Assembly: GCA_020851035.1 (NCBI GenBank)
Contig: JADZDM010000012.1
Coordinates: 1 to 64,000, forward strand
From: Gemmatimonadaceae bacterium
GTDB lineage: Bacteria > Gemmatimonadota > Gemmatimonadetes > Gemmatimonadales > Gemmatimonadaceae
Length of the DNA: 64,000 nt
Direction: 5' to 3'
Shown: piece by piece, positions 1 through 64,000 of the stretch
Position numbering within the stretch: position 1 is the first letter of the stretch
Layout of the letters: each line of letters begins with the position of its first letter
Notes under the pieces: generated by a model
Told to the model about the DNA's origin: nothing
Database searches by the model: none
The model's input: the letters and a program-made list of their open reading frames with translations, nothing else
Translations under genes and position numbers: made by a program

Positions 1-30
1 ACCGCTGCGGTGCGCCACGTCACGCGCCGC

Positions 31-2601
31 TCACCAATCCGCCAGCGTGGCGGCGTCGTCGGCGGTCGTCGAGGCAACGGGCACGGCGTCGCGCCGCTGT
101 GGTGGCGCAGTGCGCGACGGACGTCCGCGTCCCACCCTGACGTGCGCCGCTGCACCCTCCGGCGCATGCCACCCCGTCTCGTCGTCCACGCCGGCCTGCG
201 AAACCGCCACGGCGACGCCGGCATGCGCGGCATCGAGGCGGAATCGCCCAACCAGCGCCGCGAGGATCCCGGACATCGCTGACAGCTCTTCCGAGGCGGC
301 CGCCGTCTCCTCGGCATTCGCCGCCGACGACGACGTGTAGCTGGCGACCGAGGCCGCCGCCGTGTCGATCGTCAGCAGGCCATCCGACTGCGTCGCCGTG
401 GACGCCGCGATGTCATCCACCACGACGACCGCGCGGCCCGCGTGGGACTCGATGGCCTGCAGCACCGCCACGGCGGCGTCGCCCAGCTTCACGCCGCCCT
501 GAACGCTCTTGACGGTCCCGTTGATCACGTCCTGCGACTCCTTGGCCGCCTCGGTTGCGCGCAGGGCCAGCGCCCGAACCTCTTCCGCCACGATCGCGAA
601 GCCGGCGCCGGCCTCACCGGCCCGTGCCGCCTCCACTGCCGCATTCAGCGCGAGCAGGTTCGTCTGCGCGGCGATCTCCTCCATCTTCCGCGCGATCTTC
701 TGTGTCTGCATCGTCCGGTCGTTGATCACGGCCAGGGCCGCCGACACCTCCAGCACCCGCTCGTTACCGGCCCGGGCTTCGCTGCGGGTGAGGGCCACCA
801 GCGCGTTCAGTTCGTTCGTGCGGCCACGCACGTTGTCGCCGAGCGTGCGCTGTTCGGAGATGTCGCCGCTCATCGACTCCAGCAGGCCCGCCTGCTTGGT
901 GGCGCCGTGGGCCTGGGCCTGTGCCGCGGTGGCGATCTCCTGGGCGGCGGCGTGGATGCCGTCGGATTCGCGGCGCACCTCGGACAGCGCGGCGGCCAGG
1001 TCGTCGATCGCGGAGTTGAGGCTCATGGCGAGGGCCGCATGGTCGCCCTCGTAGGTCCCCTGCATGCGGGTGCGCAGGTCGCGCTGGGCCAGCCGGCCAA
1101 GCACGTCACGGGCCTCGCGCACCGGCGCGGCGCCGGCTTCGAGCGTGGCATTCACGCCCGAGACGAGGGCACGGAAGGCGCCGTCGAAGCGCTGCGCATT
1201 GCCGCGCTCGTCGAGCTGGCCAGCCTGCGCCGCGGTCGAGAGCTGCTGCATCTCCTGCACCAGTGCGTCGAGCGTGTCACGCATGGAGATGAACGAGCGC
1301 GTCAGCACGTCCTGCTCTGAGCGGCATGCGATCGACACACCTGTGTTGCCGGCGGCGATGCTGTTGGCGGTGGCGGCCAGCGACTGCTGCGCGGTCACGA
1401 TGGCATTGAGTGACGTGCCCATGCGGCCGATCTCGTCCTCCGACGACACGGGTGCCTCGCGATCGAGTCGCCCCACGGCGACGTCCTGCGCGATGCTGGC
1501 CATCTGGGCGATGGGCCGCGCGACGGCGTTGCCGATGCGCAGCGCGATGATGACGATCACGCAGGCCACCCCGAGCCCGAGTGCCAGCACCGTCAGCCGC
1601 AGGCCGCCGACGTTGGCGGCGGCATCGATCTCGTCGCGCGGCACGCTGATGATCACGCCCCAGTTCATGCCCGGGTACCCCAGCGCGCCGCGCAGGTGCG
1701 CGTACCCCACGGCCATCGCCTTGCCGGCGATGGTCGCGTCCCGATGACCGCTCTCGCCGCGCTGCAGCAGGAGCAGGGACCCGCCAGGCCCGCGTTCCAC
1801 GCCCAGCACGGAGTCCGCGAGGTCACGGCCACCCTGCGCGAGCTTGCGGCCGGTGCTGTCCACCACGAGAAGCGTGGCGCCGGGATAGCCGGTCTCGGCC
1901 AGGTCGCGAGCGGCGTCGCCGAGCATCGCGGTCACGAGGCTCACGGTGGCGAGGTTGCGCCAGCAGCCGATGGCCTCACCGGCGCGGTTGCGCAGTGGCG
2001 CCGCGAAGCCGATCACGTTCGCGGCCCCCGGGCCGTAGATCCGCAACACGTCGGCATCCGGGGCGGCGGGCGTGATCACGGTGCCGGTGGCCGACGCATT
2101 GCTGGTGGCACTGAACTGCATGTGCGTGGAGAACCGGCCGGCCATGCACGACTTGAACCACATCGCGTCACGATAGTTCTGCGCGTAGATCGGCTCAGAC
2201 GCCACCGGCTTGCCCGCGGCGTCCCGGTCGTTCACGGCAATCACCCGGCCGTCACTGTCCACCAGCGTCGAAAGGACGTACATGCCGTAGGCGGCAACGT
2301 AGGCATTGGTGCGGTCCACGATCCGGTTGCCCGCGGCACCGACCCGGTACCACTGCGTGCGGTCCTCGACCACGTCGTTGAAGCCGAACGCCTGCACGTC
2401 GCCGTATCGCTCGAAGAGGTTGCGATCGATCTTGTCGGCCACATGGCCGGCCGTCTTCTGGATGCCGTCCGCCGCGCGCTCCCGGATGGCGGCGGCGGAG
2501 CGCTGCAGGGTCAGGATCGAGGCAATCGCCAACGGCACGATGCCGAAGGCGAGGCAGAGGAGCGCGAGTTTCCTCGCGATCGGCCAGTTCGAGAACTTCA
2601 T
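31..2601 (-). CDS. Membrane-bound methyl-accepting chemotaxis protein
   Basis: Chemoreceptor of about 856 residues. A first membrane helix lies at residues 11-33. It is followed by a long periplasmic sensor region (about 40-330) that looks like a double-Cache type ligand domain. A second membrane helix is at about 333-354, then a HAMP region and the conserved signalling hairpin containing [16 protein letters not shown], the tip that contacts CheA and CheW. The reading frame stays open to a start at 2700, but that adds an Arg-rich stretch before the first helix, so I chose the ATG at 2601; no clear Shine-Dalgarno marks either. The C terminus lacks a recognisable CheR-tethering pentapeptide. 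It lies apart from the che operon at 7-13.8 kb, which it could feed. The ligand is unknown. Confidence 0.9.
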
Positions 2602-2778
2602 GCGAAGGCGTGACTGAAGTGGAAAGGCGGGCCGTGCGGAACGGATGTCTCCTCGGAGGTTTCGGCTCGCGGCGCGCGAATCTCTTGCAGTCTCATCCAT
2701 TGAGGCCGCCTGACCGTCGGTGTCGGGTAGATTCCCGCGTTGCTGCAGGCGGGATCACCTCAACGGGACACGCAGACC

Positions 2779-3621
2779 ATGGCGCGGGTGGCAATTCTGG
2801 GGATGGGCCTGCTCGGCAGCGGTTTTGCCGAGGGCATGCTGAATCGTGGCGGGACGACCGTCGTGGTGTGGAATCGCACGCCGTCGCGGTGCGAGCCGCT
2901 GGTGGCGCTGGGGGCGACGGCCGCCGAGTCGCCGTCGGAGGCGGTGCGCGGGGCAGATCGGGTGCACCTCGTGCTCCTCGACGACGACAGCGTGGATGCG
3001 ATCATCGCCGAGTTCCAGGCGGCGCTGCATCCGGATGCCGTGATCATCGACCACACGACGAACCTGCCGGCGCGTGTGGCCGCCCGTGCCGCCAGGCTGG
3101 ATGCGGCCGGACTGCACTACCTGCATGCGCCGGTGATGATGGGGCCCGGCGCCGCGCGCGACGCGAAGGGCATGATCCTCGTTGCCGGACCCACGGCGCG
3201 CGTGCAGCGGGTGCACCCGGCGCTCGTGCCGATGACCGGCGAGGTGTGGCACGTCGGTGAGCGCCCCGACCTCGCTGCGGTGTACAAGCTCTTCGGCAAT
3301 GCCGGCGCGCTGTCGGTCGTCGGGGTGCTGGCCGACATCATGCGGATGGCCGACGCAGCGGCCGTGCCGCGCCGCGGCGTGCTGGAGATGCTCGCGAAGG
3401 TGAACCTCAATGGCCCGCTCAACATGCGGGGCACCATGATGGTCAGCGGGACCTACGAGCCGAACTTCACCCTCGAGGTGGCCCGCAAGGACCTGCGCCT
3501 GATGCTCGAGACGCTCGGTGACGCGAAGGCGCCGATGCTGGCGGCCCTCGCCGGCCACATGGACGACGCGCTGCGGGCCGGCATGGCGCGGGAAGACTTC
3601 GCCATCCTCGGCAAGGCGTGA
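2779..3621 (+). CDS. NAD(P)-dependent oxidoreductase, 3-hydroxyisobutyrate dehydrogenase family
   Basis: A 280-residue beta-hydroxyacid dehydrogenase. The N terminus has a Rossmann nucleotide-binding loop (ILGMGLLGSGFAEG), followed by the typical NRTPSR turn that often marks NADP preference. The substrate-loop glycines (MMGPGAARDAKG) and the second all-alpha domain come next. The usual catalytic lysine position falls in the YKLFGNAG segment. Family members reduce or oxidise 3-hydroxy acids or aldehydes such as tartronate semialdehyde, succinic semialdehyde or glyoxylate; I cannot choose among these. The ATG at 2779 begins exactly at the Rossmann strand, so I prefer it to a TTG 39 bases upstream. 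The gene is divergent from the chemoreceptor and convergent with the M28 peptidase. Confidence 0.85.
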   Translation: MARVAILGMGLLGSGFAEGMLNRGGTTVVVWNRTPSRCEPLVALGATAAESPSEAVRGADRVHLVLLDDDSVDAIIAEFQAALHPDAVIIDHTTNLPARVAARAARLDAAGLHYLHAPVMMGPGAARDAKGMILVAGPTARVQRVHPALVPMTGEVWHVGERPDLAAVYKLFGNAGALSVVGVLADIMRMADAAAVPRRGVLEMLAKVNLNGPLNMRGTMMVSGTYEPNFTLEVARKDLRLMLETLGDAKAPMLAALAGHMDDALRAGMAREDFAILGKA

Positions 3622-3630
3622 TGGGTGATA

Positions 3631-3659
3631 CGTGGTGTCACGCGTGAGGTGACACCACG
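3631..3659. terminator. Bidirectional terminator between convergent genes
   Basis: A perfect 11-bp inverted repeat (CGTGGTGTCAC and GTGACACCACG) encloses a 7-base loop. It fills the short gap between the stops of the oxidoreductase (plus) and the M28 peptidase (minus). No strong T-run follows on either side, which is common in GC-rich genomes. Confidence 0.7.
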
Positions 3660-3666
3660 GCTGCCA

Positions 3667-4923
3667 TCAGCGCAGGTGGGCACCGGTGAGCTGCGCGAGG
3701 GCGCCGAGCGTGGTCTGCGCGGCGTTCAGCCCGAGCCGGAAGTCCTTGTCGGTGAATGTCGTGAAGAGGTCCGTCGGCTGGTGCCAGTGTGGGTCCCACC
3801 CGCTGCCCACCTGCGACCCCCGCTCGTTCTCGCGCAGGCTGATCGCGGCCACGAGGTCCTGGAACGGGCCGGAGTCGGTGTTCGTCATGTGGGGCCCGAC
3901 CTGCGCTGGATAGTCGGTCGCGAACTTCTCGTTCGCCGCATGCAGCGCCCACGCCAGTGCCTGTGACTGTACCGCGAACTTCGAGTTGGACTGGAACTCG
4001 ATGTTCACGTCGGCCTCGGGACGCTGTTCCGGGGCCAGGGAACTGTCGGCGCGGGGCATGCCATGGTCGAACAGCATCATGTCGTGCTGGATCATGCCGA
4101 GCCACCTGGGCTCCGGGTACCGGCCGGAACCGGCTGGCATCTCCTGGCCCTGCAACGCCTGCCGCTGCGCCACGTAGGCCCGCGCGCCATTGAGCCCGGT
4201 TTCCTCGTTGTTCCAGAGGATGAAGCGGATCGAGCGCTCGGTCGTGACGTCCGGGCTGCTGAACACCCGCGCCAGCTGCATCACGAGTGCCGTGCCCGAG
4301 CCGTCGTCATTGGCCGCTTCACCCCAGCCGATGCCATCCATGTGCGCACCCACGATGTACATCTCGTCGGGACGCGTGCTGCCGACCTTCGTGCAGTAGA
4401 CCTCCTGCCGCGGGCCGGGCGTGCTCGGCTGCGCGTTGAGTGCGCGGAGCCTGGCATCGGGCTGGCGCAGCGAGTCGGAGTTCACGCCGGTGCGCGTGCG
4501 CATGCCGCGCGACCGGCCGCCACCCTGCTCGCGACGGATCGCACCCGGCAGCGCGGCACCGGCTGGAGCCGGGGCGGGCCGCGTCACCGGCGCCGGCGGT
4601 TGGTAGTCGTACGTGAGCCGTTCGGTGTTGGTGCAGCCGTAGCTCCGGAGTTGTGCCTCGATCCAGTCGATGGCGGCGCGGTTCCGGTCGGTCCCCTGGC
4701 GCCGGTCGCCGAAGGCGGTGAGGCCCTTGATGTTCGCCTTGTACAGGTCGAAGTCGAGGCGCGCGACCATGCGTCGGATCATCGCGTCGCTCGAGTCCGC
4801 GGCCGATGGCTGGGCGGTGGCGGTGGCCGGGAGCACCGCGAGCGCGGCGGCGAGCGCGAATCGGACTGGGCGGAAGGACACGTGGTTCCAGGGCTGCGGG
4901 CGGGGCGGGGCGCGTCGGGGCAC
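3667..4923 (-). CDS. Secreted M28 family zinc aminopeptidase
   Basis: A co-catalytic di-zinc peptidase of 418 residues, exported. The N terminus carries a signal peptide ending near ATATAQ; a GTG at 4881 would give a more compact signal, so the ATG at 4923 is not certain. Metal-site motifs appear in the family order: AHMDG...ANDDGSG (His and bridging Asp), LWNNEETG (the catalytic and metal-binding Glu pair), a later Asp in IQHD, and the C-terminal HMTNTDSGPF segment. A proline-rich linker interrupts the region between signal and catalytic core. Such enzymes release N-terminal amino acids from peptides outside the cytoplasm. The gene follows the universal stress protein gene on the same strand but a terminator-like hairpin separates them. 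Confidence 0.88.
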   Translation of the reverse strand: MPRRAPPRPQPWNHVSFRPVRFALAAALAVLPATATAQPSAADSSDAMIRRMVARLDFDLYKANIKGLTAFGDRRQGTDRNRAAIDWIEAQLRSYGCTNTERLTYDYQPPAPVTRPAPAPAGAALPGAIRREQGGGRSRGMRTRTGVNSDSLRQPDARLRALNAQPSTPGPRQEVYCTKVGSTRPDEMYIVGAHMDGIGWGEAANDDGSGTALVMQLARVFSSPDVTTERSIRFILWNNEETGLNGARAYVAQRQALQGQEMPAGSGRYPEPRWLGMIQHDMMLFDHGMPRADSSLAPEQRPEADVNIEFQSNSKFAVQSQALAWALHAANEKFATDYPAQVGPHMTNTDSGPFQDLVAAISLRENERGSQVGSGWDPHWHQPTDLFTTFTDKDFRLGLNAAQTTLGALAQLTGAHLR

Positions 4924-4987
4924 GGGGAAGCTGCCCTGCGGCCTGCGCCACCGCCAGCGTCCTGGTCGTGCGCGCCACGCGGGAACG

Positions 4988-5024
4988 ACGACGGGCGACA
5001 GCGCAGTGCGCCGTCGCCCGTCGT
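4988..5024 (-). terminator. Terminator after the universal stress protein gene
   Basis: A perfect 12-bp inverted repeat (ACGACGGGCGAC and GTCGCCCGTCGT) with a 13-base loop that holds its own small GCGC/GCGC stem. It lies between the stop of the stress protein gene and the start of the M28 peptidase gene, both on the minus strand. Confidence 0.65.
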
Positions 5025-5070
5025 GTGGGGCAATCCGACCTGGCCAGCACGCCGCGGTCGGCGCCTCGTG

Positions 5071-6366
5071 TTACGTGAGCGTCACCAGCGTCTGGCCGCC
5101 GGAGTGCTGCAGCCGCAGCACCTGGTCCACCCCGCCGGCATTGCTCTGCACGTCCATGTGCGTGACACCGGCGATGTTGTGCGTCATGTGCAGGCCGCGG
5201 GCGGCGGACGCGCCGAACATCAGGGAGACGATGCCGCTGTGACGGTCGAAGGTGCCGCCGACGAGCACCAGCTCGTGCCCGAGCATCTGTGCCCCGAGCT
5301 CCGCGTCATCCACCTCGACCGAACAGCGTCGGCCCGCATTCACCGAGGTGAACGCGGCCAGCTCGGCGTCCATGCCGGTGGTGTCGGCCGCGCGGATCCG
5401 GGAATCCGGCGCGCTCCGGGCGCGGGTGGTGGCGATGGTGCGCGCCGAGCCCGGGACCACCAGCACCGAGCAGCTCGCGTGCCGGATCAGCGAAGCCGCG
5501 ACGCTGCCGAGGATCATGCGGCGGATGAAGCCGTAGCCATGGGTGGCGGAGGCGATCAGGTCCGCACGCTGCTCCTCGGCGAACGCCAGCAGCGCATCGG
5601 TGGCGGTGCCGGTGAGCACCACGCTCTCGAACTGGACGCGGCCCTGCGCGAGGATGTCGCGCATCTGGCGGAACCCCGCATCCGCCTGCTCACGATACTG
5701 CGCGGCACGCTCCTGCAGGTAGGGCACGGAGGTGTCGAACGCCGGTGCGACATGCAGCAGCCAGACGTGCGCATCCGGCGCCGCGACCGAGAGCGCCACC
5801 TGGGCCGCATACAGGCTGAACGGGCTGAAGTCGGTGGCGATGACCACCCGGCGTGGCGGTGAGGTGAGCGTCGGCGCCACCGCCAGGATCGGCGCATCGC
5901 CGAGCTGCAGCATGCGCAACACCGGCTCACCGCCGAGCATGCGGTCCAGCCCGTGGTGCCGCCCGCGCCCGACGATCACGAGGCGAGCCTGCACCGACGC
6001 AGCGGTCTCGGCGACCGTGCGGGCCGGCTCGCCCAGCTTCACCAGCACCTGGGTCCCGTGGACGCCGTGCAGCACGCGCGTCAGTTGCTCGCGCACCGCC
6101 GCGAGGCGCGTGTCGAGGGCCTCCTCGGGAGGCGCCATCGAGACGACCATGCCGTCGACGCCGTAGATCGGCACCGCGGCCGGTTCCACCACGCTGAGTG
6201 CCACGAGGATGGCATTGGCGCGCGACGCGATCGACGCGGCCAGCGGCAGCGCGCCGTCGGACTCCGTCCCCGTGTCGGTCGCGACGAGCACCGGCCCATC
6301 GGGCAGGACCGTGGGTTCGAGCACGAAGACACCCGCGGGGGTCGCAAGTGTGGTTGTGGTGGACAT
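5071..6366 (-). CDS. Tandem UspA universal stress protein with C-terminal DUF5335-like domain
   Basis: A cytoplasmic protein of 431 residues made of three parts. Residues 1-140 and about 150-290 are two UspA folds. The second has the clear nucleotide-loop pattern (HGYGFIRRMILGS followed by RHASCSVLVVP); the first is more diverged. The last 110 residues resemble DUF5335-like small domains (from an alternating LVLVGGTFD, ISLMFG, MTHNIAG pattern to a final beta strand); this assignment is from memory of the family pattern and is tentative. Tandem Usp proteins bind ATP or small ligands and act in stress responses. The gene is monocistronic, with a 243-base gap to the divergent small gene at 6610 that must hold both promoters. 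Confidence 0.85.
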   Translation of the reverse strand: MSTTTTLATPAGVFVLEPTVLPDGPVLVATDTGTESDGALPLAASIASRANAILVALSVVEPAAVPIYGVDGMVVSMAPPEEALDTRLAAVREQLTRVLHGVHGTQVLVKLGEPARTVAETAASVQARLVIVGRGRHHGLDRMLGGEPVLRMLQLGDAPILAVAPTLTSPPRRVVIATDFSPFSLYAAQVALSVAAPDAHVWLLHVAPAFDTSVPYLQERAAQYREQADAGFRQMRDILAQGRVQFESVVLTGTATDALLAFAEEQRADLIASATHGYGFIRRMILGSVAASLIRHASCSVLVVPGSARTIATTRARSAPDSRIRAADTTGMDAELAAFTSVNAGRRCSVEVDDAELGAQMLGHELVLVGGTFDRHSGIVSLMFGASAARGLHMTHNIAGVTHMDVQSNAGGVDQVLRLQHSGGQTLVTLT

Positions 6367-6609
6367 CGTTCGCTCCTGACTCGGAAGGCGTGAGTGTCAC
6401 CGGAGAATGCTGACAGCGACAGCCGGCCCGCGTGCGATGGGCCTGCACCACACGGTGCCTCCGAACGCCCCCGGCGGGCATCGGGCATTGCCTGACTCGA
6501 CCCGGGCCGTGGCCCGCGCGGCGGCCTGCCCGGTGCTCCGACGTGGTGCAGGCGCCGACACTCGCTGCCAGTCCCGCTGTCTCCCGATCCCCGCCTCCCG
6601 GCATTCCAC

Positions 6610-6924
6610 ATGGCGTCCTGCCCGTACACCTGGGTCCGCAGCCTCTTCGGCGCACGGGGCGCCGCGCCACCGGGTGAGCCGGCGAAGAACCTGATGGTCC
6701 GCGTGGTGCGGGACGGCGAGGAGCGTGTCATGGTCTCGCTGCCCTCGCGCAGTGCGCGGTGGCTGATCGAGCTCATCCCCGCGGATGTGGTGGCGAGGAT
6801 CCGCGAGGAGCAGATCCCGCTGGATGCGATCACCGCGGACCTGGGCTCGCAGGCGGTCCTCTACCCGCGCCCGATCTTCTCGCTGATCGAGCCCGGCCGG
6901 CAGGTCGAGGTCTGGCTGGAGTAG
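6610..6924 (+). CDS. Small conserved protein, SHOCT-like C-terminal region
   Basis: A 104-residue protein. From the internal ATG at 6694 onward, the chain (VRVVRDGEERVMVSLPSR ... ending in EVWLE) has the pattern I know from small SHOCT-like regulatory-domain proteins: an N-terminal beta hairpin, an amphipathic helix and an acidic C-terminal strand. The first 28 residues are less conserved in look, so the true start could be 6694, giving a 76-residue protein. No Shine-Dalgarno clearly favours either. It is divergent from the stress protein gene and convergent with cheR. Function unknown. Confidence 0.55.
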   Translation: MASCPYTWVRSLFGARGAAPPGEPAKNLMVRVVRDGEERVMVSLPSRSARWLIELIPADVVARIREEQIPLDAITADLGSQAVLYPRPIFSLIEPGRQVEVWLE

Positions 6925-6976
6925 CGCGGCGCGCCGCTGGCACCGCCGCACTGCCGCCGCAACGCCTCCGCGGTGG

Positions 6977-7831
6977 TCAGGCCGCGGCGGCGGCCTGCAC
7001 CAGCGTCAGGTCGGCCGGCCGGCAGAACACCCCGGATGGATGATCCGGGACGCGCAGCACCGAGTCGGTCACGCCGAGCGTGCTCTCGGTGCCGCCAAGG
7101 AAGAGGCAGCCCCCGCGCACCATCGTCCGCGCGATGCGATCGATCACGTCCTTCTTCGTGGCGACGTCGAAGTAGATCAGCACGTTGCGGCAGAAGACGA
7201 TGTCGAACTGCCAGAATGCCGGGAAGGGGTCGAGGAGGTTGATCTCCTGGAACCTGACGCGATCCCGGATCTCCGGCTTCAGTGCGAACCCCTCGGGCAC
7301 CTGCGTGAAGTGCTTCACGAGCAGCGTCACTGGCAGTCCCCGCTGCACCTCGAACTGGTTGTAGACGCCGGCTTTCGCCCTTGCGAGGGCCGCCGCAGAG
7401 TAGTCGGTGGCCGTGATCTCCACCGGCACGCCACCGAGCAGGCGCTCGGCCTGTGCCACGATCATCGCGATGGAGTACGGCTCCTGGCCGGTGGAGCTCG
7501 CGGCGCACCAGATGCGCAGCGGGCGCTTCTCGGCGCGCGCGCGGGCGGCCGCCTGTGGCAGGATCTCCCGCTCGAGGGCCGCGAACGGCTTGCCGTCGCG
7601 GAAGAACAGCGTCTCGTTGGTGGTCATCGCATCACACACGTGCTTCACGAGGGCCGCAGGGGGCGCCTGCCGCAGCGCAGCCACCAGCGCGTTCACGTCG
7701 GCATGGCCGTACGTGGCGGCCACCGGGGGCAGCCGGCTCTCGAGCAGGTACTCCTTGCCGGCGCCGAGCGAGAGGCCGCTGTGCCGGTGGAGCAGCCCGG
7801 CCAGGAACGAGTATTCGTCGCTGGAGATCAT
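6977..7831 (-). CDS. cheR: Chemotaxis protein methyltransferase CheR
   Basis: The S-adenosylmethionine-dependent enzyme that methylates glutamates on chemoreceptors for adaptation. It has 284 residues with an N-terminal helical domain and a Rossmann methyltransferase domain. Visible signatures are NETLFFRDGKPF, the CAASSTGQEPYSIAM SAM-binding loop and FCRNVLIYFD. The frame is open far upstream but the ATG at 7831 overlaps the cheB stop as ATGA, which fixes the start. It is the last gene of the che operon. No TPR or other fused domain is present. Confidence 0.95.
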   Translation of the reverse strand: MISSDEYSFLAGLLHRHSGLSLGAGKEYLLESRLPPVAATYGHADVNALVAALRQAPPAALVKHVCDAMTTNETLFFRDGKPFAALEREILPQAAARARAEKRPLRIWCAASSTGQEPYSIAMIVAQAERLLGGVPVEITATDYSAAALARAKAGVYNQFEVQRGLPVTLLVKHFTQVPEGFALKPEIRDRVRFQEINLLDPFPAFWQFDIVFCRNVLIYFDVATKKDVIDRIARTMVRGGCLFLGGTESTLGVTDSVLRVPDHPSGVFCRPADLTLVQAAAAA

Positions 7832-8922
7832 GCGGCAACCGCCAGCCCGCACTCCGAGACGATGGCGGCCGCGATGCGGTCCAGGGGGAGGATGGCGTGT
7901 GCGATGCCTGCCGCGGCCACGGCACCGGGCATGCCCCACACGACGCTCGTCGCCTCGTCCTGCGCCAGGACCCGGCCGCCGCGTGCGTGCACCTCGCGCG
8001 CGCCGCGCATTCCATCCTCGCCCATGCCCGTCAGCACCACGGCCAGCGTCGAGGCGCCGTAGATGCCGGCGATGGACCGGAACATCGGATCGGCCGATGG
8101 GCGGCAGAAGTTCTCCGGCGGTGCCTGCGTGAGGCGTGCGACGGGGCGTCCCTCGTCCGTCTGCACCGTCAGGTGATACTCCCCTGGTGCGACGTACGTG
8201 CACCCCGGCTGCAGCAGGTCGCCGTCGCTCGGCTCCACGCAACGGCGGTGGGCGTCGCGCTCGAGGCGCTGGGCAAGCAGGGTGGTGAAGAGGGCAGGCA
8301 TGTGCTGGGTGATGAGGATCGGCAGCGCGAAGCTCAGGGGCAGGGCGCCGAGCACGGTGGCGAGTGCGTTCGGGCCGCCGGTGCTGGCGGCGATCGCGAG
8401 GATGCGTGGCCGCGCCTCGCCGTGGCGGGTGGCGAGCAGCTCCGTGCGCCGCGGCACGGCGGAACCCGGCGGCAGCGTCTCGTGCGGCGCGCCGGTGCGT
8501 GGCGCGCGGCCCACGGCGCGGATCTTCGCGGCGATCTCGGCGCTGATCGCGGCGAGCGTCGCGGCGCCGCTGCGCGCGGCAGGCTTCGCGATGAAGTCCG
8601 ATGCACCCAACGCGAGGGCGTGCATGGTGACCTCGGCCCCCTTCTGCGTGAGTGAGCTGGCCATGATCACGCGCACCCCGGGATGCCCCGCGAGGATGAG
8701 CGGCAGTGCCGCGAGCCCATCCATCTCCGGCATCTCGACGTCCAGCAGCACCACGTCGATCACGGTGTGCCGCAGCGCGTCGAGGGCGACCCGGCCGTTG
8801 GGTGCGGTGGTGACGACCGTCATGTCCGGCTCCGCATCCACGATGCGACCGAGTGCGCCGCGGATCACGGCGCTGTCGTCGACGATCAGGACGCGGATCG
8901 GCGTGGGGCCGGTGCCGGTCAC
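7828..8922 (-). CDS. cheB: Chemotaxis response regulator and protein-glutamate methylesterase CheB
   Basis: It removes methyl groups from receptors and opposes CheR; phosphorylation by CheA activates it. The 364-residue chain starts with a receiver domain (LIVDDSAVIR, phospho-acceptor Asp in LLDVEMPEMDG, KP near residue 108). A linker follows, then the methylesterase domain with its Ser-His-Asp triad visible in AASTGGPNA, ITQHMP and LTGMGEDG. The start is a GTG at 8922 that overlaps the cheY stop as GTGA; the open frame further upstream is not receiver-like. The 3' end overlaps cheR by four bases. These overlaps imply translational coupling of cheY, cheB and cheR. Confidence 0.95.
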   Translation of the reverse strand: MTGTGPTPIRVLIVDDSAVIRGALGRIVDAEPDMTVVTTAPNGRVALDALRHTVIDVVLLDVEMPEMDGLAALPLILAGHPGVRVIMASSLTQKGAEVTMHALALGASDFIAKPAARSGAATLAAISAEIAAKIRAVGRAPRTGAPHETLPPGSAVPRRTELLATRHGEARPRILAIAASTGGPNALATVLGALPLSFALPILITQHMPALFTTLLAQRLERDAHRRCVEPSDGDLLQPGCTYVAPGEYHLTVQTDEGRPVARLTQAPPENFCRPSADPMFRSIAGIYGASTLAVVLTGMGEDGMRGAREVHARGGRVLAQDEATSVVWGMPGAVAAAGIAHAILPLDRIAAAIVSECGLAVAA

Positions 8923-9287
8923 TGGACCCCGCAGGCGCCGAGCTTCGAGCCGATGATCGTGGCGTCGAAGGGTTTCATGATGTACTCCGAGGCGCCGAGC
9001 GTGAGCGCGGTCTCGACCTTGTCGAACGAGGTGTGTGTCGTGCACATGATGATCGGCGGTGGCACCACGGCGTTCTGGCCGGCGACGGCGGTGAGGAACG
9101 AGAGCCCGTCCATCACCGGCATGTCGATGTCGCAGAGCACCGCATCGAACGGGTCCCCCGCGACCAGCACGTGCAGCGCCTGCGCCCCGTCCTCGGCCTC
9201 GGTCACCGTGTACTCGAGCTGCTCGAGGATGCGCCGGATGGCCTTGCGGATGGTGCCCGAGTCGTCGACCACCAGGATGCGCTTCAT
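8919..9287 (-). CDS. cheY: CheY-type single-domain response regulator
   Basis: A 122-residue stand-alone receiver domain. Acidic pocket residues are in ILVVDDSG, the phospho-acceptor Asp in LCDIDMPVMDG, the conserved Thr in IMCTTHTS and the Lys in YIMKPFD. It is expected to carry the CheA phosphate to the motility output. The ATG at 9287 is preferred over a GTG three bases upstream, because GGAGG ends five bases before the ATG but only two before the GTG. The start overlaps the stop of the soluble receptor gene by one base (TGATG). Confidence 0.92.
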   Translation of the reverse strand: MKRILVVDDSGTIRKAIRRILEQLEYTVTEAEDGAQALHVLVAGDPFDAVLCDIDMPVMDGLSFLTAVAGQNAVVPPPIIMCTTHTSFDKVETALTLGASEYIMKPFDATIIGSKLGACGVQ

Positions 9288-10969
9288 CACGTCCTCCGCA
9301 TCTTCGTGAGGAAGTCGGTGACGGCCCGGTTCAGGCGCTCCGACTCGATGGAGAGGTTGCCGGCCGCGCTGCGGATGTTCTCGGCCGTGCGCCCGCCCTC
9401 GGCGGCCACCAGCGTCACGGTCGAGATACTCGAGCTCACCTCGGCGGTGCCGCGGGCCGCCTCGCCGACGTTGCGCGAGATCTCGCTGGTGGCGGCGTTC
9501 TGCTCCTCGACGGCACCGGCGATGGTGGTGGAGATCTCGTTGATCCTGTTGATCACCCCCGCGATGTCGCGGATGGCACTCACCGCCGATGCCGTCTCGG
9601 CCTGCACGCCGGCGATCTTGGTGCCGATCTCCTCGGTGGCGCGCGCCGTCTGGCGCGCGAGCTCCTTGACCTCGTTGGCCACCACGGCGAAGCCCTTACC
9701 CGCCTCGCCGGCACGCGCGGCCTCGATGGTGGCATTCAGCGCCAGCAGGTTGGTCTGCTGCGCGATCGACGTGATGACCTTCACCACCTGCCCGATCTCC
9801 TGGCTGGAGACGCCGAGCTTGGCCATCGTCTCGGTCGTCTCGGCGGCCTGGCGCACGGCGACCTGCGAGATCTGCGAGGCGTCCTGCACCCGGCCGGCGA
9901 TCTCCCGGATGCTGGCCGTGAGCTGTTCGGCGGAGCTGGCCACCGTCTGGACATTGCGCGTGGCCTGTTCCGATGCCGCCGCGACCGCCTGGGCCTGGCG
10001 CGTGGTCTCCTCGGACGACGCCGCCATGCCCTGGGCACTGGCCTCGAGTTCCGTGCTCGACGAGCTCACCACGCTCGCGATCGCCGCCACGGTGGACTCG
10101 AAGTCATCGGCCAGTCGGACCTGGTCCGAGACCACCGACCAGTTCACCATCGGGCCGACGTACGATCCCCCGGCGTCGTAGATCGCGACCGCCGTCAGGT
10201 CCAGCGTCTCGGGGCCGACGCGGATCCGCACGTTGTGCGGGAGGTTGCGGTCGGTGGCCAGCATCGCGCGCTGGTGTGCGGCATCCTTGTGGAAGATGTC
10301 GATCGACGATCCCACCACCCTGCTGGCCTTCACCGGGAGGTGTGCCTCGATCCGCGTCAGGGTCTCCAGCGAGGCCGGGTTGATGTACGTGATGTTGAAG
10401 TCGAGGTCGCAGAACATCAGGTTCACCTTCGCCGACTCCACCATCGGCTTGTAGAGCGCCATCTCGCGGCGGAGTCTCACCAGCGGCGTGACGTCGGTGG
10501 AGAACTCCACCACCCTGGTCACCCGCCCGGCGTGGTCGCGCACGGGATTGCAGGTGGCCTGGATCCAGACCTCACGCCCATCCTTGCCGATCCGCTTGCA
10601 CTCGGCGGCATCGGACTCCCCGCGGTTGAGCTTCGCCCAGAAGGCGCGGTACGCCTCCGAGGCGACGTGCTGCGGGTCCACGAACAGTGCGTGATGGCGC
10701 CCCTGGATCTCTGCCAGCGTGTAGCCGAGCAGGGCGAGGAAGTGCTGGTTCGCCGTCAGCACGGTGCCGTCGAGGTCGAACTCGATCACCGCCATCGATG
10801 TGCTGATCGCGGCGACCTTCGACTCCGCCTCGGCGAGTGCCGCGCTCAGGCGCAGTACCTCGCCGGCATCGCCGTCGGCGGGCAGCGTGATCGGGCGAGC
10901 CACGGCGCGGCTGCCCCGGGTCGGCTTGGTGGGGCGGGGGCTCGAAGACGGACGGCGATTCGTTGGCAT
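9287..10969 (-). CDS. Soluble chemoreceptor with two PAS domains
   Basis: A 560-residue receptor with no membrane helix, hence cytoplasmic. After a basic, proline-rich leader of about 30 residues, the first PAS domain (about 50-165) has the usual SMAVIEFDLDGTVLTAN and HHALFVDP pattern. A second PAS-like domain (about 175-280) follows, with MFCDLDFNITYIN. The rest is a methyl-accepting signalling coiled coil with the hairpin tip [18 protein letters not shown]. This is the Aer/BdlA layout; PAS domains of this kind may hold haem or flavin and sense redox, oxygen or light, but I see no residue that proves a cofactor. It sits between cheW and cheY, so it is the cognate receptor of this operon. Confidence 0.93.
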   Translation of the reverse strand: MPTNRRPSSSPRPTKPTRGSRAVARPITLPADGDAGEVLRLSAALAEAESKVAAISTSMAVIEFDLDGTVLTANQHFLALLGYTLAEIQGRHHALFVDPQHVASEAYRAFWAKLNRGESDAAECKRIGKDGREVWIQATCNPVRDHAGRVTRVVEFSTDVTPLVRLRREMALYKPMVESAKVNLMFCDLDFNITYINPASLETLTRIEAHLPVKASRVVGSSIDIFHKDAAHQRAMLATDRNLPHNVRIRVGPETLDLTAVAIYDAGGSYVGPMVNWSVVSDQVRLADDFESTVAAIASVVSSSSTELEASAQGMAASSEETTRQAQAVAAASEQATRNVQTVASSAEQLTASIREIAGRVQDASQISQVAVRQAAETTETMAKLGVSSQEIGQVVKVITSIAQQTNLLALNATIEAARAGEAGKGFAVVANEVKELARQTARATEEIGTKIAGVQAETASAVSAIRDIAGVINRINEISTTIAGAVEEQNAATSEISRNVGEAARGTAEVSSSISTVTLVAAEGGRTAENIRSAAGNLSIESERLNRAVTDFLTKMRRT

Positions 10970-11045
10970 GGTAGGGGTGGTGCGATGGGTGGATGGCGCT
11001 GGCTGCAGCAGCGACGGAGGGGAGGCGGTGTGCGTCGCGCCGCCG

Positions 11046-11516
11046 TCAGGGTGGTGGCGGATCGAGGCGGAGCACGTCGTGCACGTTCAGCACCAGCAGG
11101 AGCCCGGCCTCCTGCCGGATGATGCCGAGGCAGGCACTCCGCCAGCGGGAGTCGAGCGTGGGTGGGGGAGGCGCCACGTCCGCGGCGTCCACCGACAACA
11201 CGTCGCCCACCTCGTCCACCATGAAGGCGAACAGCTCACCGTCGTGGCGGACGACCACGTTCATGATCGCGGCGCCCGGCTCGCGCGGCGGCATGCGCAG
11301 GGTCGTGCGCAGGTCGAGCGCCGTCACGATCTGCCCGCGGAGGTTGAGGAACCCTGCGATGGCGTCCGGGGCGAGCGGCACGCAGGCGATCTGCATTGCC
11401 ACCAGGACCTCCTGCACGACCATGACCGGGATGCCCAACCATTGCCCGGCCAGCCGGAAGGTGACGTACTCCTGGTGCCCGGTGGTGGTGCGGGCGTCGG
11501 CCAGTGCAGCGCTCAT
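11046..11516 (-). CDS. cheW: Chemotaxis coupling protein CheW
   Basis: The adaptor that joins receptors to CheA; 156 residues, a single CheW (SH3-like) domain from YVTFRLAGQWLGIPV to LNVHDVLRL. The conserved FLNLRGQIVTALDLR segment lies at residues 56-70. The ATG at 11516 overlaps the cheA stop as ATGA and sets the start. A proline-rich tail ends the protein. A 76-base gap precedes the soluble receptor gene, still on the same strand. Confidence 0.94.
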   Translation of the reverse strand: MSAALADARTTTGHQEYVTFRLAGQWLGIPVMVVQEVLVAMQIACVPLAPDAIAGFLNLRGQIVTALDLRTTLRMPPREPGAAIMNVVVRHDGELFAFMVDEVGDVLSVDAADVAPPPPTLDSRWRSACLGIIRQEAGLLLVLNVHDVLRLDPPPP

Positions 11517-13750
11517 GGTGTCACCGCCGTCACCCGCGCCGCGGCGTCGGTGACATCGCCATCGCCGTGTGCGAGGCGCAGGAAGTGATCGGTGTCGATC
11601 ACCTCCGTGGCGCGGCCGCTCAGCACGGCCACACCCAGCACACCCGCGCGCGTCGCGCGCCGCTGCAGCACGAGCTGTTCCTCGACGATGTCGCGGATCG
11701 CGTCCACGGCGAGCCCCATCGTCCGGTGGCGGTCGCTGAAGACGATCACCGGGCGCGGGTCCATGCTGCGCATGTCCATCCCCGCGCGGGCGGCGACGAT
11801 GGGCATGAGGCTGCCCCGGTACTGCACGACGTGCTGGCCGTCCGCCTCCTCGAGGCTCGACAGCGGGAACTCCTCCAGTCGTGCGACCAGGGCGAGCGGC
11901 ACCGCCTGCAGGGCCCCCGCGCCGACCTCGAACAGCAGCACGCTCTCGGTGCCATGGGCCGTGGCGGCATCCCGCGCGCGCTGTGCCGCGGCGGCGGCCT
12001 GCCCGTCGCCCGCGCGCGGATCGTGCACCACCCGCGCCATGTCGGCCAGCCCGGCGGTGTCGAGGATCATGATCACGCGCCCGTCTCCCGTGATGGTGCA
12101 CCCGGTGTAGGCGCTGAGGTGCTTGACCAGCCGGCCCACCGGCTTCACCACGATCTCCTGGGTGTCGAAGACCTCGGCCACCACCAGCCCGAAGCGCACC
12201 TCGCCCACCTGGCAGACGACGATGTTGCAGGCGTCCATCTCGTCCTCGTCTCCGAGCGCCAGGATGGTGCGCAGGCTGACCAGCGGGAGCAGCGTGTCGC
12301 GGAGGCGATAGAATCGGGTGCCGTGCACCTGCTCGATGAGGGAGGCCTGCTCCTCGGTCACGCGCACCAGCTCCACGATCCCGATCTGTGGCACCGCGAA
12401 CGTCTCGCCGGCGGTGCCGACGAGCAGCGCGGAGATGATGGCGAGCGTGAGCGGGATCTTGATGCGGACGAGGGTGCCGGCGCCGACGGTGGACGCCAGC
12501 TCGACGGTGCCGCCGATGCCCTCGATGTTGCTGCGGACGACATCCATGCCGACGCCGCGGCCCGACACGTTCGTGACCACTTCCGCGGTGGAGAAGCCGG
12601 GCTCGAAGATCAGCCGCAGCACCTGCGCCTCCGACAGGGAATCGGCGGCCTCGGCGCGCACCAGGCCGCGTTCCACCGCCTTGCGCCGGATCCGGTTCGC
12701 GTCGATGCCCGCGCCGTCGTCACGGATCTCGATCAGCACGTGACCGCCCTCGTGCCGTGCCGAGAGGTGGATCGTGCCGCCCGCCGGCTTGCCCGCGGCG
12801 ACCCGCACGGTCGCCGGTTCGATGCCGTGGTCCGCGGAGTTGCGCACCATGTGCGTGAGGGGATCGGTGATCGCCTGCAGGATCTGCCGGTCGAGCTCCG
12901 TCTCGGCGCCGTGCATCTCGAGGGTGATCGCCCGGCCGCTGGAGTTCGACAGGTCGCGCACCAGCCGCGGCAGCTTCGTCCAGGCATTGCCGATGGGCTG
13001 CATGCGGGTCTTCATCACCGCCTCGAGCAGCTCGGTCGTGACCCGGTCCAGCTGCTGCACCGGCTTGCTGAAGGGTGACTCCTCGTTGGATGCGGCGAGC
13101 TGCAGCAGCTGGTTGCGCCCGAGCGCGAGCTCCCCCACGAGGTTCATCAGCTTGTCGAGCACGTCGATGCCGACTCGCAGTGTGCTGTCGGCAACGGCGT
13201 GGTGCGGGTCACCGGCGCCGTCACCGGAGCCGCGTCGTTCGATCCCGTCCCATCCCCCCCGGCCGGCGGACGTCGGCGCGTCGGCCGGCGCTGAAGGCAC
13301 CACCACTGGCAGGGGCAGCGGGACGAGCGGCGCGATCAGGACGTCCGGCACCGGCGCGGCGGCGGCGCTCCCGGTGGGGGCGATCCAGCGCTCGAGCGTG
13401 GCGATCAGGGCGCTGTCATCACCGGTCGGCTCCACCTCGTCGGCCGCCAGCCGTGCGAGCACCGCCTTGATGCAGTCCACCGCCGCGAGCACGTCGCCGA
13501 TCAGCGCCGGCGTCACCTCCAGCCGGCCCGCGCGCAGCGCATCGAGCACGTTCTCGGCCGCGTGTGCCACGCCTTCGAGCCGCGGCAGCCCGAGAAAGCC
13601 ACAGGTGCCCTTCATGGTGTGGATCGTGCGAAAGACGCCGTGCAGTCGCGCGGTGTCGTGCGGCGTGCGTTCGAGCTCGACGATGTCGTTGTCGAGCTTC
13701 GCCAGGTTCTCGTTGCTCTCCGTGAGGAAGTCCTGCAGAAGGTCGTCCAT
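11513..13750 (-). CDS. cheA: Chemotaxis histidine kinase CheA with duplicated CheW-like domain
   Basis: The autophosphorylating kinase of the array. From the ATG at 13750 it has 745 residues. The HPt domain carries the phospho-His at residue 44 (TIHTMKGTCGFLG). A Pro-rich linker follows, without an obvious P2 CheY-docking domain. Dimerisation (DKLMNLVGELALGRNQ) and ATPase (HMVRNSADHGIE, RDDGAGID, GRGVGMDVV) regions come next, then a first CheW-like domain. A second CheW-like module occupies roughly the last 130 residues (VLLFEVGAG to VIDTDHFL). A longer start at 13858 would add 36 residues unlike HPt domains. It heads the che operon and is divergent from the BLUF gene. Confidence 0.94.
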   Translation of the reverse strand: MDDLLQDFLTESNENLAKLDNDIVELERTPHDTARLHGVFRTIHTMKGTCGFLGLPRLEGVAHAAENVLDALRAGRLEVTPALIGDVLAAVDCIKAVLARLAADEVEPTGDDSALIATLERWIAPTGSAAAAPVPDVLIAPLVPLPLPVVVPSAPADAPTSAGRGGWDGIERRGSGDGAGDPHHAVADSTLRVGIDVLDKLMNLVGELALGRNQLLQLAASNEESPFSKPVQQLDRVTTELLEAVMKTRMQPIGNAWTKLPRLVRDLSNSSGRAITLEMHGAETELDRQILQAITDPLTHMVRNSADHGIEPATVRVAAGKPAGGTIHLSARHEGGHVLIEIRDDGAGIDANRIRRKAVERGLVRAEAADSLSEAQVLRLIFEPGFSTAEVVTNVSGRGVGMDVVRSNIEGIGGTVELASTVGAGTLVRIKIPLTLAIISALLVGTAGETFAVPQIGIVELVRVTEEQASLIEQVHGTRFYRLRDTLLPLVSLRTILALGDEDEMDACNIVVCQVGEVRFGLVVAEVFDTQEIVVKPVGRLVKHLSAYTGCTITGDGRVIMILDTAGLADMARVVHDPRAGDGQAAAAAQRARDAATAHGTESVLLFEVGAGALQAVPLALVARLEEFPLSSLEEADGQHVVQYRGSLMPIVAARAGMDMRSMDPRPVIVFSDRHRTMGLAVDAIRDIVEEQLVLQRRATRAGVLGVAVLSGRATEVIDTDHFLRLAHGDGDVTDAAARVTAVTP

Positions 13751-13889
13751 GTGGGTGACGGAGATGAGATTCGGTGTGCTGACCTGTACGAGGCTCGTCC
13801 CTTGTCCGGGGTTCTTGATTGTTGGGAAAGTCTTGTAAACAGAGGGTTCGGCCTGCATGAGTGGCCCGTAATCCGCGTGCGCAGTTCTG

Positions 13890-13925
13890 GTATCACCTTG
13901 AGCCCTGACGTATCAGCGCCGATAC
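13890..13925. promoter_or_regulatory. GTATC repeats upstream of the BLUF gene, possible operator
   Basis: GTATCA occurs at 13890 and 13910, exactly 20 bases apart, and the second copy forms a near-palindrome with GATAC ending at 13925 (GTATCAGCGCCGATAC). The group ends eight bases before the BLUF start codon, inside the divergent cheA/BLUF intergenic region. This is where a repressor or activator controlling one or both genes could bind. No consensus promoter is obvious. Binding is inference. Confidence 0.35.
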
Positions 13926-13933
13926 TGTGGGCC

Positions 13934-14389
13934 ATGCAACTCATCCGACTGATCTACTCGAGCAAGGCCAGCGCGGGCATCGGATACGAGGACCTCCTCC
14001 GCATCCGGACGACCGCGGTCGCGCACAACCGGGAGCAGCACATCTGCGGGGTGCTCTGCTTCGGTGCCGGTGTGTTCCTGCAGGCGCTCGAGGGCGAGCG
14101 CGGCGAGGTGAACCGGCTCTACAACCGCATCGTGACCGACCCGCGGCACAGTGACCCGCAGGTGATGAGCGCCGAGCCGATCTCGGCGCTGAGCTTCCTC
14201 GACTGGTCCATGAAGCTGGTGAGCTGGGACGAGGCGTACACGCCGCATCGTCGTGAGCTCATGCTGAAGCTGCTCGGGATGACGGCCTTCGACCCGGCGG
14301 AGATGACCGGGCCGCAGGCGTACCACTTCCTGCGTGAGCTGTCCGTGCACGAACGCCGGATCACCTCGTCGAACCCGGTCGTCGCGTAG
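13934..14389 (+). CDS. BLUF-domain blue-light sensing flavoprotein
   Basis: A short BLUF protein of 151 residues: an FAD-binding blue-light photoreceptor domain with a C-terminal helical cap and no fused output domain. Key residues align without gaps to AppA of Rhodobacter: Tyr8, Asn32, Gln50, Trp91 and Met93 match AppA Tyr21, Asn45, Gln63, Trp104 and Met106, each shifted by 13. These residues make the light-switched hydrogen-bond network around the flavin. The start ATG at 13934 is at the first beta strand; an open frame upstream is antisense to cheA. Short BLUF proteins act through partner proteins. It is divergent from cheA and convergent with ndvB (24-base gap). Confidence 0.93.
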   Translation: MQLIRLIYSSKASAGIGYEDLLRIRTTAVAHNREQHICGVLCFGAGVFLQALEGERGEVNRLYNRIVTDPRHSDPQVMSAEPISALSFLDWSMKLVSWDEAYTPHRRELMLKLLGMTAFDPAEMTGPQAYHFLRELSVHERRITSSNPVVA

Positions 14390-14413
14390 CGCCCCGGCCT
14401 CGTCGTCTTCGCG

Positions 14414-17400
14414 CTACCCCTCCACCGGGTGCGGCTCGACCACGACGAGATGCGCCGCGCCGTCGTCCACGAGCGGAATCTCGCCCTGCGGGTGCGGGAT
14501 GCTGTCGATCGTCACCCGCGCTCCCTGCGTGCGCACGAGCGATGGCCGGCGGACCTCGATGTGGTAGGTCGTCGTGCCGAAGCGGTAGTCGACGGTGAAC
14601 GTCGGCCATGCCGCCGGTACGCAGGGGACGACGCGCAGCCGGCTGCCCTCGCGCTGCAGCCCCAGGATGGACTCGAGCCCCACGCGGTACATCCAGCTCG
14701 CCGACCCGGTGTACCAGGTCCAGCCTCCGCGCCCGACGTGCAACGGTGACGTGTAGACGTCCGCCACCACCACGTATGGTTCCACCTTGTACCGCGCCAC
14801 ACCGGCAGCGGAGTCCGTGCGCGTGAGCGGATTCAGCATGGCGAACAGCTCGAATGCCCGGTCGCCCTCGCCCTGCATCGCGGTGGCGAGCACGGCCCAC
14901 AGCGCCGCATGCGTGTACTGCCCGCCATTCTCGCGCACGCCCGGCACGTACCCGCGAATGTACCCGGGATCATCCTCCCCCTTGTCGAAGGGCGGCGTGA
15001 GGAGCTGGATGATGCGGTCGTGCTCGCGGATGAGCTGGTCCTGCATCGCCGACATCGCCAGCGCCGCCCGGTCCGGCGGGGCAGCACCGGAGATCACCGC
15101 CCAGCTCTGCGCGATGGCATCGATGCGACACTCGGCGCTCGACGCGGAACCCATCGGGCGGCCGTTGTCATAGTAGGCGCGCCGGTACCACGCACCGTCC
15201 CAGCCGCCCTCCTCGGCGGCCGCCGCGTATGCGTCCGCCTGCGCCCGCATCCACGCTGCCTCGGGACTGTCCCCGCGTGCGTCTGCCAGCGCCGCGAAAC
15301 TGCGCAGCGTGCGGATCAGGAACCAGGCCAGCCACACGCTTTCGCCGCGGCCCTCCGCACCCACCAGGCTCATGCCGTCGTTCCAGTCCCCGGTGCCGAT
15401 CAGCGGCAGGCCGTGCGCCCCCGTGGTGCAGGCGCGACGCAGCGCGCGCCGGCAATGCTCGTAGACGCTCCCATGCTCCTCCGTCGGGTGCGGCAGGTCG
15501 TAGAGCTCGTGCTCGCCCTCCGCGAGTTCCCGCATTGTCAGGAACGGGACATACTCCTCGAGGAGCGAGCTGTCGCCGGTGACCGTGACGTAGTGATGCA
15601 CGACGTACGGCAGCCACGCGAGGTCATCGGAGAACCGCGTCCGCACGCCGCGCCCGCTGTGTGCGTGCCACCAGTGCTGCACGTCGCCCTGCACGAACTG
15701 TCGCGCGGTGGCGCGCAGGATGTGCTCGCGGGCCACCCCCGGCTCGGCGTGGAGGAGCGCCATCGTGTCCTGGAGCTGGTCGCGGAACCCGAACGCGCCG
15801 CTGCTCTGGTAGAGGCCCGTGCGCGCCCACATCCGGCAGCCGAGCGCCTGGTACAGCGCCCACTTGTTCAGCATCGCATCGAACGCCGGGTCCGGCGTGG
15901 TCACCCGCACCGCGGAGAGACGGTGCGCCCAGGCCTCGACGCTGGTGGCGATTGCCGCCGCGGCGGCGGGTGCCGGTCGCAGCGTCCGGAGCAGGTCCCG
16001 CGCGCGACCCTCGTCGGAGGCCGCGCCGAGCAAGACGGTCACCTCGCGGGTCTCGCCGGCGGCGAGCAGCACGGTGCATTGCAGCGCCGCGCACGGATCG
16101 AGTCCCACCCCGTTGGCGCCGTCGAGCGCCTTCCGCGACAGCCCGGCCGGTGCGGCGAGGCGGCCGTTGCGACCCAGGAACCCGAGGCGGTCCGCCGTGA
16201 AGCTCGCGACCGGCTCGCTCACGGACAGGAATGCCGTCCAGCTGGCGAAGAGCGGGTCGAAGTGGTTGAAGGCGAAGATGGCCTGGTGCTCGGCCACGTA
16301 CCGCGTGCGCACCTGGTGCTGCGAGCTGTCGCGCCGCGCACCGAGCGTCCACTCGGCGTAGGCGGTGACCGTGATGCGGCGGGGGTGCGCCGTCGTGTTG
16401 GTCAGGGACAGCGTCGAGACCTTGACGGCCGCATCGGTCGGGGTGCCGAGCCGCAGCGTGGTGCACACGCCATCATGGTCGTGCTCGAACGTCGATGCGC
16501 CCGGTTCGTGCAGCACGCGATACGTGCCGTCGCCGTCCACCGGCGCCGGTGTCGCGCTCCAGAGGTCGCCGGTCTCGTCGTCCTGCAGGTAGATCGCGTC
16601 GCTCACCGGATCGCAGACAGGATCGTTGTGCCAGGGGGTGAGCCGGTAGAAGTAGGCGTTCTCCGCCCACGTGCACCCTGCGCCGCGTTCCGTGACCAGG
16701 AAGCCGCCGTGCGGATTGGCGATCACGTTGGCCCACGGAGCCGGCGGCAGGTGCCCGTTGCCCACGGTGATGCGGTAGTTGTCTTCCTGATCCAGTCCGC
16801 CGTAGCCGTTCGCGAACCGGAGCGTTGGAGCGCGGCGTTCGACGGCCACCGGCACGGTGCGGGTCCGCGCGGACCGTGGCATCAGCGGCTCCACCAGCGG
16901 ACGCAACGCGGAGACGATCGAGGCCAGCGGCCCGGCACGATCCTGCGCCGGCACCAGCGTGGCGGGCGTGGTGCGCTCGATCGAGCGCGTCGTGACCACC
17001 GACGGCAGGAGGGTCGGTACGTCGATCGTGCTCGCGTCCGCGTTGGCGAGCACGCGAGCCAGCGATCGCCCGTCGCAGGTCACCTGGACGCGGGCGCTGG
17101 CGGAGAGCAGCAGGAGGTCCTCGGCGCCGAACAGCTCGCGGCGACGGATGAAGACGCCGCCGGCTCGGTCCATCAGCGAGGCATCGTCGGCGGCGACGGT
17201 CGCCTCCGTGATCGCGTCGCGCAGCTCCTGCAGGTAGTCGTAGGCGTGGGCATTGATCACCACCAGGTCCACCGTCAGTCCGCGCTGGCGCCAGTACCGG
17301 TGCGCCACGAACAGCTCGCGCAGCGTCGGCAGCCCCTCCATCCGGTCGATCGTCGCCAGCACGATCGGGTGGTCGCCGGGAATGCCGTGCGCCCAGAGCA

Positions 17401-20400
17401 GCGGCTGCGAGCCACGGCTCCGGCGCAGCTCGTCGTGCGGCGGCGCCAGCGAGCCACCGAGGTAGAGCAGCTGGGTGGCGATCTCCTGGAACACGGCGGC
17501 GTTGGCCGGCGTGATCCCTTGCTCGCGCAGCTCGATCTGCGTCGACGTCCAGGCGAAGTCGAGGGCGCGCTGCGCAGCATGCGAGTCGTGGTAGCGGCCG
17601 GCGAGCTCGAAGGCGCCGGCGCGCGTGGTCGCCACGAGGGTCGTGAACGCCACGCTCACCGACTGGCCCGGTGCCACGTGCACGCGGGTGCGCAGCGAGA
17701 GGATGGGGTCCAGCACCGGGCCGGTGGTGCCCGGCAGTGGTCCGCGGGCCGCCATCGCGGCGGGCGCGCGAAGGGTGCGGCCGCGGCCGATGAACCGGGC
17801 GCGGTCCGTCTCGCAGCTCACCTCGCCGATCCGCTCGCGACCCGCGTCCACCACGTGCACGCACCAGAGCGGCACCTCCGCGTGGCTGCGTGGGCGCCGG
17901 GCGGCGGTGAGTGCGGTGCACCACCCGTGCCACTCGGTTTCCATGAACAGGTTCGAGAACGCCGGGTGCGCCGCGTCCGACGCCTGCGTGTTCATCACCA
18001 CCTCGGCATAGCTCGTGAGCTCGATGTCGCGTCCTTCGCGCCCGAAGTTCGTGAGGGTGACGCGCCGGACCTCGGCGGAGTCCGCCGGGACCACGGTGAT
18101 CTCGGTGCGGGTCTCGATGTCGCCATCCATCCGGCGCAGCGTGACGCGGTCCGACGCCAGCCAGGCGTGGCTCGAGTCGGCGGGATGCCCGACCGGCTGC
18201 TGGGCGGTGGACCAGGTGGTGCCGGTGGTCAGGTCGTGCACGTAGCAGAACTGGCCCGCGTCGTCACAGGTGCTGTCGGCACGCCAGCGGGTCACGGCGA
18301 TGTCGCGGTAGCGGCTGAATCCGCTGCCGTTGTGGTTCAGCATCACCGTGTAGGGCACGGACCCGAGCAACGCGATGCGGGGGGCCGACACCTGTTGGGT
18401 GTCGACCTCGCGCACCACTGGCCGGTCCGCCTCGACCTGCGGCCGCACGTCATCCGGCGGCGTGGCTTGCGCCGGCTGCATCACCAGGCGTCGCGGCACG
18501 GCCTCGTGCAGCAGCAGCTCCACCGCCTTCACCATCGCGTCGGCGTGGAAGCGCTCCTGCCAGATGTCGGCGTGGAGCACGTTCGTGAAGGCCACCAGTG
18601 ACATCCCGACGTGGTGCGCGAAGTACGACCGCACGAAGGCCAGCTTTTCGCCGGGCGCCGGCCGCGTGTAGTCCAGCGCGTCGCAGAAGCCGTAGTCGCC
18701 GAGCGCGCCCATCGACTCCAGCGCGCGCAGGTTGGCGAGCGCGCGGCCAGGGGTCACCAGCGTTGCGAGCGCCGTGGCGTACGGCGCGATGACGAGGTCA
18801 CGCGCCAGCCCGCGCTTCAGGGCGAGGTCGGGGATGCCGAAGGCGCGGTACTGGTACGTCTGGTGGCGGTCGCGGATGTTCCAGGCACTCTCGCTGATGC
18901 CCCACGGCACCCCGCGCAGGCGGGCGTAGGCGATGTGCCGGGCGATCACCGCGTCGTACGTCTGCGCGAGGAGCGTGTGGGGCAGGGAGCGCATCACCAG
19001 CGCCGGCATCAGGTACTCGAACATGCTGCCGCTCCACGACACCAGCGCCGTCTCGCCGACGGTGCGGCTCAGCGCGCGCCCCAGGCGGAACCAGTGCTCG
19101 ATCGGCACGTCGTTCCGCGCGATGGCGATGAAGCTGGCCAGCCGTGCCTCCGAGGCCAGGAGGTCGGAGTACGACTCGTCCGGCGTGAAGCTCTCGGGGT
19201 GGTACCCGATGGTGAACAGCTTCCGCTCGGCGTCGTAGAGGAACGAAAACTCCATCTCGTTCACGAACGCCCACGCGTCGCCAGCCAGCTGCAGCAGGCG
19301 CGGCTGCAGGGCCGGTTCCGCCAGACCGTAGGCGAGGCAGGCCTGGCGCAGCGCCAGCAGGTGGCCCGCGATGTTGCCGCTGTCCACCGTGCTGACGTAG
19401 TGCGGCTCGAGCACCTGCAGCGTCTCGAGGTCGTACCAGTTGTAGAAGTGCCCGTGGTAGCGGCGCAGCGTGGCCATCGTCGCCATGGTGCGCTCCAGCC
19501 GCGCGGTCATCTCGGCCGGCGCGATGAGCCCCAGGTCACACGCGCTCACGGTCGCCAGCAGTTGCAGCCCGATGTTCGTCGGCGAGGTGCGCATCGCCAC
19601 CACCGTCACCGGCTCGGTCTGGATGTTGTCGGGGGCCAGCCAGTGCGTCTCCGCCGTCACCAGCGCATCGAAGAAGTGCCAGTGCACCGCCGCGTACTGC
19701 GCGACCGTGGCCCGCATCGCGTCGGTCAGCGGCCGCCGTTCCTCCATCGTCGGCCGGCTGAGGCGCGCCATCAGCCAGGGGGCCAGCATCCAGCCCGTCA
19801 CCAGGAGCGCCATCAGGAAGGCCACGAACTGGAGGGACCGCAGCTCCAGTCCCATCGCCCGCTGCCGCGCGACCCCGTTCCACGTCACGAGCAGCATCGT
19901 GACCGCCACGAACGCCAGGCTGCCGCGCATCGCGCGCCAGGTGGCGCCCCCCACGTCGGTCACGCTGCGCTGCACCAGCTGGGCCGACTGCCACTCCAGC
20001 AGGTGCCGTCGCGAGACCAGCAGGCGGTGGAGCGTGCGCACGATGGCATCGGCAGACACGAGCGCCTGGTGCGGCAGCGTGACGACCGCCACGATCGCCT
20101 GGTCCAGGCTCACGGCGGCGTCCTGGAGCACCGCCTCGTAGTAGGCACGCCACGACTTGTCGCGCGGCGGGCGGAGGGCGGCCAGCAGCAGCGCCGTCGC
20201 CCACGGCGCGACGATCGCGCCCAGCCCGAGCAGAGTCCAGCGCAGCATCGAGCCGGGCAGGATCGTCCAGCCGCCGAGCAGGAAGAGCAGCTGCGACAGC
20301 TCCACCGTGCTGCGCCGGAGGTTGTCGACGATCTTCCAGCGCGACACCAGCGACAGCCGGTTGCGCTCCGGTCCCGCCGGCCCCGGCACCGTGCGCCGCA

Positions 20401-22843
20401 GCCACGGCAACAGCTGCCAGTCGCCGCGGATCCAGCGGTGCTTGCGCCGCGTGTAGGCCACGTACGTCGTGGGATAGTCGTCGTACACGATGACGTCCGA
20501 CGCCAGCCCCGCACGGGCGTAGTTCCCCTCGATCAGGTCGTGCGAGAGCAGCATGTTCTCGGGGAACCGGCCGTGCGTGGCCGCCTGGAACAGTGCCACG
20601 TCGTAGATCCCCTTGCCGGTGAACGTGCCCTCGCCGAACAGGTCCTGGTACACGTCCGAGACGGCCGTCGAGTACGGGTCCACGCCGGGATGCCCCGACG
20701 CGATCGCCGCGAAGCGCGAGCGATGGGAACTGGGCAGCGCGACGCCAACGCGTGGCTGCAGGATGCCGTAGCCGCGGCGCACGCCGCGCGCCGGATCGTA
20801 GACGGGGCGGTTGAGCGGGTGCGCCATCGCCCCGATCAGGGCCGGTGCGGCGTCGGGGGGGAGGATCGTGTCGGAGTCGAGCGTGATCACGTACGTCACG
20901 CCGCGCAACGCCTCGGTGTCGCCGGCGCGGACGGTGAACGCCCCTGTCTCCTCGCCGCCCACCAGCCGGTTGAACTCCGCCAGCTTGCCACGCTTGCGCT
21001 CCCAGCCCATCCAGGTGCCCTGGGCCCCGTTCCAGCGGCGCGGGCGGTGCAGCAGGTGGAACGGCCCCGACCCGCCCGCCTCCGGGCCATGCCGCGCGTT
21101 CAGCGCTGCCACGCCGTCCACCGCCGCCGCCACGATGGCCGCGTCACCCTCGCGGTCCTCCGTGGCGGCATCGGTGAAGTCGCTGAGGACCGCGAAGTGC
21201 AGGTGCGTCTCGCGGTTGGCGAGGAACTGCACCTCCAGCATCGCGAGCGCATCGTGCACGTCGTCGACGGTGCCGAACAGCGTGGGAATCACCACCGCCG
21301 TCCGGTACGCCTCCGGCACGCCGGTGCGGTCCAGGTCCAGCCGCGGCAGGATGTGCGGCGGCAGGAAGGCCGTGATCAGCTGGTTGAAGACCGTCACGGC
21401 GATGTCGAGCGCCGGCAGGAACGCGAGCAGCAGCAGCAGGAGCAGGGAGGGCCGCATGCCGGGCTCCGTCAGGAGCAGCACCGTCAGCGTGGCGAGTGTC
21501 GCCAGCAGCGCCAGCCCACCCACGAACACGCGGTTCGCCTGGGTGTGCACCCCGCGCTCGATCCGTTCCAGCAGGGTGGGGGAGTAGCCGGCGATGGCCT
21601 CGAGCTCCGGCAGCCCCTCGTCCACCAGCCAGTATCCCACGTGCGCGCGGATCCCGGCCGGCACCTCGCTCGCGACCGTCGGGGCGCGCAGGCAGAGGTC
21701 GATGGCCCACTGTGCCACCGATGCCTCGCGATGGCGGGTGCCCTTGGCGATCCGCTCCACCGCGTGCCGGTACGAGTCGCGGGTGGCGAAGGTCATGAGT
21801 GCGTAGTGCCCCGAGGGGTCGGTGCGCAGCACGGCCTCCATCACGCTCTGCTTCTCGACGAAGTGCCGCCAGTCGCGGCGCCCGATGTCACGCAGGCTGG
21901 TGATGCTGTTCGCCATCATGATCTGCGTCAGCGTCACGCGATGGGCGGACTGCGCGGCGGCGGTGTCGGGACTCACGCCGCCATCACGCATCCAGTGCTC
22001 CAGCCACGCCAGCGGCGGCGAGGCGCCCTCGGCCTGCCGCAGCAGCTGCAGGAACCGCGACACGAAGTGCGGTGTGAGCTCGTGGCCGGCGTCGGCGAAG
22101 GTGCGCAGTGCATCGCGCAGCGCGGTGCCGCCACGCGCATTCGCCTCAAGGATCCGGTCCGACCAGAGGGCGGCCAGCTCGATCTCGTCCAGCCGCTGCA
22201 TGGTCCGCAGCGTCATGCGGCGGACGCTCTCGATCAGCCCGAGGCGCAGCATCGCCGGCATGGCCCACAGCTCGCCGAGCGAGAGTGGGGTCACGCTCTG
22301 GAACGACTCGACGTAGAGGTCCACGTTGTCGAGGTCGATGCGCGCTTCCGTGTGCGAGATCAGCGAGATCGCCATCTCGTACACGCGCGGGTACCCCGTC
22401 ATCGGACCGCTCGCCAGCTCCGGCAGCTCGCGATAGTAGCCGCCGGGCAGGCTCGATCGCACCTCCTGCAGGTGCTCGAGCACCACGTGGAAGTTGTCCA
22501 GCAGCCATTCCGCCGCGGGACCGGCGTCGGCGTTCATGGCGGCCGCGGCCAGCAGCCGGGTGTGGGCATCGCGCAGGATCTCGCGGGTCTGCGCCAGCCG
22601 CGCCAGGAGGCGCGCCGGTCGCAGTGGCCCGCGCGTCGCCGCCAGGCGCTGGCCACGCGCGAGGGCCCGCGCCCGCGCCGCGAGATGTTCCGCCCCGAGC
22701 AGCTCACCGCCGATCGGCCCGGTGAGCAACTCGTCCACTGCTTCCGCTCTCGAACGTTCGGCTCTGCTGCTCACCTGTGAAGCGTCACTGGCATCTTGTC
22801 GTCGTTCAGGGAAATGCGCAGCGACGGGCGGACCCGTGGCCAC
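14414..22843 (-). CDS. ndvB: Cyclic beta-1,2-glucan synthase (NdvB/ChvB type)
   Basis: One giant membrane enzyme of about 2,809 residues, full length for the NdvB family. The N terminus is helical and cytoplasmic. Membrane segments lie near 438-490, then a family 84 glycosyltransferase domain (about 500-830; DSDT near 653, GEGTFTGKG, and RWIRGDW near 805). More membrane helices lie near 848-1010. A glycoamylase-like domain follows (GDYGFCDALDYTRP near 1385). The C-terminal half is GH94-type, with the TGDWNDGM catalytic motif near 2488. The family initiates, elongates, trims and cyclises beta-1,2-glucan from UDP-glucose; in Rhizobiales the product acts in osmotic adaptation and host contact. 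No transporter of the ndvA type is adjacent. Several possible start codons lie in the first 40 residues. Confidence 0.93.
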   Translation of the reverse strand: MATGPPVAAHFPERRQDASDASQVSSRAERSRAEAVDELLTGPIGGELLGAEHLAARARALARGQRLAATRGPLRPARLLARLAQTREILRDAHTRLLAAAAMNADAGPAAEWLLDNFHVVLEHLQEVRSSLPGGYYRELPELASGPMTGYPRVYEMAISLISHTEARIDLDNVDLYVESFQSVTPLSLGELWAMPAMLRLGLIESVRRMTLRTMQRLDEIELAALWSDRILEANARGGTALRDALRTFADAGHELTPHFVSRFLQLLRQAEGASPPLAWLEHWMRDGGVSPDTAAAQSAHRVTLTQIMMANSITSLRDIGRRDWRHFVEKQSVMEAVLRTDPSGHYALMTFATRDSYRHAVERIAKGTRHREASVAQWAIDLCLRAPTVASEVPAGIRAHVGYWLVDEGLPELEAIAGYSPTLLERIERGVHTQANRVFVGGLALLATLATLTVLLLTEPGMRPSLLLLLLLAFLPALDIAVTVFNQLITAFLPPHILPRLDLDRTGVPEAYRTAVVIPTLFGTVDDVHDALAMLEVQFLANRETHLHFAVLSDFTDAATEDREGDAAIVAAAVDGVAALNARHGPEAGGSGPFHLLHRPRRWNGAQGTWMGWERKRGKLAEFNRLVGGEETGAFTVRAGDTEALRGVTYVITLDSDTILPPDAAPALIGAMAHPLNRPVYDPARGVRRGYGILQPRVGVALPSSHRSRFAAIASGHPGVDPYSTAVSDVYQDLFGEGTFTGKGIYDVALFQAATHGRFPENMLLSHDLIEGNYARAGLASDVIVYDDYPTTYVAYTRRKHRWIRGDWQLLPWLRRTVPGPAGPERNRLSLVSRWKIVDNLRRSTVELSQLLFLLGGWTILPGSMLRWTLLGLGAIVAPWATALLLAALRPPRDKSWRAYYEAVLQDAAVSLDQAIVAVVTLPHQALVSADAIVRTLHRLLVSRRHLLEWQSAQLVQRSVTDVGGATWRAMRGSLAFVAVTMLLVTWNGVARQRAMGLELRSLQFVAFLMALLVTGWMLAPWLMARLSRPTMEERRPLTDAMRATVAQYAAVHWHFFDALVTAETHWLAPDNIQTEPVTVVAMRTSPTNIGLQLLATVSACDLGLIAPAEMTARLERTMATMATLRRYHGHFYNWYDLETLQVLEPHYVSTVDSGNIAGHLLALRQACLAYGLAEPALQPRLLQLAGDAWAFVNEMEFSFLYDAERKLFTIGYHPESFTPDESYSDLLASEARLASFIAIARNDVPIEHWFRLGRALSRTVGETALVSWSGSMFEYLMPALVMRSLPHTLLAQTYDAVIARHIAYARLRGVPWGISESAWNIRDRHQTYQYRAFGIPDLALKRGLARDLVIAPYATALATLVTPGRALANLRALESMGALGDYGFCDALDYTRPAPGEKLAFVRSYFAHHVGMSLVAFTNVLHADIWQERFHADAMVKAVELLLHEAVPRRLVMQPAQATPPDDVRPQVEADRPVVREVDTQQVSAPRIALLGSVPYTVMLNHNGSGFSRYRDIAVTRWRADSTCDDAGQFCYVHDLTTGTTWSTAQQPVGHPADSSHAWLASDRVTLRRMDGDIETRTEITVVPADSAEVRRVTLTNFGREGRDIELTSYAEVVMNTQASDAAHPAFSNLFMETEWHGWCTALTAARRPRSHAEVPLWCVHVVDAGRERIGEVSCETDRARFIGRGRTLRAPAAMAARGPLPGTTGPVLDPILSLRTRVHVAPGQSVSVAFTTLVATTRAGAFELAGRYHDSHAAQRALDFAWTSTQIELREQGITPANAAVFQEIATQLLYLGGSLAPPHDELRRSRGSQPLLWAHGIPGDHPIVLATIDRMEGLPTLRELFVAHRYWRQRGLTVDLVVINAHAYDYLQELRDAITEATVAADDASLMDRAGGVFIRRRELFGAEDLLLLSASARVQVTCDGRSLARVLANADASTIDVPTLLPSVVTTRSIERTTPATLVPAQDRAGPLASIVSALRPLVEPLMPRSARTRTVPVAVERRAPTLRFANGYGGLDQEDNYRITVGNGHLPPAPWANVIANPHGGFLVTERGAGCTWAENAYFYRLTPWHNDPVCDPVSDAIYLQDDETGDLWSATPAPVDGDGTYRVLHEPGASTFEHDHDGVCTTLRLGTPTDAAVKVSTLSLTNTTAHPRRITVTAYAEWTLGARRDSSQHQVRTRYVAEHQAIFAFNHFDPLFASWTAFLSVSEPVASFTADRLGFLGRNGRLAAPAGLSRKALDGANGVGLDPCAALQCTVLLAAGETREVTVLLGAASDEGRARDLLRTLRPAPAAAAAIATSVEAWAHRLSAVRVTTPDPAFDAMLNKWALYQALGCRMWARTGLYQSSGAFGFRDQLQDTMALLHAEPGVAREHILRATARQFVQGDVQHWWHAHSGRGVRTRFSDDLAWLPYVVHHYVTVTGDSSLLEEYVPFLTMRELAEGEHELYDLPHPTEEHGSVYEHCRRALRRACTTGAHGLPLIGTGDWNDGMSLVGAEGRGESVWLAWFLIRTLRSFAALADARGDSPEAAWMRAQADAYAAAAEEGGWDGAWYRRAYYDNGRPMGSASSAECRIDAIAQSWAVISGAAPPDRAALAMSAMQDQLIREHDRIIQLLTPPFDKGEDDPGYIRGYVPGVRENGGQYTHAALWAVLATAMQGEGDRAFELFAMLNPLTRTDSAAGVARYKVEPYVVVADVYTSPLHVGRGGWTWYTGSASWMYRVGLESILGLQREGSRLRVVPCVPAAWPTFTVDYRFGTTTYHIEVRRPSLVRTQGARVTIDSIPHPQGEIPLVDDGAAHLVVVEPHPVEG

Positions 22844-23055
22844 GGCGCACAGGATGGCTGCGTGTGCGCGCTCAGGCGGTATTTACCGAAGCCGGGTCGC
22901 CACACCGAACTCCGCCTTGCACCGTGAATGCAACGTATGTCGTCACGCCGCGTGGTGTGGTGCCGCGCGCGTGCGGCTGCCGCAGCGTGCTCGAGTGCAT
23001 GCGCACGGCGACCGGCCGGCGCGGCACGCCGTGATGTACTAGATTATTTCCTGCA

Positions 23056-24120
23056 ATGCGTCGATTGGGTTCCCTCCGTGTCCTCGCGCTCGTGCTGGCG
23101 TGCACGGCCGTGCTGACGGCGCCGGTGCTGCCGCAGGCCGTGCCGCTGCACACGGTGCTGTTGCGTCATGGCGTGCGCATCGACTCCGCACAGCTGGCGA
23201 CGATCGAGGATGGCAGCGCCTTCGTGCGAGTCCTGCCCACCACCGACGGGCGTGACGTGAGCGTGATCGGCGCAGTCCGGCTCGGTGTCTCGCGCGACCT
23301 GTTCCTGCGCCGCGTGCACGACACGCGCGCATGGCTGGACGCACCCACGCGCTCGCGCTTCGGCATCTTCTCCGATCCCGCCGGCGCCGCCGACGTCGAG
23401 GCCGTGACCGTCACCTCGCAGGACCTGAAGGACCTGCGCAAGTGCCGGCCCGGTGACTGCTCGACGAAGCTCCCCGCCAGTGCCATGCAGCGGCTGCACG
23501 ACGAGGTGGACTGGTCGGCGCCGGACGTGCATGCGCAGGTGAACGCGCTCGCCAGGCGTCGCCTCGTGAGCTTCGTGGAGGAGTACCGCGACCATGGCAA
23601 CGCGTCGCTGCCCACCTACGACGACCGGCCGCCGGTGCGTGCCAGCGAGGCGTTCCTCGCCGTCCTGGCGCAGTCCGCGTACCTCAACCAGACCGTGCCG
23701 GCGCTCGCCGCGTACTTGCGCACCTTCCCGCGCGGACGCCCCGCCGGCGTCGCCGACGTGCTGTACTGGTCCGAGGACGTGGTGCCACGGTTGCGGCCCA
23801 TCCTCAGCGTGACCCACAGCGCCGTCATGACCCCGCCGGAACTCGGCGGCACGACCATCATCGCCGCCAAGCAGATCTACTCGAATCACTTCTTCGAGGC
23901 GGCGCTCGAGGTCATCAGTGTCAACGACCGCGAGGTCGCCGGGACGGCCGACGGCTGCTGGATCGTCATCGAACGCCGCTACCGCTTCGACAACCTGCCG
24001 CGCGGCGGCATCCTCAACGTCCGCGGACGAGCCGTCGACGGCCTGCGCGATCACCTCCTCGCCGACCTGCGCCGCGAGCGCGCCATCAGCGTCCGTTCGA
24101 CGGGCCGCGCCGAACCCTGA
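23056..24120 (+). CDS. Secreted protein of unknown function
   Basis: A 354-residue protein I do not recognise. It has a clear signal peptide (MRRLGSLRVLALVLACTAVL to about residue 27). The mature part is mixed alpha/beta with one CRPGDC cysteine pair near residue 132 and no membrane segment or metal motif I can name. The C-terminal third (ETWS-type beta segments with FFEAALEV and GCWIVIERRYRF) suggests a beta-rich ligand-binding or lipid-handling fold, which is speculation. It is divergent from ndvB with a 212-base gap and lies upstream of hemN, but 233 bases and a weak hairpin separate them. Confidence 0.7.
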   Translation: MRRLGSLRVLALVLACTAVLTAPVLPQAVPLHTVLLRHGVRIDSAQLATIEDGSAFVRVLPTTDGRDVSVIGAVRLGVSRDLFLRRVHDTRAWLDAPTRSRFGIFSDPAGAADVEAVTVTSQDLKDLRKCRPGDCSTKLPASAMQRLHDEVDWSAPDVHAQVNALARRRLVSFVEEYRDHGNASLPTYDDRPPVRASEAFLAVLAQSAYLNQTVPALAAYLRTFPRGRPAGVADVLYWSEDVVPRLRPILSVTHSAVMTPPELGGTTIIAAKQIYSNHFFEAALEVISVNDREVAGTADGCWIVIERRYRFDNLPRGGILNVRGRAVDGLRDHLLADLRRERAISVRSTGRAEP

Positions 24121-24353
24121 CCGCCGCCGTCCGGCGGTGGAGCAGGTCAGGCCCTGCCGGACCACCACGCCCGCCGCCGTCAGCGGTTGCCTGACAGGCC
24201 GCGTTCTTTTGCCTTATGGCATGTCTGGCGATTCGAGTGCAAGCTCGTGGTGCAGCAGTGCATGATGTTCTGTCGGTGTTTCAGCACCGGTGACCTGTCG
24301 GTTCCGGGCGGTGGAGCCATGCACTCACATGAAACTGGATGAGGAGCCGACCC

Positions 24354-25754
24354 GTGCGCGTTGACCCATTCGAGGACGGCCTGGACCCTGTCGGCGGCCG
24401 GTTCGTCGTGCCGCAGGTGGATCCGGCGCTGTTGGACCGGTATGACGTTTCCGTGCCGCGCTACACGAGCTACCCGGCGGTGCCGGACTGGAATGGCGCC
24501 TTCACGCGCGACGCGTGGCGGCAGCACCTGGGGACGCTCAACGGCAGCACCGACTCGCTGGCGCTGTACGTGCACCTGCCATTTTGCGCCTCGCGCTGCC
24601 TGTACTGCGGCTGCAACGCCACCGTGACGCGGCGTGCCGAGGTCGTCGACCGGTACCTCGATCGCCTGCAGGTGGAGATCGACCTCCTCAGCGAGTCGAT
24701 CGGCGTGGCGCCCCGCGTGGCCGAGATGCACTGGGGCGGCGGCACGCCGAACTTCCTCGACGAGCGCCAGACCGAGCGGCTGTTCACGATGCTGCGTGGC
24801 GCCTTTCCGATCGATGCCCGCACCGAGTGCTCGGTGGAGGCGGATCCGCGGCTCGTCAGCCGCGCGCAGCTCGACCAGTATCACGCCCTGGGCTTCAGCC
24901 GGATCAGCTTCGGTGTCCAGGACCTGGACGCCGTGGTGCAGCATGCCATCGGGCGGATCCAGCCCGAGGCGCTGGTCCGGGACGTGGTCGCCATGGCGCG
25001 TGCGGCCGGCTTCGGGGGCATCAACCTCGACCTGATCTACGGCCTGCCGGAACAGACGGCGGCCAGCTTCGCACACACGGTGAAGGAGTGCCTCTCGCTC
25101 GCGCCGGACCGGGTGGCCTGCTTCGGCTATGCCCATGTACCCTGGATGCGTGCGCAGCAGAAGCGCATCGACGAGCGCGCCCTGCCGCGCGGCGTGACCC
25201 GCTTCGCCCTCTTCCGCGACGCCGTCGAGCAGTTCGTCGGTGCCGGCTACGAGTGGCTCGGCATCGATCACTTCGCGCTCCCGAACGATCCGCTGTCGCT
25301 GGCCGCCGAGGCGGGACGGCTGCACCGCAACTTCATGGGCTACACCACCCGCGTCGGCGAGAACCTGCTCGGCATCGGCACCAGCGCCATCTCCGAGGTG
25401 AACGGCTGGTACGTGCAGAACACGCCGGAACTGGGCGGGTGGCAGCGCGACATCGACCTCGGCCAGCTGTCGATCGCCCGCGGCCACGTCCGCTCGGTGG
25501 ACGACAGCAACCGTGCCGACGCCATCACGCACCTCATGTGCAACGCCGAGCTGCCGTTCGACATGTTCGTGGGCGACATGTTCGAGCTGGTCGATCGCTT
25601 CGAGGCGTACGCCACCGATGGCCTGGTGGAGTTCGAGAGTGACCGGGTGCGCGTCACGCCCCTCGGCCGGTTCTTCCTCCGCAACCTCTGCGCGACACTG
25701 GACGCGTACCGGGTCAACACGAGTTCCACGTTCAGGTTCTCCCGCGCCGTCTGA
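24354..25754 (+). CDS. hemN: Oxygen-independent coproporphyrinogen III oxidase HemN
   Basis: A radical-SAM enzyme that oxidatively decarboxylates coproporphyrinogen III to protoporphyrinogen IX without oxygen, in haem and chlorophyll synthesis. The protein has about 466 residues. The iron-sulfur ligands are in the CASRCLYCGC motif (CxxxCxxC plus the extra Cys typical of true HemN rather than HemW). The GGGTPNFL SAM-binding motif and the N-terminal RYTSYP motif are also present. I chose the GTG at 24354 because GAGGAG lies seven bases upstream; an ATG at 24339 has no such site. The bchJ-like gene begins seven bases after its stop. Confidence 0.93.
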   Translation: MRVDPFEDGLDPVGGRFVVPQVDPALLDRYDVSVPRYTSYPAVPDWNGAFTRDAWRQHLGTLNGSTDSLALYVHLPFCASRCLYCGCNATVTRRAEVVDRYLDRLQVEIDLLSESIGVAPRVAEMHWGGGTPNFLDERQTERLFTMLRGAFPIDARTECSVEADPRLVSRAQLDQYHALGFSRISFGVQDLDAVVQHAIGRIQPEALVRDVVAMARAAGFGGINLDLIYGLPEQTAASFAHTVKECLSLAPDRVACFGYAHVPWMRAQQKRIDERALPRGVTRFALFRDAVEQFVGAGYEWLGIDHFALPNDPLSLAAEAGRLHRNFMGYTTRVGENLLGIGTSAISEVNGWYVQNTPELGGWQRDIDLGQLSIARGHVRSVDDSNRADAITHLMCNAELPFDMFVGDMFELVDRFEAYATDGLVEFESDRVRVTPLGRFFLRNLCATLDAYRVNTSSTFRFSRAV

Positions 25755-25761
25755 GCGCGCC

Positions 25762-26376
25762 ATGTCCGCCACGGCACTCCCCGGGCACGGCGCCCCGGCC
25801 CGCATCGGCCCGAACACCATCATCCAGGTGGCGGGCGTGCTGCGGGACCGGCTCAGCCAGTCATTCGCCGAGGCCGTGCTGCGGGAGGGGACGCCCTACA
25901 CCCTCGACACCATGCCCCACGACATGGTCGACGAGCGTGAGGCGCTGGGGATGGTCCGGGTCCTCGTCCGCCGCGTCGGGGCCACGGCCGCGGTTTCCGT
26001 CCTGCGTGAGGCAGGCTATCGTACTGCCGACTACCTGCTGGCGAACCGGATCCCCTCCGTCGCACAGTGGATCATCCGGGCGGCACCGCGTCGCATCGGC
26101 CTGAAGATCCTGCTCAAGGCGATGTCGGCCAACGCCTGGACCTTCGCCGGCAGCGGGACGTTCCGGGTGATCGCCGCCGCCCGGACCCCCGAACTGGTCT
26201 TCGAGTCATGCCTCATGTGCCGCGACATGCACGAGGATCAACCCATGTGTGACTTCTACGCCGGCACCTTCGAGCGGCTGATCCGCGTCCTCGTGGCGGA
26301 CGAGGTCCGCGTGTCGGAAGTGGAGTGCATGGCGCAGGGCGGCGCACGCTGCCGGTTCCAGCTCCACAACCTGTGA
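25762..26376 (+). CDS. bchJ: BchJ-like V4R domain protein
   Basis: A 204-residue protein with the 4-vinyl-reductase (V4R) fold known from BchJ of bacteriochlorophyll gene clusters. The C-terminal half shows the V4R cysteine pattern: CLMC, then a Cys in QPMCDFYAG, then the ECMAQGGARC pair. BchJ was first called an 8-vinyl reductase but is now thought to be a tetrapyrrole-handling accessory protein; V4R domains also occur as small-molecule sensors in non-phototrophs. Its place between hemN and hemJ strongly supports a porphyrin link. The ATG at 25762 is seven bases after hemN, and the stop overlaps the hemJ GTG. The window holds no other bacteriochlorophyll or reaction-centre gene. Confidence 0.8.
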   Translation: MSATALPGHGAPARIGPNTIIQVAGVLRDRLSQSFAEAVLREGTPYTLDTMPHDMVDEREALGMVRVLVRRVGATAAVSVLREAGYRTADYLLANRIPSVAQWIIRAAPRRIGLKILLKAMSANAWTFAGSGTFRVIAAARTPELVFESCLMCRDMHEDQPMCDFYAGTFERLIRVLVADEVRVSEVECMAQGGARCRFQLHNL

Positions 26377-26807
26377 CGGGGCAGGGCTACCTCTGGCTCA
26401 AGGCCTGGCACGTCATCGCCGTCATCGCCTGGTACGCCGGCCTGTTCTACATCTTCCGGCTGTACGTCTACCACGTGCAGAAACGGGACGATCCCACCGT
26501 GACCGCCACCCTCGAGGTCATGGAGCGCCGGCTCATCCGGGCGATCATGAACCCGGCGATGGTGATCGCGATCGGACTCGGGATCGCGATGCTGGTCGTG
26601 AATCCGTCGCTGATGCGCATGCCGTGGATGCACGCCAAGCTCGGAGCAGTGGTGTTCCTGCTGGGCTACCACGGCCTGGCGTCGTGGGTGCGCAAGCGCT
26701 TCGCGGAAGGGAAGTACGTCCTCAGCGAAGTGCAGTGCCGCTTCATCAACGAGGTCCCGACGCTGCTGCTGTTCGTGATCGTGATCGCGGTGATCGTCCG
26801 CCCCTGA
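26373..26807 (+). CDS. hemJ: Protoporphyrinogen IX oxidase HemJ
   Basis: A small integral membrane enzyme (UPF0093/HemJ family) that oxidises protoporphyrinogen IX to protoporphyrin IX, the step after HemN. It has 144 residues and four hydrophobic helices. The conserved first-helix pattern WLKAWHVIAVIAWYAGLFY includes the essential His, and MHAKLGAV carries the conserved Lys. The start is the GTG at 26373, which overlaps the bchJ-like stop as GTGA and yields the usual family length; an upstream ATG would add 16 residues read inside bchJ. HemN, the V4R protein and HemJ thus form a coupled cluster for the last steps of protoporphyrin synthesis. Confidence 0.9.
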   Translation: MTGQGYLWLKAWHVIAVIAWYAGLFYIFRLYVYHVQKRDDPTVTATLEVMERRLIRAIMNPAMVIAIGLGIAMLVVNPSLMRMPWMHAKLGAVVFLLGYHGLASWVRKRFAEGKYVLSEVQCRFINEVPTLLLFVIVIAVIVRP

Positions 26808-26898
26808 CCCCGCCCGTGCGCCTGGGGAGCCCCGGCGCAGGATCGCGCAGGCCGCCCGCCTGGCTGCCGGCGGCCATGTCCCTCGACCCGAGCACCGC

Positions 26899-27669
26899 AT
26901 GGACGCACTCGTTGCACTCGCCCGTCGCCTCGAGCGCGCGCAGGCGGCGCAGAATGACCGCCTGACCCGTGCCGCAGGCGGACAGAGCATGCCGCTGGGC
27001 GGCGGCTTCGCGCACTGTCGCGGCGAGGGGCATCCGCTCAACCAGGCGCTCGGCCTGGTGGCCCCGGTCCGCGAGGATGAACTGGCGGCGGTGGAGGCGG
27101 TGCTGGGGGCCGGCGGCTTCCCGGTGGTGCTCGAGGTCAGCCCCGCCGCCGACGCATCGCTCTGGCCCCTGCTCGCCGCTCGCGGGTATCGCGTCCACCA
27201 GTTCCAGCAACTCCTCTCCCGTCCGCTCGATTCCACGACGCCGCAGCCGCCGGCAGTGGACGTGCGCCCGGTCCCCGTCGACCAGGCCGACCTCTTCAAC
27301 CGGCTGGTCTTCGCCGGCTTCACCGACAACGACACGTGGCGGGAGTCCCCATCGCCGTTCGCCATGCCGCTCGATGTCGATGGCATCTCGGCCGTGATGG
27401 CCTTCGTGGACGGGGAACCGGTCGCGGGTGGGGTGCTCGGTATGGTCGATGGGGTCGCGCTGCTCTCGGGCGACGCCGTGCTCCCGGCCGCGCGCGGGCG
27501 CGGGCTCCAGAAGGCGCTGATCGCGGCGCGATTGCACACGGCCAGGACCGCCGGCTGTGACATCGCCTGCGCCAGCACGGCACCGTCCACGGCCAGCCAG
27601 CGCTCGTTCGAGTCGTGCGGATTTCGCGTGACCTACCCCAAGCTCGAGATGGCGCGGGGCGGTGACTGA
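26899..27669 (+). CDS. GNAT family N-acetyltransferase
   Basis: A 256-residue protein whose C-terminal half is a GNAT acetyl-CoA-dependent acetyltransferase: DAVLPAARGRGLQKALI is the acetyl-CoA pyrophosphate loop, and SQRSFESCGFRV is the typical motif B helix-turn. The N-terminal half (from the conserved-looking GQSMPLGGGFAHC segment) is probably a degenerate GNAT repeat, as in related double-GNAT proteins. The substrate is unknown. It starts 91 bases after hemJ, and its last eight bases overlap the next acetyltransferase gene, so the two are likely co-translated. Confidence 0.8.
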   Translation: MDALVALARRLERAQAAQNDRLTRAAGGQSMPLGGGFAHCRGEGHPLNQALGLVAPVREDELAAVEAVLGAGGFPVVLEVSPAADASLWPLLAARGYRVHQFQQLLSRPLDSTTPQPPAVDVRPVPVDQADLFNRLVFAGFTDNDTWRESPSPFAMPLDVDGISAVMAFVDGEPVAGGVLGMVDGVALLSGDAVLPAARGRGLQKALIAARLHTARTAGCDIACASTAPSTASQRSFESCGFRVTYPKLEMARGGD

Positions 27670-28213
27670 CGCCGTTGCCGCGCCGATCGCCCGGATCACC
27701 TTCCGCGCCCTCGCGCTCGACGACCTCCCCATGCTGCAGGCGTGGGTCCGCCGGCCGCACGTCGCGGAGTGGTGGGATGACGACACCTCGCTGGAGGCCT
27801 TGCGGGAGTACTACGGGCCGTCGATCGCCGGTGAGGAGCCCGGCCGCCAGTTCATCGCGATGCTGGACGGCGAGCCGATCGGCTTCATCCAGCACTACCG
27901 GGCCGTCGACTGTCACGCTGACGGCTGGTGGCTCGCGGAGAACGACCCGGGTGTGTTCGGGATCGACCAGTTCCTCGCGGAGTCCGGCAGGCTCGGTCAG
28001 GGCCTTGGCACCGCCATGATCTCTGCCTTCGTGCGGACGATACTCTGTGGGCCTGGCGTCACCCGCATCCAGGTCGACCCCGATCCGCGCAACGCGCGTG
28101 CGATCCGGTGCTACGCGAAGGTCGGATTCAGGGAACAGGCGGTTGTCCGCACGCCGGACGGCGACGCACAGATGATGTATCTCGATCCACAGCGGGCTCA
28201 ACCTTCCACCTGA
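27662..28213 (+). CDS. AAC(6')-Ib-like aminoglycoside 6'-N-acetyltransferase homologue
   Basis: A GNAT enzyme of 183 residues. Its sequence follows AAC(6')-Ib closely along most of its length: EWW near residue 38, YIAML-like FIAMLDGEPIG, the DGWW and DPG..GID segment, GLGT acetyl-CoA loop, IQVDPDPRNARAIRCYAKVGF and TPDGDAQMM. That family acetylates the 6'-amino group of aminoglycosides. It could equally be the housekeeping ancestor acting on another amine; resistance cannot be inferred from sequence alone. The start is a GTG at 27662 overlapping the previous gene. There is no integron, attC site or transposon, and the base composition matches its neighbours, so this looks like a resident chromosomal gene. 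Confidence 0.8.
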   Translation: MTDAVAAPIARITFRALALDDLPMLQAWVRRPHVAEWWDDDTSLEALREYYGPSIAGEEPGRQFIAMLDGEPIGFIQHYRAVDCHADGWWLAENDPGVFGIDQFLAESGRLGQGLGTAMISAFVRTILCGPGVTRIQVDPDPRNARAIRCYAKVGFREQAVVRTPDGDAQMMYLDPQRAQPST

Positions 28214-28297
28214 ATGGACGACACTCAGATCGAACCAGGGTACCGGGCATCGCACGGATGCCACAGCCCTGCCCATGCCGCCAGTGGAGTACCGAGA

Positions 28298-28651
28298 GTG
28301 GACCTGAACAGTGCGATCACGGCTCATGCACAATGGCGTACACGGTTTCGCGCGGCGATCATCTGCGGTGACCAGCTCGACGTGGCATCGATTGCCAAGG
28401 ACAACAGCTGCGCGCTGGGCAAGTGGCTGCATGGCGATGCGCGCACACTCTACGCCGGACAGACCGCCTTCGGGCTGCTGCTGACGCAGCACGCACAGTT
28501 CCACGCGGAGGCCGCGAAGGTGGCGGCTGCGATCAACGCGAAGCAGTTCGAGCAGGCGAGCGCACTGCTCGACCCGCCGTCCGGGTTCGCGACGGCCAGC
28601 GTGAAGGTGGAGGCTGCGATCCGCAGGCTGCAGGAGACGGCGAAGGTCTGA
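28298..28651 (+). CDS. Stand-alone CZB (chemoreceptor zinc-binding) domain protein
   Basis: A single-domain CZB protein of about 117 residues. The four zinc ligands are recognisable in order: His in ITAHAQWRTRF, Cys in NSCALGKWL, then the two His in LTQHAQFHAEA. CZB domains normally end cytoplasmic chemoreceptors or precede diguanylate cyclases and sense zinc or hypochlorous acid. A free CZB must act by contacting another protein. The GTG at 28298 has GGAG eight bases upstream and begins exactly at the domain; an ATG at 28214, directly after the previous stop, would add 28 unrelated residues. It may be co-transcribed with the acetyltransferases. Confidence 0.82.
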   Translation: MDLNSAITAHAQWRTRFRAAIICGDQLDVASIAKDNSCALGKWLHGDARTLYAGQTAFGLLLTQHAQFHAEAAKVAAAINAKQFEQASALLDPPSGFATASVKVEAAIRRLQETAKV

Positions 28652-28689
28652 GGCTGAAGCGTCGGCGCGTGTCCCCGGGGCATGCGCGC

Positions 28690-29208
28690 TCAGCCGGTCC
28701 GGTAGAGCCGGACCGGCTGTGTGTCTCCCGGCATCGTCACGCTGCCGTCGGCGACGAAGCCCAGGCGCTCGAGCAGGCGGATCGAGCGCGCGTTGTCGGG
28801 TTGCACGATCGCGAGCACCTGCGTGAGCCCGAGTGTCGCCGCACCGTAAGCGAGTGACGCCTGCGTGGCCTCGAAGGCATACCCCTGGCCCTCGTAGGCG
28901 GGCAGGAACGCGAAGCCCAGGTCCGCGTGCGGCAGCGCATCGCGGCGGACGAACCCGCACAGCCCCATCACCGCGTGATCGGCACGGCGCTCCACGAGCC
29001 ACAGGCCGTACCCGTGGTCACGGTACGCCTGACGGTAGCGCGTCTCGGTGAAGTGCTCCGCCTCCGCCGTCGTCCGCACCTGGCGGTCGCCGATGAAGCG
29101 CAGGAACGACGGCTCGTTCAGCAGCGCACGGATGAAGTCGGCATCCGACGGCACGAGTTCGCGCAGGCCGGTGCGCGCACTCGTGAACAGGTAGCGGTCG
29201 TCGTGCAT
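28690..29208 (-). CDS. RimJ/RimL-type GNAT N-acetyltransferase
   Basis: A 172-residue acetyltransferase of the RimJ/RimL group, which acetylates N-terminal amino groups or small amines. It has the typical opening TSARTGLRELVPSD, the acyl-CoA loop in FLPAYEGQGYAFEAT and the closing DNARSIRLLERLGFV helix. The ATG at 29208 begins at the first conserved strand. A longer frame to 29325 would run antisense through the SAM-II riboswitch and has no homology-like residues. The gene is convergent with the CZB gene, and its 3' end overlaps that gene's likely terminator. Confidence 0.83.
   Translation of the reverse strand: MHDDRYLFTSARTGLRELVPSDADFIRALLNEPSFLRFIGDRQVRTTAEAEHFTETRYRQAYRDHGYGLWLVERRADHAVMGLCGFVRRDALPHADLGFAFLPAYEGQGYAFEATQASLAYGAATLGLTQVLAIVQPDNARSIRLLERLGFVADGSVTMPGDTQPVRLYRTG
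28692..28718 (+). terminator. Hairpin downstream of the CZB gene, inside the opposite coding end
   Basis: A perfect 11-bp inverted repeat (AGCCGGTCCGG and CCGGACCGGCT) with loop TAGAG. It lies about 40 bases after the CZB stop but within the last nine codons of the convergent acetyltransferase. It could end transcription from either side. Confidence 0.55.
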
Positions 29209-29292
29209 CGGCGGGCTCGTGTGACGGGTGTCGGGGCGGGGACTTGACGTGCCGGCAGGGCACGGGGTACAGTACTCGCACAATCGAACGAA

Positions 29293-29340
29293 CGTGGTCA
29301 TTTGCCGCCTCTTGCCGCCACGCAAAACAACGAGCTAAAA
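29293..29340 (+). promoter_or_regulatory. SAM-II riboswitch aptamer upstream of metY
   Basis: The 48-base stretch matches the SAM-II (metA-motif) consensus. P1 is CGTGG (29293-29297) paired with CCACG (29318-29322). The 5' loop is the conserved CATTTG, followed by CTTGC just before the P1 3' strand. The A-rich connector CAAAACAA leads into the conserved GCTAAAA that forms the pseudoknot and binds S-adenosylmethionine. SAM-II aptamers lower expression of sulfur-assimilation genes when SAM is abundant. The next gene on this strand is the O-acetylhomoserine sulfhydrylase gene, a classic SAM-II target. The aptamer ends 129 bases before its start codon. Confidence 0.88.
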
Positions 29341-29348
29341 CGCGAGTG

Positions 29349-29381
29349 CCCGGCGGCCTCCAGCTTGCCGGGCCTTGTTGT
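29349..29381 (+). terminator. Hairpin after the SAM-II aptamer, probable expression platform
   Basis: CCCGGC (29349-29354) pairs with GCCGGG (29367-29372), followed by CCTTGTTGT, a short T-containing tail. An outer stem can also form between ACAACGAG in the aptamer 3' part (29327-29334) and CTTGTTGT (29374-29381), using one G-T pair. That outer stem would compete with the aptamer pseudoknot. The layout suggests transcriptional control, but the weak T-run leaves this open. Confidence 0.5.
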
Positions 29382-29433
29382 ATGCGGAGTGGTGCACCCC
29401 GAGGTGCGCCGCGTCCGCACTGCGACTCGCTGA

Positions 29434-30858
<1,425 letters not shown>

Positions 30859-30976
30859 GCCCCGGATCGCCGGCCTGCCGCGATGAACCCGACGGTGGTA
30901 GGTGCGTCGGGCAGGGCGAACCGCCCCCGAAGGGGGATTCGCGTGCAGTGCCGGGTGGCGGTGGCGCAGGAACGAG

Positions 30977-31009
30977 GACGGCCGGCCCCGGGGGAAGGGG
31001 CCGGCCGTC
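30977..31009. terminator. Bidirectional terminator after metY
   Basis: A perfect 13-bp inverted repeat (GACGGCCGGCCCC and GGGGCCGGCCGTC) with a 7-base loop between metY and the convergent gene at 31032. A smaller CCCCC/GGGGG hairpin with a GAA loop lies upstream at 30924-30936. Confidence 0.75.
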
Positions 31010-31031
31010 GTGCACTCCAGGCGTGACGCGC

Positions 31032-31463
31032 CTACTCCGGCCGCTCGTCGGGGCGCGAACGCCGCAGCTCGTCCATCATCCGGTCGATGTGTTCGTTGCC
31101 CTCGTCGGCCTCGGCCAGCTCGGGGTCGACGGCATTCGGCTCCAGCTCGCGCAACTGCTCGTACATCGCGATCTCGCTGTCCACGTCCATCGGGTAGAGG
31201 CCGATGCGGATGGTCGACGTCGTCTGGCGGCGGGCCCACGCCAGCGCGTTGATCGCACTCTGCACGCGCTGCTGGTGGTACAGGTGGCCGGCCTCGTCGA
31301 GTGGCTGCTCGCGCAGGTGCTCGTCGCGACGCGCCTGGAACTGCACCACCGCGTGCCCGATCAGCGTCACGACCAGGTCGTCGGGGGCATTGAACTCCAT
31401 CGGGTCCATCGGCGAGAACGGGCCGTCCGGTCCGCCCATGATGTCGTCGAGCCAGTCCGCCAT
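31032..31463 (-). CDS. Small acidic protein of unknown function
   Basis: A 143-residue soluble protein, acidic, with a likely helical centre (QPLDEAGHLYHQQRVQSAINALAWARR) and an acidic C-terminal helix. No signal peptide, membrane segment or metal motif is visible and I do not recognise a family. Codon use fits the genome and the frame is intact between good intergenic gaps, so it is likely real. It lies downstream of the diguanylate cyclase gene on the same strand, 48 bases away, and may be in its transcription unit. Confidence 0.65.
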   Translation of the reverse strand: MADWLDDIMGGPDGPFSPMDPMEFNAPDDLVVTLIGHAVVQFQARRDEHLREQPLDEAGHLYHQQRVQSAINALAWARRQTTSTIRIGLYPMDVDSEIAMYEQLRELEPNAVDPELAEADEGNEHIDRMMDELRRSRPDERPE

Positions 31464-31511
31464 GTGCGCCTCGTCACGTGAGCAGGGAACCGGGAGTCCG
31501 GGACAGCAGCC

Positions 31512-33029
31512 TTACATGACCTCCACGCCGCGCTCCGCCACGACGATGCGGTTGCGGCCCATCTCCTTCGCGGCGTACAGCGCCCGGTCGGCGTCCAGCA
31601 GGAGCCGGTCGATCTGCTGACCCACGAACGTTGCCACGCCAACGCTGATCGTCACCGACACGTTCCGCCCGTCGCTCACCGGGATCGCGATCGCCGCCAC
31701 CGACTCGCGCAGGCGGTCCACGATCCGGAACGCCGACTCCTGGTCGGTCAGCGGCATCAGCATCGCGAACTCCTCGCCACCCAGCCGGCCGATCACGTCA
31801 TCCGAGCGCACCGCCGAGCGGCACGCGGCACCGATCGCCATCAGCACCGCATCCCCGACCGCGTGCCCGAATTGGTCGTTGATTGGCTTGAAGTGGTCAA
31901 TATCTATCATCGCCAGCGTCAAGGGCTGCTCAGCTCGCCTCGCCGCCGCCGCCAGCCGGTCCAGCTCCTCCAGCAGGTGCCGCCGCGTCGAGAGCCCGGT
32001 GAGGTCGTCCACGTTCACCAGCATCGCCATGTCCGCCGCATACCGGTCCGCCCGCTCCTTCTCGTCCAGCAGGTCCGCCTCCAGCTGCGAGCGCTGCGCC
32101 ATCGCGGACCCGATCGGCAGCGCCGTCAGGAAGAGCACGGCCAGGTTGAGCTGGAAATTGAAGACCTTCAGCGTCACCTCGTACGGGGAGCTCGCCACCG
32201 CCGCCGCCGCCGCCGCCGTGCCCACCGAGCCGAGCACCGCCACGATGGTGGTGGACATCGCCGCCCCGAACGGGCCGAGGCGGTACGACGCCAGCAGCAC
32301 CGTCGGCATCACCAGGAACTGCACCGGTGGCGCCTGCGGTGAGTACACCGCCACCGACACGAGCACCACCGCCGCCATCACCAGCGTCGCCTCGGCCTGC
32401 GTCCGGCCCGCCAGGATGATGTCCGGGCCATGCTTCACGAGGTCGTGCACGATGATCGCGATCGGCATCACCACCAGCAGCCCGAGCAGGTCGCCCAGCA
32501 CCCACTTGATGAAGATCGTGGTGAATGGCGCGTGTGCGAGCAGCATCGCCGACGTCGCACTCAGCGCCCCCGCCACCACCGCCGCCACGATCGACGCGAG
32601 GATCAGCACCACCACGTCGCTCGAGCGCTGGAAGAGCAGCCGCTGGCCGGTCCGCCGCCGGATGATCGTCGCCGCGATGAGCGCCTCGGCGAGGTTCGCG
32701 AGCGTGATCGAACCGGCCGCCAGCACGGAGTTGCCATTGTAGATGTTCGCCGCGAGGCTGCCGAGCAGGCCCGCCAGCAGCACGTCGCCCCAGCGCTTCC
32801 GCGTGGTGAGCATCAGCGCCGCCACCAGCATGCCGTTCGGCGGCCAGAGCGTGGCCACGTTGCCTGCCTGCCGGCTGATCGCCAGGCCGCCAAGCGCCGT
32901 GGCGAAGTAGCCCAGCGCCAGCAGACCGAGGATCAGGAAACGCCGCGACACCGGCGGCGCCACCGACACGGTCGCGCCGCTCGGCGTCAGCGCGCCAAGG
33001 GAGGAGGGAAGGTGGGTGGGAGCGCTCAC
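31512..33029 (-). CDS. MASE1-type membrane diguanylate cyclase (GGDEF)
   Basis: A 505-residue enzyme that makes the second messenger c-di-GMP from GTP. About eight hydrophobic helices between residues 30 and 310 form a MASE1-like sensory membrane domain (LWPPNGMLVAAL is typical). The cytoplasmic GGDEF domain follows, with catalytic loop GGEEF near residue 418. An RSDD inhibitory I-site lies exactly five residues before it, so product feedback is expected. The start is a GTG at 33029 one base after the stop of the Tat-exported protein gene, so the pair is translationally linked. Confidence 0.92.
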   Translation of the reverse strand: MSAPTHLPSSLGALTPSGATVSVAPPVSRRFLILGLLALGYFATALGGLAISRQAGNVATLWPPNGMLVAALMLTTRKRWGDVLLAGLLGSLAANIYNGNSVLAAGSITLANLAEALIAATIIRRRTGQRLLFQRSSDVVVLILASIVAAVVAGALSATSAMLLAHAPFTTIFIKWVLGDLLGLLVVMPIAIIVHDLVKHGPDIILAGRTQAEATLVMAAVVLVSVAVYSPQAPPVQFLVMPTVLLASYRLGPFGAAMSTTIVAVLGSVGTAAAAAAVASSPYEVTLKVFNFQLNLAVLFLTALPIGSAMAQRSQLEADLLDEKERADRYAADMAMLVNVDDLTGLSTRRHLLEELDRLAAAARRAEQPLTLAMIDIDHFKPINDQFGHAVGDAVLMAIGAACRSAVRSDDVIGRLGGEEFAMLMPLTDQESAFRIVDRLRESVAAIAIPVSDGRNVSVTISVGVATFVGQQIDRLLLDADRALYAAKEMGRNRIVVAERGVEVM

Positions 33030-33030
33030 G

Positions 33031-33729
33031 TCACCCGATGTGCTGGATCGTGTAGCCGCGTTCCTGCGCCCGGTTCACGGCCACGATCCCCGCCGGCACA
33101 AAGTGCGAGCCGGCGTGGGCCGACGCCCGCAACTCGGCCACCACGCGCTCCAGCGGCAGCGTGTGTGCCTGCGCGATCATCGTCGCGTAGGCGCGGAGTG
33201 CCATCTCGCAGACGGCGAACTGCACGCGCCGGCCGATGGCGTCGGTGAACGTGTGCTCGCGGTTCGGCAGCGCGAGCCCGTAGCCCTTCGTCAGGTAGAC
33301 GTTGATCGTCGGTGCCGCGCTCGTCTTCGGGTCGAGGAACCGGCTGCGCTCCGAGAACACCGCACCGTACTTCGCCCACATCGCGTCGGAGAACGCCAGT
33401 GGCGTGGCCCAGTGCCGCAGGCAGATCACCACCGCATTGTCGGCATCGGCGAGCTGGTAGCCCGCGCGGCTGGCGACGAGGAAGTTGGTGGTGAACTGCA
33501 GCGCCTCGCCCGCGCCGAGTGGCGTCAGGGCATCGAAGAAGAAGCGGTGCTGGCCCGGGATCTCGTCGAGCCAGTCGTCCTGGGGGTGCCGAGTCGGTTG
33601 CCACGGACCGGCGGACGGGGCCGCCGCCGCGGCGACCGCGGTCGTCCCACTGAAAGCGGCAATCCCTGCGGCGAGCCGGGCCATGAACGACCGGCGCGCG
33701 AGGGGGGACTGGGACGGCGAGGACGACAT
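33031..33729 (-). CDS. Tat-exported DsrE-like protein
   Basis: A 232-residue protein with a twin-arginine signal (ARRSFMARLAAGIAAFSG), so it is folded before export. The mature part resembles the DsrE/DsrF-like sulfur-relay fold: an alternating beta-alpha layout, AVVICLRHWATPLAF, a cysteine in FAVCEMALRAY, and VPAGIVAVNRAQERGYT, typical of the end of DsrE-like domains. The assignment is by pattern and is moderate. The ATG at 33729 sits just before the Tat motif; the longer frame is not signal-like. The cysteine is a candidate redox or sulfur-carrying residue. It is the first gene of a pair with the diguanylate cyclase, suggesting a periplasmic partner for its membrane sensor. Confidence 0.68.
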   Translation of the reverse strand: MSSSPSQSPLARRSFMARLAAGIAAFSGTTAVAAAAAPSAGPWQPTRHPQDDWLDEIPGQHRFFFDALTPLGAGEALQFTTNFLVASRAGYQLADADNAVVICLRHWATPLAFSDAMWAKYGAVFSERSRFLDPKTSAAPTINVYLTKGYGLALPNREHTFTDAIGRRVQFAVCEMALRAYATMIAQAHTLPLERVVAELRASAHAGSHFVPAGIVAVNRAQERGYTIQHIG

Positions 33730-33880
33730 CAGGACCGGGTGGCGGTGAAGGTGAGCAGAACGTAACAAACGCACCCATGCACGGCGCGCACCAGAGCCCG
33801 AACGGGTGAAGCGCCGGTCCATTCTCGTTGACCGGGCCCGGCCCAGGCGGCAGCTTCGACGCCTACCCCTCACTCTGCAG

Positions 33881-35134
33881 ATGATGAGAATCCACTATCG
33901 ATGCGGCGCCGCATTCGCCGTCATGGCGACCGTCGCCGGCGCGTGCACACCGTCCCGCGAGGTGGCAACGCCAACGCAGCGTCTCGCGATGACCCCGCTC
34001 GACGCGCCCGGGATGGTGAATGGCGCGGAGCCGTTCGTGAGTCCTGCCGGTGGTGACTCGGTGCTCCTGAGCTGGCTCGAGCGTGGCCCAGATTCCGTCA
34101 CCGTCGCCATGCGGCTGGCCGTGCTCGATGCCGCCGGTCACTGGAGTGCACCGCAGGATGTCATCCGGGCATCGGACCTCTTCGTGAACTGGGCGGACTT
34201 CCCCTCCGTCGTGAGGCTGCCGGGGGGCCGGCTGCTGGCGCACTGGCTGCAGCGTAACGGGACCGGCAAGTACTCCTACGATGTGCGGCTGGCCAGCTCG
34301 GGTGACGGCGGCGTGACCTGGTCGGCGCCGACCATTCCGCATGACCCCGGTGTACCGGCGGAACACGGTTTCGTGACACTGCTCGCGCGCGCCGACTCCT
34401 CCGCTGACGTCCTCTTCCTCAACGGAAGCGCGACACCCCCTGGGACCGAGGAAGGAAAAGGCCCACCCATGCGCCTCGGCCACAGCCGGTGGCCCGTCGA
34501 TGGCGCCGCGGCGCCCGACGCCCTGCTCGACCTGCGCACCTGCGACTGCTGCCAGACCGCGGCGGCGCAGACCGCCCGGGGCCCGGTGGTCCTGTACCGG
34601 GACCGGAGCGAAGGCGAGGAGCGCGACATCAGCGTGATCCGATTCGTCGATGGCGCCTGGACGACGCCGGCCCCGCTGCACGCCGACGGATGGATCATCA
34701 AGGGCTGCCCGGTGAACGGGCCGGCGGTTTCCGCCCGTGGCGACACGGTGGTGGCCGTCTGGTACACGGGCGCGCGGGACACCGCCCGGGTGCAGGCGGT
34801 CTTCTCGGTGGACGCCGGCGCCACCTTCGGCGCCCCCGTCCGGATCGACCAGGGAGCGCCCGAGGGGCGCGTCGACGTCGAGCTGCTCGACGGCGGCAGC
34901 GCATTGGTGACCTGGATCGAGCGTGTGGGGCCGACGCGCAGCGAGGTGCGAGCGCGCCTGGTCGACGCACGCGGCATCGCCGAACCCGCGCTCACGATCG
35001 ACGCCCCTGGCAGCGGCCGTGCGACAGGCTTCCCCCGCATGGCCCGTCGCGCCGACGGTGTGGCGCTCGCGTGGACCGTGCCCGGCGCCATCCCGAAGGT
35101 CCGGCTCGCGCAGCTGCACGTCGCCCCCCGCTGA
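33881..35134 (+). CDS. BNR/sialidase-like beta-propeller lipoprotein
   Basis: An exported protein of about 417 residues. The N terminus has a lipoprotein signal ending in VAGAC, so the mature protein is lipid-anchored. Asp-box motifs of the sialidase/BNR propeller are visible (SSGDGGVTWSAP and SVDAGATFGAPV). Regular beta-propeller blades fill the rest. The usual sialidase arginine triad cannot be placed with confidence, so enzymatic activity is not implied; such propellers also serve in binding. A TCDCCQT cysteine cluster near residue 220 is unusual. A longer start at 33806 adds a basic leader that would bury the signal, so I chose 33881. It is divergent from the Tat-exported gene. Confidence 0.72.
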   Translation: MMRIHYRCGAAFAVMATVAGACTPSREVATPTQRLAMTPLDAPGMVNGAEPFVSPAGGDSVLLSWLERGPDSVTVAMRLAVLDAAGHWSAPQDVIRASDLFVNWADFPSVVRLPGGRLLAHWLQRNGTGKYSYDVRLASSGDGGVTWSAPTIPHDPGVPAEHGFVTLLARADSSADVLFLNGSATPPGTEEGKGPPMRLGHSRWPVDGAAAPDALLDLRTCDCCQTAAAQTARGPVVLYRDRSEGEERDISVIRFVDGAWTTPAPLHADGWIIKGCPVNGPAVSARGDTVVAVWYTGARDTARVQAVFSVDAGATFGAPVRIDQGAPEGRVDVELLDGGSALVTWIERVGPTRSEVRARLVDARGIAEPALTIDAPGSGRATGFPRMARRADGVALAWTVPGAIPKVRLAQLHVAPR

Positions 35135-35212
35135 TCGCCGGCGCCCGGCACCCATCAGCGTCCGTCCCGCCTGCGGCGTACTCTCCGCAACCTCCGACCA
35201 CAGCCCCGCCAC

Positions 35213-38086
35213 ATGCGACGACTCCCCGGTTTCGCTCCTGCCGCAGTCCTGCCGGCCCTGCTCACCCTGATCGCGACGCCACTCGCCGCGCAGCGCGGCG
35301 CGCAGGCGATCGATTCCGCCTACACGGCACGCATCCTCGAGCTCACCCCCACGCACCCGCAGCACAAGTTCATCACCGACCTGGTGGACTACCTGCCGGC
35401 GTCACGCACGGTGCCGACGCCGTTCCAGACGCTCGGGTACGTGCCGGGCACCATCGGCCGCCTGGCCTACAGCACCGAGGCGGTGAAGTACTACCGCGCC
35501 GTCGATGCGGCGAGTGACCGGGTCCAGGTGATCTCCCTCGGCCGGTCCGAGGAGGGGCGTGAGATGGTCGCGGCCATCGTCGCCGACGAGCAGACCATCG
35601 CGCACCTCGACGAGTACAAGGCCATCCTGCGCAAGCTCACCGACCCGCGCGGCCTCTCGGCCGCCGAGCGCGCGGACCTGGTGAAGAAGGGCAAGCCGAT
35701 CTACCTGCTGAGCGGTGCGCTCCACTCGACCGAGACCGGCAGCCCGGAAGCGATGATCGAGATGCTCTACCGCCTCGCGGTGGACGAGGGAGAGCACATC
35801 CGGAAGATCCGGGAGAACGTGATCACCATGATCATCCCGGTGTGGGAGGTGGATGGCCGCGATCACTACATCGACTTCTACCAGCAGAATCGCCGGCTGA
35901 ACCTCCCGGCGACTGCCGGCGTCGGCCTGCCGTACTGGGGCAAGTACGTCGCACACGACAACAACCGCGACGGCATGGCGCTCACCCTCGAGCTCACGCG
36001 CTCGTTCCTCAAGGCCTTCCTCGACTGGCGTCCCACCGTCACCCACGACCTGCACGAGTCGGTGCCGTTCCTCTACACCAGCACCGGCACGGGCCCGTAC
36101 AACACGGAGTACGACGCGATCCAGATCGACGAGTGGTTCCAGCTCGCCTACACCGAGATCACGGAGCTCACCCGCCGCGGCCTGCCGGGTGTCTTCACGT
36201 ACCAGTTCTACGACGGCTGGGCCCCGAACTACGGCCTCTCCATCGCCAACCTGCACAACTCGATCGGCCGTTTCTACGAGACCTACACCTCCAGTGGTGC
36301 CGATTGCGTCAACAGCGTCGCGCTCCCGCCCACGGCCACCACGGTGCAGTGGTACCGCCCGTCGCCGCCTGTGAACGGCATCCGGTGGTGCATCCGCTCG
36401 AACATCAACTACCAGCAGTCGGGTGTGCTGGTCGCCCTGCGCGCGGTCGCCGAGAACCGTGAGCGCTACCTGGAGAACGCCGTCACCAAGGCCGAGCGCA
36501 CCATCGCGCGCGGCCGGCGCGAGGCGCCCTACGCCTTCGTGATCCCGAAGGGCCAGCGCCACGCCGCCGAGGCGGCCGACATGGTCAACCTGTTCCGTGC
36601 GCAAGGCACCGAGGTGCACGAGGCCAGTGAGGCCTTCACGCTCACCGCCGGCCGCGACACGGTGACGGTGCAGGCAGGGGACTGGGTCGTGAAGCTCGAC
36701 CAGCCGTACACGCAGTTCCCGCGCACGGTGCTCGCGCTGCAGAGCTTCAAGCCCACCGATCCCCAGCCGTACGACGACACGGGCTGGACGATGGACCTGC
36801 TGCGCCACGTGACCACGCTGAAGATCGCCGATGCCTCCGTCCTCACGCGCCCCATGCGCCTCCTGTCGGCGGACGCCGTCGTCACCGGCACCGTGGCCGG
36901 TTCCGGGAACACGCTGGTGGTGCCGCACCTGGGCGACTGGCGCTCGTCGATCCTGCCCTGGAAGCTGGCCGGCGCGCGCGTCCGCGTCGCGGATTCGACC
37001 TTCGAGGTGTCGGGCCGCTCGTACCCCGCCGGCACCTTCCTCGTGGGCGATGCGCCAGCGGCGCGCAGCACGATCGCCGCACTCGGCATGGGTGCCGCGG
37101 CGACCGGTGACGTGACCGTCGCGTCCCATGCCATCGCGCTGCCCCGCATCGCGATCATGCATTCCTGGACCTCCACGCAGGACGAAGGGTGGGTGCGCTA
37201 CGCCTTCGACCGGCTGGGCGTGCCGTACACCGGCATCTCCGAGCAGGAGATCCGGGCGCCCGGCGTGCTCGATCGCTTCGACGTGGTGATCTACCCGCAC
37301 GTGGGCGCCAACGCCGCCACCCTCCTCAATGGCCGCTCGATGGCCGGCCCGCCCGTGCCCTGGCGCAAGTCGGCGGAGACGCCGCAGCTCGGCAGCGTGG
37401 ACGAGACCGACGACGTCCGCCCCGGCATGGGACTCGACGGGCTGCTGGCCCTGCGGAAGTTCGTCGAGCGCGGTGGCCTGCTGCTCACCGAGGGCGGCAC
37501 GTCGCGCTTCGTCGCCGACATGGGCTTCCATGCGCAGGTCTCGGCCGTCGAGACGCCGACGCTCCGCGCCCGAGGCGGCGTCTTCCGCGGTGAGGTCGTC
37601 ACTGCCGCACACCCGATGCTCTACGGCTACGATCGCCGCAGCTTCCCGCTGTTCTTCTCGCAGGCCCCGGTGCTGCAGGTTGGCGCCGGTGGCGGAGGCG
37701 GTGGTGGAGGCGGTGGAGGTGGTGGGGCAGGGGCCGCGACACCGGCCGGCCCCGCGATGGGGATCGGCGGCCGGCCGGTGGATCCGGCCGTTCTCGCCGA
37801 GATCGACCGTCTGCGCGCGAAAGTCGTGGTGCGATGGGCCAGCAGTGCCGACTCGCTCCTCATCTCCGGCCTGATCGCGGGCGCCGGCGAGATGACCGGC
37901 AAGGCCGCGGTGATCGACGCCCCGGTGGGTGCCGGCCACGTGATCCTGATGGGCACTCGCCCGTGGTACCGCTGGCAGAACCAGGGTGCGATGGCCCTCG
38001 CCTTCAACGCCATCGCGAACTGGAACGCGCTCGGTCGAAGCGTGGCGCCGGCACCGGCGCGTCCGGCCGGCCGGGGCAGCCGCTGA
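35213..38086 (+). CDS. Secreted M14 family zinc carboxypeptidase, long form
   Basis: A 957-residue exported metallopeptidase. A signal peptide ends near LAAQRG. The M14 catalytic domain fills roughly residues 50-400: the zinc motif is HSTE (in ALHSTETGS), the third ligand is the His in VTHDLHES. The C-terminal 500 residues include a class I glutamine-amidotransferase-like fold segment (about 630-800) and a run of 13 glycines near residue 830. This long architecture is common in environmental phyla. The stop overlaps the amidohydrolase start by one base (TGATG), so the two exported enzymes are made together, probably for degrading peptides outside the cytoplasm. Confidence 0.85.
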   Translation: MRRLPGFAPAAVLPALLTLIATPLAAQRGAQAIDSAYTARILELTPTHPQHKFITDLVDYLPASRTVPTPFQTLGYVPGTIGRLAYSTEAVKYYRAVDAASDRVQVISLGRSEEGREMVAAIVADEQTIAHLDEYKAILRKLTDPRGLSAAERADLVKKGKPIYLLSGALHSTETGSPEAMIEMLYRLAVDEGEHIRKIRENVITMIIPVWEVDGRDHYIDFYQQNRRLNLPATAGVGLPYWGKYVAHDNNRDGMALTLELTRSFLKAFLDWRPTVTHDLHESVPFLYTSTGTGPYNTEYDAIQIDEWFQLAYTEITELTRRGLPGVFTYQFYDGWAPNYGLSIANLHNSIGRFYETYTSSGADCVNSVALPPTATTVQWYRPSPPVNGIRWCIRSNINYQQSGVLVALRAVAENRERYLENAVTKAERTIARGRREAPYAFVIPKGQRHAAEAADMVNLFRAQGTEVHEASEAFTLTAGRDTVTVQAGDWVVKLDQPYTQFPRTVLALQSFKPTDPQPYDDTGWTMDLLRHVTTLKIADASVLTRPMRLLSADAVVTGTVAGSGNTLVVPHLGDWRSSILPWKLAGARVRVADSTFEVSGRSYPAGTFLVGDAPAARSTIAALGMGAAATGDVTVASHAIALPRIAIMHSWTSTQDEGWVRYAFDRLGVPYTGISEQEIRAPGVLDRFDVVIYPHVGANAATLLNGRSMAGPPVPWRKSAETPQLGSVDETDDVRPGMGLDGLLALRKFVERGGLLLTEGGTSRFVADMGFHAQVSAVETPTLRARGGVFRGEVVTAAHPMLYGYDRRSFPLFFSQAPVLQVGAGGGGGGGGGGGGGAGAATPAGPAMGIGGRPVDPAVLAEIDRLRAKVVVRWASSADSLLISGLIAGAGEMTGKAAVIDAPVGAGHVILMGTRPWYRWQNQGAMALAFNAIANWNALGRSVAPAPARPAGRGSR

Positions 38087-39432
38087 TGCACACCGCACGC
38101 CGCGCCGTCGCACTGCTGCTCTGCGCGCTGGCCGGCGTGCGGGCCACCGCCGGAGCCCAGGCCCCACCGCGCGTCACCATGGCGGTGGTGGGCGGGCGGA
38201 TCATCGATGGATACGGCGGTCCCGTGATCGAGAACGGCGTGATCCTCGTGGCCGGTGACCGCATCGTGCGCGTCGGGCGCGAGGGCGAGGTGGCGGTGCC
38301 GGCGGGCGCCACCGTCATCGACGCCAACGGGCACACCGTGCTGCCGGGCCTGATCGACATGCACGTGCACCTGCACATCCTCGGGCACGGTGACTACAAG
38401 CGGTGGGATGACCTGTACGGCACGAAGGACGCCACCGAGGTCATGCCCATCGCGGCGCGACAGCTCCTCATGGCCGGTGTCACCACCGCGCGCGACCTCG
38501 GTGCCCGGCTCGACGACATCCTCTCCGTCAAGCGCCGCATCGCCAGCGGAGAGATTCCGGGCCCGCGGCTGTTCGTCACCGGGCCATTCATCCAGCACGC
38601 CGCTTACGAGCGGTACGAGGAGGCCTTCCGCTGGGGGGTGACCGGTGCCGAGGACGCGCGCCGCAAGGTCACCACGCTGCTGGATGCCGGCGTGGACCAG
38701 ATCAAGCTCATCGACCAGGACCAGATGACGGATGCCGAGGTGGCTGCCGTGGTCGAGACCACGCACCGGCGCGGTCGCCAGGTCGTGGCACATGCACACC
38801 GCATGGAGGAGATCCGCGTCGGGCTGAAGCACAACGTGGATGACTTCGAGCACACCGGGCTGGGCACCGCGCCAGGGTATCCCGAGGACATCCTGCAGGC
38901 GCTCCGCCAGCGGAACTCGGCGCTGTACTGGACGCCGACGATCTCGCCGCTGTACACGATGTACCACACCGGCAGCCTCTTCCCCGAGCGCATCGACGAC
39001 CCGGCGTGGCACGAGTTCATGCCGGAACCGATGTGGCGCGAGATCCGGCAGTCGCTCGACCAGATCCCGCACCTCGGCTACTACGCCCTCTTCCCGTCCC
39101 GCATCCCGCTGCTGCCGGCGAAGTTCGCGCAGCTCCGCCAGGCAGGGGTGCGCATGATGATCGGCACCGACGCCGGCATCCCGAGCATGTTCCACAACGA
39201 CGCCACCTGGCGCGAGATGGTGAAGTGGGTGGAGCTCGGCGTCAGCCCGATGGAGACCATCCAGAGTGCCACCCTCTGGCCCGCACGATTCCTGCGCAGC
39301 GAGGCGAGCTTCGGCGTGCTTGCCGCCGGCCGCATGGCGGACATCATCCTCGTCCGTGGCGATCCGCTGACAGACATGACGGTCATGCGCGACGTGAAGG
39401 TCGTGATCCAGTCCGGCAGGCGCGTCAAGTAG
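38086..39432 (+). CDS. Secreted amidohydrolase family protein
   Basis: A 448-residue exported metal-dependent hydrolase of the amidohydrolase superfamily. A signal peptide ends near ATAGAQ. The metal motif is HVH (in LIDMHVHLH), with the bridging Lys in DQIKLID, a metal His in VAHAH, a later His in DFEHTG and the catalytic Asp in GTDAGIPS. The typical N- and C-terminal beta-sandwich (GGRIIDGYGG; AGRMADIILVRGDPL) is present. Related secreted enzymes act as imidazolonepropionase-like or Xaa-Pro-type dipeptidases; the substrate is not clear here. Translation is coupled to the M14 peptidase gene upstream. Confidence 0.85.
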   Translation: MHTARRAVALLLCALAGVRATAGAQAPPRVTMAVVGGRIIDGYGGPVIENGVILVAGDRIVRVGREGEVAVPAGATVIDANGHTVLPGLIDMHVHLHILGHGDYKRWDDLYGTKDATEVMPIAARQLLMAGVTTARDLGARLDDILSVKRRIASGEIPGPRLFVTGPFIQHAAYERYEEAFRWGVTGAEDARRKVTTLLDAGVDQIKLIDQDQMTDAEVAAVVETTHRRGRQVVAHAHRMEEIRVGLKHNVDDFEHTGLGTAPGYPEDILQALRQRNSALYWTPTISPLYTMYHTGSLFPERIDDPAWHEFMPEPMWREIRQSLDQIPHLGYYALFPSRIPLLPAKFAQLRQAGVRMMIGTDAGIPSMFHNDATWREMVKWVELGVSPMETIQSATLWPARFLRSEASFGVLAAGRMADIILVRGDPLTDMTVMRDVKVVIQSGRRVK

Positions 39433-39510
39433 TCACCCCACACCGCACTCCCGGACGTCCGCCCCGTCAGGTCGCAGTCACGTGCGCACACTGCGCCCGC
39501 TTTGCGTCTG

Positions 39511-39558
39511 TGCGCGGACGCCGTTCAGCGACCCTGCACCGCGAACGGCGTCAACGCA
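39511..39558. terminator. Bidirectional terminator between convergent genes
   Basis: A perfect 10-bp inverted repeat (GACGCCGTTC and GAACGGCGTC) with a 16-base loop, extended after a two-base mismatch by TGCG/CGCA. It lies in the gap of 188 bases between the amidohydrolase and the convergent HEAT/cyclophilin gene. Confidence 0.6.
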
Positions 39559-39620
39559 CAGGTGCGAGGGACGCAACGAACTGCACCCGTCGGGAAGTGC
39601 AGGTCAGTGACTCGTCACGC

Positions 39621-41468
39621 TCAGCGCGGTCGCCGGATGATCTCGACGCGCTCGATCACGTTCCCCTCCTGGATGCGATCCATGACGTCCAGCCCCGACA
39701 CCATGCGCGCCAGCACCGTGTAGTCGCGGTCGAGGCGGACGTTGTCCACGAGGTTGAAGTAGAGCTGGCCGTCGCCGGTGTCGCGGCCACGGGTCGAGAT
39801 GCCGATGGTGCCGCGCGCGTTCCGCGCGAACCCCAGCTCGTCGCGCATGAACTCGCGGCTGCGGCCATCGTACTCGTCGGCGCCGGGGCTGCCGCCCTGC
39901 ACGACGAAGTTCGGGACGATGCGGTGGAACGTGAGCCCGGTGTACTGGCCGGCCTCCGCCAGCTGGGCGAACACGCCGACCGTCACCGGGGCCTCGCTGG
40001 TCAGGAGCGCGAGTGTCATGCTGCCGAGGCCGCGCATGGTGATCCGTGCCTGCGCGCCGGCCAGGCCTGCGATGTAGTGCGCGGGAGGAATCGGCGGGAT
40101 CGGCAGCGCCGTGGTGCCGGGCGCAACTGCCGTGCCCGTGCGGGCGGTGAGGATGCTCGCGGCGACCGCCGCGATGGCCGGATCACGGTCGTACAGGGCG
40201 TCGCGCAGCAGCGCGTTCGTCGACGTGTCCGGGACCTGGCCGATGAGCTTCAGCAGCGCCTCGCGCGGATCGCGCATAGTCATGCTGCCGCCGCCGGTGA
40301 GCCGGTTGAACGCGCCGACGACGCGCGGCAGCCGCGCGGCGAGATCAGGCGCCTGGGCCAGGCGCGCGGTGCCGGCCAGGACCAGCCCCGCATGATCGCT
40401 GCGGAGTGCGCGCACGGCGTCGTCGGCCGTCCGCAGCGCCGCCGCCGCCACGTTGGGATTCGAGTCGCGCGCGAGCACGTCCAGCGTGACGCTGTCGCCG
40501 ATCGCGCGGGCTGCCTGTGCGGCATACGCCCGCGCCTGCCACACCGTGTCGCCGGCCGTGCCCGGCAGTGCGCGACGCACCGCCGCCGTGTCGCGGCGCG
40601 CGAGTGCCACGAGCGCGTTGCCGCGCCGCCGCCAGTTCGGGCCTGACGCGGCCACCGCCGACAGCGCTGCCGACGGGCACCCTCGTTCCATCAGGGCATG
40701 GCCGGCGGTGATGGCGACATGGTCATCGGTGTCGCGCAGGCCGGCAGCCAGCGTGTCGCAGGATGTCGCGTACCGGAAGGCCTCGACCCGCACCAGCGGC
40801 GACGGATCCTGCACGAACCGCCGCGTGCCGATGATGGCGAGGCGACGCACCTGCGGGCTCGGGTCCGCCAGCGCCGCTGCCGCGGTTGCGGTGTCCTGGG
40901 CACGCGCGGCGTTCAGCACCAGCAGCGCGATGATGCGAAACTCCTCGCTGGCGGTGGACGCGAACGCCGCCCGAAGTGCGGTCAGCGTGGCCGCCGACGG
41001 CGTGACGGTGCGCCGGTTCAGCCGGACAAGCGACTCCAGTCCCCGCGCGGCACCGGTGCGAGCACCCAGGTCCGACTCGCGCAGCCCGCCGGCCAGCAGC
41101 GACTCGGCGTTCGGTGGCACCGGTGCCCCTCGCCCGATCGCCTCGTAGATCGCCGCACGCACGGTGGCATCGCGCTCGCTGGCGAGTGCCGGCGCCCAGT
41201 CGCGCGCCACCTTCATCTGCGCCAGCGCACCGGCCGCTGCGGCCCGCACGAGGGGCGACGGCGAGGCCAGCAACGGCTCCAGTGCCTGCCGGTGCACCGG
41301 GTTCTCCAACCGCCCCAGGCCGCGCGCCGCCATGGCCCGCACGCGCGGCGTGCCGCTGGTGGTGGCACGCACCAGCGCCACGGCGCCGGCCTCGCGTGCA
41401 TGTTCGGCCTCGAGGACCGGGCGCTCCACAGGGACCTGTGCGAGCAGGGGAAGGAGGAGATGCCACAT
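39621..41468 (-). CDS. HEAT-repeat protein fused to a cyclophilin-type peptidyl-prolyl isomerase
   Basis: A 615-residue protein. The first 430 or so residues are a run of HEAT/PBS-type helical repeats (repeated patterns such as VRRLAIIGTRRFV and VRVEAFRYATSC). The C-terminal part, from about 470, is a cyclophilin domain with FHRIVPNFVVQGG and GDGQLYFNLV, which binds proline peptides and catalyses cis-trans isomerisation. The short hydrophobic N terminus (MWHLLLPLLAQVPV) may be a signal or anchor. The ATG at 41468 was chosen because the open frame beyond it is antisense-like and Arg/Gly-rich. It lies 35 bases after the GlpQ gene on the same strand. Confidence 0.82.
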   Translation of the reverse strand: MWHLLLPLLAQVPVERPVLEAEHAREAGAVALVRATTSGTPRVRAMAARGLGRLENPVHRQALEPLLASPSPLVRAAAAGALAQMKVARDWAPALASERDATVRAAIYEAIGRGAPVPPNAESLLAGGLRESDLGARTGAARGLESLVRLNRRTVTPSAATLTALRAAFASTASEEFRIIALLVLNAARAQDTATAAAALADPSPQVRRLAIIGTRRFVQDPSPLVRVEAFRYATSCDTLAAGLRDTDDHVAITAGHALMERGCPSAALSAVAASGPNWRRRGNALVALARRDTAAVRRALPGTAGDTVWQARAYAAQAARAIGDSVTLDVLARDSNPNVAAAALRTADDAVRALRSDHAGLVLAGTARLAQAPDLAARLPRVVGAFNRLTGGGSMTMRDPREALLKLIGQVPDTSTNALLRDALYDRDPAIAAVAASILTARTGTAVAPGTTALPIPPIPPAHYIAGLAGAQARITMRGLGSMTLALLTSEAPVTVGVFAQLAEAGQYTGLTFHRIVPNFVVQGGSPGADEYDGRSREFMRDELGFARNARGTIGISTRGRDTGDGQLYFNLVDNVRLDRDYTVLARMVSGLDVMDRIQEGNVIERVEIIRRPR

Positions 41469-41503
41469 GCCCGCAAGTGTATCGCGTGCACGGCGGATGC
41501 GCC

Positions 41504-42535
41504 CTACTGCCGCAGCGCCTTCACCGCATTGGCCGGGAAGTCCGTGAATACTCCATCCACCCCCAGCCTCGCGAACATCCGCAGCTCTGCCGCCTCGTCG
41601 CCGCGCCACATCGCCGGCAGGAACGGTGCGTCGCTGCGGATCGTCCAGATGTGCACCAGCAACCCTGCCGCATGGGCATCGCGCACCAGGGTGGAGGGCA
41701 TGCCGACCGACCCGTCTGCCGCGGCGTCGAGGACCAGCTCCTTCGCGGCCCCGATGCCGTCCGCGTACCGGCGCACCCGTCGCAGGCCGGCCGGTGTGCG
41801 CATCTGCGCGAACGTCACCCCGGCGGAATCGGGCGGGTGCGCGGTCACGTTCACGAGTTGCACCAGCCGTGCCTTCGTCATCGGCCTGAGGCGGAGCAGG
41901 CTCGTGATCTCGAAGCTCTGGATGAACACCGGTGCGGTGCGGCGATCCCAGCCCACACGGCGCAGCGACGCCACCAGCTTCTCCTCCAGCGGCAGCCCGA
42001 TGCGGCGGAAGTGTGCGGCGTGTTTCGTCTCGGGGTAGACGCCGACCGGCCGCCCGCGCGCGCGTCCCAGCCGCACGGCGAGGTCGAGCACCTCGTCGAA
42101 GGTCGCCACCTGATAGAGGCCGTCGTAGGCATGCCCGCGCGACGGGATCCGCTCGCGTGCCCGGAGCGTCTTCAACTCGGCGAGCGTGAAATCCTCCGTC
42201 CACCAGCCGGTGACGGTGTCGTCGTCGATGCGGCCCAGACGACGGCGCTCCGGGAACTTCGACGCCACGTCGGTGGTGCCGCCAATCTCGTTCTCATGAC
42301 GCGCCACCAGGATGCCATCCCGCGTGCTCACGAGGTCCGGCTCGATGTAGTCGGCGCCCATCGCCACCGCGAGGGCGTAACACTCGAGCGTCTCCTCGGG
42401 CCGGTCGCCGCTGGCGCCGCGATGCCCGATGATCACCGGCAGCGGCGCGCGCGTGGGCGGGTCGGACGGTGTGCCGGCGCCGGGCAGCGCAAGCAGGGCC
42501 AGGGCTGTGACGGCGGAGCGGAGTGTCGAAGGCAT
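41504..42535 (-). CDS. glpQ: Glycerophosphodiester phosphodiesterase (GlpQ type)
   Basis: A 343-residue exported enzyme that splits glycerophosphodiesters into sn-glycerol 3-phosphate and an alcohol. The GDPD signature is complete: HRGASGDRPEET, then the metal Glu-Asp pair in YIEPDLVSTRDG, and the His in VARHENEI. A signal peptide (MPSTLRSAVTALALLALPGAG) precedes it. The ATG at 42535 starts that signal; the longer frame adds a charged leader. It heads a two-gene unit with the HEAT/cyclophilin gene. Confidence 0.9.
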   Translation of the reverse strand: MPSTLRSAVTALALLALPGAGTPSDPPTRAPLPVIIGHRGASGDRPEETLECYALAVAMGADYIEPDLVSTRDGILVARHENEIGGTTDVASKFPERRRLGRIDDDTVTGWWTEDFTLAELKTLRARERIPSRGHAYDGLYQVATFDEVLDLAVRLGRARGRPVGVYPETKHAAHFRRIGLPLEEKLVASLRRVGWDRRTAPVFIQSFEITSLLRLRPMTKARLVQLVNVTAHPPDSAGVTFAQMRTPAGLRRVRRYADGIGAAKELVLDAAADGSVGMPSTLVRDAHAAGLLVHIWTIRSDAPFLPAMWRGDEAAELRMFARLGVDGVFTDFPANAVKALRQ

Positions 42536-42621
42536 CGGCGAACGGTGTCGCACCGCGCGGGCCGGCGCGAGTGGCCGCCCGCCACGAGTCCGCAACGGCG
42601 CTGCCAGCAGGTGGCGGAACG

Positions 42622-42649
42622 CACGATGCCCGCCGGAGCGGGCATCGTG
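42622..42649 (-). terminator. Terminator after the matrixin-like protease gene
   Basis: A perfect 12-bp inverted repeat (CACGATGCCCGC and GCGGGCATCGTG) with a CGGA tetraloop, 20 bases beyond the protease stop on the minus strand and upstream of glpQ. Confidence 0.7.
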
Positions 42650-42669
42650 TTCCTGCCACGAAGCCGGGA

Positions 42670-43497
42670 CTACTCGGGGGTCCCGTTCCGTGCGGTCGTG
42701 TCGCGGCGCTGCCGGCCGCCGGTTTCCATGCGGGACGTTTCGTCCGCGCCGGCCACCACCCGGCCGGCCTGGAGCTGGTAGAGCTGAACCGCCGTCGAGC
42801 GGTCGGCATCACTCAGTTCGGCCACCTCCACCCAGGGCGCCATGATGTTTCGGGCATCGCTGGTGTGTGAGAGTCCGAGTGCGTGCCCCAGCTCGTGCAG
42901 GGCCACGGCGCGGAGTGCGCGCGGGGTCTGCGGCAGCCCGTCGCTGGCGTGCGTGCTGAGTGTCACGCGCGCGCGGCTGATCCAGCCCTTCGACGTGCTC
43001 CACCAGACCGTGCGGCCGCTTTCGTCCTGGCCCAGGCGCTCGGTCCAGAGCACGTGAATTTCCGCCGCCGCCGAGTCCGTGACGACCGAGAAGCGGACCG
43101 GCAGCCCCACCGTCGTCCACTCGCGCAGCGCCTGGTGTGCCATCTCGGGGAAGGCGGCATCCCAGCCCTCCAGCGCCCGCGCGCCCTGCACCCAGACACG
43201 GATCGGGTCGTCGGTGCGGTCCACCCAGCGCCGCACCACCGAGTCACGCGCCACGAGCAGTTCCGGCAGGTAACTTGGCGCAGCCGGCGCCGTGGCCAGG
43301 TCCAGGTCGTAGTCCAGCGGCAGCCGAACCGTCGCCGCGGTCATCAGCGTCTGGGCCGGCTGCGTGAACGGCATCGCGAAGTGAATCGCCGAGACCGAGT
43401 ACGCCGCCGCACCATCGTCCTGCGCCTCCAGCGCTGACGGCAGGCTGACGCCGACAGTGCACATCATGTACGTCAGCAGCGAACGCAAATGGGACAT
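42670..43497 (-). CDS. Secreted matrixin-like (M10) zinc metalloprotease
   Basis: A 275-residue exported protein with a signal peptide ending near LEAQ. The zinc motif HELGHALGLSH (HExxHxxGxxH, near residues 199-209) and the following methionine turn NIMAP are complete for matrixins. The propeptide-like first half contains no obvious cysteine switch. The last 25 residues are charged and disordered. Bacterial proteins of this kind cleave extracellular or periplasmic proteins. The upstream gap of 277 bases is unusually AT-rich for this window. Confidence 0.85.
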   Translation of the reverse strand: MSHLRSLLTYMMCTVGVSLPSALEAQDDGAAAYSVSAIHFAMPFTQPAQTLMTAATVRLPLDYDLDLATAPAAPSYLPELLVARDSVVRRWVDRTDDPIRVWVQGARALEGWDAAFPEMAHQALREWTTVGLPVRFSVVTDSAAAEIHVLWTERLGQDESGRTVWWSTSKGWISRARVTLSTHASDGLPQTPRALRAVALHELGHALGLSHTSDARNIMAPWVEVAELSDADRSTAVQLYQLQAGRVVAGADETSRMETGGRQRRDTTARNGTPE

Positions 43498-43774
43498 GAG
43501 ACCTTGCCGCAGGGCGCGTCGTCGCGCGGTGGCGCAGGGGATCGATCAACGTGGTGATGACGAGCCCTACCATTCGGAGTAACATTTTGTCGATCTCATC
43601 CATTGATGGTCTAAACGGTTGCTCCGCAGCGACATACGGATCAACATCGAGACCGCGCCCGGTGTCTGGGTGCGGCGCGAATGCCACAATGATTGGTCGA
43701 TTCTCAGCGAACTCGACCACAAGCGATGAATGGATGGGTCCGCTGTGTGGCGTACGTGCCTCACTGGGGGGGGC
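43498..43774. other. AT-richer intergenic stretch between protease and acetoacetyl-CoA synthetase genes
   Basis: This gap of 277 bases is clearly lower in GC than the rest of the window. It holds both promoters of the divergent genes. On the minus strand, between about 43520 and 43735, a frame reads through with an unusually protein-like composition (for example VVEFAENRPIIVAFAPHPD and SMDEIDKMLL), yet it has no good start or Shine-Dalgarno and then runs on into the protease gene out of frame. It may be a gene remnant. No named element recognised. Confidence 0.35.
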
Positions 43775-45796
43775 ATGACCGCCGTCTGGACCCCGGACCC
43801 CCGCCACGCCGCCCATTCCCAGCTGGCGCGCTTCCATCACCTGATGCGCGCGGCCCACGGTGCGGCCGCCGTGGGTGACGACTACGCGCACCTCCACACC
43901 TGGTCGGTGCGCGAGCGGGGCACCTTCTGGCGCGAGCTGAGCCGGCTGTGTGACGTCTCCGCCACCGCCATCGAGGGGCGCGACCCCTTCAGCCCCGCCG
44001 GCACGGGGCTCGACCACATGGCGCCCCCGACGCAGGACGGTGGTCCGCACTGGTTCCCGAACGCCCGCCTGAATTACGCCGAGCACCTCGTGAAGCACCG
44101 GGATCGCGGCACGGCACTCGTCGCGTGGACGGAGCGCGGCTGGACGCGCAGCTGGACGTACGAGGAGCTGTTCGCCGATGTCTCCCGCATCACGCAGGGG
44201 CTGCGTGCGATCGGGGTGCGCAAGGGCGATCGGGTTGCGGCGTTCATGCCGAACGTCGGTGAGACGATCATCGCCATGATCGCGACCACCGCGCTTGGCG
44301 CCGTCTGGACCTCGTGCTCACCGGACTTCGGCAACCGCGGCGTGATCGACCGCTTTGGCCAGGTCACACCGAAGGTGCTCATCACCACCGACGGCTACCG
44401 GTACGGCGGCAAGGTGTTCGAGACGCTCACGCGTGCCTGCGAGATCCGCGACGCGCTCCCGTCGGTCGAGCACCTCGTGGTGGTGCCGTACGTGAAGGCG
44501 GAGCCCTCCCTCCGCGGCATCGACGACGCCGTTGCCTGGCGCGACCTGGGGCGCGACGAACCACCCGACCTCTTCCCGGTCACGCGGGTGCCGTTCGAGC
44601 ATCCGCTGTTCATCATGTACTCGTCGGGGACGACGGGGCTGCCGAAGTGCCTCGTGCACGGCCACGGCGGCACGCTGCTCCAGCACTTCAAGGAGCATGT
44701 GCTGCACGGCGACCTGCGACGCAGCAGCCGCATTTTCTACTACACGACCTGCGGCTGGATGATGTGGAACTGGCTCGCCAGCGCACTCGCCGTGGGAGCC
44801 ACCGTCGTGCTCTACGACGGCGCCCCGATGCCGCCCGCCGAGAGTGACATCCTGTGGCGGCTGGCCGCCGAGGAGAAGCTCACGCACTTCGGCACCAGCG
44901 CGAAGTTCCTCGCGATGGCGGAGAAGGTCGGGCACCAGCCATCGACCGGGCACGACCTCGATGCGCTGGAGGTGATCTACAGCACCGGCAGCCCCCTCGC
45001 CGGCCATTCGTACGACTGGGTGCGCGACACCATCTCACCCGAGGTGCGGCTGAGCAGCATCAGCGGTGGCACCGACATCCTCTCCTGCTTCGCCCTCGGC
45101 GCCCCCACGTTGCCGGTGCATCGCGGCGAGCTGCAGTGCCTCGGGCTCGGCATGGCGGTCGAGGTCTGGGATGGCGACGGCACCCCCGTCATCGGCATGC
45201 CCGGGGAACTCGTGTGCACCAGGCCCTTCCCGAGCATGCCGGTGTGCTTCTGGGATGACGCCGACGGTGCACGCTACCGCGCCGCATACTTCGGGCACTA
45301 CGACGGGGCGTGGCGCCACGGCGACTGGGCGCAGCGCACGCCGCACCACGGACTCGTGATCCTAGGGCGCAGCGACGCCACGCTCAATCCGGGCGGCGTG
45401 CGCATCGGGACGGCGGAGATCTACCGGCTGGTGGATCAGGTGCCGGAGGTGCTCGAGAGCCTGCTGGTGGGACAGGACGTGGTGGTCGACGGCACGCCGG
45501 ACGTGCGCATCGTGCTCTTCGTGCGCCTGCGTGAGGGCGTCACGCTCGACGAGGCGCTCCGGCAGCAGATCCGGGCGCTCGTGCGGGCCGAGGCCAGCCC
45601 GCACCACGTGCCGAAGGTGATTCTCGCGGTGCCGGACCTGCCGCGCACCGTGAGTGGCAAGGTCACCGAGCTGGCCGTGCGTGACGTGCTGCACGGGCGG
45701 CCGGTGGTCAACGGCGATGCGCTCGCCAATCCGGATGCGCTGGACGCCTTCCGCGCACTGGTGGCCTCCGGCGCGCTGGAGGCCGCGCCCTCCTGA
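43775..45796 (+). CDS. Acetoacetyl-CoA synthetase
   Basis: An adenylate-forming enzyme of 673 residues that activates acetoacetate with ATP and CoA. It belongs to the acetoacetyl-CoA synthetase branch of the ANL superfamily: the N-terminal WFPNARLNYAEHL signature, the P-loop-like MYSSGTTGLPK near residue 280, and GTSAKFL plus SISGGTD in the acyl pocket. The catalytic Lys is in RTVSGKVTELAV near residue 628. The G-rich stretch directly before the ATG at 43775 may serve as a ribosome site. It funnels ketone bodies, and acetoacetate from tyrosine breakdown (the operon at 49.6-53 kb), into acetyl-CoA or polymer metabolism. Confidence 0.92.
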   Translation: MTAVWTPDPRHAAHSQLARFHHLMRAAHGAAAVGDDYAHLHTWSVRERGTFWRELSRLCDVSATAIEGRDPFSPAGTGLDHMAPPTQDGGPHWFPNARLNYAEHLVKHRDRGTALVAWTERGWTRSWTYEELFADVSRITQGLRAIGVRKGDRVAAFMPNVGETIIAMIATTALGAVWTSCSPDFGNRGVIDRFGQVTPKVLITTDGYRYGGKVFETLTRACEIRDALPSVEHLVVVPYVKAEPSLRGIDDAVAWRDLGRDEPPDLFPVTRVPFEHPLFIMYSSGTTGLPKCLVHGHGGTLLQHFKEHVLHGDLRRSSRIFYYTTCGWMMWNWLASALAVGATVVLYDGAPMPPAESDILWRLAAEEKLTHFGTSAKFLAMAEKVGHQPSTGHDLDALEVIYSTGSPLAGHSYDWVRDTISPEVRLSSISGGTDILSCFALGAPTLPVHRGELQCLGLGMAVEVWDGDGTPVIGMPGELVCTRPFPSMPVCFWDDADGARYRAAYFGHYDGAWRHGDWAQRTPHHGLVILGRSDATLNPGGVRIGTAEIYRLVDQVPEVLESLLVGQDVVVDGTPDVRIVLFVRLREGVTLDEALRQQIRALVRAEASPHHVPKVILAVPDLPRTVSGKVTELAVRDVLHGRPVVNGDALANPDALDAFRALVASGALEAAPS

Positions 45797-45797
45797 G

Positions 45798-45811
45798 CCG
45801 GCGCGCGCCGG
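45798..45811. terminator. Small palindrome between convergent genes
   Basis: A 14-base perfect palindrome (CCGGCGCGCGCCGG) lies in the 24-base gap between the convergent acetoacetyl-CoA synthetase and oligopeptidase B genes. It is short and lacks a T-run, so termination here is a weak inference. Confidence 0.35.
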
Positions 45812-45820
45812 GCGTCGCCC

Positions 45821-47968
45821 TCAGGGCACGATGCGCCCCGAGAGCCCCACCCGGTCGAGCATGAACGCGTAGTCGAACGCGATCTCGCGCAGGCGCTCGT
45901 ACCGCCCGCTGCTGCCGCCGTGACCCGCGCCCATGTTCATGCGCAGGAGCAGGGGATTGGCATCGGTCTTCCGCTCGCGCAACCGGGCCACCCACTTCGT
46001 CGGTTCCCAGTACGCCACGCGGCTGTCATTCAGGCCGCTCGTCACGAGCATCGCGGGATAGGCCTGCCGCGCGACGTTCTCGTAGGGAGAGTAGGCGCGC
46101 ATGTACGCATACTCGGCGGCCTGCGCCGGGTTGCCCCACTGTTCCCACTCCTGCGCCGTGAGCGGGATGCTGGCATCCGACATCGTGTTGATCACGTCGA
46201 CGAAGGGCACGGCGGCGACGATCGCCGTGTAGAGGTCGGGGCGCATGTTCGCCACCACCCCCATCAGCAGCCCACCCGCGCTCCCGCCGTTCGCGAGCAT
46301 GCGGTCGCGCGCGGTGTACCCCTCGGCCACCAGGAACTCCCCCACGTCGATGAAGTCGGTGACGGTGTTCATCTTCTTCAGCATCTTCCCGTCGTCGTAC
46401 CAGGCCCGCCCCATCTCCTGCCCGCCGCGCACGTGCGCGATGGCGTAGATCACCCCGCGATCGAGCAGCGACACGCGGTTCGAGCTGAAGGTGGCTTCCG
46501 TGTTCGCACCGTAGGAGCCATACGCGTACTCGAGCAGCGGACGCCGTCCATCGCGTTCCAGCGGCAGCCGGTAGACGATCGACACCGGCACCAGGGTGCC
46601 GTCGCGTGCGGGGGCCATCCGTCGCTCGACGCCGTACTTCGTGGGATCGTAGCCGCCCAGCACCTCCTGCTGCTTCTTCACCACCCGGTCGCGCGTGCGC
46701 ATGTCGTAGTCGATGACCGTGGACGGCGTCACCAGCGAGGAATAGGTGAAGCGCAGCGAGGCGGTCTCGAACATCGGGTTCGCCGCCAGCGACACCCCGT
46801 AGGCCGCCTCCGGGAAGCCGATGTCGTGCGGCACGCCGGTGGCGAGATCCGTGATCCGCAGACGGCGGAGCCCCGCGCGGCGCTCACTGGTGACGGCATG
46901 GCCGGCGAACACCGATACCTGCTCCACGAACACGTCGGCGCGCGGCGCAAGCCACTCCTCCCAGGCCGAGAGGTCGCGGCTGTCATCGCGCACCCGGGCG
47001 ATGCGGAAGTTCGGGGCCGCGTCGTTCGTCACGATCCAGAACCACCCGTTCCCGTGCTCCACCTCGTACTCCACCCCCGCCCGCCGCGCCGCCACCAGCC
47101 GCGCGGGCTGTGCCGGCCGCGCGGCATCGATCACGCGCGTCTCCCCCTGGGTGAAGCTGCCCGACGAGATCGTGATGAATTTCCCGCTGCGCAGGCGTTG
47201 CACGCCCACGTTGAACAGGACGTCCGGCTCATGGTGCACCATCACGTCCTGCCGCACCGGCAACCCGATGACGTGCCGCCAGACCCGGTCGCCGCGCTTC
47301 GCGCTGTCGGTGGTCATGTAGAAGAGCGTGCGGTTGTCGCTCGCCCACGCCAGCCCGAACCCGAGGCGCTCGCGGCGGTCACGGAGGTACCGTCCGGTGC
47401 GGAGGTCCTTCACCCGGAGCGTGAAGTCCTCGTAGCCGGTGGTGTCCACCAGGACGGCCAGCAGGTTGTGGTCCGGACTCACCTCGAAGCCGCCGAGGCT
47501 GAAGAAGCTCCGGCCGCGTGCCTCGCGGTTCTGGTCGAAGATCACCTCCTCACGCGCCTCGAGCGACGTGAGCTTGCGGCAATAGACCGGGTACGGCTTC
47601 CCCTGCTCGGTGCGGGTGTAGTACCAGTACGGCGCATCGAAGGTCGGGACGCTGAGGTCCGTCTCCTTGATGCGCCCCACCAGCTCCGCGTAGAGCGCAT
47701 CGCGCAGCGGCTGCGTGGGGGCGGTCATGGCCGCGGTGTACGCGTTCTCCGCCTCGAGGTGCGATGTCACGGCCGGGTTGGTGCGGTCCCGGAACCACGC
47801 GTAGTCGTCCGTGAGCGTTTCGCCATGCCGCGTCACGGAGACCGGCACCTTCGGCGCGACCGGAGGCGCGGGGCGCTGGGCCTCAGCCATGGATGCCATC
47901 GAGAGCAGGAGCGCGATCGTCGTCTGGAAGCGAACAGGAGGACACGGGTGGCGTCGGGTGATGGGCAT
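45821..47968 (-). CDS. ptrB: Oligopeptidase B (S9A prolyl oligopeptidase family), exported
   Basis: A serine peptidase of about 715 residues that cleaves short peptides after basic residues. The N-terminal beta-propeller is followed by the alpha/beta hydrolase domain. Oligopeptidase B signatures are strong: GGYDPTKYGVERRMA, AHVRGGQEMGRAWYDDGK, the nucleophile in NGGSAGG near residue 560, the Asp in SGLNDSRVAYWEP and the His in GAGHGG. Unlike enteric PtrB it carries a signal peptide (about 30 residues, ending in MAEAQ). A start at 48010 is possible but less signal-like. Confidence 0.9.
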   Translation of the reverse strand: MPITRRHPCPPVRFQTTIALLLSMASMAEAQRPAPPVAPKVPVSVTRHGETLTDDYAWFRDRTNPAVTSHLEAENAYTAAMTAPTQPLRDALYAELVGRIKETDLSVPTFDAPYWYYTRTEQGKPYPVYCRKLTSLEAREEVIFDQNREARGRSFFSLGGFEVSPDHNLLAVLVDTTGYEDFTLRVKDLRTGRYLRDRRERLGFGLAWASDNRTLFYMTTDSAKRGDRVWRHVIGLPVRQDVMVHHEPDVLFNVGVQRLRSGKFITISSGSFTQGETRVIDAARPAQPARLVAARRAGVEYEVEHGNGWFWIVTNDAAPNFRIARVRDDSRDLSAWEEWLAPRADVFVEQVSVFAGHAVTSERRAGLRRLRITDLATGVPHDIGFPEAAYGVSLAANPMFETASLRFTYSSLVTPSTVIDYDMRTRDRVVKKQQEVLGGYDPTKYGVERRMAPARDGTLVPVSIVYRLPLERDGRRPLLEYAYGSYGANTEATFSSNRVSLLDRGVIYAIAHVRGGQEMGRAWYDDGKMLKKMNTVTDFIDVGEFLVAEGYTARDRMLANGGSAGGLLMGVVANMRPDLYTAIVAAVPFVDVINTMSDASIPLTAQEWEQWGNPAQAAEYAYMRAYSPYENVARQAYPAMLVTSGLNDSRVAYWEPTKWVARLRERKTDANPLLLRMNMGAGHGGSSGRYERLREIAFDYAFMLDRVGLSGRIVP

Positions 47969-48028
47969 GGTGCCGGGAGGGGTGAGGATGCCCGGCAGTA
48001 CGCAGGGCATGGGTGTGGCAGGTGACGG

Positions 48029-50781
<2,753 letters not shown>

Positions 50782-50815
50782 CACGCCGGGTCGTCCTCCG
50801 CCCACGCATTGGCGC

Positions 50816-51772
50816 ATGACCGGTCCGGCGGCTGCGTCGCTGCCCGCGCTGAGTGCACTGCGCCTCGTGTCGTACGTGCCGCCGCAGCGTGATGCCGTGC
50901 ACGTCGGCCTGCTCACACCCGACGCCGCATCGGTGATCGACCTCGCGCCGCTCGGCATCACCGACGTGCTCGAGGCGATCGACCAGCTCCCGATGCTGCG
51001 CCAGGCCGCCGGGGCCATCGTGCACGGCGCCGCGCGCGTGCGGCTGCCGGTGCAGGGCCTGCACCTCGTCGCCCCCATCCCGATGGCACGCAGCGTCCAA
51101 TTCGCTGACGTCCAATCCGGTGACATCCAATCCGGTGACAGTGCACTCTTTTCCCCGGAATCCGGTGACAGTGCACTCTTTCCCAGTGCACTCTTTCCCC
51201 CGAAATCCGGTGACAGTGCACCAATTCGCCGGGACGCCCACGAAGCGGGGCCGCTGTTCGCCGACCCTGCCACGCTGCAGGGGCCGGGTGGCCATCTCGG
51301 CCGCGCCGAGGCACGGCTCGCCCGCGTCGGGCTCGCGGCCGTCGTGGGGGCCGTGCTGACGGCGCGGGCGACCCTGGATCACGAGGCCGTGTCGCACGCG
51401 CTGATCGGCACGGTACTCGTCCTGGGCTGGCCCCAGGCGGCAGGGGAGGCGGGAGCGCCCCTGCAGGTCGGCGCGGCGGGTCCGTACCTCGCCGTGCCGC
51501 AGCGCCAGCCCGCCTCGCTCACGCTCACCACAGTCGCACCACCCGGGCACACCGGTGCCGCCGACCGAGGCGTCGTGATCCCGGCGCCGGCACCCGGCGC
51601 GTTCGTCGCCTTGGCCCGGGCCGCGCTCCGGTCGCACGCGCTGCAGCCCGGTGATCTCCTCGCCATCTTTCCCCCGGTCGCCCCCGGACCGCCTGCCCCT
51701 CCCGTGTCGAGCGGCAGCTGGCTGCGCGGCAGTGCCCCGGGACTGGGCACCCTGTCGCTCGCCGTCCGGTAG
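50816..51772 (+). CDS. FAH-fold protein with lost metal ligands and a repeat insertion
   Basis: A 318-residue protein at the place where a fumarylacetoacetate hydrolase would be expected. The N-terminal 80 residues look like the FAH-family N-terminal domain (LRLVSYVPP ... LHLVAPIP). Positions 51096-51229 encode a low-complexity run (QSGD, SALF, SGDSA repeats) that reads in frame. The C-terminal part still resembles the FAH fold (GPLFADPATLQGPGG; LQPGDLLAIFPP), but the ExE metal ligands are gone (ARVGLAAVVG instead of DYEAELAVVIG), and no HxxE-type site can be placed. I conclude a pseudoenzyme or decaying gene. It may be translated, as frame and codon use are intact. Confidence 0.65.
   Translation: MTGPAAASLPALSALRLVSYVPPQRDAVHVGLLTPDAASVIDLAPLGITDVLEAIDQLPMLRQAAGAIVHGAARVRLPVQGLHLVAPIPMARSVQFADVQSGDIQSGDSALFSPESGDSALFPSALFPPKSGDSAPIRRDAHEAGPLFADPATLQGPGGHLGRAEARLARVGLAAVVGAVLTARATLDHEAVSHALIGTVLVLGWPQAAGEAGAPLQVGAAGPYLAVPQRQPASLTLTTVAPPGHTGAADRGVVIPAPAPGAFVALARAALRSHALQPGDLLAIFPPVAPGPPAPPVSSGSWLRGSAPGLGTLSLAVR
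51096..51229 (+). repeat. Cluster of short GTGACAGTGCACTC repeats inside the FAH-like gene
   Basis: Two perfect 15-base units (TCCAATCCGGTGACA) in tandem at 51111-51140 follow a diverged copy at 51096. They grade into copies of a longer unit, AATCCGGTGACAGTGCAC plus TCTTTCCCC, at 51130-51222. Each contains the palindrome AGTGCACT. The block is bounded by a 9-base direct repeat CCAATTCGC at 51097 and 51221. The pattern resembles REP-like elements of the GTGACAGTGCACC type that occur between genes in some bacteria. Being inside a coding region and in frame is unusual. Confidence 0.75.
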
Positions 51773-51833
51773 CACCCTTGCCCCCGGCAGCGTCGCAGGT
51801 TTGGCGCTGCCCCATCGCCGTCCCGAGGTCTCC

Positions 51834-53018
51834 GTGCCCTACTATCACTCACTCGGCAGCGTCCCGCAGAAGCGCCACACGGTGCATCGCCGTCCGGATG
51901 GCGGCATCTATTCCGAACAGCTCATGGGCCACGAGGGCTTCACGGGCACCTCGGCGCTGCTCTACCACATCCATCCGCCCACCACGGTGCGCAGCGTGCG
52001 CCGCCTGCGTGACATGCGGCTCGAGGCCGAGGACGAGGAGGTCCTCAAACACCGGAAGTGGTTCACCTCGCGGCTCACGCCGGGGGGCAGTCCCACGCTC
52101 GATCGCGTGCCGCTGGTGTTCAACGCCGATATCGCCATGTACTACGTGGCGCCGGATGTCACGGACGAGCACTTCTACCGGAATGCCCAGGCCGACGAGG
52201 TGGTGTATGTCGCTCGCGGGCAGGGCATCGTCGAGACCCAGTTCGGCGACCTGCCGTACCGCGAAGGTGACTACGTCGTGATCCACCGTGGCATCATGCA
52301 CCGCTGGAAGCTCGACCCCACCAGTCCGACGAACCTGCTCGTGCACGAGAGCCGCGGGCATGTCCGCTCGCCGAAGCGCTACCGCAACGAGTTCGGCCAG
52401 CTGATCGAGGGGGCGCCGTACTCGGAGCGCGACTTCGGCATCCCGCGGGTGCTGAAGACGTACGACGAGATGGGAGACTTCCGCATCCTCGTCAAGCAGT
52501 ACGACGCGCTGCAGGAGCTGATTCTGGACCACCACCCGTTCGACGTCGTCGGCTGGGATGGCTGCTTCTACCCATGGACGTTCAACATCCACGATTTCGA
52601 GCCGATCGTCGGCCGCGTCCACCAGCCACCGCCGGTGCACCAGACCTTCCAGGGCGACGGGTTCGTCATCTGCTCGTTCTGCCCGCGGCCGTACGACTTC
52701 GACCCCAACGCCATTCCCGCACCGTACAACCACAGCAACGTCGATTCGGATGAGCTGATCTTCTATGCATCGGATGACTTCATGAGCCGGAAGGGGATCG
52801 AGTTCGGGGCGATCACCCTGCATCCGGACGGGATCCCGCACGGCCCGCACCCGGGCCGGATGGAGGCGAGCATCGGGCAGAAGGAGACGCGCGAGCTGGC
52901 GGTGATGATGGATTCCTTCCGGCCGCTGCGGGTGGCGAAGGCGGTGGCGGGGATCGAGGATCCGGCGTACCACACCAGCTGGATCGAGGCGCAACACGGG
53001 CGGGTCGCGGCGCCGTAA
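51834..53018 (+). CDS. hmgA: Homogentisate 1,2-dioxygenase
   Basis: The ring-cleaving Fe(II) dioxygenase of tyrosine and phenylalanine breakdown; it converts homogentisate to maleylacetoacetate. The protein has 394 residues and a cupin-type fold. Signatures include YYHSLGSVPQKRH at the N terminus, HRGIMHRW, FCPRPYDF, and the iron ligands in NHSNVDSDELIFY plus the His in LHPDGIPHGPHPG. The GTG at 51834 has GAGG a few bases upstream; no ATG matches the family start. It is the third gene of the operon. No maleylacetoacetate isomerase is present in the window. Confidence 0.93.
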   Translation: MPYYHSLGSVPQKRHTVHRRPDGGIYSEQLMGHEGFTGTSALLYHIHPPTTVRSVRRLRDMRLEAEDEEVLKHRKWFTSRLTPGGSPTLDRVPLVFNADIAMYYVAPDVTDEHFYRNAQADEVVYVARGQGIVETQFGDLPYREGDYVVIHRGIMHRWKLDPTSPTNLLVHESRGHVRSPKRYRNEFGQLIEGAPYSERDFGIPRVLKTYDEMGDFRILVKQYDALQELILDHHPFDVVGWDGCFYPWTFNIHDFEPIVGRVHQPPPVHQTFQGDGFVICSFCPRPYDFDPNAIPAPYNHSNVDSDELIFYASDDFMSRKGIEFGAITLHPDGIPHGPHPGRMEASIGQKETRELAVMMDSFRPLRVAKAVAGIEDPAYHTSWIEAQHGRVAAP

Positions 53019-53442
53019 ACGGGCGGCGCTGCGTTTGGGAGCGCCCTCTGCACCTGGGCACGGGAATTCGGACTCTGTCCGGATTCCCGCATCCTTTGAT
53101 GGCGCCGCCGGCCCAGCCCGTCGTGCCAGATCATGGGAATACCCCTCCGGACGGGTGAGCAGTTTTTTCCGGGACGCGCTGCCGTGTTCGGCGTTGCGTT
53201 GCGCGGCCGCAACGAGAGCTGTAGTCCAGCCTCCGCAGTTTCGTGAGTCGGCGCAAGTCAGGAGACGAACACATCCATTGTAAGTCGTTGATTTTCAAAG
53301 ACTCCCGGTGGAACACGATGCTGCGCCCGTTCTTGCCTTGGGCTGAGGTGTTAACAGCGGCGGCGTGCCGGAGCGAACCGCATCGCAGACCTGACGGCGC
53401 GCCACCACCCACCCATGCCCGAAAGGGCAGGAGACAGAAGCA
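53019..53442 (+). other. Intergenic region upstream of the PEP-CTERM gene
   Basis: This stretch of 424 bases has no convincing gene; a long minus-strand frame across it is antisense to the PEP-CTERM gene and not protein-like. It contains the hmgA terminator (53061-53089) and then an AT-richer part near 53250-53350 that probably holds the promoter. A 5-bp hairpin with a GAAA tetraloop (TGCCC/GGGCA, 53416-53429) lies directly before the AGGAG ribosome site of the PEP-CTERM gene. No -24/-12 sigma-54 motif was found. Confidence 0.5.
53061..53089 (+). terminator. Terminator of the tyrosine catabolism operon
   Basis: A 13-bp inverted repeat (CGGGAATTCGGAC and GTCCGGATTCCCG, one G-T pair) with a 3-base loop, 42 bases after the hmgA stop and followed by a short T-containing tail (ATCCTTTG). 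Confidence 0.7.
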
Positions 53443-54462
53443 ATGTTGAAGCGAATGCGGATTCCCGCTGCCGCCGCAGCCCTCGCCCTCGTGGCAGGCA
53501 CTGCAGGCGGACAGGCGATCATCTCCAACGGCACGGTCAAGCTCGGCATCAATGCCCAGGGGCATCTGAACAACGCCGGCGTCGGCCTCCGCTACATCAC
53601 GCCGGCCCGGGAGTACGAGTCGACCTCCGACGGCTGTGAGTGTGAAGGCTGGGGCGTGGGCGTCCGTTCCGGCGGCGTCGTGACCTCGTGGGGCGGTGCG
53701 AACGATGCCGTCGGCGGCGTGACGAACCTGACGAACATCGGCTTCACGAGCGACGCGTCCTCGGCCACCTCGACGGTGCGCCTGACCAGCGGTGCCACCC
53801 TCCAGATCTCGCACGAGTACAAGCCGAGCAGCGTGCCGAACCTGTACGAGGTGAACATCACCATCACCAACACCGGCGCTGCGACGATCGATGACGTCGT
53901 CTACCGCCGCGTGATGGACTGGGACATCCAGCCCACCGCCTTCAGCGAGAACGTCCGTATCTCCGGCTGGGGCGCCACCAACCTGATCGGCGCCGGCGAC
54001 AACGGCTTCCTCTCGGCCCAGCCGCTGAGCATGACCGGTTCGGTCAACGGCTGCACGATTGCCGGCTCCTCGGCTGTCTGCAACGGGAACTTCGAGACCA
54101 GCGTGAGCCGCGATCGCGGGTCGTTCTTCGACTTCAGCTTCGGCGCCCTGGCCGCCGGTGAGTCCCGCGCGTTCCAGACGTTCTACGGCGCAGCCGGCAC
54201 GCTCGACGGCCTGCTGGCCGCCCTCGGCTCGGTTGGCGCCGAGGTCTACACCGCTGCCTGGTGTGCCGGTGGTTCCTCGGCATGCTCCGGCAAGGCCGGC
54301 CCGGGCGTCTTCGGGTATGGCTTCAAGGGCGTCGGCGGCACCAAGCCGCCCGAGCTCCCGGGTGGTCCGAGCGTCGTGCCGGAGCCGTCCACCTACGCGC
54401 TGCTCGCCACGGGCCTGGTCGGCTTGGTCGGCATCAGCCGCCGTCGCCGCAACGTGGCCTGA
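53443..54462 (+). CDS. PEP-CTERM sorted secreted protein
   Basis: A 339-residue exported protein. The signal peptide (MLKRMRIPAAAAALALVAG) is followed by a beta-rich mature part with many Gly, Asn and Ser. Two paired-cysteine sites (CECEGW near residue 64; CAGGSSAC near 275) may form disulfides. The C terminus is a textbook PEP-CTERM signal: VPEPSTYALL, a hydrophobic helix and the basic tail RRRR. Such proteins are sorted and cleaved by an exosortase and linked to exopolysaccharide surfaces; no exosortase is in the window. AGGAG lies nine bases before the ATG at 53443. Confidence 0.88.
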   Translation: MLKRMRIPAAAAALALVAGTAGGQAIISNGTVKLGINAQGHLNNAGVGLRYITPAREYESTSDGCECEGWGVGVRSGGVVTSWGGANDAVGGVTNLTNIGFTSDASSATSTVRLTSGATLQISHEYKPSSVPNLYEVNITITNTGAATIDDVVYRRVMDWDIQPTAFSENVRISGWGATNLIGAGDNGFLSAQPLSMTGSVNGCTIAGSSAVCNGNFETSVSRDRGSFFDFSFGALAAGESRAFQTFYGAAGTLDGLLAALGSVGAEVYTAAWCAGGSSACSGKAGPGVFGYGFKGVGGTKPPELPGGPSVVPEPSTYALLATGLVGLVGISRRRRNVA

Positions 54463-54496
54463 TCGGCACACTCAGCGGTACGCAGGTGTAGTTTCT

Positions 54497-54527
54497 CGCG
54501 GCACCGGGACCTCGTCCCGGTGCCGCG
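54497..54527 (+). terminator. Terminator after the PEP-CTERM gene
   Basis: A perfect 13-bp inverted repeat (CGCGGCACCGGGA and TCCCGGTGCCGCG) with a 5-base loop, 35 bases after the stop and before the next gene on the same strand. Confidence 0.75.
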
Positions 54528-54560
54528 TCCCGTTCGCCCCCAACCCGTCCGGAAGGTTCG

Positions 54561-55190
54561 ATGACGATTCGCTCCGTCACGTGCGCGGTGCTCGCCTCGC
54601 TCACCATGGTCACCACGCTCTCCGCACAGCAGGCTGCCGCCCGCACGCGTGCACCGGGACCGGCATTGCCGCCCGCCCCGTTCGAGCAGCCCGAGTTCGG
54701 CGCCACCTTCCGCTACGACGACTTCTCCAACCGCATCCTCGGCGGTGAAGGATTCGTCACCCGCTACGTCGACAACGCCGGCCGCGGCGGGGCACGGTTC
54801 GGCATCTTCTTCGTCGACAATGCCGCCCGACCGCTCGAGTACAACCAGGACTCGCTCGCCGCCCTGTTCCCGCTCAGCCTCGGCAAGCGCGCCCGGTTCG
54901 TCGCCTCGCGCGGGCAGCTCGAGTGGCTGTATGACGCGCGCGTCGTCGACACCGAGCGCATCACCACCCCCGCCGGCACCTTCGACACCTGGGTGGTCGA
55001 GACCATCGAGGCGCCGAAGCGCACGCGGAGCCCCGCGCTCGCCCGCACGCACGTCACCACCTTCTGGTACGCGCCGTCGGTGCGCAACATCGTCCGCCTC
55101 ATGGTCGTGACCACCACGCCGGGTGGCGTGAAGGAGCTTCGTCGGTCGCAGCTCCGGAGCATCGAACACCCCCGCGCCGGTGCCCGCTGA
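54561..55190 (+). CDS. Secreted protein of unknown function
   Basis: A 209-residue exported protein with a signal peptide ending near TLSAQQ. The mature part is beta-rich (FGATFRYDDFSNRI; RVVDTERITTPAGTFDTWVVE) and recalls DUF3108-type periplasmic beta-barrel-like proteins, but I would not assign it. GGAAGG precedes the ATG at 54561. Its stop overlaps the presumed CTG start of the permease gene (CTGA), so the two are probably translated together. Confidence 0.7.
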   Translation: MTIRSVTCAVLASLTMVTTLSAQQAAARTRAPGPALPPAPFEQPEFGATFRYDDFSNRILGGEGFVTRYVDNAGRGGARFGIFFVDNAARPLEYNQDSLAALFPLSLGKRARFVASRGQLEWLYDARVVDTERITTPAGTFDTWVVETIEAPKRTRSPALARTHVTTFWYAPSVRNIVRLMVVTTTPGGVKELRRSQLRSIEHPRAGAR

Positions 55191-56575
55191 TCGCTGAGGC
55201 CACCGCGCCCGTCGCGGCGCGCGCATCGGGACCGCCCGCGCCGCGCCTCAGGCTCCTCGGCCTCGTCTTCGTCCTCTACTTCACCGTCTCGGGTGGTGCC
55301 TTCACCCTCGAGACGCTGGTCGCGACCGTCGGGCCCGTCATCGCGCTCTCGGCGCTGATCGTGATCCCGGTCTTCTGGGCCATCCCGGAAGCGCTGCTGA
55401 TCGGTGAACTGGCCAGCATGCTCCCGGTCGAGGGCGGCTACTACCGCTGGGTGCAGCGCGCATTCGGCGACGGCTGGGGCTTCCAGAACGCGTGGTGCAC
55501 CTGGCTCTACTCGCTGGTCGAGATGTCGCTGTATCCGGCGATCGTCATCCAGTACCTCGGTGCGTTCGCACCGGGCCTCACGCGCGGCTGGATCGTGCTC
55601 GTGACGCTGGTGGTGATCTGGGTGCCCACGCTCCTCAACCTGCGCGGCGCCGTGCCGGTGGGACGGGTGTCGGTGCTCATCGGCATCCTCGTCCTCGCCT
55701 GCTTCGGCCTGCTGGCCCTGTTCGCGCTGCCGCGCATAACACATGCGCCATGGGCGACGCTCGGCCCGACGGAGCCCGTGCGATGGTCGTCGCTTGGGAC
55801 GGGGCTCAGCCTCGCGCTCTGGAACTGGATCGGCTGGGACAACGCCAGCACCGTCTGCGGTGAGATCGAGGATGCCGAGCGCACCTATCCCCGGGCGCTG
55901 GCGCTCGCCGTGCCGCTGGTGGCGCTGGGCTACCTCGTGCCGCTGCTGCCCGCGCTCGCCGCCGACGACTGGCGCACCTGGCGCGAGGGGGGATGGCCCG
56001 ACATCGCGCGGGCGGTCGCGGGGCCGGCCGGCCCGCCACTGGCCGTCGCGATCATCGTGCTCGCCATGCTCAGCGCCACGGCGATGTTCAACTCGCTGCT
56101 CCTCGCCTATTCACGCATCCCGCTGATCGTGGCGCGTGATGGACTGCTCCCGCGCTGGCTGGCGGTGACGGATACGCGTGGAGTTCCGCGGCGCTCCATC
56201 CTCCTCGCCTCGACGCTCTACAGCGGCATCGCACTGCTGCCGTTCTCCGAACTCATCTCGGCCGACGTGCTGCTCTACGCCGTGGCGCTCGCGCTGGAGT
56301 TCGCGGCACTGATCCGGCTCCGTCGCACCGAGCCGACACTGCGGGGGTCGTTCCGACTCCCCATCGGGCGCGGCGGACTGGTGCTCCTGGCGCTCTGCCC
56401 GATGGTGATCCTCGTCGGTGTCTCCGCGCTGGAGCTGCAGGCGGGGGAGTTCGGGGGGCGGGCCTTGCTGGTGGCTGCGGCGACCGCCGCGGCCGGCCCC
56501 CTCGTCTTCACCGCGCTCGCCCGGCGCCGGGAGCGGGGTCGGGCGACGTCGGCGGCACCCCCGTCGCGGGGGTGA
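55187..56575 (+). CDS. APC-superfamily amino-acid permease with a non-standard start codon
   Basis: A membrane transporter of about 462 residues with roughly 12 helices. The first helix holds the substrate-binding glycine motif of the family (TVSGGAFTLETLV). Inner repeats follow with LPVEGGYYRWVQRAFGD and the WIGWDNASTVCGEIEDAERTYP segment. The frame has no ATG, GTG or TTG before a GTG at 55361, which would remove helix 1 and cannot be the start. CTG at 55187, overlapping the previous stop as CTGA, or ATC at 55190 is the likely start. The 3' end overlaps the convergent DUF502 gene by 68 bases. The substrate is unknown. Confidence 0.78.
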   Translation: MIAEATAPVAARASGPPAPRLRLLGLVFVLYFTVSGGAFTLETLVATVGPVIALSALIVIPVFWAIPEALLIGELASMLPVEGGYYRWVQRAFGDGWGFQNAWCTWLYSLVEMSLYPAIVIQYLGAFAPGLTRGWIVLVTLVVIWVPTLLNLRGAVPVGRVSVLIGILVLACFGLLALFALPRITHAPWATLGPTEPVRWSSLGTGLSLALWNWIGWDNASTVCGEIEDAERTYPRALALAVPLVALGYLVPLLPALAADDWRTWREGGWPDIARAVAGPAGPPLAVAIIVLAMLSATAMFNSLLLAYSRIPLIVARDGLLPRWLAVTDTRGVPRRSILLASTLYSGIALLPFSELISADVLLYAVALALEFAALIRLRRTEPTLRGSFRLPIGRGGLVLLALCPMVILVGVSALELQAGEFGGRALLVAAATAAAGPLVFTALARRRERGRATSAAPPSRG

Positions 56576-57131
56576 ATCCGCTCCCGTTCGACTTCTCCGT
56601 CACGCCACCGGAGACGATGAACGTCATGAGTTCCGCGCTGCCGGCCTGCACCAGCGTCACGTGCTGCGACGGCACGAGCACGAGCTGGCCCGTGAAGGCG
56701 TAGCTGTGCGGCAGGTACACGGCGACATGGTCGGTGAGCCCGAACATCGACACGTCGCGCCGCGTCATGAAGCCGAGCGCCTTGGCCTCCGAGCCCGGGT
56801 AGAGCGTGACCATCACGGCCGTGTCGAAGCGCCTCTTGTCGCCGACGAACGCCTCGAAGAAGTCCTTCGCCGTGCCGTAGAGAAGGCGGATGAAGGGCAG
56901 CTTCTCGAGCACGCCATCGAGCAGGCCCACCAGCGAATCGGCGAGCACGTTCGAGCCCAGCGCGCCGACCAGCGTGATGAGGCCGATCGTGATGGCGAAG
57001 CCGACGCCGGGGATCGCCACCGGCACCCAGCTGTCGATGGCCGTGACGATCGAGTAGCAGACGTAGACCGTGAGCGCGAGCGGCGCCATGATCACGAGTC
57101 CGCGGAGGAAATAGCCAGCCAGGCGTCGCAT
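56508..57131 (-). CDS. DUF502 membrane protein
   Basis: A 207-residue protein of the DUF502 family: two membrane helices near the N terminus (YFLRGLVIMAPLALTVYV; FAITIGLITLVGALGSNV), then a soluble domain containing FIRLLYGTAKDFFEAF, the family hallmark, and a final disordered proline-rich tail. DUF502 proteins occur widely in bacteria and plants (LCV family) and are of unknown function. The last 22 codons are antisense to the permease 3' end. The ATG at 57131 begins at the first helix. Confidence 0.85.
   Translation of the reverse strand: MRRLAGYFLRGLVIMAPLALTVYVCYSIVTAIDSWVPVAIPGVGFAITIGLITLVGALGSNVLADSLVGLLDGVLEKLPFIRLLYGTAKDFFEAFVGDKRRFDTAVMVTLYPGSEAKALGFMTRRDVSMFGLTDHVAVYLPHSYAFTGQLVLVPSQHVTLVQAGSAELMTFIVSGGVTEKSNGSGFTPATGVPPTSPDPAPGAGRAR
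56556..56574. terminator. Hairpin inside the overlapping 3' ends of two convergent genes
   Basis: A perfect 8-bp inverted repeat (CACCCCCG and CGGGGGTG) with a TCG loop. It falls in the 68-base zone where the permease and DUF502 coding ends overlap, so it is coding on both strands and could serve as a shared terminator. Confidence 0.5.
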
Positions 57132-57221
57132 GCGCGGGGAGCAGGGGAAGGGCGTGCCGGCAGCGGCGCCCGCACCCGGACAAGGTACCCGGATCAGTTC
57201 CCGGTCCGTCGCGCGCCGGCC

Positions 57222-57683
57222 TCAGGGCAGGGCGAAGCGGACGGCAGGGGCGTTCCCCAGGCTCACCGGGACGGCGCGCAGCCGGAGGGACACCCCTCGC
57301 GGAAAGCGGGCCGCAGTGTCGCTGCGCACGAACGCCGTCTGGAACGGCTGCGAGGTGCCCGGAGCCACGTTGAACGGCGCCGCACAACTGGCGAGGTCGT
57401 CGAGCTGGCGCGCGTCGAGCACCACCCAGGTGCCGGAAGGCGTGAGGCTGTCGATGACGAGCTCGGGACGCAGGCAGCCGGCGCTGCGGAAGGTGCCGTC
57501 GGTGCGGTTCTCGATGATGGCAGCGACCTGGAGCTGCTGCGCCGTGGTGCCCACCGTCACCGCCGACGTGAGCCGCAGTCCCACGTCACTCGGCTCGAGG
57601 GACGACGAGCATGCGGCAGGCAGCAGCACGAGGCTGACGGCGATGGCCTGCGCAGTCCTGCGGCCGGGCTGGAAAGGTGTCAT
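57222..57683 (-). CDS. Small lipoprotein of unknown function
   Basis: A 153-residue exported protein with a lipoprotein signal (LLPAAC), so it is lipid-anchored to a membrane. The mature beta-rich domain has three further cysteines (SAGCLRPE, ASCAAP) that could pair. It recalls small immunoglobulin-like lipoproteins of this phylum but has no family I can name. It lies downstream of the Ser/Thr kinase gene on the same strand, with an 82-base gap. Confidence 0.68.
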   Translation of the reverse strand: MTPFQPGRRTAQAIAVSLVLLPAACSSSLEPSDVGLRLTSAVTVGTTAQQLQVAAIIENRTDGTFRSAGCLRPELVIDSLTPSGTWVVLDARQLDDLASCAAPFNVAPGTSQPFQTAFVRSDTAARFPRGVSLRLRAVPVSLGNAPAVRFALP

Positions 57684-57753
57684 GCGAGTGCTCCGCGCCT
57701 CTTCGGTGAACGACTGGCCCGCGATCCGTCGTCGATCGCAAGGTACCGTCCCG

Positions 57754-57769
57754 GTGACCGCTCGGTCAC
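57754..57769 (-). terminator. Short hairpin at the end of the kinase gene
   Basis: A 6-bp inverted repeat (GTGACC and GGTCAC) with a GCTC loop overlaps the stop codon of the Ser/Thr kinase gene. It is too short for confidence. Confidence 0.3.
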
Positions 57770-59658
57770 GTCACGACGGTGACGACGGCGGCGAGCATCG
57801 CCGCATCGTCGCCATCACGGCGATTCGCCGAGGCGGGTGCCGGGAGCTCACCGAACAGCGCCTGGCTCTCGAAGCTCTGCTGCAGCGCCAGGAGCATCGT
57901 GTCGAGCTCCTCCTGCCCCTTGTGCATCGCCTTCCGCAGGATGGCGCGGTAGCCGTACATGGCGCCGACGCCGACGAGGCCGCCGATGGCCAGCGCGGGC
58001 AGGGATGCCAGCGCGAGGCCGCCCAGCACCTTGGTGCCGATGCCGATGGCGGCGCCGAAAAACCCGCCGCCGCTCCCGATTGCCGACCAGGTGATCGCCT
58101 TCAGCTGCTTGCGATAGCCGGCGCGGAGGTCCCCGGTCACGACCACCTCGCACTCCGGCGCCGCGGCGGTGCCGCGCGCCTTCAGCGTCACGTTCAGCAC
58201 GCCGATCTCGAGCTGCGCGCACCGGTACATCAGCGCGCCGTTGCGGCTGAAACCACCGCTGCCCACGCGGCCGTCCGACATGGCCTGATACAGGTTCGGC
58301 ACGTCGAAGCGCAGGATGCCGCCGTCCAGCGGGTGGCCGTTCACCGTCTCCCGCACCTTGAGATGGAACGGTGTGGCGGTGAACACCCGCCCGATCAGCT
58401 GCAGGGCGACCTTCGGTGACACCCGCAGTGTGCGTGACGCGCTGATGCTCCGGTCGCTGGTGCCGAACATCAGCGTCAGGCGACGCTCGTCGCGGTCGCT
58501 GAGCGCGGCGACGGCCACCGCACCGTGGCTCGCGGCCGCGGTGCGTTCCGCCAGCGCGATGGCGACGAACTGCCGCGAGATCCCCGCCTCGACCGCGGCC
58601 GCCTCGACGTCGCGGACCCGGTACGTGTCGGTCGGCACGGTCGCCGACCCGTCCGCCGGGGCGGCGAGGTGCACGCTCTTCTCCATCCGCCGCGCGGCCT
58701 CCGCCTGCAGCTGGGCCGCGCGCTGCCAGACGGCGGCGGCATCACGTTCCGAGATGACCTCACCGCCGGTCGCGGCTACCGCTCCGCGCTCGGCCGTCAC
58801 CACCTCGTCCAGCGCCTTGCCGAGGGCATCCGCCAGCGCTTCCGCGCTGTCCCACCGGCTCCCCGGTTCCTTCGCGAGGCACTTGTCGATCACCGCTGCG
58901 ATGGGACCAGGCACCATCGGCGACACGCTGCGAAGCGAGGGTGCGGCCTTGGTCACGTGCGACACCAGCACCGCATTGGGCGACCCCTCGAAGGGCAGCC
59001 GGTTGCTCAGTGCGTGGAATCCCACCACCCCCAGCGAGTAGACGTCGCTGCGTGCGTCCAGCGGGTCGTCGCTCGCCTGCTCGGGGCTCATGTAGAACAC
59101 CGTGCCGAGCACGCTGCCGTCGGCAGTCAGCCGCGCCTCGGCGGTGCGCAGGTCGCGCGCGATGCCGAAGTCCGTCACCATCGCACGCCCGGTGTCACGC
59201 TCGATCATGATGTTGTCGGGCTTCACGTCGCGATGGATCACGCCGCGGGCGTGCGCGTAGGCGAGGGCCCACGCCGTCTCGCGGAGCAGGCGCACCACGT
59301 CGGCCACCGGCAGGGCACCGCGTTCGCGGATGCGGTCGCCGAGCGACTCGCCCTCGACGAACCCCATGCTGAACCAGACCTGCCCGTTCGCCTCGTCGGC
59401 GCGGTGCACCGGCACGATGTGCGGATGGCTGAGCTTCGCCGCCGTGCGGGCCTCCCGCAGGAAGCGCTCGCGTGTCGCATCGCTGGCCGTGCCGGTGAGC
59501 AACACCTTGATCGCGACGAGGCGGTCGAGCAGGCGGTCGCGAGCGAGCCAGACCGAGCCCATCCCGCCCTGGCCCAACGGGCGCACGATGTCGAACGCCG
59601 TGCGAACGGCGTCGGGGATCGTCGGATCGGCAGGCTGGGGTGCGGGGAGGCTGGTCAT
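57766..59658 (-). CDS. Membrane-anchored Hanks-type Ser/Thr protein kinase
   Basis: A 630-residue eukaryotic-like kinase. The kinase domain (about 23-285) is complete: GQGGMGSVW nucleotide loop, AIKVLL lysine, HRDVKPDN catalytic loop, DFG and a MSPEQ activation-segment end. A long helical region follows (to about 360), then a beta-rich extracytoplasmic-like segment without a signal. Near residues 530-570 is a strongly hydrophobic glycine-rich stretch (GGGFFGAAIGIGTKVLGGLALA) that is probably membrane-embedded, and a polar tail with QEELDTMLLALQQSF. The targets are unknown. It is the largest regulatory protein of this end of the window and is divergent from the flavoprotein gene. Confidence 0.9.
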   Translation of the reverse strand: MTSLPAPQPADPTIPDAVRTAFDIVRPLGQGGMGSVWLARDRLLDRLVAIKVLLTGTASDATRERFLREARTAAKLSHPHIVPVHRADEANGQVWFSMGFVEGESLGDRIRERGALPVADVVRLLRETAWALAYAHARGVIHRDVKPDNIMIERDTGRAMVTDFGIARDLRTAEARLTADGSVLGTVFYMSPEQASDDPLDARSDVYSLGVVGFHALSNRLPFEGSPNAVLVSHVTKAAPSLRSVSPMVPGPIAAVIDKCLAKEPGSRWDSAEALADALGKALDEVVTAERGAVAATGGEVISERDAAAVWQRAAQLQAEAARRMEKSVHLAAPADGSATVPTDTYRVRDVEAAAVEAGISRQFVAIALAERTAAASHGAVAVAALSDRDERRLTLMFGTSDRSISASRTLRVSPKVALQLIGRVFTATPFHLKVRETVNGHPLDGGILRFDVPNLYQAMSDGRVGSGGFSRNGALMYRCAQLEIGVLNVTLKARGTAAAPECEVVVTGDLRAGYRKQLKAITWSAIGSGGGFFGAAIGIGTKVLGGLALASLPALAIGGLVGVGAMYGYRAILRKAMHKGQEELDTMLLALQQSFESQALFGELPAPASANRRDGDDAAMLAAVVTVVT

Positions 59659-59751
59659 CAGGTGCTGTCGTCAGGACGGGAAACGGGAGCGCGTGGTTTC
59701 GCCCGGGCTGTCGCGGCCGTGGGAAATCTCGCACGATTCCCCGGTGGCGGG

Positions 59752-60966
59752 ATGGCGTGCGTAGACTCCAGCCATGCCAGCCGCCGCATCCTCCCTCGCC
59801 CGCCGGTGCGTCGCCTGAGCCGCCGCCACCTCGTGCTGGCCGGTGCCGGCCATGCCCAGCTCGACCTGCTCGCCGCCCTGTCGCACGGCGTTCCCGACGG
59901 CTGGGACGTGACGCTGGTGACCCCGCAGCCGGCGTTCCACTACAGCGGGATGCTGCCGGCGGTCATCGCGGGCCTGGAGCCGGCGTCCGCGGCCGAGATC
60001 CCGGTGGGCGCGATCGCACGGGCGGCGGGCATCTCGGTTGCCGTCGACGCGGTTGCGGCCCTCGATGCCCGGTCGCGGAGCCTCACGCTGCGGGGCGGGC
60101 GCACGATCGGCTACGACATCCTGTCACTCGACGTCGGCAGCGTGCCGGCCGGCCTGGATGTGCCGGGAGTGCCGGCGCACGCCCACCCGGTGCGACCGTT
60201 CGTGCAGGCGCTCGCACTGATGGCCCGGATCGACGAGCGGATCCGTGAGACGACACATGGCGCTGCCCTCGCGATGACGGTGGTGGGTGGCGGCGCCGCG
60301 GGTGTGGAGATCGCCTTCGCGATCCGCGCGCGGGTGATGCGTGCCGGGCGCCTGCCCCGCATCACCATCGTCGATGCGGGCGCCGGCGGCGGTCTCCCGC
60401 TGCCGGGCTTCGCGACGGCAGCGCGCGAGCGTGCCGCGCTGGCCCTGTCCCATCGTGGGATCAGCGTCCGCGCCGCCCGTGTGCTGCGCGTGCATCCCGG
60501 GTCGATCGAGGTCGATGTGGATGGCCGGGAGGAGACACTCGCCACCTGTGCCACGGCCTGGGTCACCGGGCCCGCTGCGCACCCCTGGCTCGGCGCGAGC
60601 GGACTGCCGTGCGACGCCGGCGGCTATCCGCTCGCATCGCGCACGCTGCAGCTCGACGGGGACGGCACCGCCTGGGGCGGGGGGGATTGTGTCACGCTGC
60701 GCGATGCCGGTCGCACGGCGCGCGCCGGTGTCTACGCGGTGCGGATGGCACCCGTGCTGGCGGCGAACGTGCTCGCGACCATGCGCGGCGACACGGCGCG
60801 GGTGCACTTCGCGCCGCAGCCGGACTTCCTCGCGCTGCTGAGCACCGGCGACGGCTGTGCGCTGCTCCGATGGCACGGCGTCGCGCTCGAGTCGCGGTGG
60901 GCGCAGCGGCTCAAGACCCGGATCGACACCAGCTACCTGCAACGCTACCGCGCGCTGCCCACCTGA
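59752..60966 (+). CDS. Pyridine nucleotide-disulfide oxidoreductase, TIGR03169 type
   Basis: A 404-residue FAD/NAD-dependent oxidoreductase. The N-terminal FAD motif is LVLAGAGHAQLDLL; the TIGR03169 signature YSGMLPAVIAG and the DILSLDVGS segment are clear. The second nucleotide site is MTVVGGGAAGVEIA, and the FAD end motif is WGGGDCV. In this family the enzyme often stands next to or is fused with selenide-water dikinase (SelD) and may reduce a selenium compound. No selD lies in the window. The ATG at 59752 or a GTG at 59806 can start it; I keep the ATG because a GGTGG-like site precedes it. Confidence 0.8.
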   Translation: MACVDSSHASRRILPRPPVRRLSRRHLVLAGAGHAQLDLLAALSHGVPDGWDVTLVTPQPAFHYSGMLPAVIAGLEPASAAEIPVGAIARAAGISVAVDAVAALDARSRSLTLRGGRTIGYDILSLDVGSVPAGLDVPGVPAHAHPVRPFVQALALMARIDERIRETTHGAALAMTVVGGGAAGVEIAFAIRARVMRAGRLPRITIVDAGAGGGLPLPGFATAARERAALALSHRGISVRAARVLRVHPGSIEVDVDGREETLATCATAWVTGPAAHPWLGASGLPCDAGGYPLASRTLQLDGDGTAWGGGDCVTLRDAGRTARAGVYAVRMAPVLAANVLATMRGDTARVHFAPQPDFLALLSTGDGCALLRWHGVALESRWAQRLKTRIDTSYLQRYRALPT

Positions 60967-61028
60967 GCCCGCAGGTGGCGAGGCGCCAAGCATACCCCCG
61001 CCTCCCGGCATGCCCTAGAATTCCGCCC

Positions 61029-62993
61029 ATGACAACCCTGCCGCTTCCGACGCCCGCCGCGCCCGGCGCCATCACGCCGTGGACCATCGACGACGCCCGT
61101 GCCCTCTACAACGTGGAGGGGTGGGGCAGCGGCTACTTCGACATCAACGCCAAGGGGCACGTGGTCGTCCGGCCGGACCGCGAGCACCCCGATCGCGAGG
61201 TGGACCTCTTCGAGCTGGCGCAGGACCTCGAGGCGCAGGGGGTCGCCATGCCCGTGCTGCTCCGATTCTCCGACCTGCTGCGCTCGCGCGTGCACCAGCT
61301 CAGCGAGGAGTTCGAGGCGTCGATCAAGGAGTACGGGTACACCGGCAAGTACACCACCGTCTTCCCGATCAAGGTCAACCAGCAGCGCCACGTCGTGGAG
61401 GAGATCCACGAGTTCGGCCAGCCGTACGGCGTCGGCCTCGAGTGCGGCTCCAAGCCCGAGCTGCAGGCCGTCATCGCGCTCACCGACAAGACCGACCACC
61501 TGATCGTCTGCAACGGCTACAAGGACCACGAGTTCATGCGGCTGGCCCTCATCAGCCAGAAGCTGGGGCACCGGGTGTTCATCGTGCTGGAGCAGCTCTC
61601 CGAGCTCGACGTGCTCCTCGAGGTGGCCGATGAGCTGGGCGTCGTCCCGACCGCCGGCGTGCGCATCAAGCTCGCCTCGGCCGGATTCGGGCGCTGGGCG
61701 CAGAGCGGCGGCGAGAAGAGCAAGTTCGGCCTCAACGTCGCGCAGCTCGTCAAGCTGATCGACAAGCTGAAGGCGCTGGGCCGGCTCGACATCCTCAAGC
61801 TCATCCACTTCCACCTCGGCAGCCAGATCCCCGACATCCGCTACATCAAGGCGGGGTTGCAGGAGGTCGCGCGCTTCTACGTGGAGCTGCGCCGCATGGG
61901 TGTGGACGTCACCTACGTGGACGTGGGCGGTGGCCTGGGCGTGGACTACGACGGCACCAACAGCACCGCCGAGGCGAGCGTCAACTACACCCCGCAGGAG
62001 TACGCCAACGACGTGGTCTACACCATCGCCGAGGCCTGTCGCGAGCACGAGCTGCCGATGCCGAACCTCATCAGCGAGAGCGGGCGCGCCCTCACCGCGC
62101 ACCACGCGCTGATGCTGGTGAAGGTCATCGACGTCGAGACGAACACCGTGCCGATGATGCCGGAGCTCACCGACGACGACCACACGCTGCTCCACGAAAT
62201 GCTCGAGGACTGGCACACCGTGCACAGCGGCCAGGAGCTCAAGCCGCGCAAGGTGCGCGAGATCGCGCACGACGCCAGCTTCGACAAGGACCGCGCCCGG
62301 CAGTACTTCAGCGCCGACGCCCTCGACCTGCGCTCCCTCGCGATCGCCGAGCAGCTCCACCTCGGGATCATGAACGGGCTGCAGCGCCTCGTCCGCGACG
62401 ACACCGAGGAGTTCGAGGACATCCTCGCCGAGGTGGAGGCCGCGCTCACCGACCGCTACTTCTGCAACTTCTCGCTGTTCCAGTCGCTCCCCGACCACTG
62501 GGCCATCGACCAGCTCTTCCCGGTGATGCCCGTGCACCGCCTCGACGAGCGCCCCGACCGCATGGGCACGCTGCAGGACGTCACCTGCGATTCCGACGGC
62601 AAGATCGACCGCTTCGTCGGCGACCGGAACGGCCGGCCGAGCCTCGAGCTGCACGTGCCGCGGGACGACGACGACTACGTGCTCGGCATCTTCCTCACCG
62701 GTGCCTACCAGGAGATCCTCGGCGACCTCCACAACCTGTTCGGCGACACCAACGCCGTGCACGTGAAGCTGGCAGAGGACGGGCGCTACGTGGTCAGCGA
62801 CATCGTGCACGGCGATACCGTCACCGAGGTCCTCAACTACGTGCAGTTCCACGCCCCGAACCTGCTTGCGACCTTCCGCCGCAAGGTCCAGAATGCCAGC
62901 GGCATCACTCGCACCGAGGCCAATGCCTTCATCGCGGACTACATCGCGGGCCTCGAGGGCTACACCTATCTCGAGGGGGAGGCAGCGCGATGA
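61029..62993 (+). CDS. speA: Biosynthetic arginine decarboxylase SpeA
   Basis: A PLP-dependent fold III decarboxylase of 654 residues that converts arginine to agmatine, the first step of polyamine synthesis. The PLP lysine is in VFPIKVNQQRHV near residue 115; HFHLGSQI, the DVGGGLGVDYDG phosphate-binding loop and NLISESGRALTAHHA follow in the family order. The C-terminal CDSDGKIDRF holds the catalytic Cys and Asp of the partner site. The ATG at 61029 matches the family N terminus. The stop overlaps the Yip1-family gene as ATGA. Confidence 0.95.
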   Translation: MTTLPLPTPAAPGAITPWTIDDARALYNVEGWGSGYFDINAKGHVVVRPDREHPDREVDLFELAQDLEAQGVAMPVLLRFSDLLRSRVHQLSEEFEASIKEYGYTGKYTTVFPIKVNQQRHVVEEIHEFGQPYGVGLECGSKPELQAVIALTDKTDHLIVCNGYKDHEFMRLALISQKLGHRVFIVLEQLSELDVLLEVADELGVVPTAGVRIKLASAGFGRWAQSGGEKSKFGLNVAQLVKLIDKLKALGRLDILKLIHFHLGSQIPDIRYIKAGLQEVARFYVELRRMGVDVTYVDVGGGLGVDYDGTNSTAEASVNYTPQEYANDVVYTIAEACREHELPMPNLISESGRALTAHHALMLVKVIDVETNTVPMMPELTDDDHTLLHEMLEDWHTVHSGQELKPRKVREIAHDASFDKDRARQYFSADALDLRSLAIAEQLHLGIMNGLQRLVRDDTEEFEDILAEVEAALTDRYFCNFSLFQSLPDHWAIDQLFPVMPVHRLDERPDRMGTLQDVTCDSDGKIDRFVGDRNGRPSLELHVPRDDDDYVLGIFLTGAYQEILGDLHNLFGDTNAVHVKLAEDGRYVVSDIVHGDTVTEVLNYVQFHAPNLLATFRRKVQNASGITRTEANAFIADYIAGLEGYTYLEGEAAR

Positions 62994-63724
62994 GCGACCC
63001 GGTCCCGATGGACACGCAGCCGGTGCAGGCGGCGCCCGCGAACGCCGGCTCCTGGGAGGACGCGCTCGACATCTTCTACGCGCCACGACAGGTCTTCGAG
63101 CGGCGCCGCGACGGGAAGTACTGGATCCCCCTGCTCATCCTGTGCGCCGTCTCGGTGGCGATCTACTTCCTGTCGATCCAGTTCAACGAGGCGGTGGCGG
63201 ACGCGGAGTTCTCGCGTGCGATGGCCGAGCAGGCAGCCAAGGGCGGGCAGAAGATGACGGCGGAGCAGGTCGCGGCCGCCAAGGCGTTCGCCGGCAAGTT
63301 CAAGGCGCTCGTCGTCTACATCCTGCCGGTCATGCTGGTCATCTCGGCGTGGGTGTCCGGCGTGATCATCATGCTCCTCGGGAACATGATGGGTGGGAAG
63401 CTGAACTTCGCGCAGGGGGTGACGGTCGGCGTGCTGGCCAACTTCCCGGAGGTGCTGGGGCGTGCCGTGGTCGGGGTGCAGGGCCTGTTCCTCGACACCG
63501 CCACGGTCACCAGCAAGTACGCCTTCGCCACCAGCGTGGCGCGGTTCATGTCCGCCGATGCGAACAAGTTCCTGCTCAAGCTCGGGGCGCTGGCCGACCC
63601 GTTCGTGATCTGGAGCTCGGTGCTCGTCGGGATCGGCGTCTTCGTGATCGGCCGGGTCGAGAAGGAGAAGGCCGCCGTGCTCGCGATCATCCACGCCATC
63701 GGGTACGCCATCATCGCCCGCTGA
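62990..63724 (+). CDS. Yip1-family integral membrane protein
   Basis: A 244-residue membrane protein of the Yip1/YIF1 fold: after a polar N terminus of about 45 residues come five hydrophobic helices (about 46-60, 105-133, 140-166, 195-222, 228-244). The pattern is typical of bacterial Yip1 proteins, whose function is unknown. GGGGGAGG lies seven bases before the ATG, which overlaps the speA stop as ATGA, so the two are translationally coupled. The functional link to arginine decarboxylation is unexplained. Confidence 0.8.
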   Translation: MSDPVPMDTQPVQAAPANAGSWEDALDIFYAPRQVFERRRDGKYWIPLLILCAVSVAIYFLSIQFNEAVADAEFSRAMAEQAAKGGQKMTAEQVAAAKAFAGKFKALVVYILPVMLVISAWVSGVIIMLLGNMMGGKLNFAQGVTVGVLANFPEVLGRAVVGVQGLFLDTATVTSKYAFATSVARFMSADANKFLLKLGALADPFVIWSSVLVGIGVFVIGRVEKEKAAVLAIIHAIGYAIIAR

Positions 63725-63746
63725 GCCACGCTGGCACCCGCATGCG

Positions 63747-63782
63747 ACGATCCCCCGTCAGGCGCGCCTGACGGGGGATCGT
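63747..63782. terminator. Strong bidirectional terminator
   Basis: A perfect 16-bp inverted repeat (ACGATCCCCCGTCAGG and CCTGACGGGGGATCGT) with a CGCG centre, between the Yip1-family gene and the convergent superoxide dismutase gene. It is the longest perfect stem in the window. Confidence 0.8.
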
Positions 63783-63809
63783 GTCGTTCACGAAGCAGGG
63801 GGGGACGGC

Positions 63810-64000
63810 TCAGCCCTTCGCCGCGGCGAAGCGTTCGCCCACCTTCGCCCAGTTGATCGTGTTGAACCAGGCATCGAGGTAGTCGGGACGCTTGTTCTGG
63901 TACTTCAGGTAGTAGGCATGCTCCCACACATCCACGCCGAGCAGGATGTCGGCCGCCCGCTTCCCGTCCATGATCGGGTTGTCCTGGTTCGGCGAGCTGG
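63810..64000 (-). CDS. Fe/Mn superoxide dismutase, 3' part only
   Basis: The C-terminal 62 residues of an iron/manganese superoxide dismutase; the rest lies beyond the window. The metal signature [15 protein letters not shown] is complete (Asp and His ligands), followed by the typical [18 protein letters not shown] tail. The enzyme converts superoxide to hydrogen peroxide and oxygen. I cannot tell the metal from this part. Confidence 0.93.

Follow-up and report, generated by a model that had tools for sequence, protein, structure and literature searches.

A PixD-type BLUF protein, probably in the FliA gene set, as a plausible light input to flagellar motility in Gemmatimonadaceae

PixD is a phototaxis photoreceptor in Synechocystis and acts through PixE (PMC5812497). 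A further link between BLUF proteins and movement comes from Spongiibacter nanhainus CSC3.9, in which a BLUF gene upstream of a che and motAB cluster is reported, with BLUF-dependent induction of che genes by blue light and altered motility of a BLUF mutant (PMC8805636). Light also enters CheA arrays through PixJ1 and the sensory rhodopsin transducers, in which the photoreceptor lies within or is fixed to the receptor, and AppA is one of several BLUF regulators of photosynthesis genes. A BLUF-che link and PixD phototaxis are already known from two other bacterial groups, and the original prediction overlooked these cases in treating phototaxis through a BLUF-Che pair as not established. Among the papers searched, none that joins Gemmatimonadota to BLUF, or phototaxis to G. 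phototrophica, describes such a system. What is new here is thus a PixD-type BLUF that has left its pilus and PixE setting for a probable flagellar regulon and the side of a cheA operon.

We analyzed a window of 64,000 nucleotides on contig C12 of a 5.0-Mb Gemmatimonadaceae genome (G000), in which the region between cheA and a divergent BLUF gene begins at position 13751. The features discussed below are as follows, with coordinates counted from the start of the window.

6977-7831, minus strand: cheR (CheR domain, E = 1e-54)
7828-8919, minus strand: cheB (CheB_methylest, E = 3e-60)
8919-9290, minus strand: cheY (PF00072, E = 3e-27)
9287-10969, minus strand: cytoplasmic PAS-PAS chemoreceptor (MCP; MCPsignal E = 8e-33; PAS1 like Aer PAS/LOV, PAS2 like Aer2 haem-PAS)
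11046-11516, minus strand: cheW (PF01584, E = 1e-29)
11513-13750, minus strand: cheA (Pfam: Hpt, H-kinase_dim, HATPase_c and two CheW-domain matches)
13751-13933, no strand: divergent cheA/BLUF intergenic region, 183 bp (162-352 bp in relatives)
13792-13818, minus strand: sigma-28 (FliA)-like candidate cheA promoter, -35 TCAAGAAC, N11, -10 GACGAGCC, 41 bp before the cheA start
13898-13925, plus strand: weak sigma-28 (FliA)-like candidate BLUF promoter, -35 TTGAGCCC, N12, -10 GCCGATAC, ending 8 bp before the ATG (score 7.1)
13934-14389, plus strand: BLUF photoreceptor gene, PixD-type, 151 aa (Pfam PF04940, AF2 model, Foldseek)

The BLUF gene matches PF04940 with 94.7 bits (E = 1.3e-26; E = 7e-27 in a scan against Pfam) and is the only BLUF gene that a PF04940 search finds in this genome. 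All five switch residues named in the original prediction (Y8, N32, Q50, W91 and M93) are present in its product; these numbers are PixD-style, AppA's own being 13 higher. With about 150 residues, a BLUF core and C-terminal helices, the protein has the make-up of a short BLUF, and Pfam finds no output domain in it, SCHIC being likewise absent. The best Foldseek matches of an AF2 model (pLDDT 89) were full-length PixD structures (E = 4e-17, TM up to 0.90, r.m.s.d. 1.1 Å), with AppA ranking behind, and phmmer gave E values of 1e-27 against Tll0078 (C-terminal helices included), 2e-23 against Slr1694 and about 6e-13 against the AppA domain. Because model fold and sequence scores both favor PixD over AppA, we class the window BLUF as PixD-type, its nearest solved full-length relative by these measures being PixD. 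The proposed likeness to AppA therefore holds for the switch residues, which the two share along with a phototrophic host, but not for nearest kinship; an AppA-like identity was rejected, since AppA has a SCHIC output domain that the window BLUF lacks and PixD is closer. We infer that the window BLUF undergoes flavin photochemistry. AppA-like BLUF-SCHIC proteins, as judged by eye, are encoded by separate genes in relatives. BLUF proteins of about 330 aa with a C-terminal region resembling AppA SCHIC, again by eye, occur in other genomes of the phylum (L057, L058, L059, L061 and L062).

With PixD (Slr1694/Tll0078) the window BLUF shares its full-length fold, its sequence and a link to motility, whereas the setting differs: type IV pili and a pixE neighbor for PixD, flagella and a cheA neighbor here. 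We found no PixE-like CheY-PATAN partner in the window genome, where the DUF4388 matches do not lie beside the BLUF gene; the DUF4388 ORFs were rejected as PixE partners because by eye they are TPR-like or AAA-like and not of CheY architecture. Two DUF4388 (PATAN-type) proteins stand in a row with a tandem DnaA/AAA-like protein (by eye) on contig C7 of the same genome (L173, 2665-8779). Spongiibacter nanhainus resembles the window in having its BLUF gene beside a che cluster. Its host is a gammaproteobacterium, however, and its BLUF gene precedes the cluster instead of diverging from it; the cluster figure omits parts of 4 kb and 33 kb, and the sections consulted of that report (PMC8805636) give no sigma-28 promoter evidence. 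The window BLUF, proposed to bring light into a CheA array as PixJ1 and the sensory rhodopsin transducers do, differs from them in being a separate soluble protein.

Pfam and the coordinates confirmed the predicted six-gene operon that starts with cheA and diverges from BLUF: the order is cheA-cheW-mcp-cheY-cheB-cheR (13750-6977, minus strand), and all six components have intact domains. We placed the cheA start at 13750 because most relatives share an (M/L)DD-type start there; a longer start at 13858 was rejected as relatives do not share it, and the intergenic gap is therefore 183 bp. The receptor is cytoplasmic with two PAS domains, as had been read from the DNA. It contains no hydrophobic stretch (the 19-residue Kyte-Doolittle mean peaks at 1.1); PAS1 is a strong match related to Aer and LOV PAS domains, and PAS2, which falls below the Pfam threshold, is yet clearly related to the Aer2 haem-PAS, with the ID-FHK--AHQR region of Aer2 present in an alignment to 3vol, 4hi4 and 6ceq. 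Given these resemblances, the array encoded by the BLUF-linked operon probably senses oxygen or redox state. Two further CheA genes are present in the window genome, one of them on contig C5 at 399 kb, 24 kb from fliG. Since this CheA lies near flagellar genes, the BLUF-linked array may be auxiliary and may not be what chiefly controls the motor. A membrane chemoreceptor with weak dCache, HAMP and MCP domains is encoded 3' of the che operon (31-2598, minus strand).

We then compared gene neighborhoods, mostly in draft assemblies. BLUF genes are carried by 27 of 346 genomes across the phylum and by 29 of 179 Gemmatimonadaceae genomes. A BLUF gene stands head to head with an orthologous cheA in 8 of the 179 family genomes, from three genera: the window's genus, g1 (G000, G281), Gemmatimonas, g4 (G039, G338, G365, G368), and g21 (G184, G243). 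The expectation that BLUF would lie near che genes in relatives was thus borne out within these genera, but not phylum-wide, an extent that we rejected as the other sampled families held no case of the pairing. The seven other linked cheA orthologs are 63-70% identical to that of the window, and the cheA-W-mcp-Y-B-R order is complete in every linked genome with a long enough contig. Because the divergent pair recurs in these seven genomes, its adjacency exceeds chance, and a linked BLUF is present in 8 of about 14 genomes carrying the orthologous che type. Which gene follows beyond BLUF depends on the genus (a GH94-type glucan enzyme in the window's genus, an M20 peptidase in Gemmatimonas and a mechanosensitive channel in g21), and it is therefore the BLUF-cheA junction that has been kept. 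The glucan enzyme of the window (14414-22843, minus strand) is 2809 aa long, resembles a cyclic glucan synthase and combines glycosyltransferase, glucoamylase and GH94 domains; its gene is tail-to-tail with BLUF and is kept as a neighbor only in the window's genus.

In a CheA tree, the linked CheAs fell into one clade (SH-aLRT 99) together with two non-linked members, G249, which has the peptidase gene of Gemmatimonas and cheA but, cleanly, no BLUF between them, and G375, which is a fragment. The phylogeny fits one gain of the BLUF linkage followed by one or two losses, and the eight linked cases are one evolutionary event. Linked copies are basal in the BLUF tree, where 19 unlinked Gemmatimonas copies form a derived clade. 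BLUF is under purifying selection in Gemmatimonas, with dN/dS of 0.10-0.13 between pairs; selection looks weaker in the window's genus, where a divergent pair gave 0.57. The linked BLUF of G281 (L050, 9840-10301) has Glu at switch position Gln50, so the window's genus may have diminished or altered photoactivity. None of the nearest BLUFs in other phyla lies beside cheA: across 76 genome loci, mostly from Burkholderiales, only the Gemmatimonadaceae ones were linked. A response regulator about 5 kb from BLUF in Rubrivivax-type loci was rejected as a che link, being a Fis-type regulator by a HAMP/PAS histidine kinase.

An E. coli-like sigma-28 motif before the BLUF gene was the first sign of a link to FliA. 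To avoid circularity, we trained a sigma-28 matrix solely on the flagellin promoters of ten family genomes, which carry a TCAAGTYC-N11-GCCGAKAC-like site 79-81 bp before the flagellin ATG, and scored it on 160-bp upstream regions, with 350 control upstreams giving 1% and 5% quantiles of 11.5 and 8.9. Six linked BLUF upstreams each scored within the top 1.5% of these controls (G039 18.4, G184 18.2, G338 15.0, G365 15.0, G368 12.1 and G243 11.4), with G338, G365 and G368 being close kin and not three independent cases. The site is degenerate in the window genome (7.1, empirical p = 0.105) and in G281 (2.1). In all eight, weak ones included, the top-scoring site stops 8 or 9 bp short of the BLUF start codon, and leaderless transcripts are therefore predicted. 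Ten unlinked BLUFs scored from -0.5 to 3.5 with the same flagellin-trained matrix.

Upstream of cheA, scores ranged from 11.0 to 21.4 in all eight linked genomes. The window cheA site, at 12.4, exceeds the 1% control quantile and is only the sixth best in the 64-kb window, so the promoter case is weak for G000 alone; its strength comes from the relatives. Genome-wide searches with a strict pattern yielded four matches in G039, including flagellin and BLUF, and three in G184, including BLUF and a flagellin-like gene, with 0-3 matches per genome for a reversed-pattern control. FliA was found in the nine genomes examined, the eight linked ones and G249, and that of the window genome scores 224 bits against TIGR02479, above the cut-off. 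As predicted sites, the sigma-28 promoters support a link between BLUF and motility that is independent of gene position.

All eight linked genomes encode FliG and pufL/pufM-type reaction-centre genes, and flagellin and FliA are present in linked genomes. Across the family, 24 of 29 genomes with BLUF have pufLM against 20 of 150 without (Fisher p = 3e-13), an association confounded by shared ancestry, and since the eight linked cases are one event, correlations with phototrophy are not independent. Six genomes have the orthologous cheA and no linked BLUF, four of which (G395, G396, G155 and G090) are without pufLM. In G. phototrophica, which bears one polar flagellum, a CheA gene (GEMMAAP_RS15835) goes up with calcium (PMC9862903). 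The window also contains, some 10 kb away from BLUF, a row of tetrapyrrole-type genes (24339-26807, plus strand): a radical SAM HemN-like gene, a V4R-domain protein gene and a UPF0093 (HemJ-like) gene.

On balance we favor a reading in which the PixD-type BLUF, as part of the FliA gene set, is a soluble light input to flagellar motility, with the array of the divergent operon as its likeliest target. A BLUF without an output domain must act through a partner, and since the che proteins alone are conserved as candidates for that role, we favor the array as the place where light enters. BLUF would be made with the flagellum under FliA (sigma-28) and would sense blue light, which would act on its oligomeric state or its surface as it does in PixD. 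It would then bind or release an array component, either CheA-CheW or the cytoplasmic PAS/haem-PAS receptor; CheA in the changed array would phosphorylate CheY to a different extent, and motor switching would shift accordingly. Phototrophic cells could in this way weigh light against oxygen or redox signals. We infer contact of BLUF with the array and phototaxis, and blue light probably steers the swimming of the linked, flagellated, photosynthetic bacteria. A more specific form, which we put forward only tentatively, has the soluble BLUF as a flagellar class-III protein that docks on the haem-PAS array, so that blue light acts directly on CheA activity and aerobic anoxygenic phototrophs integrate light and oxygen in a single array.

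We rank array input first, the motor or another regulator second and transcriptional control of che third. In the second reading, BLUF is a member of the flagellar regulon whose target is the motor, the CheY pool, c-di-GMP or a PatA-like regulator, and not CheA, CheW or the receptor. Its closest relative PixD does work via PixE and not a CheA array (PMC5812497). G074 (L056 6324-19307; C1:2536400-2556300) holds a second, independent BLUF-che cluster with a different BLUF subtype, all on one strand, in the order cheA-W-mcp-Y-B-R-cheX, GAF/PAS/HD protein, BLUF, PAS/GAF histidine kinase, response regulator and GGDEF response regulator. The cluster counts in favor of array input, while its HD and GGDEF proteins suit the second reading. 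Beside the linked BLUFs, however, che genes are the only conserved neighbors and no EAL, PATAN-CheY or regulator gene has been kept, and we regard action beside the array as unlikely though credible.

The original prediction had also allowed for a signal through expression control, in which BLUF would alter expression of the che operon in light by an anti-repressor logic, as for AppA or E. coli BluF. The BLUF-dependent rise of che proteins in blue light reported for Spongiibacter (PMC8805636) gives this some footing. It is disfavored because both genes look FliA-driven, so that flagellar assembly sets their expression, and because the short BLUF has no DNA-binding domain; with no conserved regulator gene nearby either, we consider it improbable. 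Least probable is that BLUF and cheA are passive neighbors, BLUF having once inserted upstream of cheA, stayed there by descent and acting elsewhere, for example on photosynthesis genes: one origin with some losses and the BLUF-pufLM correlation (24/29 against 20/150), which an AppA-like role would predict, suit this reading, but the pairing survived a turnover of the genes past BLUF in each of the three genera, and a flagellin-type promoter stands before linked BLUFs only.

If light input into the array is the correct reading, phototrophic Gemmatimonadota, whose photosynthesis was acquired by horizontal transfer, would have a route from a flavin photoreceptor to flagellar chemosensing. Gemmatimonas phototrophica, which is in culture and flagellated, would then allow tests of how a stand-alone BLUF signals to a CheA array. 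As a light module separate from the receptor, such a protein could also serve to control swimming by light.

Other BLUF genes of the phylum lie in different surroundings. At L032 (3990-7550, G163), a BLUF gene comes directly after genes for a hybrid histidine kinase, which has a receiver domain, and for a periplasmic binding protein. The unlinked Gemmatimonas BLUF paralogs mostly occupy a conserved place by methylmalonyl-CoA mutase/carboxylase-like genes, as judged by eye (L038, L046, L051, L036, L034, L045 and L052), a position that makes a light link to a B12-dependent pathway possible.
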